Part shown: positions 1-38,988 of the stretch, in pieces
Layout of the letters: every line of letters begins with the position of its first letter
How positions within the stretch are numbered: position 1 is the first letter of the stretch
NCBI GenBank assembly: GCA_017550745.1
Contig: JAFZOG010000144.1
Location: 1-38,988 of the forward strand
Length of the DNA stretch: 38,988 nucleotides
Origin: Clostridia bacterium
Lineage (GTDB): Bacteria > Bacillota > Clostridia > Christensenellales > Aristaeellaceae
Direction of reading: 5' to 3'
Program-made: the position numbers and the translations under genes
Notes under the pieces: generated by a model
The model's input: the letters and a program-made list of their open reading frames with translations, nothing else
The model's database searches: none
What the model was told of the DNA's origin: nothing

Positions 1-13
1 TCTGTGCTATAAT

Positions 14-71
14 TCCTTTCGGTATAGTTTGTCATCAACCTAATTATACCAAAATAACGGAAATCTCCCAA
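14..71 (-). promoter_or_regulatory. Minus-strand promoter and RBS for a gene left of the window
   Basis: On the minus strand a -35 TTGGGA (66-71) and a -10 TATAAT (43-48) are separated by exactly 17 bases. A Shine-Dalgarno-like GAAAGGA follows at 14-20, so a start codon is expected just left of base 1. The arrangement, with a terminator-like hairpin overlapping the -35, resembles the 5' end of an insertion-sequence transposase, but no coding sequence is visible and that is only a guess. Confidence 0.45.
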
Positions 72-102
72 GTACTTTCCCTTGAGAGATTTCTGTTTTT
101 TT
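60..102 (+). terminator. Rho-independent terminator-like hairpin
   Basis: An 8-bp perfect stem, GAAATCTC (60-67) with GAGATTTC (86-93), is followed by a T run at 96-102 on the plus strand. It would stop plus-strand transcription arriving from the left, and its left arm overlaps the -35 of the minus-strand promoter. Confidence 0.6.
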
Positions 103-103
103 C

Positions 104-380
104 GTTGGGGTTTGAAGTGCTTTTTTTTCACAGCCCCTTTTTTTGCCTATATGCTGAAAAACCGGTTCTATTTGTCATGTTTTTGGCCGGGGCATGAGAT
201 ATGATAATGATGGGATTGTATGTAGATTGCAATTCCCCATATTCCAGTTTTTGCGGTGGAAACGCAATGACATGCCAGTTGAATGAATCCACATAGAAAT
301 GGAGGAAGGGAACATTATGAAAAGCAACATCATCATCATTGTATATGGAGGGCGGAATTGTGACTTTCAAGGTTTTCAGG
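104..380. other. Intergenic stretch with no recognisable gene
   Basis: Short open frames here on both strands show no domain, no convincing ribosome binding site and no recognisable product. Some T-rich tracts (121-128, 137-143) are present. I see no RNA gene or repeat. Confidence 0.5.
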
Positions 381-566
381 ATGAGGAATTCAAAATCAGC
401 GCATGCGCTCCGGTTTTGCTTTTACATGCTGACGGCGGTTTTGCTCGCCGCCCAGAGCGGAAGCTATGCGCTGGCGGAATAAATCGCGGAGGGATCGAAA
501 GCGGACGAGATTCACATTTCGGTCGATCTTGAAGGGCAAACCGAAGGCTATTCTGCGGTGCTGTAA
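381..566 (+). pseudogene. Remnant of a secreted sensor (probable two-component-propeller N terminus) with in-frame stop
   Basis: From ATG 381 the frame encodes a 33-residue signal-peptide-like segment: positive start, hydrophobic core FYMLTAVLLAAQ, then SYALAE. It is interrupted by TAA at 480-482. The same frame continues past the stop for 27 codons, including EIHISVDLEGQTEGYSAVL, to a second stop at 564-566. From memory, this 'EGQTEG(Y/F)SAVL' segment precedes the first beta-propeller blade in large secreted or membrane ligand-binding sensor proteins of Clostridia. All propeller and output parts are absent. The intact HD-GYP gene begins 34 bases later, so a deletion probably joined the sensor's front to the HD-GYP upstream region. 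The reading-frame facts are seen directly; the family assignment is moderate. Confidence 0.45.
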
Positions 567-599
567 GCAAGGTTACGATCCAAGAGAAAGGGTGAATGG

Positions 600-3014
600 G
601 TGATTTCAATGGAGATAATGAAATCGATACAACCCGATATCATGCTGGCATTGAGCGCCATATGCGGCGTGCTGGCCTTGCTTGTCTACATGACAAATAC
701 CATGTCCCAAAAGCGAAAACTGGCGCTGATGCTGTTGGAGATCAGCGCCATGCTGCTGATGATTTTCGATCGCAGTGCCTATATTTACAGGGGCGACACG
801 AGCGAGCTGGGCTGGTGGATGGTACGAATCTGCAATTTCGCTGTGTTTTTCCTGTCGCTCGTCGTGATTGACGCCTTCAACCTGTACCTGATCGATCTGA
901 ATATCCATGAGGGCGGGCTTGACGCCGCGCCGCGGCGTTTGAAGGCCGCGAGAATCGTGGCATTCACCGGGATGGCCATGCTCGTCGTCTCCCAGTTTAC
1001 CGACTTCTACTATACCTTTGACGAGATGAACCGCTATCAGCGCGCGCCGGGATTCATCGTCTGCTATTTATTCCCCATGACGATTCTGATCCTGCAGTTG
1101 TCCGTCATCGTGCAGTATCGCAAACGCCTGAACCGTGGCATCCAAATTCCGCTGCTGCTGTTCACGGGCCTGTGCATCATTGCTCCTGTGCTTCAGGTGT
1201 TCCTCTACGGCATTTCGTTGACCAACATGACGATCGCCGCCATGACGGTGCTGCTGTACATATTCGCGCTGAAGGATATGGCCAGGGAAGTGGAGCAGGC
1301 ACGTCAGCATGAGATCGAATATTACAAGGAAAAACAGAAGACTGAACACACTCTGTTTGAACAGACTGCCGAGGCGCTGGCATCAGCCATCGACGCCAAG
1401 GATGCCTATACCCACGGCCATTCGATCCGCGTCGCCATGTATTCCGCTCAGATCGCCCGGGAAGCTGGCAAATCAGAGGAGGAATGCGATAAGGTCTATT
1501 TCGCCGCGCTGCTGCATGACGTGGGCAAGATCGGCATCCATGACGCCATCATCAACAAGGACGGCAAGCTGACCGATGAAGAATTCGCCCAGATCAAAAT
1601 GCATCCCGTCTACGGCAATCAGATCCTTTCCACGATTTACCGGCTGCCTTATCTCAGCATCGGCGCGCACCACCATCACGAGCGCTACGACGGGCGGGGC
1701 TACCCGGATAAGCTGAAAGGCGAGGACATCCCGGAAATCGCGCGCATCATTGCCGTGGCCGATTCCTACGACGCCATGACCTCCAAGCGCAGCTACCGCG
1801 ACCCGATTCCCCAGCAGAAGGTGCGCGAGGAGATTTTGAAAGGCATGGGGTCGCAGTTTGATCCCCAGTATGCCAAGATCATGCTGCACATGATCGACAT
1901 GGACCTCGAATACGGTATGCGCGAGCGCCAGGAAGAGGGCGATGACGCCTTCATCACCCGCATCAAATGCGAAACACTCTACAACGATTGTTCGACGGGT
2001 ATCTCAATCACCGACCATACGGTACGTATTCGCTGCTACAGCCGACCCGACGACGGCTTCCCCGAGGCTGAAAGCATCCCGACGATTCTGCTGTTCGATT
2101 CGCTGGACGCCCGCGTGCATATGGAGGAGGCCAAGCGCAAGGAACTGCTGTATTTTGAATACGCGCGGCTGCGCTTTGACGGCAAGACGAGCCAAGAAGG
2201 CGCACGAAAGCTGGAGACCCGGATAAAGCACTGTGAAGCTCCGTCGGAAAAACCTGTGAATACGCGCTTCACCAGTTACTCCATCGAAGCCGTGCGTATG
2301 GAGGATCATGTGCGCATCAATATCTCGGACGGAGAAAAGTCGGTGGAAACCATTGTCGCGCTTCCTGACAGCGCCCGCTTTTCCTACATTTCGCTCACCG
2401 GCGAGCACTGCATGATCAGCAATATCCATGTGGATCAGGAGGATTTCCCCATAGAGAAGGATGCCATTCCGCGCATCACCGAGGAGATCAGCTACATTCG
2501 CGGCTGCCCACAGGGCGACGTTCCGAATGTTCAGGTGAACCGCTGGCGTTCGTCTTCCACGGAGGGCATGAAGCTCACCGGGAATATGAGGCTTACCTTC
2601 CACAGCCAGAGCCTGCCCACGGCCCGGCTGGTATGGCATTGCCCATACGTAAGCCTCTATACCTCGAAGGACGGCAAGGTAAATGGGGAAGGCTATCGGG
2701 AGTTCCTCTTGCTGCGCCTGGACGGCGAAAGCTGGGATTCCGACACCCACGCCCAAAATGAGGCCATGATAGAGCACACGCACCGGTTCCCGGGTTGGAA
2801 CGCATGGAAGGACGCGAACAAGCAGGGGATCGACTGGGAAGTCCTGATCCGGCAGGATGGCAACCGCGTCGAAATGGAGACCGAAACCCTCGGAATTTCG
2901 ATTCTCAACAAGACAACGATCATGGACGAGGTCGATGACCTGTACGTCGCGCTTACCGGCGACCAGTGCGCGCTGACGGATATCCATGCCATAACGCTTA
3001 CAAGTACAAAGTGA
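600..3014 (+). CDS. Membrane HD-GYP domain phosphodiesterase with duplicated C-terminal beta domain
   Basis: An 804-residue protein. Residues ~10-225 contain about seven hydrophobic segments forming a membrane sensor module, followed by a short charged helix (225-255). The HD-GYP domain spans ~255-425: THGHSIRV (~265), the metal-binding LLHDVGKIG (~303) and HHHHERYDGRGYP (~357-369), with all signature residues present. HD-GYP proteins hydrolyse cyclic di-GMP or related dinucleotides, so a signalling role at the membrane is expected. Residues ~430-804 are a beta-rich region that looks internally duplicated: LTGEHCMISNIHV near 598 matches LTGDQCALTDIHA near 784, and RFDGK/RLDGE blocks precede each. 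I chose GTG 600 because AAAGGGTG lies just upstream; ATG 609 is an alternative. It stands alone, downstream of a sensor remnant that may once have been its partner. Confidence 0.85.
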   Translation: MISMEIMKSIQPDIMLALSAICGVLALLVYMTNTMSQKRKLALMLLEISAMLLMIFDRSAYIYRGDTSELGWWMVRICNFAVFFLSLVVIDAFNLYLIDLNIHEGGLDAAPRRLKAARIVAFTGMAMLVVSQFTDFYYTFDEMNRYQRAPGFIVCYLFPMTILILQLSVIVQYRKRLNRGIQIPLLLFTGLCIIAPVLQVFLYGISLTNMTIAAMTVLLYIFALKDMAREVEQARQHEIEYYKEKQKTEHTLFEQTAEALASAIDAKDAYTHGHSIRVAMYSAQIAREAGKSEEECDKVYFAALLHDVGKIGIHDAIINKDGKLTDEEFAQIKMHPVYGNQILSTIYRLPYLSIGAHHHHERYDGRGYPDKLKGEDIPEIARIIAVADSYDAMTSKRSYRDPIPQQKVREEILKGMGSQFDPQYAKIMLHMIDMDLEYGMRERQEEGDDAFITRIKCETLYNDCSTGISITDHTVRIRCYSRPDDGFPEAESIPTILLFDSLDARVHMEEAKRKELLYFEYARLRFDGKTSQEGARKLETRIKHCEAPSEKPVNTRFTSYSIEAVRMEDHVRINISDGEKSVETIVALPDSARFSYISLTGEHCMISNIHVDQEDFPIEKDAIPRITEEISYIRGCPQGDVPNVQVNRWRSSSTEGMKLTGNMRLTFHSQSLPTARLVWHCPYVSLYTSKDGKVNGEGYREFLLLRLDGESWDSDTHAQNEAMIEHTHRFPGWNAWKDANKQGIDWEVLIRQDGNRVEMETETLGISILNKTTIMDEVDDLYVALTGDQCALTDIHAITLTSTK

Positions 3015-3017
3015 CAA

Positions 3018-3347
3018 GGCGGCAGGGCGACATCACCTGCTTTGAAGAAAGCGGGCACGGAGCGGATAGCATCATGCTAACCACCCGCGCCCGTTTCAAC
3101 TTCTGCTGGAATCTGCAAATTATCTGTTCAGTATTTTGTATTGGTGCAGATGGAACAAATACCATATGTAGTATGTTTTTCAACAACTCTTAATCGCCGG
3201 AGATATTCAGTCAATCTGCGATCATCTGAAAATGTCTCAAGGCATCTTCTATGGCCTTTTCTTTTTCCGGCGGGCATTTTGGAACACGGTTGCCCTCTGT
3301 CTTTGGCTTGTTGTAACAATCCCGTTCAATGATTCCATGCTTGGCTT
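3018..3347. other. Intergenic decay zone, with an unassigned minus-strand coding-like tail
   Basis: Bases 3018-3210 hold nothing I recognise. On the minus strand, from about 3370 down to a TGA at 3211, one frame reads coherently (KHGIIERDCYNKPK, then PPEKEKAIEDALRHFQMI) and looks like the C-terminal end of a real protein with a charged amphipathic helix. It joins, in a different frame, the end of the solute-binding fragment at about 3350-3370. I cannot name the family. Confidence 0.3.
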
Positions 3348-4035
3348 TCACTTGGGCGATATGCAGTCGGCTTCTCCCTTTCCCACTGCGGCGAGGCTGG
3401 CCTCGGTGTCCGTAAAGTACACCCGGTTCCATTGGGGGAAATGATCATTCAGGAAGGTTTCATAGTCAGGATTCCCCTCGTTGACCGCGACCGTTACTTC
3501 ACCCTGTGGGGAGAATTCGCGCTGTGCGGACTGGCGAACCACCGCAACCATGCCCGTCTGCATCAACGGGATCGTCAGCGACAAATGGAGCTCTTCGCCG
3601 TCATAGTCGGAGACATTCGTGGGAAACAGGCAATCGACTTCTCCGCTCATCAGCATGTCCAGCGAGTCTGTGGGAGAGCTGACAGGTACCGCCGTAAATT
3701 CGATCTCCGCGTTTTCTGTGCTGTGGGAGGCCAACTCCAGAAAGTCCTTCAGCGCACCGGTCAATTCCCCGGTGTCAGGGTCCTGTGCACAGAATGCGAG
3801 GTAATTGTCCCGGTAGCCCACGCGGATCGGCCCGTGCTCTGCAAGCCAGCTCAGCTCACTCTGGCTGAGGAACAGCTCCGATCCGGAATAGCCGATGTAC
3901 TTGCTGTAAAGTTCCTTAACATAATAGAAGTTGTTTTCCTGGATCCTGCTCATTGCAAAATCCAGCTCCGACAAAAGCTCCGGCCGGGTCTTGCTCACCG
4001 CGAAGAAAAAGTCGGACGAGCCGATCTTGCATAAC
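3348..4035 (-). pseudogene. Fragment of a periplasmic solute-binding sensor domain (SBP_bac_3-like)
   Basis: The minus-strand frame carries a coherent run from about 4035 to 3350. It has an end of one binding domain (SSDFFFAVSKTRPELLSELD, then a helix through YYVKELYSKYIGYSG), a linker, and most of a second domain starting ELSWLAEHGPIRVGYRDN and continuing through AFCAQDPDTGELTGALKD and GEVDCLFPTNVSDYDGE. This tandem arrangement is typical of extracytoplasmic sensor regions of clostridial GGDEF or histidine-kinase proteins. It stops at TGA 3348 just after GKGEADC, where family members continue for another ~50 residues and then a membrane helix and output domain. Upstream of ~4035 the frame stays open but loses family character and lacks a signal peptide. 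Both ends are therefore missing, and it is a remnant rather than a working receptor. Confidence 0.6.
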
Positions 4036-4262
4036 TTGCTGGCAACTTGCAGAGAAAGAATCCCTGAGGTACTGTAACCTAAAAAATCGTTGAAAAATAA
4101 GGATTGCTGCAAAGCTTTGCAATCAATCCTAACTTGCCGGTAACTTGCTGAAGCAGAAAGTTTCAAGGCACAAAACTGATAGAATCTATCTCGTCACTCG
4201 ATTTCAAAGTTTCTGACTTATGAAAAATAACCCTTGACAAGTATTCTATTCTCAGTTTAAGC

Positions 4263-4327
4263 AGTGAAGTGAAAAAGTAGCTTCCAGAGTGGGGGCAGGG
4301 AATTGGAAGTTACTTTTGCACTTCACT
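4263..4327. repeat. Long inverted repeat forming a 23-bp hairpin
   Basis: The left arm (4263-4285, AGTGAAGTG then AAAAAGTA then GCTTCC) pairs with the right arm (4305-4327, GGAAG, TTACTTTTG, CACTTCACT). There is one A/G mismatch and one G/T wobble, around a 19-base G-rich loop. No T run follows the right arm immediately, so it is not a standard terminator. It could be the end of a lost mobile element, a structured small RNA, or a processing signal. Confidence 0.6.
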
Positions 4328-4353
4328 CCGCCAATTTTTCTCTATCGGAGGGA

Positions 4354-4382
4354 TTGACAATCGCCTGCTTCAATGATATACT
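4354..4382 (+). promoter_or_regulatory. Sigma-A promoter of the tRNA-Ser pair
   Basis: TTGACA (4354-4359) and TATACT (4377-4382) are separated by 17 bases. The tRNA-Ser(UGA) gene begins 38 bases after the -10, as expected for a tRNA precursor with a short leader. Confidence 0.8.
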
Positions 4383-4419
4383 GTTTCAGTACTTCCGGAG
4401 GCTGTCTGAGGCAGTGCGT

Positions 4420-4508
4420 GGAGGGATGGCCGAGCGGTTGATGGCGCTGGTCTTGAAAACCAGTGATGCTGAAAGGCACCGGGGGTTCGAATCCCTCTCT
4501 CTCCGCCA
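4420..4508 (+). tRNA. tRNA-Ser (anticodon UGA)
   Basis: The 7-bp acceptor stem GGAGGGA pairs with TCTCTCC near the 3' end and CCA is encoded at 4506-4508. The anticodon arm is CTGGT-CT-TGA-AA-ACCAG, giving anticodon UGA. A long variable arm typical of serine tRNAs and a GGTTCGAATCC T-arm are visible. Confidence 0.95.
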
Positions 4509-4542
4509 TTTTCTTCACATTCGGAGTATGTTGCAGGCTCAT

Positions 4543-4634
4543 GGAGAAGTACCCAAGTGGCCGAAGGGGCTCCCCTGCTAAGGGAGTAGTACGAGTGAAT
4601 CGTAGCGAGAGTTCAAATCTCTCCTTCTCCGCCA
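4543..4634 (+). tRNA. tRNA-Ser (anticodon GCU)
   Basis: The acceptor stem GGAGAAG pairs with CTTCTCC and CCA is encoded at the end. The anticodon arm CTCCC-CT-GCT-AA-GGGAG gives GCU. The long variable arm and the AGTTCAAATCT T-arm are clear. It lies 34 bases after tRNA-Ser(UGA) and is probably co-transcribed. A phage-type integrase tail follows its 3' end, so it was likely an integration target. Confidence 0.95.
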
Positions 4635-4635
4635 A

Positions 4636-4672
4636 TGAAACCCTTGATTTACAAGGGTTTCTTTGTTTTTTT
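4636..4672 (+). terminator. Terminator after the tRNA-Ser pair
   Basis: GAAACCCTTG pairs with CAAGGGTTTC around an ATTTA loop, followed by TTTGTTTTTTT on the plus strand. This is a classical Rho-independent terminator. Confidence 0.85.
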
Positions 4673-4695
4673 GCCACCAGAATGCCACCACCAGC

Positions 4696-4867
4696 TCAAA
4701 GTGAGGCGATGAATGATTCCATTTTTGATACGCAGTCTTGCTGCATAGTCATAGAGACATGCACATATTTATCCATCGTAAAGGCTACCGTTGCATGTCC
4801 CAGATTGTTGGAAACCGTCTTCACGTCCACACCGTTTTGAAAGCAACCGATTGAGGCAAATAATAAT
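4696..4867 (-). pseudogene. C-terminal remnant of a tyrosine recombinase (phage/ICE integrase)
   Basis: On the minus strand, NGVDVKTVSNNLGHATVAF followed by TMDKYVHVSMTMQQD is the end of a tyrosine recombinase. It includes the LGH histidine motif and the nucleophile Tyr in DKYVHV, and ends at TGA 4696. The upstream frame (a poly-Leu stretch) is unrelated, so more than 80% of the enzyme, including the first catalytic Arg, is gone. It points toward the 3' end of tRNA-Ser(GCU) 61 bases away, the usual layout for an element integrated at a tRNA. The rest of the element is absent. Confidence 0.7.
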
Positions 4868-4979
4868 AAAAGTAAAATAGCCACAGCGCAACCGTTTTTT
4901 ACGCTCCATATGTACAAACAGCGCCAAAGGCAAAAAACAGCGACGTTCATGGCCTCCGTTTCTCCCTGGATTTTTCCAT

Positions 4980-5032
4980 AAAAAGGCCCGCCCTACCCGG
5001 GTTTCAGCCGGATGGGGCGGGAGAGGGGCGTT
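4980..5032 (-). terminator. Minus-strand Rho-independent terminator
   Basis: Read on the minus strand, CCCGCCCC and GGGCGGG flank an inner CCGG-containing loop and are followed by CCTTTTTA. It would end a minus-strand transcript coming from the Pro/Gln/Asn repeat frame that stops at 5077. Confidence 0.65.
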
Positions 5033-5076
5033 TACAAATCACTCGATGGGAAAAGAGGATCAGATCACAGCATCAA

Positions 5077-5310
5077 TCAGGATTCCGGTCGAAGGGAGTT
5101 GTTTTGCCCGTTCTGATCCGGAGGGGTCTTTTGTCCGTTCTGTCCATTCTGATTGGGGGGTGTCACCTGGCCGTTCATGCTGTTTTGGGCAGGCGGCATC
5201 ATTTGTCCGCTCTGAGCGGAAGGAGCCGTCTGATTATTCTGTCCGTTTTGATCGGGAGGAGTCAATTGCCCGGTCATGCCGTTCTGTCCGGAAGGGGTCA
5301 TCTGTGCGTT
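5077..5310 (-). pseudogene. Low-complexity Pro/Gln/Asn/Gly repeat remnant
   Basis: About 75 residues on the minus strand consist of degenerate 11-13 residue units such as QLTPPDQNGQNNQ, MMPPAQNSMNG, QVTPPNQNGQNG and QKTPPDQNGQNN, ending LRPES at TGA 5077. A terminator follows on the same strand, which suggests the end of a genuine gene. Upstream the frame runs into the promoter and body of tRNA-Leu, so its original beginning is missing. Such repeats occur as flexible C-terminal tails of secreted proteins. No start codon with a good ribosome binding site precedes it, so expression is doubtful. Confidence 0.4.
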
Positions 5311-5357
5311 GCTCTTTTTGTATAACGGAATTTTACCGAAAAATACTGACAAACAGG

Positions 5358-5385
5358 TTGACAAATCCCCTTTTTCTGTTATAAT
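5358..5385 (+). promoter_or_regulatory. Promoter of tRNA-Leu
   Basis: A perfect TTGACA (5358-5363) and a perfect TATAAT (5380-5385) with a 16-base spacer, 27 bases ahead of the mature tRNA start. Confidence 0.85.
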
Positions 5386-5411
5386 GTTATTCGTTGCCAA
5401 GCGGCAGGTAC

Positions 5412-5493
5412 GCGGTCGTGGCGGAATTGGCATACGCGCACGTTTGAGGGGCGTGTTCTTAACCGAGTACGGGTTCAAGTCCCGTCGACCGCA
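5412..5493 (+). tRNA. tRNA-Leu (anticodon GAG)
   Basis: The acceptor stem GCGGTCG pairs with CGACCGC and discriminator A is at 5493. The anticodon arm CACGT-TTGAGGG-GCGTG gives anticodon GAG. A leucine-type variable arm and the GGGTTCAAGTCCC T-arm are present. CCA is not encoded, unlike in the two serine tRNAs. Confidence 0.95.
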
Positions 5494-5501
5494 CTGCAGG
5501 G

Positions 5502-5534
5502 GCCTTGAAAACAGGATGTTTTCAGGGCTTTTTC
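5502..5534 (+). terminator. Terminator after tRNA-Leu
   Basis: GCCTTGAAAAC (5502-5512) pairs with GTTTTCAGGGC (5518-5528), with one wobble, and is followed by TTTTTCTT. Confidence 0.8.
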
Positions 5535-5955
5535 TTATGCCCGCTGCCAAAGCAGCATGTTGTTTTCAAACAGGCTGTTCATCCTGCCGGTGTCCTTCAG
5601 CCACGCAAGATAGGACCGGACAGTGCTGCCGACCAGGACATACTGCTCAAAAGTCATTTCCAGCGCGTATTCATCAAACAGCTTTTTGAGGATAGACTCA
5701 AAGCAGAGCGGACGGCTGCATAGATTGAGAATCTCTTCAGCGATTTCCATGACCCTGCCGATGTTGTACTGGGCAAGATCGGCAATCTCCTCGGAAGCGG
5801 CCGCATGGGCGGGCACAAACATCTTAGCCTGCAGGGTCTTGACCATTTCAAGCGTTTTCAGATATGCGGCTATATCGTAGATAAACCCGATCCGGTACTT
5901 ATCCAGCGTTTCCCGGCTGGACAGGCAGTCCGCCAGATAGCTTAATGGCATCATC
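5535..5955 (-). pseudogene. C-terminal half of an MBL-fold hydrolase, N-terminal metal site missing
   Basis: About 139 residues from the tandem ATGs at 5950-5955 to 5535. LADCLSSRETLDKYRIGFIY, the loop FVPAHAAASEE with the last metal-ligand His, and a helical C-terminal domain ending in a winged-helix-like tail match the second half of metallo-beta-lactamase-fold hydrolases of ~280 residues. The first half, with the HxHxDH motif that binds both catalytic metals, is absent, so hydrolase activity is not expected. A GGGAGG ribosome binding site sits before the ATG pair, and a strong promoter with palindromic boxes lies upstream, so the fragment may still be transcribed and translated. I infer that a deletion fused a foreign promoter to the gene's 3' half. 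A repurposed helical-domain protein is a less likely alternative. Confidence 0.6.
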
Positions 5956-5999
5956 CTGCCGCCTCCCATCCGATAGAATACTCACGGTCATCTGCAACC

Positions 6000-6057
6000 G
6001 TTAGTTTAAACTAACCATTGTATTTCATATTATAGTTAGTTATTTCTAATATGTCAA
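6000..6057 (-). promoter_or_regulatory. Strong minus-strand promoter with two palindromic operator-like boxes
   Basis: On the minus strand a perfect TTGACA (6052-6057) and a perfect TATAAT (6029-6034) are 17 bases apart. The spacer contains TTAGAAATAACTAA (6036-6049). Just downstream of the -10 lies a perfect 16-base palindrome, GTTAGTTTAAACTAAC (6000-6015). The two boxes share TTAG(N6)CTAA. Spacing and sequence resemble sites of DtxR/IdeR/MntR-type metal repressors; that identification is inference. Confidence 0.65.
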
Positions 6058-6133
6058 GCTTTTTTTCTTTGCGCCTTTCACTTTCCGCTTCATGCGGTTA
6101 TGTCCTTTGATTTCAAACGGAAAATAAAAGTAT

Positions 6134-6162
6134 TTGCTTTTTTGGCCTACTTCATGTATAAT
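6134..6162 (+). promoter_or_regulatory. Promoter of the tricarboxylate operon
   Basis: TTGCTT (6134-6139) and TATAAT (6157-6162) are separated by 17 bases. This leaves an untranslated leader of roughly 135 bases before the first gene at 6306. I see no riboswitch fold or clear operator in the leader. Confidence 0.65.
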
Positions 6163-6305
6163 AAGATTGATAAAAAAATAGAAGTGCCGTTTTCCTTTCG
6201 CAATGAAATCCTGTACAGTTCATTCTTTCAATCTTAAAGCGGCCCGCGCGCTTGCATGGTCAAGGCCCGGCAGCTTAAGAAATACATTTTTCAGGAGGAA
6301 ATCCC

Positions 6306-7301
6306 ATGAAAAAAATCATTGCTCTGTTGCTCGCTATGATGATGCTGATCGGTATCTGCGCCGTTGCTTCCGCCGAGGACTGGAAGTTCGAGCGCGGCAT
6401 CACCATCGTGTGCCCCTGGGGCCTTGGCGGCGGCGCTGACAGCACCATCCGTCCCATGGCGACCTTGATGCAGAACTATCTGGGCGTGCCCGTTGACGTG
6501 CGCAACGAGACCGGCGGCAGCGGCGTGACCGGCGCTACCTTCGCCTTCAAAGAGCCCGCCGACGGCTATACCTTCCTGCTGGGCACCCAGTCCCTGTACA
6601 TCCAGGATATGATGGACAACATGGACTTCAACTTCAAGGATGAATTCGAGTGCGAAGACGTGCTGGTTCACTCCATCAACATGCTGGCCGGCTCCGCCAA
6701 GCAGATGGAAAAGTACGGCATCAAGACCTTCTCCGACCTGCAGGCCTATGCCGGCACGCATCCCTACGAAGTGTCCGTGGCCATGCTGACCGCCACCGGC
6801 GTGGACGGCATGTGCTTTGAAATCGCCACCGACGGCCTGGCCCTGAACCCCGTCACCTACGATTCCGGCTCCTCCGTGAACAGCGACCTGGCCGGCGGCC
6901 ACGTGGACCTGGCTGTGGGCGGCTATGACGACATGAGCGGCCTGATCGAATCCGGCGATATCATCCCGCTGCTGGTGTTCTGCGAGCATCGCATCGATAT
7001 CTGCCCCGACTGCGAATGCACCGCTGAAATCGGCATCGACAGCTACGCCGGTCCCTGGCGCGCCATCTTTGCCAAGAAGGGCACTCCCCAGGGCGCGATC
7101 GACAAGATCATCGAAGCCGTGGAAGCCTGCCGCAGCGACGAAACCTGGCAGGAATTCATCAAATCCGCCGCTTATGACCAGCGCGAGATCCCCGCTCCCG
7201 GCGAAGCCCTGCAGGCCTTCTGCCTGAGCGAATACAAAGACCTGCGCGACTATATGTTTGAGCAGGAGACCCTGGAAAAAGATTACGACGATCTGAAGTA
7301 A
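6306..7301 (+). CDS. tctC: Tripartite tricarboxylate transporter solute-binding protein (TctC/Bug family)
   Basis: A 331-residue extracytoplasmic binding protein that would capture a tricarboxylate or related acid and hand it to the TctBA membrane complex. Residues 1-23 are a signal peptide (MKKIIALLLAMMMLIGIC then AVASA) without a lipobox cysteine at the cleavage point. The mature part begins with the family pattern ITIVCPWGLGGGADSTIRP, then VDVRNETGGSGVTGA and ADGYTFLLGT, the loops that bind carboxylates in Bug proteins. Length is normal. The start is fixed by AGGAGG at 6293-6298. It heads the operon and is separated from the membrane genes by a 13-bp hairpin, which probably allows the binding protein to be made in excess. 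The ligand cannot be read from sequence; genes downstream point to citrate or a compound one step from it. Confidence 0.9.
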   Translation: MKKIIALLLAMMMLIGICAVASAEDWKFERGITIVCPWGLGGGADSTIRPMATLMQNYLGVPVDVRNETGGSGVTGATFAFKEPADGYTFLLGTQSLYIQDMMDNMDFNFKDEFECEDVLVHSINMLAGSAKQMEKYGIKTFSDLQAYAGTHPYEVSVAMLTATGVDGMCFEIATDGLALNPVTYDSGSSVNSDLAGGHVDLAVGGYDDMSGLIESGDIIPLLVFCEHRIDICPDCECTAEIGIDSYAGPWRAIFAKKGTPQGAIDKIIEAVEACRSDETWQEFIKSAAYDQREIPAPGEALQAFCLSEYKDLRDYMFEQETLEKDYDDLK

Positions 7302-7321
7302 TCCCTCATACAGCGATCAAA

Positions 7322-7353
7322 GAACCGGGGAAAAGGTTCCTTTTCCCCGGTTC
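7322..7353 (+). other. Intercistronic hairpin after tctC
   Basis: A perfect 13-bp stem, GAACCGGGGAAAA (7322-7334) with TTTTCCCCGGTTC (7341-7353), and a 6-base loop, without a T run. It most likely protects the 3' end of the binding-protein message or causes partial termination. Confidence 0.6.
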
Positions 7354-7389
7354 CGCGATTCAAACGAAGATAAAAGGAGCTGACATCCT

Positions 7390-7911
7390 TTGTTTGAGCT
7401 GATTTGCAATGTCCTCCTGTTCGTGCTGCTGGGGTATACCTACTTCACGCACGTGCTGGAAGCTAAGGTGCCCAAGAGCTATATGAAGAACCCCAACGTC
7501 CTTCATCCCAGCGTATGGCCCAAGGTCATCATCATCCTGCTGCTGATCTGCATCGCCATCAACATCGTCAAAATCATCAAAAAGAACAAGGGCAATCCCG
7601 AATTTACGTTCAAAGCCTTCGGGAAAAACAGCCTGCAGTTCATCAAGTCCAAGATGTTCCTGGGCATGGTGGTGCTGGTCGTGGCTTCCTTCATTCTGGA
7701 GCCCCTGGGCTTTGTGGTTACCGCCGCGCTGCTCATGTTCGCCTACGGCATGCTGCTGGGCGAAAAGAAGTGGTGGCGGCTGGCCCTGATTTCCTGCGTT
7801 TTGGCTGTTTTCCTGCATATCGCTTTCAGCGGGCTGCTGGGGGTCAGTCTGCCCCGCGGCACGGTGTCCTTCCTGCGGTCCTTCTCTCTGTTCCTGGAAA
7901 ATCTGTTCTAA
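7390..7911 (+). CDS. tctB: Tripartite tricarboxylate transporter small membrane subunit (TctB family)
   Basis: A 173-residue membrane protein with four predicted hydrophobic segments: residues ~4-20, 40-58, 92-118 (MFLGMVVLVVASFILEP) and 125-155. It matches the small TctB (DUF1468) subunit in size and layout, and its position between the binding protein and TctA is diagnostic because TctB sequences diverge. It assists TctA in secondary, ion-coupled uptake. The start is a TTG codon at 7390, preceded by AAAGGAG at a good distance; no ATG in the frame fits. The gap to tctA is 14 bases, so the two are co-translated. Confidence 0.82.
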   Translation: MFELICNVLLFVLLGYTYFTHVLEAKVPKSYMKNPNVLHPSVWPKVIIILLLICIAINIVKIIKKNKGNPEFTFKAFGKNSLQFIKSKMFLGMVVLVVASFILEPLGFVVTAALLMFAYGMLLGEKKWWRLALISCVLAVFLHIAFSGLLGVSLPRGTVSFLRSFSLFLENLF

Positions 7912-7925
7912 GGAGGAATTGAAAC

Positions 7926-9485
7926 ATGAATTTAGGTGAAATGTTTGTTTCCGGCCTTAGCGCTGTCTGGGGCGGAGGCACCATGTTCCTGATGGTCGTC
8001 GTGGCCATCGTACTGGGCACCATTTTCGGCGCCCTGCCCGGCGTGTCGGCCACCATGGCCGTGGCTCTGGGCCTGACCTTTACTTACACCATGGGCCCCG
8101 TGCCCGCCATCGTGTTCCTGACGGCTATCTATTGCTCGTCTATCACGGGCGGCTCCATCACGGCCATCCTGTTCAAAATCCCCGGCGTGCCTTCATCGGC
8201 CCCCACCACGTTTGACGGCTATCCCATGGCCCAGCGCGGCGAGGCGGGCAAGGCCCTGGGCGTGGCGCTGCTGGCTTCCGCCGTGGGCGGCCTGTTCTCC
8301 GCCCTGGTGATGTTCCTGCTGGCCACCCCGCTGAGCAAGGCGGCCCTGGCCTTTGGCAACGGCGATATGTTCGCCATCACGTTCCTGGGCCTTTCCATTC
8401 TGATCGTGCTGGATACCGAGCATATCCTGACCACCATCATTTCCGGCCTGCTGGGCCTGCTGCTGGCCTGCATCGGCCAGGATCCCATGGCCGGCGTGGC
8501 CCGCCTGACCTTCGGCCAGACCAGCCTGCTGTCCGGTATGGAAATGATCCCCGTGCTGATCGGTCTGTTCGCTGTCACCGAAGTGCTCAAGCAGACCAAT
8601 ACCAAGAAGCGCCTCTCCGCGGAGGACGGCGTGGGCAACAAGGGCAAGGTAAACACCAAGATGCCCACCATGAAGGAACTGTGGGGCATTAAAATGACCC
8701 TGATCCGCTGCTCCATCGTCGGCACCGTGGTCGGCATCCTGCCCGGCGCGGGCGCCACCATCGCTTCCTTCATGTGCTACACCATGGAGAACAAGCTCTC
8801 CAAGTATCCTGAAAAGTTCGGCACCGGTATCATCGACGGTATCGCCGCTTCCGAAGCCTCCAATAACGCTGCCACCGGCGGCGCCATGGTTCCCCTGCTG
8901 TGCCTGGGCATCCCCGGCGGCAATGCGGCTGCCGTGATGGCTTCCGCCCTGGCCCTGAAGGGCGTGCAGATGGGTCCCCGCCTGCTGAACGTGCAGCCCG
9001 AATTCCTGTCCGCCACCTTCATCACCATGATCGTCACCAACATCCTGATGGTTATCGTGGCCATCGGCATCGCCAAGGTGTTCGCCCAGATCCTGGCCGT
9101 TCCCTACTACTACTTGGGCCCCATCATCCTCCTGCTGGCCACCATCGGCTCCTTCTCCGAAGGCAACATCGTGGGCGTATCAGTCATGGTCATCGCCGGT
9201 ATCATCGGGATCGTGGTCAAGTATATGCACCTGAACAGCGCCGCCATCGTGCTGGGCCTGGTGCTGGGCGGCATGTGTGAAAAGTATTTCTCGCAGGCGT
9301 TCCAGAAGGCCCACATCGTTACCGCCCAGATGGGCTTTGGCGATTATGTGGCCAAGGTGTTTGAGAGCCTGTTCGGCTCTCCCATCTCCGCCATCGTCAT
9401 GGTCTGCTGCATCCTTCTGCTGCTCAGCCCCATTTATATGCCGTTTGTGAAAAAAGTCACAGGCAAGGACAAGAAGGCTGCCTAA
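7926..9485 (+). CDS. tctA: Tripartite tricarboxylate transporter large permease (TctA family)
   Basis: A 519-residue permease with about twelve transmembrane segments that carries out substrate translocation. Both TctA repeats are clear: GALPGVSATMAVALG (~39-54) with GGSITAILFKIPGVPSSAP (~75-95) in the first half, and GILPGAGATIASFM (~262-275) with ASEASNNAATGGAMVPL (~308-325) and LGIPGGNAAAVM in the second. Length is typical. AGGAGG precedes the ATG. It follows tctB closely and, with tctC and tctB, completes a full tripartite system, so no classical CitS/CitM-type citrate carrier is needed. Confidence 0.93.
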   Translation: MNLGEMFVSGLSAVWGGGTMFLMVVVAIVLGTIFGALPGVSATMAVALGLTFTYTMGPVPAIVFLTAIYCSSITGGSITAILFKIPGVPSSAPTTFDGYPMAQRGEAGKALGVALLASAVGGLFSALVMFLLATPLSKAALAFGNGDMFAITFLGLSILIVLDTEHILTTIISGLLGLLLACIGQDPMAGVARLTFGQTSLLSGMEMIPVLIGLFAVTEVLKQTNTKKRLSAEDGVGNKGKVNTKMPTMKELWGIKMTLIRCSIVGTVVGILPGAGATIASFMCYTMENKLSKYPEKFGTGIIDGIAASEASNNAATGGAMVPLLCLGIPGGNAAAVMASALALKGVQMGPRLLNVQPEFLSATFITMIVTNILMVIVAIGIAKVFAQILAVPYYYLGPIILLLATIGSFSEGNIVGVSVMVIAGIIGIVVKYMHLNSAAIVLGLVLGGMCEKYFSQAFQKAHIVTAQMGFGDYVAKVFESLFGSPISAIVMVCCILLLLSPIYMPFVKKVTGKDKKAA

Positions 9486-9499
9486 TCAAACTGTTTGAT

Positions 9500-9551
9500 G
9501 GAAGCGTCCCGTGGAAGCCTGCTTCTTTCGCGGGCCGCTCGGGACGCTTCC
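9500..9551 (+). other. Intercistronic hairpin after tctA
   Basis: GGAAGCGTCCC (9500-9510) pairs perfectly with GGGACGCTTCC (9541-9551) over a 30-base loop. The following TCTAACAC is not a T run, so this is more likely an mRNA-stability or partial-termination element than a full terminator. Confidence 0.5.
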
Positions 9552-9578
9552 TCTAACACAAATCAAGGGGGACACTGC

Positions 9579-11855
9579 ATGTTGAAGCTATATGATTCCG
9601 GCGTGTATCTGCTCCATGGCCGCCAGGTCGTATCGGACGCACAGGAAGCGGCGAAGCTGGCAGGCAAGCCTGTTTCCAAAGAAGAAGCCGCCAAAGGCAC
9701 CATCGCCTACGGCATCCTGAAAGCGCACAACAAGAGCGGGGATATGGACCACCTGCAAATGCGCTTTGACAGCCTGACCAGCCATGATATTACCTATGTG
9801 GGCATCATCCAGACGGCCCGGGCCTCCGGGATGAAGCAATTCCCCATGCCCTATGTGCTCACCAACTGCCACAACAGCCTGTGCGCCGTAGGCGGCACCA
9901 TCAATGAGGACGACCACATGTTTGCCCTCAGCGCGGCCCATAAGTACGGCGGCATTTACGTGCCCACCAATATGGCTGTCATCCACTCCTTCAACCGTGA
10001 AATGATGGCGGGCTGCGGGCGGATGATCCTGGGCTCCGACTCCCACACCCGCTACGGCGCCATCGGCACCCTGAGCGTTGGGGAGGGCGGCGGCGAACTG
10101 GCCAAGCAATTGGTGGGCCGCACGTATGACGTGGCCCGGCCCGGCGTGGTTCTGATCTATCTGGACGGGGAGCCCAAGCCCGGCGTCGGCCCGCAGGATG
10201 TGGCGCTGCAAATCTGCGGCGCGGTGTACCAGAACGGCTATGTGAAGAACAAGGTGATGGAATTCATCGGCCCCGGCGTCGCTAAGCTGCCCATGGAATA
10301 CCGCAACGGCATCGACGTAATGACCACCGAGACCACCTGCTGGTCCTCCATCTGGGAAACCGACCGGGCCACGGAAGAATACCTGGCCATCCACGGGCGT
10401 CCTGAAGCGTACAAAGAATTGAAGCCTGCCGACGTGGCGTACTATGACGGCTGCGTGTACATCGACCTGTCCGCCATCGAAAGCACCATCGCCCTGCCCA
10501 TGCATCCCAGCCACACCATCACCATCCGCGAACTGCTGGAGAACCCCAAGGACATCCTGCATGAATGCGAGGCAAAGGCCAACAAGCAGATCGTCGGCGC
10601 GAAGATCGACCTGGTAAGCAAGGTGCATGACGGCGGCATCTGGGTCGAGCAGGGCCTGGTAGCCGGCTGCTCCGGCGGCACGTACGACAACGTATGCGCG
10701 GTGGCCGACATCCTGCGGGGCAACAGTATCGGCAACGGCGCGTTCACCATGAGCGTGTATCCCGGCTCCATGCCCGCCTACCTGCAATTGCTCAGGAACG
10801 GTGCGCTGACGGACATTGCCGCCGCAGGCGCGATCATCCGCGAATGCTTCTGCGGCCCCTGCTTCGGCGCGGGCGACACCCCCGCCAACGGCGAATTCTC
10901 CATCCGCCACACCACCCGCAACTTCCCCAACCGCGAGGGCAGCAAGCCCGGCGAGGGCCAGATGAGCGCCGTAGCGCTGATGGACGCCCGTTCCATCGCC
11001 GCCACCGCTATCAACCACGGCAAGCTGACCCCTGCCACCGACCTGGATATCAAGTATCAAAAGTATCCCTATGCCTTCGACAAGTCCGTGTACGACAAAC
11101 GCGTATACTTCGGCTTCGGGAAGGCGGAGCCCGAGCACGAATTGAAATTCGGCCCCAACATCAAGGATTGGCCCGAGCAGCCCGCATTGACCGACGATTT
11201 GCTGGTGAAGGTGGTTTCCTACATCACCGATCCTGTGACCACCACCGACGAGCTGATTCCCTCCGGCGAAACCTCCTCTTACCGCTCCAACCCCGAGCGC
11301 CTGAGCGAATTTGCCCTCTCCCGCAAGGATCCGCAGTATGTGGGCCGCAGCAAGGCCGTGCGCCAGATCGAGCGTGACCGCGCGGCGGGCAAGGGCTTGC
11401 CGGACGAAGTGAAGAAGGTTTATGAAGCGCTGGCCAAAGTGGTCAAAGTGGATCCCGAACACACCGACATCGGCTCCACCATTTTCGCCGTGAAGCCGGG
11501 CGACGGCTCCGCCCGTGAGCAGGCAGCGTCCTGCCAGCGCGTGCTGGGCGCGTCCGCCAATCTGGCCAAGGAATACGCCACCAAGCGCTATCGCTCCAAC
11601 TGCATCAACTGGGGCATGGCTCCCATGCTGGTGAAGGATGAGAGCGCGTTCGCCCTGGGCGACTGGGTGTTTATCCCAGGGCTTCGCAAAGCCGTTCTGG
11701 AAGGCACGCCGGAATTCACCGCCTACGCTGTGAAGCCGGAGGGCACGGTGACGCCCTTTGCTGTCAGCCTGGGCGCGCTCACGCCCGACGAGCGCCAGAT
11801 CATCGCCGACGGCTGCCTCATCAACTATTACCGCAACCATCCTGTAAACGACTGA
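9579..11855 (+). CDS. Aconitase-superfamily hydratase (YbhJ-like)
   Basis: A 758-residue, four-domain protein of the aconitase superfamily, close in size to the uncharacterised E. coli YbhJ. Cys364 in AGCSGGTYD, and the CFCGPC motif with Cys425 and Cys428, fit the three ligands of the [4Fe-4S] cluster. LGSDSHTRYG supplies the Asp154-Ser155-His156 triad. GDGSAREQAA (Ser644-Ala-Arg646) corresponds to the GSSRE loop with the catalytic Ser, although the second Ser is Ala. The cluster and active-site residues suggest a reversible hydratase/isomerase acting on a tricarboxylate. Next to a tricarboxylate importer and citrate lyase, it could convert aconitate or isocitrate to citrate, or act on another hydroxy-acid; the substrate is inference. 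ATG 9579 is chosen over the longer frame from 9495 because AAGGGGGA precedes it and the extension lies in the hairpin. Confidence 0.85.
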   Translation: MLKLYDSGVYLLHGRQVVSDAQEAAKLAGKPVSKEEAAKGTIAYGILKAHNKSGDMDHLQMRFDSLTSHDITYVGIIQTARASGMKQFPMPYVLTNCHNSLCAVGGTINEDDHMFALSAAHKYGGIYVPTNMAVIHSFNREMMAGCGRMILGSDSHTRYGAIGTLSVGEGGGELAKQLVGRTYDVARPGVVLIYLDGEPKPGVGPQDVALQICGAVYQNGYVKNKVMEFIGPGVAKLPMEYRNGIDVMTTETTCWSSIWETDRATEEYLAIHGRPEAYKELKPADVAYYDGCVYIDLSAIESTIALPMHPSHTITIRELLENPKDILHECEAKANKQIVGAKIDLVSKVHDGGIWVEQGLVAGCSGGTYDNVCAVADILRGNSIGNGAFTMSVYPGSMPAYLQLLRNGALTDIAAAGAIIRECFCGPCFGAGDTPANGEFSIRHTTRNFPNREGSKPGEGQMSAVALMDARSIAATAINHGKLTPATDLDIKYQKYPYAFDKSVYDKRVYFGFGKAEPEHELKFGPNIKDWPEQPALTDDLLVKVVSYITDPVTTTDELIPSGETSSYRSNPERLSEFALSRKDPQYVGRSKAVRQIERDRAAGKGLPDEVKKVYEALAKVVKVDPEHTDIGSTIFAVKPGDGSAREQAASCQRVLGASANLAKEYATKRYRSNCINWGMAPMLVKDESAFALGDWVFIPGLRKAVLEGTPEFTAYAVKPEGTVTPFAVSLGALTPDERQIIADGCLINYYRNHPVND

Positions 11856-11864
11856 ATCCTGTCT

Positions 11865-11908
11865 GCGTGGAGGGTTCGGAAGATCAGCGTCTTCCGGGCT
11901 CTCCACGC
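11865..11908 (+). other. Intercistronic hairpin after the hydratase gene
   Basis: The outer arms GCGTGGAG (11865-11872) and CTCCACGC (11901-11908) enclose an inner CGGAAGA/TCTTCCG stem. There is no T run. It resembles the hairpins after tctC and tctA in position and probable role. Confidence 0.5.
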
Positions 11909-11929
11909 TTCCCGTAAAAGAGGAACGAA

Positions 11930-12397
11930 ATGAATACCATCACCGTTTCAGAAGCGTTCAGCAACGCCCCGCCGCGCAGCCCTGCCGTGCTGTGCCTGAA
12001 AGGGCCGGACGGAGCCACGGATATGATCCTCACCGACTGGTTCACCTGGCTGAACATCAAGCGTAACCCCATGATCAGCTTTTCCATGCCGAAAAATGCC
12101 AGCCTGGGCCTGAACCTGAAGGAAGGCGACGCTTTCGCGCTGGCCTTCCCCCTGACCGATGAAGCGCTGAAATACAGGCAGGGCGTCCGCACAGCGGCGG
12201 AGGGGCAGGAAAGAAAGCTGCCCGACGGCGTAGAGCCGATTGCTGTGGAGGGGCTGGAGGTGCTGGTGCCCAAGGGCAGCGAGGTGGTGCTGCGCTGTAC
12301 CCTGGCCGGGGCATATAATTATCCGTTTAAAAAAGTGCGCATTTTCAACTGCAATCTGGAGGAGGCCGCAGGCAATACGGAAAGAACGCTTGACTGA
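11930..12397 (+). CDS. Flavin-reductase-like, FMN-binding split-barrel protein
   Basis: A 155-residue protein resembling the flavin reductase-like family. AVLCLKGPDGATDMILTDWF, NIKRNPMISFSMPKNAS and the later LKEGDAFALAFPL follow the order of the FMN-binding split barrel in this family (strand, flavin-phosphate loop, then the 'n.F.vn.l' region). Members bind FMN and reduce flavins or serve as electron partners. It has its own ribosome binding site (AGAGGA) 33 bases after the hydratase, within the tricarboxylate cluster. Its job there is unknown; supplying reduced flavin or protecting the hydratase iron-sulfur cluster are possibilities. Family assignment is moderate because the protein is short and divergent. 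Confidence 0.6.
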   Translation: MNTITVSEAFSNAPPRSPAVLCLKGPDGATDMILTDWFTWLNIKRNPMISFSMPKNASLGLNLKEGDAFALAFPLTDEALKYRQGVRTAAEGQERKLPDGVEPIAVEGLEVLVPKGSEVVLRCTLAGAYNYPFKKVRIFNCNLEEAAGNTERTLD

Positions 12398-12492
12398 ATG
12401 CGGAAGCAAGCCTTCAGCTGAGCTGCCATAGAGAAAGTGAGCTTTCCTGCCATCCCCAGCGTATCATGATGAAAGAATAAGGCGATACACCG

Positions 12493-12951
12493 ATGATTCT
12501 TGATTTGATTTCCCGCCTGCCCCTTTATGAAAGCCAGATCCCCGGCGCGGGCCGGATTGCCAAAGCGTTCGCCGCCAACCGGCCGCAGGATGCGCCCTGT
12601 GAGGTGCGTCTAAAAAGCTACGCGCCAAAACTCGCGGCGCAGCAGCGCTTTGAAGTGCATTTTCACACGATTGATCTCATGATGGCGAAAGCCGGAGCGG
12701 AAGTAATCCACCTGCTCCCCTGGAGTTCCCTGACGCCTGCCGAGCCGCTGCCCAACGGGGCGGATGGGCGCAAGCTGAACGGCGCGCCCCAGGGCAGCGC
12801 TGCGGTGCTGGAAGCCGGATGTTTCTGCGCCATTTTTCCGGGGGAAGCGCACATGGTGGGCGGACCGGCGGACAGCGCGCCGGAGGGTATTGAAAAATGG
12901 GTGGTAAAAACGCCCGCGCCAGAACTGTTTTGCATTGAGGACAATGAATGA
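12493..12951 (+). CDS. YhcH/YjgK/YiaL family protein (DUF386)
   Basis: A 152-residue cupin-like protein of the YhcH/YjgK/YiaL family. Characteristic segments are a short N-terminal helix with ISRLPLYESQIPG, the metal/ligand motif RFEVHFHTIDLMM around residue 55, and the second motif FCAIFPGEAHMVGGPA near 116-130. Family members occur in operons for sialic acid, aldonate or other sugar-acid use and are thought to bind or isomerise carboxylated sugars. Presence in a citrate lyase cluster is unusual and suggests that the imported substrate, or a side product, is a hydroxy-acid in need of anomer or lactone handling; this is inference. Its stop overlaps the start of the next gene (ATGA), so it is translationally coupled to the ChrA pair. 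Confidence 0.8.
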   Translation: MILDLISRLPLYESQIPGAGRIAKAFAANRPQDAPCEVRLKSYAPKLAAQQRFEVHFHTIDLMMAKAGAEVIHLLPWSSLTPAEPLPNGADGRKLNGAPQGSAAVLEAGCFCAIFPGEAHMVGGPADSAPEGIEKWVVKTPAPELFCIEDNE

Positions 12952-13511
12952 AAAAAGAACAGAAGAGCCGAACGCTGGAAATATTTAAAACCTTTTTGAA
13001 ATTCGGCTGTTTTACTTTTGGCGGCGGCTGGAGCATCGTGGCGCAGATCCAGAAGGAATACGTGGAAAAGAAGCACTGGATCACGGATGAGGAGCTGCTG
13101 GACTTTACCTCTGTCGGCCGCTCCACGCCCGGCCTCATGATCGGCAATGCCAGCGTGCTCTTCGGTTACCATACGGCGGGCGTTCCGGGCGCAGTGGCCG
13201 CGCTGCTGGGCATCGTGATCCCGCCGGTGGCGATCATGCTGGGGGTAGTGTTCCTGTACGATCTGGTGAAGGACAATCTTTATGTGGCGCGGGCCATGAT
13301 GGGCGTGCGGGCGGCGGTGGTGCCGATCATTTTCAGCGCCATGCTCAAGCTGTTCAAATCCGGCATGAAGGACGCGGCCTGCTATGCGGTGGCGCTGGGA
13401 GCGCTGGCGCTTTGCCTGTTTACGAAGCTGAATAACGTGCTGATCGTGCTGCTGGGCGCAGCGGCGGGACTGTGCATTCAGGAGGTGAGGCAGCGCCGTG
13501 ATTTATCTTGA
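12948..13511 (+). CDS. chrA: ChrA-type transporter, first half-size subunit
   Basis: A 187-residue membrane protein of the short-chain CHR family, in which two half-size proteins encoded in tandem form one transporter. It has KFGCFTFGGGWSIVAQIQKE near residues 22-41, matching the FGGG motif, and SVGRSTPGLMIGNASVLFGY (~60-79), the family's TPG segment, followed by four to five hydrophobic helices. Classical ChrA exports chromate, but many homologues sit in unrelated operons and their substrates are unknown. Start and stop overlaps link it tightly to the YhcH gene before (4 bases) and its partner after (14 bases). The likely role here is movement of an anion, perhaps a sulfate-like or carboxylate ion tied to tricarboxylate metabolism; this is inference. 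Confidence 0.82.
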   Translation: MKKEQKSRTLEIFKTFLKFGCFTFGGGWSIVAQIQKEYVEKKHWITDEELLDFTSVGRSTPGLMIGNASVLFGYHTAGVPGAVAALLGIVIPPVAIMLGVVFLYDLVKDNLYVARAMMGVRAAVVPIIFSAMLKLFKSGMKDAACYAVALGALALCLFTKLNNVLIVLLGAAAGLCIQEVRQRRDLS

Positions 13512-14040
13512 GCTGTTCATTTCCTTCCTGATGATCGGGTTCACCAGCTTCGGCGGCATGTCCATGATCCCGCTGATCAACGACCAGATGCTCTCCCACG
13601 GCTGGATGACCTCCCAGGAGGTGGCGGACATCGTGGCCATCGCGGAGATGACCCCCGGCCCGCTGGGCCTGAACTGCGCCACCTTTGCCGGGGCGCGCAC
13701 CGCCGGGATCTTAGGTTCGCTGTGCGCTACGCTGGGCGTCATTTTTCCGTCGCTCACCGTGACCATGCTGGCGGCCATGTTCCTCAAAAAGTTCAAGGAA
13801 AGCAAGCTGATGGACGAAGCGCTCTACGGCATCCGCCCGGTGTGCATCGGCATGATTTTCGCCGTGATGATCCAGCAGAGCATGACCAACTACGCCGGCA
13901 CGCTGCTGGGCTTCTTGTCCTGGCCCGCACTTTTGATCGGCGCCACGGCGCTGGTCATGCTGATCCGGTTCAAGTGGAGCGTGCCCAAAACCATCCTGTT
14001 GGCCGCCGGGCTGGGCCTGGCGATGGGAGGATTCGCTTAA
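13498..14040 (+). CDS. chrA: ChrA-type transporter, second half-size subunit
   Basis: The 180-residue partner of the preceding subunit. ISFLMIGFTSFGGMSMIPLI (~8-27) carries the FGG motif and IAEMTPGPLGLNCATFAG (~49-66) the TPGP motif, which is closer to the classical GPxGQ form than in the first subunit. About five transmembrane segments follow. It starts with GTG 13498 inside the end of the first subunit, preceded by GGAGG, so the pair is co-translated in a 1:1 ratio as expected for an antiparallel heterodimer. It ends 49 bases before citD, which places the transporter in the same transcript as citrate lyase. Confidence 0.82.
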   Translation: MIYLELFISFLMIGFTSFGGMSMIPLINDQMLSHGWMTSQEVADIVAIAEMTPGPLGLNCATFAGARTAGILGSLCATLGVIFPSLTVTMLAAMFLKKFKESKLMDEALYGIRPVCIGMIFAVMIQQSMTNYAGTLLGFLSWPALLIGATALVMLIRFKWSVPKTILLAAGLGLAMGGFA

Positions 14041-14089
14041 GGAAAAGAATTTCTCAAAAGAGAAATAAGGATAGAAAGGAGCCAAGCAT

Positions 14090-14389
14090 ATGGAGATCAA
14101 AAAGCCCGCCGTGGCGGGCACGCTGGAGTCCAGCGACTGCATGGTGACGGTGGAGCCGGGACAGGGAGCGGTGGAGCTTGACCTGGACAGCGCGGTCATC
14201 CGTCAGTACGGCAAGCAGATCCGCAAGGTGATCCATGAAACGCTGGACCGCCTGGAAGTGACCAATGCCAAGGTGACCGTGGTGGATAAAGGCGCGCTGG
14301 ACTGCACCATCAAAGCGCGGGTGGAATGCGCGGTGTACCGCAGCAACGATGTCAAAGACAACCTGCCGTGGGGAGGTGTCATCAAATGA
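14090..14389 (+). CDS. citD: Citrate lyase acyl carrier protein (gamma subunit) CitD
   Basis: The 99-residue carrier subunit of citrate lyase. It holds the 2'-(5''-phosphoribosyl)-3'-dephospho-CoA prosthetic group, whose thiol is acetylated and exchanges acyl groups between CitF and CitE. The attachment motif AGTLESSDCMVTVEP places the modified serine at residue 14, the conserved position, and the later GALDCTIKARVECAVYR block is also typical. Length is normal (~98). AAAGGAG precedes ATG 14090. Its TGA overlaps the start of citE (ATGA). Confidence 0.95.
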   Translation: MEIKKPAVAGTLESSDCMVTVEPGQGAVELDLDSAVIRQYGKQIRKVIHETLDRLEVTNAKVTVVDKGALDCTIKARVECAVYRSNDVKDNLPWGGVIK

Positions 14390-15285
14390 ATCCCAACATG
14401 AAGCGGCTTCGCAGGAGCATGATGTTCCTCAACTGCCAGAAGCCCAGCCTCATCAAAGACCCCTACGTCTACGCGCCTGACTCCATCATGCTGGACCTGG
14501 AGGACGCCGTGGCCGAGCGGGAAAAGGACGCGGCCCGGTATTCCCTGTACCACGCTTTACAGGAGATCGACTACCGCGGTGTGGAGCGCGTTGTGCGCAT
14601 CAACGGCCTGGACACCGACCTGTGGATCGAGGACATCCGCTGTTCTATAGCGGGTGGCTGCGACGCCATCCGCATCCCCAAGACGGAAACGGCCGCTGAT
14701 GTGCAGAAGGTGGAGGCGGCAGTCATCGCTGCCGAAAAGGAATTCGGCGTGGAAGAAGGCCGCACCCTCATCATGGCCGCGCTTGAATCCGCCCGGGGCG
14801 TCATGAACGCCTTAGAAATCTGCCAGGCCAGCCCCCGGCTGTTCGGTATCGCTCTGTCCGGCGGCGACTACACCAAGGATTTGCAGACCACCATTTCCGG
14901 CACCGGCGTGGAGCTGATGGGCGCTCGCCAGCACATGATCATCGCCGCCCGCGCGGCCGGCGTGCAGTGCTTCGATACCGTGTACACGAACCTGAACGAT
15001 ATGGAAGGCTTCCGCAAAGACGTGGAAACCATCCATACCATGGGCTTTGACGGAAAATCCATTGTCAATCCCCGGCAGATCCCCATCGTGCATGAAATCT
15101 TTACGCCCAAGCCCAAGGACATCATTTTCGCCGAAAAGGTGGTTCGGGAAATCGACACCAAGAAGGCCCAGGGCATCGGCGTGTTCACGGTGGACGGCAA
15201 GATGATCGATATTGCTTTCTATGACGGCGCGAAGCGCACCCTCGCCTTGGCGAAGGCAAGCGGCGTATACAAGGGGGATTTGTAA
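14386..15285 (+). CDS. citE: Citrate lyase beta subunit CitE (citryl-ACP lyase)
   Basis: A 299-residue HpcH/HpaI-aldolase-superfamily protein that cleaves citryl-ACP to acetyl-ACP and oxaloacetate. RRSMMFLNCQKPSLIKD at the N terminus, DSIMLDLEDAVAEREKDAAR with the Mg-binding acidic residues (~33-52), VVRINGLDTDLW (~70) with the substrate-binding Arg, DAIRIPKTE (~92), LESARGVMNA (~130) and the C-terminal GFDGKSIVNPRQIP are all family motifs. Start ATG 14386 overlaps the citD stop and follows GGGAGG; a longer open frame begins upstream inside citD and is rejected. citF begins one base after its stop, so the three subunits are co-translated. Confidence 0.95.
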   Translation: MNPNMKRLRRSMMFLNCQKPSLIKDPYVYAPDSIMLDLEDAVAEREKDAARYSLYHALQEIDYRGVERVVRINGLDTDLWIEDIRCSIAGGCDAIRIPKTETAADVQKVEAAVIAAEKEFGVEEGRTLIMAALESARGVMNALEICQASPRLFGIALSGGDYTKDLQTTISGTGVELMGARQHMIIAARAAGVQCFDTVYTNLNDMEGFRKDVETIHTMGFDGKSIVNPRQIPIVHEIFTPKPKDIIFAEKVVREIDTKKAQGIGVFTVDGKMIDIAFYDGAKRTLALAKASGVYKGDL

Positions 15286-15286
15286 G

Positions 15287-16837
15287 ATGAGAAACGCAGT
15301 CGGCCGGGAAATCCCCGATGAGATCCTGAAAGCGACAGGGAAAGAACCCTTCCAGGGCAACAACTATAAAAACGGCGTGCCTTTCCGGCGCCAGGGCCCC
15401 ATTGTCCGCCCCGTGATGGATAACGAGCACAGCAAGCTGGTCAAGGATATTCATGAAGCGCTGGTGAAATGCCACGCGCACAATGGAATGACCATCTCCT
15501 TCCACCACCACTTCCGCGAGGGTGATTTGATCGTGAACATGGTGATGGAAGAGATCCATAAGATGGGCTTGAAAAACATCACCCTGGCCGCCACCTCCCT
15601 GGGCAAGGCGCATGACCCGCTGGTGCCCATGATCGAGGACGGCACCATCACCCGCATTGAAGCCTCCGGCGTGCGCGGCAAGATCGGCCAGGCCATTTCC
15701 GACGGCAAGCTGAAGGGCCTCGCCATCATGCGTTCTCACGGCGGGCGCGTGCGCTCCCTGGTGACGGGCGAAACCAAGGTGGACATCGCCTTCATCGGCG
15801 CGCCGACCTCCGACGACTACGGCAATCTGCGCGGCATCGGCGGCAAAACCAACTGCGGCGTGCTGAGCTACTCCCATGTGGATGGCGATATGGCAGAGTA
15901 TGTCGTCGCCATCACGGACTGCCTGGTGCCCTTCCCCAACTTCCCCGCCCATATCTCCATGACCAAGGTTGACTATGTGTGCGTGGTGGACGCCATCGGC
16001 ATCCCCGAAAAGATCGCCACCGGCGCGGCCAAACCCACCACGGATCAGCGCAAGCTGATGATGGCGGAATACTGCACCCAGGTCGTGGTCAACACCCCCT
16101 ATTTCAAGGACGGCTTCTCCTACCAGACCGGCGTGGGCGGCGCGTCCATCGCGTCCACCATCTCCCTGACCAAGATCATGGAAGAACGGGGCATCAAGAT
16201 GGGCTTCGGCGTGGGCGGCTTGACGAAGCCCATGTGCGACCTGCTGGACCGCGGCATGGTGCGCGTGCTGATGGACACGCAGGCTTTTGACCTGGACGCC
16301 GTCAGCAACGTAATCAACCCCGCCCATCACCGCATTACCGCCGGCGCTTACGCCAACCCCTTTAACAAAGGCGCGTTCGTCAATAAGCTGGACTATGTGA
16401 TCCTGGCTTCCCTGGAAGTGGACGTCCACTTCAACTGTAACGTGGTGGTGGGGTCGGACGGCGTCATCACCGGGGCGCAGGGCGGACATCCCGACACGGC
16501 CCAGGGCGCGAAGTGCACCATCGTCATCTGCCCGCTGCTTCAGGGGCGTATCCCGGCCATCTGCACGGATGTGACCACGGTCACCACCCCCGGCGAATCC
16601 GTGGACATCGTGGTCACGGACTATGGCGTGGCTGTGAATCCCAACCGCCACGATTTGCTGGAATGCCTGCAGAAGGCGGACTGCGTGCCCCTCAAAACCA
16701 TCGAGGAACTGCGGGATATCGCTTATTCCATCGTCGGCGAGCCGGAGCCTGTGCAGTTTGAGGACCGGATCGTCGGCATCATCGAAGCCCGCGACGGCAC
16801 CATCATGGACGTTGTGCGCCAGGTAAAGCATTACTGA
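15287..16837 (+). CDS. citF: Citrate lyase alpha subunit CitF (citrate:acetyl-ACP transferase)
   Basis: A 516-residue transferase that swaps citrate for acetate on the acyl carrier, forming citryl-ACP. HNGMTISFHHHFREGDLIV (~64-82), LAATSLGKAHDPLVPMI (~101-117), IEASGVRGKIGQAIS and MRSHGGRVR are strongly conserved CitF segments, and IAFIGAPTSDDYGNLRG and VGGASIASTISLT fit the CoA-transferase-like fold. Length matches the family (~510). ATG 15287 sits one base after the citE stop; the GGGGGA ribosome binding site is inside the end of citE. A longer open frame from 15212 lies within citE and is not used. It is the last of the catalytic subunits, followed by a 176-base gap with a hairpin. Confidence 0.95.
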   Translation: MRNAVGREIPDEILKATGKEPFQGNNYKNGVPFRRQGPIVRPVMDNEHSKLVKDIHEALVKCHAHNGMTISFHHHFREGDLIVNMVMEEIHKMGLKNITLAATSLGKAHDPLVPMIEDGTITRIEASGVRGKIGQAISDGKLKGLAIMRSHGGRVRSLVTGETKVDIAFIGAPTSDDYGNLRGIGGKTNCGVLSYSHVDGDMAEYVVAITDCLVPFPNFPAHISMTKVDYVCVVDAIGIPEKIATGAAKPTTDQRKLMMAEYCTQVVVNTPYFKDGFSYQTGVGGASIASTISLTKIMEERGIKMGFGVGGLTKPMCDLLDRGMVRVLMDTQAFDLDAVSNVINPAHHRITAGAYANPFNKGAFVNKLDYVILASLEVDVHFNCNVVVGSDGVITGAQGGHPDTAQGAKCTIVICPLLQGRIPAICTDVTTVTTPGESVDIVVTDYGVAVNPNRHDLLECLQKADCVPLKTIEELRDIAYSIVGEPEPVQFEDRIVGIIEARDGTIMDVVRQVKHY

Positions 16838-16925
16838 TGCTGAGAGGCTTTCGCTGAATCATTTGTATTCTCCGCGCTGCGTTTGCAAATGTATCCGGCG
16901 GAAGCTCTTTACGGTATCCTGAATT

Positions 16926-16987
16926 AAACAGCAGGAAAAGGCGCTTTCAAGCGTATCCGCTTTAAAGCGCCTTGCTGTTTTATTTCA
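16926..16987. terminator. Strong hairpin between citF and the citXG gene
   Basis: The outer arms AAACAGCA (16926-16933) and TGCTGTTT (16973-16980) and the inner arms AGGCGCTTT and AAAGCGCCT form a two-part stem followed by TATTTC. It may terminate part of the citDEF transcript and lower expression of the maturation genes, or protect the 3' end of the message. Confidence 0.55.
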
Positions 16988-17013
16988 CAGGCAAGCAGGA
17001 AAAGGGGCGTAGC

Positions 17014-18363
17014 ATGGACGTAACCGTACAGGATATGATGATCGCGCGGGAAAGGCGTTTTCAAAAACAGCAGGCGCTGCTGTCGGAGTATCAGCAGACG
17101 CTTTTGTGCTTTACCATGAATATTCCCGGGCCGCAGAAGGACAGCCCCCTTATCCGCGCCGGGATGCGGCTGGGAAGGAGGCTGCTGGAGCAGGGCTTTC
17201 TGCGCCTGGGCGTGATGCCGACGCATGCGGAATTCGAGGAGGCGTTCACAGGCTGCACGGCGTACTACGCCCTTCCGCTGCCGCCGCTGGAAGTAAAGCG
17301 CATGACGGTCGATATCGAGGAAGCCGCACCGCTGGGACGGCTGTTTGATCTGGATGTACTGCGGCCCGGCGGTGAAAAGGTGGACAGGCAGGAAGTGGGT
17401 TTTCCCTGCCGCAAATGCCTGCTCTGCGGGCAGGACGCCCGGGTGTGCGCCCGTTCCCGCACCCATACGGTGGAAGAACTGCGGGCGGAAACGGTTCGTA
17501 TCCTGCGGGAAGCGATTCTCATGGATCAGAGCGAGACCGTGGCCCGGCTCGCTTGCCAGGCGCTGCTGTACGAGGTGCTGGTGACACCCAAGCCCGGCCT
17601 GGTGGACAGGAACCACAACGGCAGCCATCGGGACATGGACGTTTTTACCTTTTCCGCCAGCGCCGCGTCCCTGTATCCCTATTTCAGGCAATGCGCCCAA
17701 ACCGGCGCGGAAACAACGCAGCAGCCTCCCCGGGAGGTATTTGAAAAACTGCGAATGCTTGGCCGGCTGGCGGAAGGCCGCATGCTGAAAGCAACGGCAG
17801 GCGTGAACACCCATCGCGGGGCCATCTTTTCGTTGGGCCTCCTTTGCGCGGCAGCCGGCAGGCTCGGACGGGAGCAATGGGAGCCGGACGCGCTGCTGTC
17901 CCTCTGCGGAGAAATGGCGCATGGCCTCGCGGCGCGGGACTTTGGCGCCCTGAACGAAAAAAACGCCCGCAGCAACGGGCAGAAGCTGTATCTTCAATAC
18001 GGCGTCATCGGTGTCCGCGGGGAAGCGGAACAGGGCTTCCCATTGGTGCGGAACGTGGGGCTGCCAAAGCTGGAGGCGGGCTTGCGCTGCGGCCTTTCGC
18101 TCAACGACGCGGGCTGCGCTGCGCTGCTGGCCATCATGGCCCGGAACATGGACACCAATGTGATCCACCGAAGTGATTTGGACACCCAGAAAGAAGTGCA
18201 GGCCATGGCGGACAGCCTGCTTCAGGCGTCGCCTTTTCCCTCCCGGGAAGCGCTTTCAGCCTTTGACGCATACCTGGTGGAGCGGAATATTTCTCCCGGC
18301 GGCAGCGCGGATCTGCTGACGATGTGCTATCTGCTGTATTTTTTCAAGGAGGAGACCGTATGA
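17014..18363 (+). CDS. citXG: CitX-CitG fusion: citrate lyase holo-ACP synthase / triphosphoribosyl-dephospho-CoA synthase
   Basis: A 449-residue bifunctional maturation protein. Residues ~1-150 are CitX, the transferase that attaches the prosthetic group to CitD, shown by GRLFDLDVLRPGGEKVDRQE (~109-128) and the Cys/Arg block FPCRKCLLCGQDARVCARSR (~130-149). Residues ~165-449 are CitG, which makes 2'-(5''-triphosphoribosyl)-3'-dephospho-CoA from ATP and dephospho-CoA, shown by TPKPGLVDRNHNGSHRDMD (~191-209), AGVNTHRGAIFSLG (~265-278) and a C-terminal SPGGSADLL. CitX and CitG are separate in Klebsiella and fused in several other bacteria. Start ATG 17014 has AAAGGGG upstream. The stop overlaps citC (ATGA). 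Confidence 0.92.
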   Translation: MDVTVQDMMIARERRFQKQQALLSEYQQTLLCFTMNIPGPQKDSPLIRAGMRLGRRLLEQGFLRLGVMPTHAEFEEAFTGCTAYYALPLPPLEVKRMTVDIEEAAPLGRLFDLDVLRPGGEKVDRQEVGFPCRKCLLCGQDARVCARSRTHTVEELRAETVRILREAILMDQSETVARLACQALLYEVLVTPKPGLVDRNHNGSHRDMDVFTFSASAASLYPYFRQCAQTGAETTQQPPREVFEKLRMLGRLAEGRMLKATAGVNTHRGAIFSLGLLCAAAGRLGREQWEPDALLSLCGEMAHGLAARDFGALNEKNARSNGQKLYLQYGVIGVRGEAEQGFPLVRNVGLPKLEAGLRCGLSLNDAGCAALLAIMARNMDTNVIHRSDLDTQKEVQAMADSLLQASPFPSREALSAFDAYLVERNISPGGSADLLTMCYLLYFFKEETV

Positions 18364-19403
18364 GCTATGCCATTTCCCAAATATCGCCCATGGACCGGCG
18401 CGCAATGGATCAGGTGGACCGGCTGCTGGAGCGGGAAGGGATTCAGCGGGACGATCACCTGGACTATATCTGCGGCATGTATGATGACGACTATCAGGTC
18501 ATCGCCACCGGAAGCTGCTTTGGCAGCACCCTGCGCTGCTTTGCGGTGGATCATGCGCATCAGGGCGAAGGGCTGCTGAACGAGATCATCACGCATTTGA
18601 TGACGGTGCAGGCTGAGCGCGGAAATCTCCATTTATTCCTGTACACCAAGCCCGATACGGCCAAATTCTTCGGCGACGTGGGCTTTTATGAAATCGCCCG
18701 GGTGCCGGATCGGCTGGTATTCATGGAAAACAGGAAGGACGGTTTTCCGGGCTACCTCGCATCCCTGGAAAAGACCGGGAACCGGGAAGGAACGAACGCC
18801 GCCGTCGTCATGAACGCCAATCCCTTTACCCTGGGCCATCAGCACCTTGTTGAGACTGCCGCGGCCGCCTGCGATACGCTGCATCTTTTTGTCGTGAGCG
18901 AGGATATGAGCCTGGTGCCATCTTCGATCCGAAAAATGCTGGTGGAAAAAGGAACAGCCCGCCTTCGCAACGTACAGCTTCACGATTGCGGGCCTTACAT
19001 GATCTCCAGCGCCACCTTTCCAAGCTATTTTTTGAAAGACCGGCAGACGGTCATTGAAGCGCAGGCCCGGCTGGATCTGGCCGTTTTTCTCCGGATCGCC
19101 GCCGCGCTGCATATTACCGCCCGCTTTGTGGGCGAGGAACCGGCCAGCCAGGTGACCGGCATTTACAACCGCGTGATGGAAGAACAATTGCCCAAGGCCG
19201 GGATTGCCTGCCGGGTGATCCCCCGGAAAACCGCCGGCGGGCAGGTCATCAGCGCGTCCATTGCCCGGCAGGCCCTCCGGCAGAACGATTTGGAAACCTT
19301 CCGCAAAATGGTGCCGGAATCAACCTGGGCATGGTTCAACAGCCCCGATGCCGCCGCTGTTCTGCGCCGCATTCGGGAGGCCGAAAACGTGATGCATTAT
19401 TGA
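18360..19403 (+). CDS. citC: [Citrate (pro-3S)-lyase] ligase CitC
   Basis: A 347-residue enzyme that acetylates the thiol of the CitD prosthetic group using ATP and acetate, switching citrate lyase on. The N-terminal ~125 residues resemble a GNAT domain (FAVDHAHQGEGLLNEII, ~63-79). The C-terminal part is a nucleotidylyltransferase-type adenylation domain with VVMNANPFTLGHQHLVETA (HxGH-like motif, ~148-166) and ISASIARQALRQ (~297-308) in place of the usual ISSTxVR motif. Length fits the family (~340). The start overlaps the citXG stop, and AGGAGG lies 7 bases before it. Translation coupling with citXG groups the two maturation enzymes. It is the last gene of the cluster; a short CTGC-AAA-GCAG stem followed by TTTTT lies just past its stop. 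Confidence 0.93.
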   Translation: MSYAISQISPMDRRAMDQVDRLLEREGIQRDDHLDYICGMYDDDYQVIATGSCFGSTLRCFAVDHAHQGEGLLNEIITHLMTVQAERGNLHLFLYTKPDTAKFFGDVGFYEIARVPDRLVFMENRKDGFPGYLASLEKTGNREGTNAAVVMNANPFTLGHQHLVETAAAACDTLHLFVVSEDMSLVPSSIRKMLVEKGTARLRNVQLHDCGPYMISSATFPSYFLKDRQTVIEAQARLDLAVFLRIAAALHITARFVGEEPASQVTGIYNRVMEEQLPKAGIACRVIPRKTAGGQVISASIARQALRQNDLETFRKMVPESTWAWFNSPDAAAVLRRIREAENVMHY

Positions 19404-19444
19404 TATAAGCTTTCTTGTTCCATTTTCGATCTGCAAAGCAGTTT

Positions 19445-21244
19445 TTATGCAAACTGCGCGTTGTACAGCTCCCGATAGAAGCCGTCGCGGCGCATCAGCT
19501 CTTTATGCGTTCCGCGCTCCACCACGTTGCCATCGCGCACCACCAAAATCAGGTCGGCGTTGCGGATGGTAGACAGGCGGTGAGCCACCACGAAACAGGT
19601 CTTGTCCCGCATCAGGCGGCGCATGGCCTGCTGAATCTGCACCTCAGTGCGGGTGTCCACGTTGCTGGTGGCCTCATCCAGGATCAGCATTTTTGCGTCC
19701 ACCAGCATCGCCCGGGCGATCGTGAGCAATTGCTTTTGCCCTTTGGAAATATTGGCCCCATCGTCGGTAATGACGGTGTCGTAGCCGTTGGGCAGGCTCA
19801 TGATGTAGTGGTGGATCTTGGCGGCCTTCGCTGCGGCTTCCACTTCCTCGCGGGTGGCGTCAGGCTTGGCATAGGCGATGTTGTCGTAAATCGTACCGGA
19901 AAAGAGCCAGGTGTCCTGCAATACCATGGAATACGCCCGGCGCAGGCTGTCCCGCGTGATGGCGTCTACCGGCTTTCCGTCCACGCTGAGCTTTCCGGAA
20001 TCAATGTCATAGAACCGCATCAGCAGGTTGATGAGCGTTGTTTTCCCCGCACCGGTGGGCCCGACGATGGCGATCATGCTGCCCTTCCGCGCCCGGAAGG
20101 AGAGATTTTTCAGGATGGCTTTGTCCTTTTCATAGCCGAAAGAAACGCCTTGCATTTCCACATCGCCCTGCACGTTTTCAAGGGGCTGGGCATCGGGCGC
20201 GTCCTCCGGCTCCAAAGGCTCGTCCAGCAGTGAAAACACCCGGTCGGCAGCAGCCAGAGCGGATTGCAGTTCGCCATATATATTGGCGATTTCGTTGATG
20301 GGGCCGGAAAACCGGCGGCTGTACTGCACGAAGGAGGAAATGTTTCCCAGCGTGATGCCGCCGTTCATGTACAGCACGGCGCCGAACACGCTGATCAGGG
20401 ACATGGATAGGTTGTTGATCAGGTTGACCGACGGGCCCATCATGGAAGAATAATACTCGCTTTTGTAATATGCCGTCACCACTTCCTCGTTGAGCCCGTC
20501 CATGTTATTCAGGGTGTTATCCTCCTGGCGGTAAGCTTTCAGGCTTTTCATGCCGGAAATCATTTCTTCGGAAAAGTCGTTCAGTTCGCCCATTTTGCGG
20601 GAGCGCAGACGGAACAGCGGCTGGGTATGGCGGGTGATCATGGCGGTGATGAACAGGGAAAGCGGAATGGTGAAGGCGAACACCAGCACCAGCGGCGGGG
20701 CGATGGTGAGCATCATCACGAGAGAACCGATGATGGTGATGCTGCTGGTAAGCACATGCACCACGTCGGAGGACAGGGACGTGTTGATGGTGTCGGTGTC
20801 ATAGAAAATGCGGCTCAGCAGGTCGCCGATGGCATGCCTGTCGATAAAGCCGACGGGCATGTCGCATAGGTGGTCGAACAGATCGCGCCGCATCCGCAGC
20901 GTCACCTTCCGGCTGATATGCACCATCAGGATGGACAGAAGATAGGAAAAAAGCGAAGAGGCCAGATAGAACGCCAGCATCAGCAGGGCGTAATGCGCAA
21001 CGCCTCTGAAATCCACCCCGTCCGGGGAAGCGATGCAGTCGATGGCGCTGCCGGACAGCCGCGGGCCGATGAGCGCAAAGCCGTTGGAAAAGAGGGTCAG
21101 CGCCAGGGCAAGGATCAGCAGCCACATAAACTGCATCATGTATCGGAGCAGCCGCAGGAGGGTGGCCTTTTTATTGATCGGCTTTCTGCTGAAGGAATGC
21201 CCCTTCACGGGCATGCCGCACAGACTGCCGGGACGGTTATTCAT
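19445..21244 (-). CDS. ABC exporter half-transporter, second subunit of a heterodimer
   Basis: A 599-residue protein: an N-terminal six-helix membrane domain (~40-340) and a C-terminal ATPase. Walker A is GPTGAGKTT (~393), Walker B ends MLILDEATSNVD (~516-527) with the catalytic Glu present, and the signature is the altered ISKGQKQ (~497) instead of LSGGQ. This pattern is known from heterodimeric multidrug-type exporters (BmrCD/LmrCD and relatives), where each subunit contributes one imperfect half-site. ATG 21244 is preferred to GTG 21253 because GGGAGG lies 8 bases before it. It overlaps the end of its partner by 8 bases. Substrate is unknown; drug, lipid or peptide export are options. Confidence 0.88.
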   Translation of the reverse strand: MNNRPGSLCGMPVKGHSFSRKPINKKATLLRLLRYMMQFMWLLILALALTLFSNGFALIGPRLSGSAIDCIASPDGVDFRGVAHYALLMLAFYLASSLFSYLLSILMVHISRKVTLRMRRDLFDHLCDMPVGFIDRHAIGDLLSRIFYDTDTINTSLSSDVVHVLTSSITIIGSLVMMLTIAPPLVLVFAFTIPLSLFITAMITRHTQPLFRLRSRKMGELNDFSEEMISGMKSLKAYRQEDNTLNNMDGLNEEVVTAYYKSEYYSSMMGPSVNLINNLSMSLISVFGAVLYMNGGITLGNISSFVQYSRRFSGPINEIANIYGELQSALAAADRVFSLLDEPLEPEDAPDAQPLENVQGDVEMQGVSFGYEKDKAILKNLSFRARKGSMIAIVGPTGAGKTTLINLLMRFYDIDSGKLSVDGKPVDAITRDSLRRAYSMVLQDTWLFSGTIYDNIAYAKPDATREEVEAAAKAAKIHHYIMSLPNGYDTVITDDGANISKGQKQLLTIARAMLVDAKMLILDEATSNVDTRTEVQIQQAMRRLMRDKTCFVVAHRLSTIRNADLILVVRDGNVVERGTHKELMRRDGFYRELYNAQFA

Positions 21245-22949
21245 CCGCGTCACCTCCCAATTGAAGCTGGGCGATTTCCTGATAGATGGGACAGGAGCGA
21301 ATCAGTTCATCATGCGTGCCCAGGCCCTTTGGCACGCCGTCCTCCATCACCAGGATCAAGTCGCACTGCATGATGGCGCTCAGGCGCTGGGCGATGATGA
21401 CGGTGGTGGTGTCGGCATATCCTGTCCGCAGCGCGGCGCGGAGAGCGGCCTCGGTTTTAAAATCCAGCGCGGAGGAAGCGTCATCTAAAATGAGGATTTC
21501 AGGCGTTCCCGCCAGGGCGCGGGCCAAAAGCATCCGCTGCTGCTGGCCGCCGGAAAAGTTCTGGCCCCGGGAAACCACTTCCGCTTCCAGCCCGCCTTTT
21601 TCGGCGATGAAAGCCGCCTGCGCATCGGCGATGGCCTGGTTCACTTCTTCCAATGAGATTTCACGGCCCAGCTTGATGTTTTCCCCGATATTCCCGCGGA
21701 ACAGCGCGTCGTTCTGAAACACCACGCCAAACTTTTTGCGCAGGGTGTCCAGGGGCAAAGCCCGGATATCCGTGCCGCGGATGCGGATGCTGCCCTCGTC
21801 CGGGTCATAGAGGCGCAAAAGCAGCTTGATCAGCGTGGATTTGCCCGCTCCGGTGGGGCCCAAAATACCCAATCGCTGGCCGCGCTTCAGGGAAAAGCTG
21901 ATATCCTGAACGTCCGGGGATTTTTTTCCGTAGGAGAAGGTCACATGGTCAAATGCAATGTGCGGCGCGTTTTCGTCAGCGTCCGGCAGCGCCGCGGGCG
22001 ACGTTTCTTCTTTTCCGTCCAGCACTTCGTCGATGCGCCGCGCGGAAGCCAGCGCCTTGGAATACATGGTCAGGATCCGGGTGATGGTGAGCATGGCGTT
22101 CAGAATGATGGTAAAATACGAAATGAACGCGATGATGTTGCCTGGGCCGGTGAGCCCGAGGCTTACCCTGCGGGCGCCCACTACCACCACCAGCACCAGC
22201 CCCATGTTCAAAAGAAACTGCATGGTGGGGCCATTTACCGCCATGACGGACGCGGCCTTGGTTTCGCTGGCGGCGAGGGATTCGTTGATCTGCCCGAAGC
22301 GCCGTTTTTCATCGACGGTTTTGGACAGGGCTTTTATGATCCGGATACCCGTCAGGTTTTCCCGCACAATGCGGGTCAGATGGTCGACATTTTTCTGCTG
22401 CTCCGAATAAAGCGGCACGCCTTTGCGGGAAATGAACCACACAATCAGCGCCATGAACGGCAGCAGCGCCACAAGCAGGCCGGACAGCGCCGCGTCCCGC
22501 GTCATGGTGACGATGATGCCGCCCACCAGCAGGATCGGCGCGCGAATGCCGATGCGCTGCATCATGCCGGTCATGCGGTATACGTTGTAAGTGTCGGTGG
22601 TCATGCGGGAGATGAGGGAAGGAATGGTGAACCTGTCCATTTCCTCCGCGGTCAGGCGCGTGATCTTACCAAACAGGTCATGGCGGATCTGCCGCGTGCA
22701 GTCCCGCGCAACGCCTGCCGCCACGCGGTTGGCAAACACATTGCCCACCCAGGCCAGGATGGAGCAGAGTACCATCAGCGCGCCGTACAGATAAATCCGC
22801 GGCGCGTTTCGCGTCGGCACGATGCCGTCCAGCATGTACGCCAGCAACGCAGGAATCAGCAGATCCATGATCGTGCCCAGGAATTTACAGATCATGCCGC
22901 CCGTCATCCGGCGGACATACGGTTTTAAATAACGGACTAAAAACTGCAA
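21237..22949 (-). CDS. ABC exporter half-transporter, first subunit of a heterodimer
   Basis: A 570-residue half-transporter with six membrane helices (residues ~15-310) and an ATPase carrying GPTGAGKST (~365), a standard FSGGQQQR signature (~462) and Walker B ILILDDASSALD (~481-492). There Asp replaces the catalytic Glu (DD instead of DE), so its own composite ATP site should be weak. This complements the altered signature in the partner and supports an asymmetric heterodimer. The true start is probably TTG 22949, preceded by GGGAGG; the open frame extends to 22979 through the ribosome binding site. A promoter lies upstream, and the partner gene overlaps its stop. Confidence 0.88.
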   Translation of the reverse strand: MQFLVRYLKPYVRRMTGGMICKFLGTIMDLLIPALLAYMLDGIVPTRNAPRIYLYGALMVLCSILAWVGNVFANRVAAGVARDCTRQIRHDLFGKITRLTAEEMDRFTIPSLISRMTTDTYNVYRMTGMMQRIGIRAPILLVGGIIVTMTRDAALSGLLVALLPFMALIVWFISRKGVPLYSEQQKNVDHLTRIVRENLTGIRIIKALSKTVDEKRRFGQINESLAASETKAASVMAVNGPTMQFLLNMGLVLVVVVGARRVSLGLTGPGNIIAFISYFTIILNAMLTITRILTMYSKALASARRIDEVLDGKEETSPAALPDADENAPHIAFDHVTFSYGKKSPDVQDISFSLKRGQRLGILGPTGAGKSTLIKLLLRLYDPDEGSIRIRGTDIRALPLDTLRKKFGVVFQNDALFRGNIGENIKLGREISLEEVNQAIADAQAAFIAEKGGLEAEVVSRGQNFSGGQQQRMLLARALAGTPEILILDDASSALDFKTEAALRAALRTGYADTTTVIIAQRLSAIMQCDLILVMEDGVPKGLGTHDELIRSCPIYQEIAQLQLGGDADE

Positions 22950-23003
22950 GCGTTTTCCTCCCTTTTTTCTGCAGGACACCTTTCAGTCACTGAGAATAGA
23001 AAC

Positions 23004-23032
23004 AGTATACGCCGAATTGATGGGAATGTCCA
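23004..23032 (-). promoter_or_regulatory. Promoter of the ABC exporter operon
   Basis: On the minus strand, TGGACA (23027-23032) and TATACT (23004-23009) are 17 bases apart, 55 bases ahead of the TTG start. Confidence 0.6.
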
Positions 23033-23121
23033 CTGCATTTTTCCATATTTTTCTAATCATTCGAATTGTTTTGCAAGAAGCTTTTCATGGATAATACTCT
23101 TCTCAGCCTAATAGCATACCA

Positions 23122-23355
23122 TTTTTTAAGGTTCTTCACAGAAAGTCAGGGAAAAAAAGTGAGCCTTCATTGTCATCTTGAGCGGAGTGGAGCGAGAGCG
23201 GAACGGAGTCGAAAGATCTGTAGGTTGGCTTAGCGATTCACTGACAGATCCCTCGACTATGCCTCGCCTCTGGCTCGGCTTCGCTCGGGATGACATCGTA
23301 GGGTTGTGGTTTGATGGATCATTTCCCTATCAATTCGTGAAGAGCCTTTTTTAAA
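23122..23355. repeat. MITE/REP-like palindromic repeat element
   Basis: The outer arms are TTTTTTAAGGTTCTTCAC (23122-23139) and GTGAAGAGCCTTTTTTAAA (23337-23355), imperfect inverted copies. Inside is a second, larger imperfect palindrome: TGTCATCTTGAGCGGAG and onward (from 23171) against CTTCGCTCGGGATGACA (to 23295), with AGATCTG and CAGATC near the centre. The 'GTCATCCCGAGCGAAG...AGATC' core is a recurring dispersed repeat in many clostridial genomes, from memory. There is no open frame, so it would be non-autonomous. It fills the ~450-base gap between two minus-strand operons. Confidence 0.65.
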
Positions 23356-23356
23356 C

Positions 23357-23393
23357 GCAAAAAAGATTGCCGAGCATCGCATCCGGCAATCCT
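23357..23393 (-). terminator. Terminator of the symporter/hydrolase operon
   Basis: On the minus strand, GATTGCCG and CGGCAATC enclose a ~10-base loop and are followed by TTTTTTGCG. It lies just past the hydrolase stop at 23407. Confidence 0.8.
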
Positions 23394-23406
23394 ATTTGTT
23401 TTACGT

Positions 23407-24396
23407 TTATCCAATGCTTTCTTTCAGAAACGCCAGTACGTCATGCCACCACGGGAACAGGACATCGTCATGGGAACGGTAGATTTCATGCTTCGCCCCG
23501 CGTACGGTCACATGGGAGCCGTTCTTGATCCGCGAGATAAACTGTTTCTGCGCTTCGGGCAGCACGGTATGGTCCAGTTCCGCGGTGTACAGGCGAACGG
23601 GACAGGCGATTTTCTCCGGCGCTCCGGGGGCAAGCAGTTTTTTCGTCACCCGCACAGATTCCAGGGTCCAGGAATAGGAGGGCCCGTTGTTTTGAAACTC
23701 TCTCCGTACGCATCGAATGCTTTCGTACCAGTCAAACCTCTCCCGCCCCGTGGCGACAGAGCTTTCAAATGCTTCTTTCTCTTTGTACGGCTTGGAAACA
23801 AAGACGCGCGCTCTGCCTTTTCCGATCATTTTAGCGCCGCGGCAAAGCAGCTTCACAACGCCGGTGGACATTCCGCCTAAATTTGCCTGAATCATCGGCG
23901 CGCAGAAGGCGGCCCGGGCGAACACATCGGGATGCGCTTCCAGGTACAGCCCGGACACCGCCCCGCCCATGGAATGGGAGAACAGCAGCCAGGGCTTTGG
24001 CTGCTTGGAAACCACTGTATTCACGATGATTTCCATGTCGCGCACGTAATCCTGAAAATGATCCACATGCGTCAGCGACATGTCCTGAATCTTTTCTGAA
24101 TGCCAGGAGCGGCCGTGCCCACGCTGATCGTAAGCCACCACGTTAAAACCGTTCTGCACAAGCGAATAGATGATTTCGGAGAATTTGAAGGCGTTTTCCG
24201 TAAAACCGTGAACGACCAGCACAGTGCCCAGGGGCCGGTCTGCAGTATATGCGGAGCAAAACAGCGGCTTTTGATCCGCGCCGGGAACAGTCATTTCCTG
24301 CTGCCGCGCCTTCAGATACGGCAGCACCAGGCGGTCCATGGTTTCCGCGTAAGCGGTAGAAAGCGCCATGCCGTCCGCATTGAAGCGTTCGTTCAT
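23407..24396 (-). CDS. Alpha/beta hydrolase (monoacylglycerol lipase / lysophospholipase-like)
   Basis: A 329-residue cytoplasmic serine hydrolase. GTVLVVHGFTENAFKFSEI with the oxyanion HGF, NVVAYDQRGHGRS, the nucleophile elbow LLFSHSMGGAVS (Ser142; the first elbow Gly is Ser), AELDHTV with Asp275 and GAKHEIYRS with His303 give the complete catalytic triad of the lysophospholipase (PldB/MGL) group. Such enzymes cleave fatty-acid or other acyl esters. ATG 24396, with GGAGAAGGG before it, is preferred to GTG 24420, which overlaps the symporter stop. It is the second gene of an operon with a GPH symporter, so it might de-esterify a substrate taken up by that carrier; this is inference. Confidence 0.85.
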   Translation of the reverse strand: MNERFNADGMALSTAYAETMDRLVLPYLKARQQEMTVPGADQKPLFCSAYTADRPLGTVLVVHGFTENAFKFSEIIYSLVQNGFNVVAYDQRGHGRSWHSEKIQDMSLTHVDHFQDYVRDMEIIVNTVVSKQPKPWLLFSHSMGGAVSGLYLEAHPDVFARAAFCAPMIQANLGGMSTGVVKLLCRGAKMIGKGRARVFVSKPYKEKEAFESSVATGRERFDWYESIRCVRREFQNNGPSYSWTLESVRVTKKLLAPGAPEKIACPVRLYTAELDHTVLPEAQKQFISRIKNGSHVTVRGAKHEIYRSHDDVLFPWWHDVLAFLKESIG

Positions 24397-24416
24397 AATC
24401 CCTTCTCCATGTTTGA

Positions 24417-25781
24417 TCACTTCATGATTTTGCTGTAAACCTTTTTCTCATTGTACATCATGAACAGGAATCCGCCCAGCGCGCACACGATGGCCGCGAT
24501 GATGGCGATGAGCCGGTAGCCGAAGCCGGTTTCCTGCTGAATGGTTCCAAGGGTCGTAACCAGCATGATAGCGACCGCCTGGCCCATCTTCATGGCGAAT
24601 GTGCGGGCGGCGTAGAACATGCCGCTGCGGTTTTCTTTGGTGTCGATTTCGTCACATTCCGCAATATCCGCCACAACAGCCTGGGGCAGGATGCCAAAGA
24701 TTGCCATAGCCGGAGCTGCAATGACGCAGAGGATATAGCCCTGTATTTCCGCTGGAATGGGCAGCGCACCCAGGCAGGCGGTATAGATGAAAGCGGCAGT
24801 GAAGATGCAGAAAGCAATCAGGATCAGCTTTTTCTTTCCCAGCTTGGGCGTCAGCTTGCTCACCAGCGGATAGAACAGCACGGACAGGGCCGTCATCAGC
24901 ACGAAATAAACCGTGGAGATGCTTTCATCCAGCTTCAGCAGAGAGGTAACGAAATACAGCATGGCGCTTTGGAACATGGTGATACCCAGGAAATATACGA
25001 TATCAGACGCTACAAAGATGCGAAAATCCTTGTTGCGGAAGGTGGCGGCCAGTGATTTGAGGGCGGTGGACTGGCTGGGCTGGGCAGTGACATAGTCCTT
25101 TTCCTTGATGGTGAATACCGGCACAAACATGCACGCCAGCGCGATCAGGCTCATCACAGTGAACACCAGGCGGATGGCGGTGACACGGTCCACGTTCAGC
25201 GCTTCCTGCACCATTCCCCACAAAACGGGCGCGGCATACGCAACCGCCATACCGGCGATAAACGTGAAGGAAATGGTGGTGGAGATGGCCATGCGGGTCT
25301 TCTGGTCGGTTCCCAGTTCGGGGATCAGGGCGTTATAAGGCGTGCAGTACATGGTCATAAAGAGGTAGAACAGCGTCAGCATCAGGAACAGGAACCCGGC
25401 ATTCAGCCAGCTTTCCCCTTGAACAGGCGACCAGAACGTAAGCACGGTCACCAGCGCAAAGGGGATGGCGGCAGCCCGCATGAACGGGATGCGACGGCCG
25501 GACTTGGCCGTGCATCGGTCAGACATGGAACCGATCAGCGGGTCGGTGATGGCATCGAAGACCCGGCCAAAGCCTGTGATAAACGCCAGGATCGTCAGCA
25601 CACCGAAAATCACCAGCCCCTGCGGGATAAAAATCGGCTGCCCGGCGGCGATCGTCGCAGGATCAGGCGCATAGTACTGGGCCATGAAGTTAGAAATCAG
25701 CGCGCTCAGGATGCTCCATCCCAGCTGACCGACGGCAAAACACCAGACCTTTCCCCTGGAGAGTTTTTTCTTTTGACTCAT
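24417..25781 (-). CDS. GPH-family (MelB-like) sugar:cation symporter
   Basis: A 454-residue carrier with twelve predicted membrane segments, similar to glycoside-pentoside-hexuronide:cation symporters. Features are ITGFGRVFDAITDPLIGSMS (residues ~53-72) with the conserved Asp residues of the cation site, the loop DRCTAKSGRRIPFM (~73-86), the segment MTMYCTPYNALIPELG (~131-146), and the central loop ending TIKEKDYV. It would import a glycoside or uronide with Na+ or H+. The GGGGGA ribosome binding site precedes ATG 25781. It is the first gene of the operon, and the hydrolase start lies next to its stop. Confidence 0.85.
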   Translation of the reverse strand: MSQKKKLSRGKVWCFAVGQLGWSILSALISNFMAQYYAPDPATIAAGQPIFIPQGLVIFGVLTILAFITGFGRVFDAITDPLIGSMSDRCTAKSGRRIPFMRAAAIPFALVTVLTFWSPVQGESWLNAGFLFLMLTLFYLFMTMYCTPYNALIPELGTDQKTRMAISTTISFTFIAGMAVAYAAPVLWGMVQEALNVDRVTAIRLVFTVMSLIALACMFVPVFTIKEKDYVTAQPSQSTALKSLAATFRNKDFRIFVASDIVYFLGITMFQSAMLYFVTSLLKLDESISTVYFVLMTALSVLFYPLVSKLTPKLGKKKLILIAFCIFTAAFIYTACLGALPIPAEIQGYILCVIAAPAMAIFGILPQAVVADIAECDEIDTKENRSGMFYAARTFAMKMGQAVAIMLVTTLGTIQQETGFGYRLIAIIAAIVCALGGFLFMMYNEKKVYSKIMK

Positions 25782-25889
25782 GCGTGCATATCCCCCTTGC
25801 TTTGATACAAATGATCAATATTCAGATCGTTTTATACACGCTCAGTTTAACACATAAACGGATGATTGACAAGCACAATTCGCTTAAAA

Positions 25890-25925
25890 GCAAAACCGCT
25901 CCTCCCTTTGGAGAAGCGGCTTTTC
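25890..25925 (-). terminator. Minus-strand terminator of the SH3 gene
   Basis: On the minus strand, AAAAGCCGCTTCTCC pairs with GGAGGAGCGGTTTT (one bulge) and is followed by GCTTTT. It lies 50-85 bases after the SH3 gene stop. Confidence 0.65.
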
Positions 25926-25974
25926 CATCGAGCGGCCAAGGCCCGCTTTCGTGGATGGGATGCGTTCTTCTTTT

Positions 25975-26688
25975 TCAGAATTTAAGCATGTAGGTGCTCA
26001 CATATCCCTGCTGCCCGTTGATTTCCACCTTGCACCACAGTTCGCCCTTTTCCAGCACGGTCACAGCAGTGCCGACAGGATAGGCCCTGATGATTTTGGT
26101 TTTCATGCCGGGAGCCTTGCGGAAATTCACGACGCTGCCGCCATTGATGTTTTTGAGCGTCGCGCAAGTCGGCTTGCTTGGAGCAGCGCAGGAAGAACCT
26201 GAAGACACGGCAGCTTTCTTGTCGGAAAGATACGTAGCGGACATATATCCGCAGAACTCTCCGACTTTTACCTTATACCAGCCGCCTTCCTTTTCGATCA
26301 CGGTCACGGCGGTATTGACCGGGAAGGAAGTGATGATCTTCGCGCACAGATTCGGCGCTTCACGAAGGTTCAGGCCGATGCCGGTATTGGTGCGGACGTA
26401 CATGGTTTTACTGGCCTCGGCAAAATCCAGGTATTTGGTCATCATGTAGCCTTCCTGGCAATCAACCTTCACCTGGCTCCATACGTCCCCTTTTTTCACC
26501 ACTTCGATCCGTGTGCCCGTACCGTACTGGCCCAGCACCTTGGCTTTCAGCGAAGCGCTCTGGCGCAGGTTCAGCCCGCCGCCTTTCACCGTGGCATATT
26601 CGCTCGCCATAGCCGCGGCAGGCACAGTCAGGCACAGCACTGCGACAAGCGCTGCGCACAGAAGCCGATGGGATATCCGTTTGTTCAT
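25975..26688 (-). CDS. Secreted protein with three bacterial SH3 domains
   Basis: A 237-residue exported protein. Residues 1-29 form a signal peptide (MNKRISHRLLCAALVAVLCL and on to AMA). Three SH3b repeats of ~60 residues follow: LNLRQSASLKAKVLGQYGTG (first), LNLREAPNLCAKIITSFPVN (second) and VNFRKAPGMKTKIIRAYPVG (third), each ending in a W-x-KV...GY motif. A Ser/Lys-rich linker precedes the third. No catalytic domain is attached. SH3b repeats bind peptidoglycan or serve as spacers in cell-wall proteins, so a wall-associated role is likely. ATG 26688 is chosen because AGGAGG sits 8 bases upstream and the signal peptide begins there; the open frame extends to 26874 without support. It is followed by its own terminator. 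Confidence 0.88.
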   Translation of the reverse strand: MNKRISHRLLCAALVAVLCLTVPAAAMASEYATVKGGGLNLRQSASLKAKVLGQYGTGTRIEVVKKGDVWSQVKVDCQEGYMMTKYLDFAEASKTMYVRTNTGIGLNLREAPNLCAKIITSFPVNTAVTVIEKEGGWYKVKVGEFCGYMSATYLSDKKAAVSSGSSCAAPSKPTCATLKNINGGSVVNFRKAPGMKTKIIRAYPVGTAVTVLEKGELWCKVEINGQQGYVSTYMLKF

Positions 26689-26904
26689 GTGTTCTCCTCC
26701 TTTTGTGATGTACATTTTCCAGCCTTGGCCGTACACCACAAGGACGAACGAATGCAAGCCATTTATCCCAATCCGGCATGGTATGATCTTCCAATCATAT
26801 GCGCAAGTACCATTATATTCCAGATCAGAAAGGACGATCCTTTTCTGAAAACGGCATGGCATATAATTGTTCAAAAAAACAGCATAATCAAAGAAAACCA
26901 GAAA
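26689..26904. other. Intergenic region between two minus-strand secreted-protein genes
   Basis: It contains a TATAAT on the minus strand (near 26813-26818) without a good -35, so a promoter for the SH3 gene is possible but weak. No small gene or clear terminator is recognised. Confidence 0.35.
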
Positions 26905-28770
26905 TTACCAGAACAGCAAAAAGCAGAGGGCGTCTTCTTTTCCTTCCCCGATTCTTCCCTCGTCTCCCGCGATGGAAGGCCTTTCGGGCATGATTGCATT
27001 GTATTGGTCGATCAGGGCTTCCAACCCAAGAAAATCGAAGGTCATCAAATCGCTGTCCAGGAAAGCCTCCCATTCCCATGCCGGACCGGGGCGGGAATAA
27101 TCGGTAAAGGTGAAGCGCCCGTTTTCCACCTTCGCCATCCAGGTCTGCGCGTCTGAGCAGTCCGTCAGTTCCCATTTGTCCTCCAGAAATTCAAAGGTCA
27201 TCCAGATATGGTTTTCCAGAGGCACTTCCTGCCAGTCCACCGGGCCGTCGGGAAGCTTCATGTAATAATCTATCAGGATGGCGGGGCCGTCGTGATACGT
27301 TTCCAAATAGCAGTGCTGGGGGAATGTATCCCGGACAAATTCCGCGTCCTCCATGTAGATGCGAAGAAAAGAAAGCCCTTCATCGCCCTCGATGTATTCC
27401 AGCGTCCGAAAATCGTCTTCGTCCCAATCGTAGGAATACCGGGGGTCATAGTATTCCTCCGGCTCCCCGATGTCGGAAAAAGCCTCCGGCGCGGCAGTGC
27501 AGAGGACGTCCGCGTCCACCAGCACCAGCCAGTCCCCATTCGGCTTTTTGCCGATGATCCACGCCAGCGTCGAATCATCATCTTCCGAAAGCGGCGCGGG
27601 CAGGCCTTGCAGCACTTCATTCAGGTGCGTCACGCTGCCGTCCCGATAATCGTAGGTAGGAAAGCCGCAGGGAACGAAAAAGCCATCCTTGCCGAAAGCC
27701 AGATCTTCCCGGCGGAACCAGCCCGCCCCGCCGTGTTCCTCGCCGCCGATGTACAGCAGCACCCAATCGCCTTGTTCTTCCTTGATTTGTCCGAACAGCC
27801 GGGCAAAGCAGGAGGCAATAACGTTTCCTTCCGGCGCGTCCCGCATATCAGTGTTATTTTGCCGCACGCAGGCCCAGCCGTCAGCGTCGATGGCGGACAG
27901 CACTTGATTGTTCGCCAGCGGTAGGACGGATAGATCCATTTCCGTCAGGGCCAGGGGGAAGGTGGGCACGCCGGGGTAAAGCTGGTTGCTGCTTTCAAAG
28001 TAAATACCGTTCCCCTCGTCCCATACCAACCCATTCTCAAAGCTCCAAATGCCGCTTCCGATGTTGATCCAGTAAATCTCCGGCGTTTCCCCGCCGCAGT
28101 ACACGTATACCAGGCTGTCGTCCACCATCAGCTCCAATTCATCCTCATAGGAATGGATTTCATTCAGAGAAAAGGATTTCTCCTGCACAGGGGATGAAAT
28201 GGTCCTGTCATACGATTGCCCGTTCCAGTACGTGATCACGACGCGCTGCTTTCCTTCTTCGTTCACGGTGACGCCGATGAGCTTATCCGAAAAAGCGCCG
28301 AGATGCTCCCACTGTTCATCGTCCTTCAGCAGGAATTCCGCGCACCACGGGATTTTGTCAACATCGATCCAGTCGTTTAAAGCCTGTCCGGCTTCCTCCT
28401 GTGTCATGCTTTCGATCCGCTCCACGGTCAAGGAGGATATAGGCACAGGTACTAAATCCGTTTCGTCATATTGGATATCTTCCCCTGCCCACAGCGGATT
28501 GGTCAGGACATGCAGGGATTTTTGAATCAGCATATTGTCCTGCACCCGGTACAGGCCCACGGCCACATGCCGCGCCAATGTATCCCTCCACTTGCCGGAA
28601 CCGTAAGGGGAAGCGTAGCTCACTTTCCAGTCCGGGTAGTCCTCCGCCACGTGGGAAAGCACCAGCGCTTTGTCGTCCGCCGAAACCGTGGCGCGCGCCT
28701 CTGATATTGAAACGCACAAAAGAACCAGTGTCACAATCCATGCCGCGGCAAATAACCGTTTCCCCTGCAT
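26905..28770 (-). CDS. Secreted protein of unknown function with an SH3-like segment
   Basis: A 621-residue exported protein. Residues 1-27 are a signal peptide (MQGKRLFAAAWIVTLVLLCV then SISEARA). The middle (~305-370) has WACVRQNNTDMRDAPEGNVI, then a GDWVLLYIGG and AGWFRREDL pattern that matches an SH3b fold. Flanking regions are acidic, rich in Trp and Tyr, with segments such as DWDEDDFRTLEYIEGDE. I recognise no catalytic motif. AGGAGG precedes ATG 28770. It lies upstream of, and on the same strand as, the triple-SH3 protein, and the shared SH3 theme suggests both act at the cell wall. No homologous family with known function comes to mind. Confidence 0.8.
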   Translation of the reverse strand: MQGKRLFAAAWIVTLVLLCVSISEARATVSADDKALVLSHVAEDYPDWKVSYASPYGSGKWRDTLARHVAVGLYRVQDNMLIQKSLHVLTNPLWAGEDIQYDETDLVPVPISSLTVERIESMTQEEAGQALNDWIDVDKIPWCAEFLLKDDEQWEHLGAFSDKLIGVTVNEEGKQRVVITYWNGQSYDRTISSPVQEKSFSLNEIHSYEDELELMVDDSLVYVYCGGETPEIYWINIGSGIWSFENGLVWDEGNGIYFESSNQLYPGVPTFPLALTEMDLSVLPLANNQVLSAIDADGWACVRQNNTDMRDAPEGNVIASCFARLFGQIKEEQGDWVLLYIGGEEHGGAGWFRREDLAFGKDGFFVPCGFPTYDYRDGSVTHLNEVLQGLPAPLSEDDDSTLAWIIGKKPNGDWLVLVDADVLCTAAPEAFSDIGEPEEYYDPRYSYDWDEDDFRTLEYIEGDEGLSFLRIYMEDAEFVRDTFPQHCYLETYHDGPAILIDYYMKLPDGPVDWQEVPLENHIWMTFEFLEDKWELTDCSDAQTWMAKVENGRFTFTDYSRPGPAWEWEAFLDSDLMTFDFLGLEALIDQYNAIMPERPSIAGDEGRIGEGKEDALCFLLFW

Positions 28771-29064
28771 CGGTTTTTCCTCCTTTTTCCTTTGGCCTTA
28801 CGAAAAAAACGCAATACCAAGCCCGTCAGCCTTCTATCGTTCCTCAGCGCAGAAATGCTTCGCCTGAAAATAACAAAATTATTATATGATATTCTGCTTT
28901 GCGCTGCAATATGTAATTGCGCTTTTCCAAGCCTTTGCTAATCCAGGATTCCGAAAGGATGAAAATGCAAAAAGTTGACTTTTGAAAGGAGAAATGCTAC
29001 AATCCCAACAGAAAGACAATTAATTGGAAGGAAGCAATTTACGTTGCAGGATGAGGTGCACGCC
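28771..29064. other. Divergent intergenic region between secreted-protein gene and GH35 operon
   Basis: It holds the GH35 promoter (28975-29003) and, on the minus strand, the ribosome binding site of the secreted-protein gene. No additional gene is supported, and I could not place a confident minus-strand promoter. Confidence 0.45.
28975..29003 (+). promoter_or_regulatory. Promoter of the GH35/DUF5107 operon
   Basis: TTGACT (28975-28980) and TACAAT (28998-29003) are separated by 17 bases. The predicted start of transcription near 29010 shows that the longer frame opening at 28975 cannot be the real protein start. Confidence 0.7.
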
Positions 29065-31287
29065 ATGCGTTACGAAATGGACATACAAGGATACCGGCCT
29101 TCTCCCCGCTATTCCCTGGGGGAGGACTTTTCAGGCTCCTCCGTAAACGGGGATACGATTTCGTTCAACAACTATTTCATGGAAAAAAACGGCAGTCCCT
29201 TTTTCCCGGTCTCCGGCGAGTTCCACTACAGCCGGATGGACGATCGCCGCTGGGAGGACGAGCTCATCAAGATGCGGATGGGCGGAATCAACGTCGTTTC
29301 CACCTATCTGTTCTGGAACCACATCGAGGAAGAAGAAGGCGCGTTCGATTTCAGCGGGCGGCGGGATCTGCGCCGCTTTGTGGAGCTTTGCGGAAAGCAC
29401 GGCCTGTATGTGATCCTGCGGGTGGGGCCCTTCGACCATGGGGAGGTGCGCAACGGCGGATTGCCCGACTGGCTCTATGGCAAGCCCTTCGAGGTGCGAA
29501 CAACACATCCTGATTTTCTGAAGTATGTCCGCCGCCTGTACGCAAAGATCGGCGAACAGACGCAGGGACTTTTTTTCAAAGACAATGGCCCCATCATCGG
29601 CGTGCAGCTGGACAATGAATACATGCACTCCTCCGCCGCCTGGGAAATCACCACCGGCATCTCCAACGAATGGGTGTTCGTGGGCGGCGAGGGCGAAAAG
29701 TACATCCTGGCTCTGCGTAAAATCGCGTTGGATTGCGGCCTGGTTCCCGCATTCTTTACCGGCACGGCCTGGGGCGGGGCGGCGTATTCCCCCCGGGTGC
29801 TGCCCCTGTGGGGCGGGTACGCTTACCGGCCCTGGATCTTCTATTCCCATAAGGGTGAGCATCCTGCCACCGAGGAATATATTTACCAGGATTACCACCG
29901 GGACGGGGTCAAATGCACGGACGATTTTGAACCCGCCTATCAGCCGTCGGAGCGCCCTTACGCCTGCTGCGAAATGGGCGGCGGCATGATGTGCTGCTAC
30001 TATTACCGGTTTGAGTATCCCTTCAAAAGCGTGGACGCCCTGGCCAACATCAAGCTGGGCTCCGGCTGCAATTGGCTGGGGTATTACATGTTCCAGGGTG
30101 GCACCAACCCCATCAGCAAAAACGGGACGTACCTGAACGAAGCCCAGGTGCCCAAAATCAGCTACGATTACCAGGCGGCGCTGGGCGAGTTCGGGCAGAT
30201 ACGGGAAAGCTACAGCCGCCTGAAAGCCATTCATTTCTTTACCCGCTTCTTTGGGGACAGGATCGCGCCCATGGAAACGGCGCTGCCGGAGGGGGCCAGC
30301 CAAATCGACCCGGAGAATTTGGACACCCTGCGCTTCGCTGTGCGCACGGATGGGGAAAGCGGCTTCCTGTTCATCAACAATTTCCAGGATCACCGCCTGA
30401 TGCCTGAAAAACGAGAGCAGGTGGAAATCAAGACGGCGAAAGAAACCTACCGGTTTGACATTTCCATCGCCTCCGAAGAAAACGCCATTCTGCCCTTCCA
30501 TTTCGATCTGGACGGCATCCTGCTGCAGCAGGCCAACGCCCAGCCGGTGCTTAAGACGGAAATCAATGGTCGGCCTGTGTATGTGTTCATGGCGCCGGAC
30601 GGCATGGACGGTTCATTCCGCTTTGAGGAAGAAGCGGAAGTAACCTGCAGCAAGCCGTTTTTCACCGTCCAGAAAAACGATAAAGCAGTAAATATCCTGC
30701 TGCTGACCCGGGAGGAAGCCGACCGGCTGTTCATCCTCCGGGACGGGAGCCTCATTTTGACCGACGCCGCCCTGCTGGAGGATGAAACCGGCGCGCTGCG
30801 GCTGGAAACCGTCAAGGCCGAAAATACCCTGTACTGCTATCCCGCGGACAGGCTGCAGGGCAATGCCCGGCGGATAGCGGACGACGGCCCCTGGGGTGTT
30901 TATCAGGCAGCCACAGCCGAAAAGCAAATCCCCGTCGTTTGCGAGGAAGCCGCCCCCTGCCGCTGGAAGCTGCATGTTCCCGAAAATGCGTTGGACGGCC
31001 TCAAGGACGCCCTGCTGCAAATCGATTACCAGGGGGACATCGGCATGCTGTTCCTGAACGGCGTGATGATCAGCGACAACTTCTGCAACGGCGGCACCTG
31101 GGAAGTGGGCCTCATGGAACACAAGGACAAGATGCCCGGCGCGATGGTGCTCAAAATCTCCCCCATCCGGGAAGGCGCCAACGTGAACGTGGAATCCGCC
31201 ATGGCCGCGCGCAGTGAAAAGGTCAGCGCCCTGATCGCGGAGCTGAAAAGCATTCGTGCGCAGCCCGTATATGAAGTGAAGCTGTGA
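29065..31287 (+). CDS. Glycoside hydrolase family 35 beta-galactosidase
   Basis: A 740-residue cytoplasmic GH35 enzyme that removes terminal beta-galactose. FFPVSGEFHYSRMDDRRWED, MGGINVVSTYLFWNHIEEEE and LYVILRVGPFDHGEVRNGG are the GH35 barrel start. The acid/base is Glu185 in GVQLDNEYMHS and the nucleophile Glu303 in YACCEMGGGMMCCYYYRFE. Beyond ~residue 410 the protein has beta-sandwich domains, the last ending EVGLMEHKDKMPGAMVLKI. No signal peptide. ATG 29065 with GAGGTG upstream is chosen; an earlier frame opening overlaps the promoter. The next gene starts 15 bases after its stop, and the two are clearly one operon. The exact substrate (galactoside of a host or plant glycan) is unknown. 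Confidence 0.88.
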   Translation: MRYEMDIQGYRPSPRYSLGEDFSGSSVNGDTISFNNYFMEKNGSPFFPVSGEFHYSRMDDRRWEDELIKMRMGGINVVSTYLFWNHIEEEEGAFDFSGRRDLRRFVELCGKHGLYVILRVGPFDHGEVRNGGLPDWLYGKPFEVRTTHPDFLKYVRRLYAKIGEQTQGLFFKDNGPIIGVQLDNEYMHSSAAWEITTGISNEWVFVGGEGEKYILALRKIALDCGLVPAFFTGTAWGGAAYSPRVLPLWGGYAYRPWIFYSHKGEHPATEEYIYQDYHRDGVKCTDDFEPAYQPSERPYACCEMGGGMMCCYYYRFEYPFKSVDALANIKLGSGCNWLGYYMFQGGTNPISKNGTYLNEAQVPKISYDYQAALGEFGQIRESYSRLKAIHFFTRFFGDRIAPMETALPEGASQIDPENLDTLRFAVRTDGESGFLFINNFQDHRLMPEKREQVEIKTAKETYRFDISIASEENAILPFHFDLDGILLQQANAQPVLKTEINGRPVYVFMAPDGMDGSFRFEEEAEVTCSKPFFTVQKNDKAVNILLLTREEADRLFILRDGSLILTDAALLEDETGALRLETVKAENTLYCYPADRLQGNARRIADDGPWGVYQAATAEKQIPVVCEEAAPCRWKLHVPENALDGLKDALLQIDYQGDIGMLFLNGVMISDNFCNGGTWEVGLMEHKDKMPGAMVLKISPIREGANVNVESAMAARSEKVSALIAELKSIRAQPVYEVKL

Positions 31288-31301
31288 GGGGGAACCAAAA
31301 C

Positions 31302-34300
31302 ATGGGCAAAGCAATCGTTTATGAGCAGATGATCACCATCCCCACCTATCAAGCCGCCGCGCCGGAAAAAAACCCGCTGTTCATCGAAAAGCGGGCCTAC
31401 CAGGGCAGCACGGGCAAGGTGTACCCTGTGCCGGTGACGGAAAAAATCAGCGAAACCAAAGAAGACGTACAATATAAGGCCGTCATCCTGGAAAACGATT
31501 ATCTGTACGTGATGATCCTGCCGGAATTGGGCGGCCGCATCCAGCGGGCGCTGGACAAGACCAACCATTATGATTTCGTGTATTACAACCGGGTAATCAA
31601 GCCTGCCCTGGTGGGCCTGGCAGGGCCGTGGATCAGCGGCGGCATCGAGTTCAACTGGCCCCAGCACCACCGGCCCTCCACCTTCATGCCGGTGGATTAT
31701 TCCTTCACCGAAAACCCGGACGGCTCCGCCACCGTGATATTGGGCGAAACCGACCGTATGGGCGGCACCAAAGCCAACGCCCGCATCACTTTGTATCCCG
31801 ATAAAGCCTATATCGAAATCAAGGGGCAGCTCTTCAACCCCACCGATTACCCCCAGACCTTCCTGTGGTGGGCCAACCCCGCCGTTCACGTCAACGACGA
31901 TACCTTCTCCGTGTTCCCGCCGGACGTGAACGCGGTGATGGACCACGGCAAGCGGGCCGTGTCCACCTTCCCCATCGCCACCGGCGAATACTACAAGGCG
32001 GACTATTCCGCTGGGGTGGACATTTCCCGGTACAGGAATATCAAGGTGCCCACCTCCTATATGGCGGCCCACTCCGATTTTGACTTCGTGGGCAACTTTG
32101 ACGAGGGAAGGGACGCGGGCCTGCTGCACGCAGCGGATCATCATATCAGCCCCGGCAAGAAGCAATGGACCTGGGGCAACGGAGATTTCGGCCGCATGTG
32201 GGACAGGAACCTGACGGACGAGGACGGCCCCTATATCGAGCTCATGACCGGCGTGTACTGCGACAACCAGCCGGACTTTTCCTGGCTCAAGCCCCACGAG
32301 GAAAAGAATTTCGTTCAGTATTTCATGCCCTACAAGACCGTAGGGAGGGTCAGCAACGCCACGAAGGACGCGATCCTGGGCGTGGATTTCCTGGACAGTC
32401 AGGGAAACGTGATTGCGCCCGATCCCTTCGCCTATGGGAAAGAAGCAAATGAAGCAGTTCAAAAGAAAGCCGCCAAGGCCCGGGTCAAAGTCTATGCCAC
32501 CGGAGAATACAAAAACGCCAGGATCATCGTTTGGGCGGACGGCAGGGAGATTTATCACAAAGCCGCCGATTTGAGCCCCAAAGCCGCTTTTGTGGACACG
32601 CTGAACGGGCTGCACGATTACCGGGTGGAGGTACGGGATGAAAACGGCCATGTGCTGTGCGCGTACAAGGAGTATATAAAAGAGAACCGGCCCATCCCCG
32701 AGCCTGCCGAGGCCCTGAAAAAGCCGGAAGAGATCCAATCGCTGGAAGAACTCTACCTGGCCGGGCAGCACCTGGAGCAGTACCGCCACGCCACCTTTCT
32801 GCCCGCCGATTATTATTTGGAGGGCCTGCGGCGGGATCCCACGGATATCCGCCTGAACAACGCCTACGGCCTGTATCTGCTGCGGAATGGGCAGATCGAA
32901 GAAAGCGTGCCTTTTTTCCAAACCGCCATCAAAAAACAAACCGGACGCAACCCCAACCCCTATTCCGGAGAAGCGTATTTCAACCTGGGCCTGGCCCTGG
33001 AACTGCTGGATAAGCTGCCCGAAGCCTGCGATGCTTTCTATAAAGCCACCTGGAGCGGGGAAACGGCGGGGCCTTCGTTCTTCCATCTGGCCTGCATCTG
33101 TGTAAAGGAGAATAACCTGAACCAGGCCCTCCAATTCGCGGACGAAAGCCTGCTGCGGGGCGGACACGACATGAAAGCCCGTTCCCTGAAAGCCTCCATC
33201 CTGGCGCATCTGAACAAAGACAGCGAAGCATACCGGCGTTTCCTGAACGAAAGTCTGGCCATCGACCCGCTGTATCTGTCTCTGCTGTTCCGCGATACGG
33301 ATCATGCCGCATTTGATAAAGCCACGGGCAAACGTATCGAGGAATACTTGAACGTGGCCTATGAGTTCATTGCGTTCGGCTGCTGGCAGGACGCCGCCGA
33401 CGCGCTGGCCCGATGTTCCGCGGAACATCCCATGAAGTATTACGCGAAAGCCTATGCGGAGGGCAAACTGGGAAAAACAGACGCGGCGAAGGGCGACGCG
33501 GAAAAGGCCGAAAGCCTCTCCCCTGATCTGTGCTTTCCCAATCAACTTGTGGAAAAGCTGATCCTGGAATACGCCGTTTCCATCCTGCCCGCCGCGCCGA
33601 AAGCGCATTATTACCTGGGGGAACTGCTTTACGACAAAAAACAGTACAGCGCCGCCATCCGCCATTGGCAGAAGGCGGTTCGGGAAATGCCCGGCCTGGC
33701 CCCCGCCCACCGCGGCCTGTCCATCGCCCATTACAATCACGGGGAAAAGGCCCAGGCCGAACCGGCCATTGCAGAAGCGTGCAGGCTGGAGCCGGACAAC
33801 AGCCGCTTCCTGCTGGAACAGGAGCAGCTTTTGAAGCGCCTGGAGCGCCCGGTGAAGGAGCGGCTTTCCCTGCTGGAAGCCCGCAAGGAAATCATCCCGG
33901 ATCGGTATGCCCTGATGCTGGCCTATGTCTCCCTGCTCAATCAGGACGGGCAGCATGAAAAGGCCCTCGGCCTATTGACCCATTACACCTTCCACGTCTG
34001 GGAGGGCGGCGAAGGCAAGGTGGCGGACGAATACAAAACCGCTCTGTTCGCTCTGTCTGAAAAGGCCCTTTCCGATAACAAGCCGGAGGAAGCCATCGCT
34101 TATGCAGAAAGAACCCTCGCCTATCCCGCCAACCTGGGCGAAGGCAAGCTGGAAAACGTGCCGGACAACCGGGCCTATTATACGATGGGCTGCGCCTATC
34201 GTATGCTGAAAAACGAAGCCAAGGCCAAGGAATGCTTCATGAAAGCCGCCCTCGGTTCCCAGGTGCCTCAGCCCGTGCGCTATTACAACGACCAGCCCTC

Positions 34301-34547
34301 GGATTATATCTACTATCAGGGCCTGGCCTATGCCGCCCTGGGCGAAACGGAAAAAGCGAAAAAATCCTTCCACCAGCTGATCATCTTTGGCGAACGCCAT
34401 CTCTTTGACCGGGTGGGCTATGATTTCTTCGCCGTTTCCATGCCCGAATTGGAGGTCTACCAGGACGATATCCAGAAGCGCAGCGATGATTACTGCCGCC
34501 GCATGACGGCGCTGGGCCATCAGGGCTTGCGGGAAATCGAAAAATAG
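31302..34547 (+). CDS. DUF5107 (aldose-1-epimerase-like) protein with C-terminal TPR repeats
   Basis: A 1081-residue protein. Residues ~1-390 match DUF5107, a mutarotase-like beta-sandwich: NDYLYVMILPELGGRIQRAL (~66-85), GPWISGGIEFNWPQHHRPS (~108-126), LWWANPAVHVNDDTF (~188-202) and the His-rich LLHAADHHISPGKKQWTWGN (~274-293). A short beta linker (390-465) precedes a long helical region with tetratricopeptide repeats, e.g. PTDIRLNNAYGLYLLRNGQI, GEAYFNLGLALELLDKLPEA and PKAHYYLGELLYDKKQYSAA. DUF5107 proteins accompany glycoside hydrolases in carbohydrate operons, and an epimerase or carbohydrate-binding role is inferred. GAGGGGGA precedes ATG 31302. No signal peptide, so it should be cytoplasmic with the GH35 enzyme. 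Confidence 0.85.
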   Translation: MGKAIVYEQMITIPTYQAAAPEKNPLFIEKRAYQGSTGKVYPVPVTEKISETKEDVQYKAVILENDYLYVMILPELGGRIQRALDKTNHYDFVYYNRVIKPALVGLAGPWISGGIEFNWPQHHRPSTFMPVDYSFTENPDGSATVILGETDRMGGTKANARITLYPDKAYIEIKGQLFNPTDYPQTFLWWANPAVHVNDDTFSVFPPDVNAVMDHGKRAVSTFPIATGEYYKADYSAGVDISRYRNIKVPTSYMAAHSDFDFVGNFDEGRDAGLLHAADHHISPGKKQWTWGNGDFGRMWDRNLTDEDGPYIELMTGVYCDNQPDFSWLKPHEEKNFVQYFMPYKTVGRVSNATKDAILGVDFLDSQGNVIAPDPFAYGKEANEAVQKKAAKARVKVYATGEYKNARIIVWADGREIYHKAADLSPKAAFVDTLNGLHDYRVEVRDENGHVLCAYKEYIKENRPIPEPAEALKKPEEIQSLEELYLAGQHLEQYRHATFLPADYYLEGLRRDPTDIRLNNAYGLYLLRNGQIEESVPFFQTAIKKQTGRNPNPYSGEAYFNLGLALELLDKLPEACDAFYKATWSGETAGPSFFHLACICVKENNLNQALQFADESLLRGGHDMKARSLKASILAHLNKDSEAYRRFLNESLAIDPLYLSLLFRDTDHAAFDKATGKRIEEYLNVAYEFIAFGCWQDAADALARCSAEHPMKYYAKAYAEGKLGKTDAAKGDAEKAESLSPDLCFPNQLVEKLILEYAVSILPAAPKAHYYLGELLYDKKQYSAAIRHWQKAVREMPGLAPAHRGLSIAHYNHGEKAQAEPAIAEACRLEPDNSRFLLEQEQLLKRLERPVKERLSLLEARKEIIPDRYALMLAYVSLLNQDGQHEKALGLLTHYTFHVWEGGEGKVADEYKTALFALSEKALSDNKPEEAIAYAERTLAYPANLGEGKLENVPDNRAYYTMGCAYRMLKNEAKAKECFMKAALGSQVPQPVRYYNDQPSDYIYYQGLAYAALGETEKAKKSFHQLIIFGERHLFDRVGYDFFAVSMPELEVYQDDIQKRSDDYCRRMTALGHQGLREIEK

Positions 34548-34578
34548 TGCCCGCCCCATTGAATCTTGAACGAAAAAA

Positions 34579-34600
34579 ATCGTTCCGGACAAGGAACGAT
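34579..34600 (+). other. Small hairpin downstream of the DUF5107 gene
   Basis: ATCGTTCC (34579-34586) pairs perfectly with GGAACGAT (34593-34600) around GGACAA. No T run follows. It sits between the operon stop and the main terminator. Confidence 0.45.
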
Positions 34601-34640
34601 GTCCCGGGAATACCGGACGTGTATTCAAAGTGATTTGCAA

Positions 34641-34676
34641 GCCTGCCCGCTCCGTTTATGTCGGGCGGCTTTTTTG
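34641..34676 (+). terminator. Terminator of the GH35/DUF5107 operon
   Basis: GCCTGCCCG pairs with CGGGCGGC (one bulged T) around a 12-base loop and is followed by TTTTTT on the plus strand. Confidence 0.75.
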
Positions 34677-34716
34677 TTTGGCCTGGGCATATGCTGTAAA
34701 CGGAGGTGAATGGAAC

Positions 34717-35349
34717 ATGCTGTCCTTTCTTTTTTGGCTCTTTCGGGATGCGCTGTTTTTCTTTGGCATTGTCACCGGCCGCGGAAGCTTTCCCCGTCCC
34801 CTTTCCCGTGAGGAAGAAAAACACGCGCTGAAAGCCATGCTGACAGGGGACGAAGAAGCCCGCCAAAAACTGATCGAGCACAATCTCCGCCTGGTTTCGC
34901 ACATCGCCCGCAAGTACACCGTGCCCGGCTTTACGCCGGAAGACCTGGTATCCGTCGGCGCTCTGGGGCTGGTGAAAGCGGTGGACACCTTCAAACCGGA
35001 CTCCGGCGCCCTGCTTTCTTCTTATGCCGCGCGCTGTATTGAAAATGAAATACTGATGCTGCTCCGGGCATCCCGGAAGCGGCGGGGAGACGTGAGCCTG
35101 TCCGACCCGGTGGGAACAGACGGGGAAGGAAATGATATCTCCTTTATGGACATTCTCGGCACCGACGCGGGATATGTGGAGGACGAAGCCGTTCGGCGGG
35201 TGACATTCAAGCAGGCGCTGCAGGCTGTAAAGCTCCTTCCCAAAAAAGAGCGCATGGTCATCGAAATGCGCTACGGCCTGCTGGACGGCGTGATGCATCC
35301 GCAGCACGAGGCGGCGGCAGCGCTGAATATTTCCAGAAGCTATGTATAG
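34717..35349 (+). pseudogene. sigK: Sporulation sigma factor SigK, truncated in the region 4.2 recognition helix
   Basis: A 210-codon frame with SigK hallmarks: a hydrophobic pro-sequence (MLSFLFWLFRDALFFFGIVT), FPRPLSREEE, IEHNLRLVSHIARKY, DLVSVGALGLVKAVDTF, YAARCIENEILMLLRA and the SigE/SigK-type SLSDPVGTDGEGNDISFMDI. It ends at TAG right after LNISRSYV, where functional SigK proteins continue SRIEKKAL and ~25 more residues. The cut falls inside the DNA-reading helix, and no frame downstream restores the missing part. The preceding segment HPQHEAAAAL also departs from the usual TQREIAKxL. Promoter -35 recognition should be lost, so I call it a decayed gene. The mother-cell sigma factor supports descent from an endospore former. 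Confidence 0.75.
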
Positions 35350-35497
35350 CGCCGCCACTATTGTAAACGATATGCAAAGGCCGGCAAAAGCATGTGAGAA
35401 TTTGTGTGTTATTGAGTAGATAGGGCCATTCATTAATCCTCTACGCTATGCAGGCGGGGGCATTCTCCGCCAAAATCACTCCATCACTTTGAGGATT
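35350..35497. other. Intergenic region after truncated sigK
   Basis: No remnant of the sigK 3' end is visible in any frame. A GGCGG/CCGCC stem (35452-35470) lies here without a T run. No mobile-element sequence is recognised. Confidence 0.4.
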
Positions 35498-36862
35498 TCA
35501 CATATATTGATAAATTATCACATTGACACCGCAATCCGTGGTATACACAAAATGGGTGGCTATAATAACGTTTTCCTGATTCTGAAGTAAATACACCTGT
35601 GCCTGTGAAATTCCCTTGTCATTTTCATGAAACATGAGGGAAGACACCAGCAGCCCGCTTTCCAGGCTCGAAGGGGAACCGAAACGCTGTCCGCAGGAGA
35701 GTTCTTTTTCAGCGTACACCTGTTTCACTGCGGCATCCGTGGTAATGAAGCTGTACTGTCCGTTGATGCCCTGCGGAGGAACAAGCGTATCCTGCGCGGT
35801 GAAGGCGAATTCATCCACTTCAAACAAAGGGGCGTCTTCTGTTTCTCCCGCGAACCACAGGAAATACAGGCTGGTGCCTTGCTGATTCAGCATCACCAGC
35901 GCGCGGGCACGGGCATATGTGTTGGCCCGGCTGTCATTCAGCCAGTTTGCATTCAGCGCTTTGGCTTCCTTCCAAGGCATTCCGAAATAAAAGCCATAGC
36001 CGGGCATCGGATAAAAAACCTGCGGTGCCGCCGCTTCCTGGGCTGTGGTTCCGTTCGTGGACAAGTCCGGTGTGATGACCGCAGGAATTTGGGGGATCAC
36101 AGGCACCGCAGGCTGATCTCCGCCTTTGAGCCAGTCCACCAGCGCCTTGAGTTCATCAATGGCAGATTTCCAGGTACTGTTCAGCGCATTTAATATCTTT
36201 TCTTTTGCCGCTTGAGCGATATCGCCTGCGTTTTCGGCAAGCTCGCCCGCTTTCTGTACGGCGGCGCCTTGGACTTGGTCAGCCGTGTTTTTCACGCTTT
36301 CCAGAATGCCGGATACCTGTTCGGATAATTCCTTCAGCTTCTCCGAGACAGTATCCCCGGCCTGCTCCACATAGGGGGTCACTGATTCTTTGGTGTCCGC
36401 CAGAATATCCGCAAGCTGCTCGGACAGTTGATCCAGCGTCTCGCCGGCGGTATCTTGCACCACCTCCACATATTGGGGCAAAGCAGTTTTAGCGTTTTCC
36501 AAAGTATCGGAAATCTGCTCCGACCACTCTTTAACCTTCCCAATCACAGCTGTTTTCCCCATTTCCACCGCGATGGGAGCAAGCGCCTGGGCGTTCCCCA
36601 GGACAGTGGCTGCCTGATCAGAATACTCTTCCACCTTTCCGGTGGCTTCGGTCAAAGCGCCGCTGACGGTTTCAGACAGCTCGCCAGCCTTTTCAGTGAT
36701 GATTTCGGCGGCTTTCTCACTCGCCTCTTCAACGTCCTCGCGCAAACTATCCACTGCCGCTGACAGGAGTTCCTTCCAGTCCGTTTTCGTTTCCTCCGCA
36801 AATCCAAGGCTGGCACTGGAAAGCAATATAAGAACCATCAGCAAAGCCAACATTCTCTTCAT
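35498..36862 (-). CDS. Secreted helical (apolipoprotein/LEA-like) protein with C-terminal globular domain
   Basis: A 454-residue exported protein. Residues 1-22 are a signal peptide (MKRMLALLMVLILLSSASLG then FA). Residues ~25-245 are almost entirely amphipathic helix, rich in Ala, Glu, Lys, Thr and Val with a rough 11-residue rhythm, e.g. EKAGELSETVSGALTEATGK and EKLKELSEQVSGILESVKNT. This resembles apolipoprotein-A/LEA-type repeats, which wrap membranes or form extended coiled bundles. A Pro/Ile linker (QPAVPVIPQIPAVITPD, ~248-264) leads to a ~180-residue globular domain with aromatic residues (FYPMPGYGFYFGMPWKE), function unknown. AAAGGAGG precedes the ATG, and a promoter with an extended -10 lies upstream. 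I do not recognise the family. Confidence 0.75.
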   Translation of the reverse strand: MKRMLALLMVLILLSSASLGFAEETKTDWKELLSAAVDSLREDVEEASEKAAEIITEKAGELSETVSGALTEATGKVEEYSDQAATVLGNAQALAPIAVEMGKTAVIGKVKEWSEQISDTLENAKTALPQYVEVVQDTAGETLDQLSEQLADILADTKESVTPYVEQAGDTVSEKLKELSEQVSGILESVKNTADQVQGAAVQKAGELAENAGDIAQAAKEKILNALNSTWKSAIDELKALVDWLKGGDQPAVPVIPQIPAVITPDLSTNGTTAQEAAAPQVFYPMPGYGFYFGMPWKEAKALNANWLNDSRANTYARARALVMLNQQGTSLYFLWFAGETEDAPLFEVDEFAFTAQDTLVPPQGINGQYSFITTDAAVKQVYAEKELSCGQRFGSPSSLESGLLVSSLMFHENDKGISQAQVYLLQNQENVIIATHFVYTTDCGVNVIIYQYM

Positions 36863-36953
36863 TATTATTCCCTCCTTTATTGTAAATAACGGCTGCGGGA
36901 TTCGGGGTTTGATCGGTGTATGAATGATGTTTCCTTTTCATCCCTGCGCCTTG

Positions 36954-36982
36954 ATTATATCATAGGAGCGCCTCCCGTACAA
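36954..36982 (-). promoter_or_regulatory. Promoter of the helical secreted protein
   Basis: On the minus strand, TTGTAC (36977-36982) and TATAAT (36954-36959) are 17 bases apart, with TGA directly before the -10 giving an extended -10 character. Confidence 0.65.
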
Positions 36983-37011
36983 GCGCAGCACAGAAACTTT
37001 TTGTATAAAAC

Positions 37012-37041
37012 TTGACATGCGTTTTCCGGCTCATTTATAAT
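37012..37041 (+). promoter_or_regulatory. Promoter of the MacB-like ABC operon
   Basis: A perfect TTGACA (37012-37017) and a perfect TATAAT (37036-37041) with an 18-base spacer. The -35 elements of this and the divergent promoter lie only ~30 bases apart, so a shared regulator is possible. Confidence 0.75.
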
Positions 37042-37111
37042 ATTCCGGGGCGAGGGCTTCTGCCGCTCGGATTCCGGCGGATGAATCACCGAAGGAAAAC
37101 GGAACAAATCA

Positions 37112-37834
37112 ATGAAAGCAACGGACGAAAATAAAGCTTTGCTGCAGGCGCTGAGGCTGCGAAAAACTTATGGATCAGGGGAAAACGCTGTAAAGGCGCT
37201 GGACGGTGTGAGCCTGGAGATTTACCGGGGCGAGCTGCTGGTCATATTAGGCAGCAGCGGCAGCGGAAAATCCACGCTTTTGAATATGCTGGGCGGCATG
37301 GACAGGCCGGACAAAGGCAGCATATACTATCAAGGCAAAAAAATCAGCCGTCTGAACGACCGGGGTCTGACGGATTACCGATACAGAAATATTGGCTTTA
37401 TTTTCCAATCCTTTAACTTGATCGCTGAACTGACGGTGTGGGAGAACGTAGCCCTGACCGCTGATTTTTCGCAAGGCGCGTCTATTGTGGACCGCACGCT
37501 GCAAATCGTGGGCCTCAAGGACAAACGCGACGCTTATCCTTCCCAGCTCTCCGGCGGCCAACAGCAGCGGACGTCCATTGCCCGCGCCCTGGCGGGGCAA
37601 TCCTCGCTGCTGCTGTGCGACGAGCCTACCGGCGCGCTGGATTATGAAACGGGCAAGCAGATTCTGGTCCAATTGGAAGCGCTGGCACGGCAGCACGGAA
37701 AAACGGTTGTGATCGTGACCCATACCCAGGAAATCGGGAAAATGGCGGATCGCGTGATTCGCATGAAAGACGGGAGAATTATTGAACAAACCGTAAACAG
37801 TTATCCCATTCCTGCCGAAAGCATAGAATGGTAA
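37112..37834 (+). CDS. ABC transporter ATP-binding protein (MacB/LolD/FtsE type)
   Basis: A 240-residue ATPase. Walker [19 protein letters not shown] (~47-64), the Q-loop [18 protein letters not shown] (~98-115), signature [16 protein letters not shown] (~146-161), Walker [17 protein letters not shown] (~166-181) and the H-loop [10 protein letters not shown] (~201-210) are all intact. [11 protein letters not shown] and DEPTGALD are typical of the type VII (mechanotransmission) ABC group, which works with FtsX-like permeases. Start ATG 37112 has AAGGA upstream. It is followed 4 bases later by the permease gene, its expected partner. Roles of this group include antimicrobial peptide resistance and release of lipids or peptides from the membrane. 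Confidence 0.93.
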
Positions 37835-37838
37835 TCGT

Positions 37839-38988
37839 ATGAAGGGATACTTATATCGCGCAGTTTCTAAAAAGTATTGGAAGCTGCTGTTATCTATGCT
37901 GCTGGTATCCGCTTTCGGCTGCGCTACGATGACGGGAATCAGCAGCGGCTGTTTGTCGCTGGAAAAAACACTTGACGTTTATATGCGGGAGGGCGGATAT
38001 CCGGACGCGGTGGTGACCACAGACGTGACAAAGCGCAGCCAAATGGACACGCTGCTGGCTTTGGACGGCATTGCGGCGGTGAATGCGCGGCTGGTGGGCG
38101 ACGGAATCATGATCAGTCCGGAAGGGCGGTATCTGTCCGTCCGGATGATGTCCTTCGATGAAGATGATTTTCAAAAACTCTGTTTCTGGGATCGGGCGGA
38201 ATCGGACGGGCACGATCCTGTTTATCTTGAATATTTTTTTGCCAAGAATAATGGAATCAACCCGGGCGACACTGTCCAGCTGATGCACGGCAGCGAAAGC
38301 CGGCTTTGTTTTGTCGCCGGGATCGTATCCAGGCCCGAAACCCTGGCGATGGAGGTTTCGGATGAAATCAGCATCAACAGCGACGATTTTGGCTATGCCT
38401 ACGCGCCTCGCGCTTTGCTGGAAAAAGAAGTCAATCCGGAATATCGGGACGGGATGCTTGAATGGGAACAGAAAAACAGCGAGCTGGCAGACGTGGAACA
38501 GACGGCGAAGCAGGATTATGAAAGAGCCCTCAGCCAGCTCAGCCAGGCGGAAACAGAGCTGCAGGAGAGTAAAAGAGAGTTTGCGGAAAAGCGGGAAGAA
38601 ACGGAAGAACAGCTGGCAGAGCTGGCCAGAAGCAGGGATGAATTGAAAGCCGCCGGAAAAGAATTGTCCGTCGGCAAGGCGGAAGCGATCCTGAACCAAA
38701 GGAAATTTAGCGCGAAAAAAATCCAGGCCAAAGCAAAAAAAGCGGAACTGCAGCAAGCCCAGGAAGAACTGGACAAAAAACGGGCTGAACTGGCAGAGGC
38801 CGAACAGGCCCTGCTAAAGCAGCGGGACGCGCTCATGGAGCCGCTGGCGGAAGCGCAAAGCCAGCTTTCCGCCCTGGAAGAAACGGAAAAGCAGCTGCTT
38901 GCAGGCAAAGAAGAATTGGCAAACGCCCGAGCGGAAACCCAGAAGCTGCAGCAGGAGTTAAAACTGGGCCAAGTTGAGCTGAATAACA
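37839..38988 (+). CDS. FtsX-like ABC permease with long extracytoplasmic coiled coil (partial, runs off the window)
   Basis: An open frame from ATG 37839 to the right edge (383 codons so far). It begins MKGYLYRAVSKKYWKLLLSM, a cytoplasmic start and first membrane helix (~14-35), followed by an extracytoplasmic domain with DVYMREGGYPDAVVTTDVTK and the strand-rich INPGDTVQLMHGSESRLCFV (~145-165), as in MacB-type periplasmic domains. From ~residue 205 to the edge it is a highly charged heptad-like coiled coil (QLSQAETELQESKREFAEKR and similar). No C-terminal membrane helices are in view yet. Large clostridial permeases of this kind carry hundreds of coiled-coil residues between the first helix and later helices. 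It forms an operon with the ATPase before it. Confidence 0.85.
   Translation, partial: MKGYLYRAVSKKYWKLLLSMLLVSAFGCATMTGISSGCLSLEKTLDVYMREGGYPDAVVTTDVTKRSQMDTLLALDGIAAVNARLVGDGIMISPEGRYLSVRMMSFDEDDFQKLCFWDRAESDGHDPVYLEYFFAKNNGINPGDTVQLMHGSESRLCFVAGIVSRPETLAMEVSDEISINSDDFGYAYAPRALLEKEVNPEYRDGMLEWEQKNSELADVEQTAKQDYERALSQLSQAETELQESKREFAEKREETEEQLAELARSRDELKAAGKELSVGKAEAILNQRKFSAKKIQAKAKKAELQQAQEELDKKRAELAEAEQALLKQRDALMEPLAEAQSQLSALEETEKQLLAGKEELANARAETQKLQQELKLGQVELNN

Follow-up and report, generated by a model that had tools for sequence, protein, structure and literature searches.

Microbial proteins of the YbhJ family have a predicted aconitase fold and no agreed task, and a 38,988-nt contig of a Clostridia bacterium (JAFZOG010000144.1, assembly GCA_017550745.1; the whole stretch is called the window here) raises the question of what such an enzyme does between a tricarboxylate importer and a citrate lyase set. 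The literature that we found on YbhJ holds phenotypes and a statement of inactivity, and no reaction was found in it. In the passages of PMC4054840 that concern the protein, it is described as a paralogue of aconitase that lacks catalytic activity (with reference to Blank et al. 2002), deletion of ybhJ in E. coli lowers NADPH, and the mutant is peroxide-sensitive, which is not a tricarboxylate phenotype. The lowered NADPH would be in keeping with an enzyme that supplies isocitrate dehydrogenase. Elsewhere YbhJ appears as a putative hydrolase with a LysR-controlled neighbourhood, as a hit in a biofilm screen and, in the E. coli annotation, as a putative hydratase.

Gene content and organization of the cluster

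Gene identities were assigned from Pfam and NCBIfam family-model scores. These confirmed the genes named in the initial annotation, i.e., TctCBA, a YbhJ-like hydratase, four accessory genes, CitD, CitE, CitF, a CitX-CitG fusion and CitC, all of them on the + strand between positions 6306 and 19403 (Table 1), with CitE staying under its TIGR01588 cut-off (443 bits). The several ATGA overlaps described there were recovered between the DUF386 gene and the first CHR gene (at 12948), citD and citE (14386), and citXG and citC (18360). The description of the gaps as short had to be dropped for those 3' of tctC (88 bp, before tctB), tctA (93 bp), the hydratase gene (74 bp), the 155-aa gene (95 bp) and citF (176 bp, before citXG). 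Hairpins were found in these gaps except 3' of the 155-aa gene, where the search returned none. The one between citF and citXG looks like an intrinsic terminator by its sequence, which suggests that the cluster is read as two transcripts; it is absent from the listing of a consensus terminator scan.

Table 1. Genes and hairpins of the cluster, with positions in the window
Feature	Position	Strand	Score or description
TctC-like solute-binding protein, tripartite tricarboxylate transporter (TTT)	6306..7301	+	PF03401, 65 bits
Hairpin tctC/tctB	7322..7353	+	15/15 pairs
TctB small membrane subunit	7390..7911	+	PF07331, 68 bits
TctA large membrane subunit	7926..9485	+	PF01970, 445 bits
Hairpin tctA/hydratase gene	9500..9551	+	
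YbhJ-family (PRK11413) iron-sulphur hydratase, predicted aconitase fold	9579..11855	+	NF008503/PRK11413, 1249 bits
Hairpin 3' of hydratase gene	11865..11908	+	
155-aa protein, flavin-reductase-like split barrel in the model	11930..12397	+	AF2 pLDDT 70
YhcH/YjgK/YiaL (DUF386) protein	12493..12951	+	PF04074, 41 bits
CHR (chromate transporter) family, half 1	12948..13511	+	PF02417, 148 bits
CHR family, half 2	13498..14040	+	PF02417, 142 bits
CitD, citrate lyase acyl carrier protein	14090..14389	+	TIGR01608, 125 bits
CitE, citrate lyase beta subunit, citryl type by sequence (Arg96)	14386..15285	+	TIGR01588, 363 bits
CitF, citrate lyase alpha subunit	15287..16837	+	TIGR01584, 628 bits (cut-off 501)
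Terminator-like hairpin citF/citXG	16938..16973	+	16-nt arms, 94% complementary, then TGCTGTTTTATTT
CitX-CitG fusion, prosthetic-group synthesis and transfer	17014..18363	+	TIGR03124, 154 bits; TIGR03125, 293 bits
CitC, citrate lyase ligase	18360..19403	+	TIGR00124, 292 bits

By Pfam, TctA, TctB and TctC occur together, as in a TTT importer. The closest solved relative of TctC is the TTT binding protein 25hk (100 bits); also among the solved relatives of TctC are binding proteins whose names refer to non-tricarboxylate ligands, e.g., terephthalate. CitD and CitF exceeded their cut-offs, CitF also matched the solved structure 2hj0 (535 bits), and the maturation proteins CitC, CitX and CitG are all present, the latter two as NCBIfam domains of one ORF. 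Among the accessory genes, the 155-aa protein had no Pfam or NCBIfam match; all 50 Foldseek matches listed for its model were flavin reductases, other reductases or proteins that bind FMN or FAD (best E-value for the predicted structure 3.3e-5). Its gene recurs in L083, L084, L085 and L086, lying 3' of the hydratase gene in close relatives, the DUF386 gene in L085, L086 and L087, and the first CHR gene at the cluster in L083, L085, L086, L087 and L131.

Since the assembly of the window (G000) is 88.8% complete with 7.45% contamination, gene absences in it carry little weight, and the contig with the cluster could be foreign to this genome, the more so as the same-genus genomes sampled show no citF (see below).

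Family and active site of the hydratase

The hydratase is 58% identical to E. coli YbhJ and well above the curated PRK11413 cut-off (641 bits), which was passed in 122 of the 248 genomes of our order sample. Its predicted structure has the four-domain aconitase fold and keeps the three [4Fe-4S] cysteine ligands and the carboxylate-binding arginines. The cluster cysteines were conserved in 100/100 hydratases, as were the tricarboxylate-binding arginines of aconitase (R447, R452, R580 and R644) and Ser642; in the R580 column, three of four canonical aconitases have Arg and E. coli AcnA, probably misaligned, differs. Asn258, Asn446, Ser643 and the Asp100-His101 pair, active-site residues of canonical aconitase, are replaced: N258V was found in 100/100, N446T in 99/100 and S643A in 99/100 hydratases, whereas 4/4 canonical aconitases keep N, N and S, and CHN stands where the Asp100-His101 pair is expected, the exact register being unsure.

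Linkage of hydratase and citrate lyase genes

The pairing with citrate lyase recurred in relatives. In the family sample (150 genomes), hydratase and citF lay within 5 kb in 11 of the 13 genomes where both passed their cut-offs (gaps 31-3585 bp), in the phylum sample (398 genomes) in 6/10 with the window's genome left out, and in the order sample in 5/18, the other 13/18 having both genes but not within 5 kb. By a simple 10-kb-in-2.5-Mb estimate that ignores kinship, about 0.4% per genome would be expected by chance. Gene orders differ, being citDEF-hydratase-tctCBA in family f62 (four loci, L208-L211) and citF-hydratase-OAD gamma-biotin carrier-OAD beta-OadA in G344. When linkage to citrate lyase genes was mapped as a label onto a quick tree of 96 hydratases, 11 changes were needed, so the pairing arose or broke up several times. 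Across the family sample, the occurrence of hydratase and citF was uncorrelated (both 13, citF only 20, hydratase only 41, neither 76; Fisher p 0.68): 41 of 54 hydratase genomes had no citF over cut-off, although in two of them (G344 and G368) the citF gene is truncated at the end of a contig, and the search found no citF in any of the five same-genus genomes of the sample.

Proposed function and alternative readings

We consider it rather probable that the cluster is a tricarboxylate-fermentation module that combines import, conversion to citrate by the YbhJ-family enzyme and cleavage by citrate lyase. An ion gradient would drive the import of a tricarboxylate through TctCBA; isocitrate, cis-aconitate, trans-aconitate and citrate are all compatible with the genome context. 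The hydratase would interconvert isocitrate and/or aconitate with citrate, a step that may let more than one tricarboxylate enter. CitX-CitG and CitC would activate CitDEF to holo-citrate lyase, which would split citrate into acetate and oxaloacetate, and a split oxaloacetate decarboxylase encoded elsewhere would yield pyruvate. OadA-like proteins of > 600 bits were found in 12 of 14 cluster genomes and fragments in the other two, none of these proteins exceeding the OadA cut-off of 756.5. In the window's genome, one contig encodes an OadA-like protein (67% identical to that of G344) and an OadB piece, and a second contig encodes OadB together with a biotin carrier, so it is only the cluster that lacks oxaloacetate decarboxylase genes. 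Recurrent linkage, the predicted aconitase fold with its kept ligands, the citryl-type CitE sequence, the OadA-like proteins, the lowered NADPH of the E. coli mutant and the citrate synthase and isocitrate dehydrogenase searches given below speak for the module; the inactivity statement in PMC4054840 and the peroxide phenotype described there, the uncorrelated presence, the unlinked genomes of the order sample, the same-genus genomes in which no citF was found and the isocitrate dehydrogenase neighbours described below speak against it.

An unlikely alternative is that TctCBA imports citrate, most of which the lyase ferments, and the hydratase serves as an anabolic aconitase towards isocitrate, 2-oxoglutarate and glutamate. 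In L064, the neighbours of the hydratase gene are NADP-isocitrate dehydrogenase and a GltD-like protein; the gene also lies beside an isocitrate-dehydrogenase relative and citDEF-C-XG in L194 (BLAST match only) and beside isocitrate dehydrogenase in L020. These three settings point towards an ordinary aconitase role there; L064, L194 and the genome G079, with isocitrate dehydrogenase and the hydratase as sole aconitase-family match, agree with the anabolic reading. It is opposed by G346, where a PRK07229-type aconitase (seen in part) stands beside an isocitrate-dehydrogenase-like gene and the hydratase is still in the lyase cluster, and by ten of the 14 cluster genomes, the window's included, in which isocitrate dehydrogenase was not found (four of the ten are 97-99% complete). 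Of the citrate synthases, the Si type (PF00285), which was the one searched for, was found in 0/14. In genomes where neither enzyme was found, the hydratase therefore most likely supplies the lyase, and together with the recurrent linkage this upholds the earlier view that the two belong together. It is also doubtful that, as a special case of the module, the enzyme hydrates trans-aconitate directly and needs no isomerase, which would make the cluster a system for trans-aconitate fermentation. The near-universal substitutions relative to canonical aconitases would accord with this, as would its place adjoining a PRK07229 aconitase (L180, L213) or a relative of one (L169, BLAST), where the two may not be redundant. 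PrpF, the isomerase of PrpF-dependent trans-aconitate assimilation, was found in only 1/14 cluster genomes and not in that of the window (88.8% complete), and a comparable cluster in G424 uses a PRK07229 aconitase and PrpF in place of the YbhJ-type enzyme, for which this genome has no match over cut-off. However, a PrpF-family gene adjoins the hydratase gene in E. coli, L180 and L213, L064 implies isocitrate formation, the substitution argument draws on a single locus, and the activity itself is a prediction from sequence.

The remaining readings are less probable still. A catalytically dead protein, e.g., a sensor or regulator placed beside the lyase for regulation, is very unlikely: the inactivity stated for E. 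coli YbhJ in the cited part of PMC4054840 and the three family-wide active-site differences are set against the cysteines, Ser642 and arginines kept throughout, and against G135 (locus L064) and G079, in which isocitrate dehydrogenase is present and the hydratase is the sole match to the aconitase family. Citramalate lyase acts in the methylaspartate pathway, and such lyases (L075, L076), which are encoded next to methylaspartate mutase and methylaspartate ammonia-lyase, share the CitDEF-CXG architecture. That the lyase splits a non-citryl substrate such as citramalyl, with the hydratase acting on a methyl analogue, would suit the CitE score below cut-off and the placement of CitF outside the E. 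coli-type clade, and is nevertheless scarcely probable. The methylaspartate lyases form their own CitF clade and have Met (3/3), as do 5vxc and 4l9y, for the Arg96 that the window's CitE shares with 11/11 classical and 14/14 hydratase-linked rows (14 other rows: 9 Arg, 5 Met), and at 55 columns parting the two types the window follows the classical at 35, the methylaspartate at 5 and neither at 15; CitE thus looks citryl-type rather than citramalyl. Finally, a general aconitase placed there by chance would explain the uncorrelated presence and the many unlinked hydratases, and is most improbable given 11/13 linked genomes against the chance estimate, the differing gene orders and the repeated changes of linkage.

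Relation to known systems

The initial annotation suggested an undescribed degradation route. This is not supported, as aconitate -> citrate -> oxaloacetate -> pyruvate is already described for the fermentation of trans-aconitate and citrate by Acidaminococcus fermentans (PMC3035267); the route is known, and its clustered form with a YbhJ-family enzyme was not found in print. In the gene list of that source, the aconitate hydratase domain gene Acfer_0096 is numbered beside the citrate transporter gene Acfer_0097, and the citrate lyase genes Acfer_0408-0410 stand beside citrate transporter genes. There, the locus numbers of the listed hydratase and lyase genes lie apart and the transporters carry citrate annotations, whereas in the window the complete lyase set shares one cluster with the hydratase and a TTT importer. 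E. coli has the same lyase set in citCDEFXG-citT, and its ybhJ follows a putative tricarboxylate transporter gene in ybhH-ybhI-ybhJ, but the two sets are ~150 kb apart and neither stretch holds a TTT importer. The tar operon of Bacillus velezensis likewise serves uptake of an aconitate isomer and its entry into central metabolism; as described in PMC11495376, it differs in consisting of a PrpF-superfamily isomerase (TarA) and an MFS importer (TarB), and PrpF was not found in the window's genome.

Implications

Through its recurrent pairing with citrate lyase, the orphan YbhJ family gains a testable job. The conserved link speaks against inactivity of the family and narrows its job to a few tricarboxylates, which makes it assayable, and it connects the use of organic acids with split CHR proteins, a family known for chromate transport. 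We consider it possible, though unlikely, that YbhJ/PRK11413 is a distinct tricarboxylate hydratase, not an inactive or redundant aconitase, and that it converts trans-aconitate, or several isomers of aconitate, directly to citrate with no isomerase involved. If so, anaerobes would have a dedicated system for fermenting aconitate, made up of TctCBA, the hydratase, citrate lyase and oxaloacetate decarboxylase; the linked flavin-reductase-fold protein, the DUF386 protein and the CHR pair would be its unexplained partners.

A hydratase-citrate lyase module and its recurrence

All genes of the tricarboxylate-use cluster named in the initial annotation were confirmed with open reading frames and family scans, in the proposed order and on one strand, and the ATGA overlaps mentioned there are present in the cluster sequence, three in number. 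The hydratase, which shares 58% identity with E. coli YbhJ, scored 1249 bits with the YbhJ-family model PRK11413 (cut-off 641); the CitE subunit of the citrate lyase reached 363 bits, below the curated cut-off of 443. The conservation of the arrangement was checked in family, order and phylum samples of draft genomes, many of them fragmented, and the adjacency of hydratase and lyase genes recurred in all three, with varying gene order.

Among 150 genomes of the family, citF was over the cut-off in 33, the hydratase in 54 and both in 13; 11 of the latter carried them on one contig, 31–3585 bp apart, and three additional genomes (G344, G368, and G335) had the pair with one of its genes cut by a contig end. 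A distance within 5 kb was found in 5/18 genomes with both genes in the order sample (248 genomes) and in 6/10 in the phylum sample (398 genomes, window genome excluded); these counts were read off match lists, while those for the family were computed from match positions. Linkage probabilities were obtained from a simple estimate (10 kb in 2.5 Mb) that ignores relatedness. As the co-presence of citF and the hydratase was not correlated across the family sample (odds ratio 1.2, p 0.68), their association is one of position. In a quick tree of 96 out of 132 hydratase rows (thinned among the unlinked rows, with every one of the 20 linked rows retained), placing the lyase-linked label takes 11 changes. 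Citrate-lyase genes were present in the fetched flanks of at least 8 of the best 80 of 590 named hydratase relatives, a lower bound since many contigs are short: Clostridia/Clostridiales MAGs (loci L128, L131, and L133), Clostridium, Tissierella, a Lachnospiraceae MAG, and two spirochaetes. L128 matches contig C71 of genome G256 in length and gene order, a roe-deer reticulum sample is named in the L131 record, and the flank of L138 contained citC-citXG only.

Gene order, accessory genes and transcription

The gene orders differ between relatives (see table), which argues for a function of the pairing. Several neighbour names in these loci (e.g., AbrB, LysR, ICD, OadB) were assigned by the best BLAST match to a reference protein. 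A tctCBA-hydratase block is common to L083, L084, L085, and L087, with hydratases approximately 87–92% identical to that of the window, and the CitF proteins beside it separate two subclades, with 55–56% identity in L084 and L087 versus 92–96% in L083 and L085. In hydratase and TctA, L084 is approximately 92% identical to the window, but in CitF only 55%, so an exchange of the lyase cassette may have occurred next to the conserved block. In the f62 family, citX/citG/citC-like genes were found downstream (L209–L211) or upstream (L208). In L180, Ser643 is retained in the second hydratase and Ile takes the place of Asn446.

Positions and gene orders of the cluster, its surroundings and related loci
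Locus	Position	Strand	Feature or gene order
Window	4420–5494		three tRNA genes (two Ser, one Leu)
Window	5535–5969		144-aa ORF
Window	6029–6057	−	promoter match, TTGACA-17-TATAAT
Window	6306–19403	+	hydratase-lyase cluster
Window	12948–14040		CHR pair (chr1, chr2)
G000:C176 (L119)	84145–84636		protein with a weak dehydrogenase-family match
L083 (among the closest relatives)			tctCBA-citDEF-citC-citXG-hydratase-P155-chr1-chr2
L085 (among the closest relatives)			citDEF / tctCBA-hydratase-P155-DUF386-chr1-chr2
f62 (L208–L211)			citDEF-hydratase-tctCBA
G344			single run: citF-hydratase-OAD gamma-biotin carrier-OAD beta-OadA
L180 (Peptoniphilus ovalis MSJ-1)	10001–18208		canonical aconitase between two YbhJ-type hydratases; RraA-like and PrpF genes
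L213 (G677)			one gene run: citDEF, canonical aconitase, YbhJ-type hydratase, isocitrate-dehydrogenase-like protein, two PrpF genes; TRAP-type transporter and lactate-racemase-like protein nearby

The gene for P155, a 155-aa protein, is located 3' of the hydratase gene in L083–L086. A moderate-confidence predicted model gave P155 a flavin-reductase-like split barrel; the comparison with PDB chain sequences yielded one chance-level match (E 0.33), so the fold assignment comes from this model. The split chromate transporter family proteins (CHR pair) are encoded at the cluster in L083, L085, L086, L087, and L131, and approximately 4–8 kb from a YbhJ-type hydratase in L133, L160, and L196. The recurrence of split CHR pairs near such hydratases extends to a Synergistota MAG (Fretibacterium). 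Our guess is that these proteins transport a substrate, product or counter-ion.

Between citF and citXG lies a strong hairpin with a T-rich tail, hence citXG-citC may form a second transcript; this hairpin was absent from the output of the consensus terminator scan, and hairpins 3' of tctC, tctA, and the hydratase gene have no T-rich tails. No consensus promoter stood out for the cluster in a scan of 5800–19700, where promoter-like sites were barely commoner than in shuffled sequence (7 vs. a mean of 5.6). The sole 12-of-12 match in this range lies ahead of the 144-aa ORF, which matched no Pfam family and which, judged by eye, we take to resemble a C-terminal portion of a metallo-beta-lactamase-fold hydrolase, the start being absent. 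The tRNA genes just upstream of the cluster are a common setting of acquired DNA. Plasmid records gave no near match, and a plasmid origin was rejected; two of four flanking ORFs had weak matches (16–17 bits) to defence-system models. The G000 (window genome) assembly is 88.8% complete with 7.45% contamination.

Lyase type and direction of flow

In a tree of 42 CitF rows (f62 loci, short rows, and identical rows left out), the window protein belongs to a 21-row clade (SH-aLRT 99) with 15 hydratase-linked rows, separate from both E. coli-like citrate lyases and methylaspartate-cluster lyases; L064 is the single hydratase-linked row grouping with the E. coli type. At 55 CitE columns separating the E. 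coli-like from the methylaspartate-cluster kind, the window protein is of the citrate kind in 35 and of the other in 5. Arg96 was present in 11/11 classical (L064 included) and 14/14 hydratase-linked rows, with Met in 3/3 methylaspartate rows (neighbours checked for two); the 14 remaining rows, among which L128 and L169 were counted despite their hydratase-linked loci, split into 9 with Arg and 5 with Met. Met also occupies this position in the mitochondrial CitE-like protein 5vxc and in malyl-CoA lyase 4l9y, and Arg96 would bind the third carboxylate. From the CitF clade, the CitE columns, Arg96, and the methylaspartate-cluster neighbours, a citramalate lyase was judged unlikely and set aside.

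The hydratase could be an ordinary anabolic aconitase, a rival reading that we kept. Citrate synthase (PF00285) was detected in none of the 14 genomes with a hydratase-lyase cluster versus 13 of 14 control genomes, and a PF00180 search found no isocitrate dehydrogenase in 10 of the 14: weak matches (26–57 bits) in G000, G256, G269, G335, and G344, among which that of G000 was scanned further, no match in G003 and G274, and only proteins 59–69% identical to a LeuB in G035, G190, and G377. In these 10 genomes, the searches therefore revealed no partner for the hydratase other than the lyase. As for the other four, G330 encodes an NADP-isocitrate dehydrogenase over the cut-off, G346 has isocitrate-dehydrogenase-like proteins under it (one gene beside a partial PRK07229-type aconitase), the G291 protein is of the tartrate-dehydrogenase type, and that of G368 is ambiguous. 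Proteins of 313–322 aa with weak isocitrate/isopropylmalate dehydrogenase family matches were also observed at L116, L118, L119 (32 bits with leuB), L120, and L125.

OadA-like proteins scored > 600 bits in 12/14 cluster genomes, with fragments in the remaining two. All stayed below the TIGR01108 cut-off, for which a separately encoded biotin domain is the probable reason; this model also matches in all 14 controls. With the oxaloacetate decarboxylase model PRK12331 (cut-off 718 bits), the OadA-like protein of G190 passed at 739 bits and that of G344 fell just below at 703. In the window genome, one contig (C118) carries an OadB piece followed by an OadA-like gene and another (C90) OadB and a biotin carrier.

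Substrate and relation to known routes

Relatives of TctC with known structures singled out no ligand, and among them are binding proteins named for other compounds, e.g., terephthalate. The search for a PrpF-type aconitate isomerase was negative in 13/14 cluster genomes, and G424, which has no YbhJ-type match over the cut-off, carries a cluster of the same plan with a PRK07229 aconitase and PrpF. This single case faintly hints that the hydratase may do both jobs and thus act on trans-aconitate, a hint weakened by E. coli, L180, and L213, where PrpF and hydratase are both present. The hydratase might instead be an inactive protein, a rival added because E. coli YbhJ is stated to be inactive in PMC4054840. 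That statement also slightly lowered our confidence in two other readings, leaving a tricarboxylate-fermentation module modestly favoured and action on trans-aconitate unlikely. Elsewhere, PMC9068703 calls YbhJ a putative hydrolase and links the LysR protein YbhD to ybhH and ybhI, and the tar system uses trans-aconitate via an isomerase (PMC11495376).

The initial annotation, which suggested a possibly undescribed degradation route, is supported in part. Its pairing of hydratase with lyase is backed by the recurrent linkage, but the route does not count as undescribed: it is reported to have been described earlier for Acidaminococcus fermentans, so passage from aconitate via citrate to oxaloacetate is not new. 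No paper connecting YbhJ with citrate lyase was found in the literature searched by title and abstract opening. The cluster is a real, conserved module, whose putative route is known and whose apparent novelty, as neither was found in print by these searches, is its clustered TTT-hydratase-lyase form and the YbhJ-family enzyme within it.
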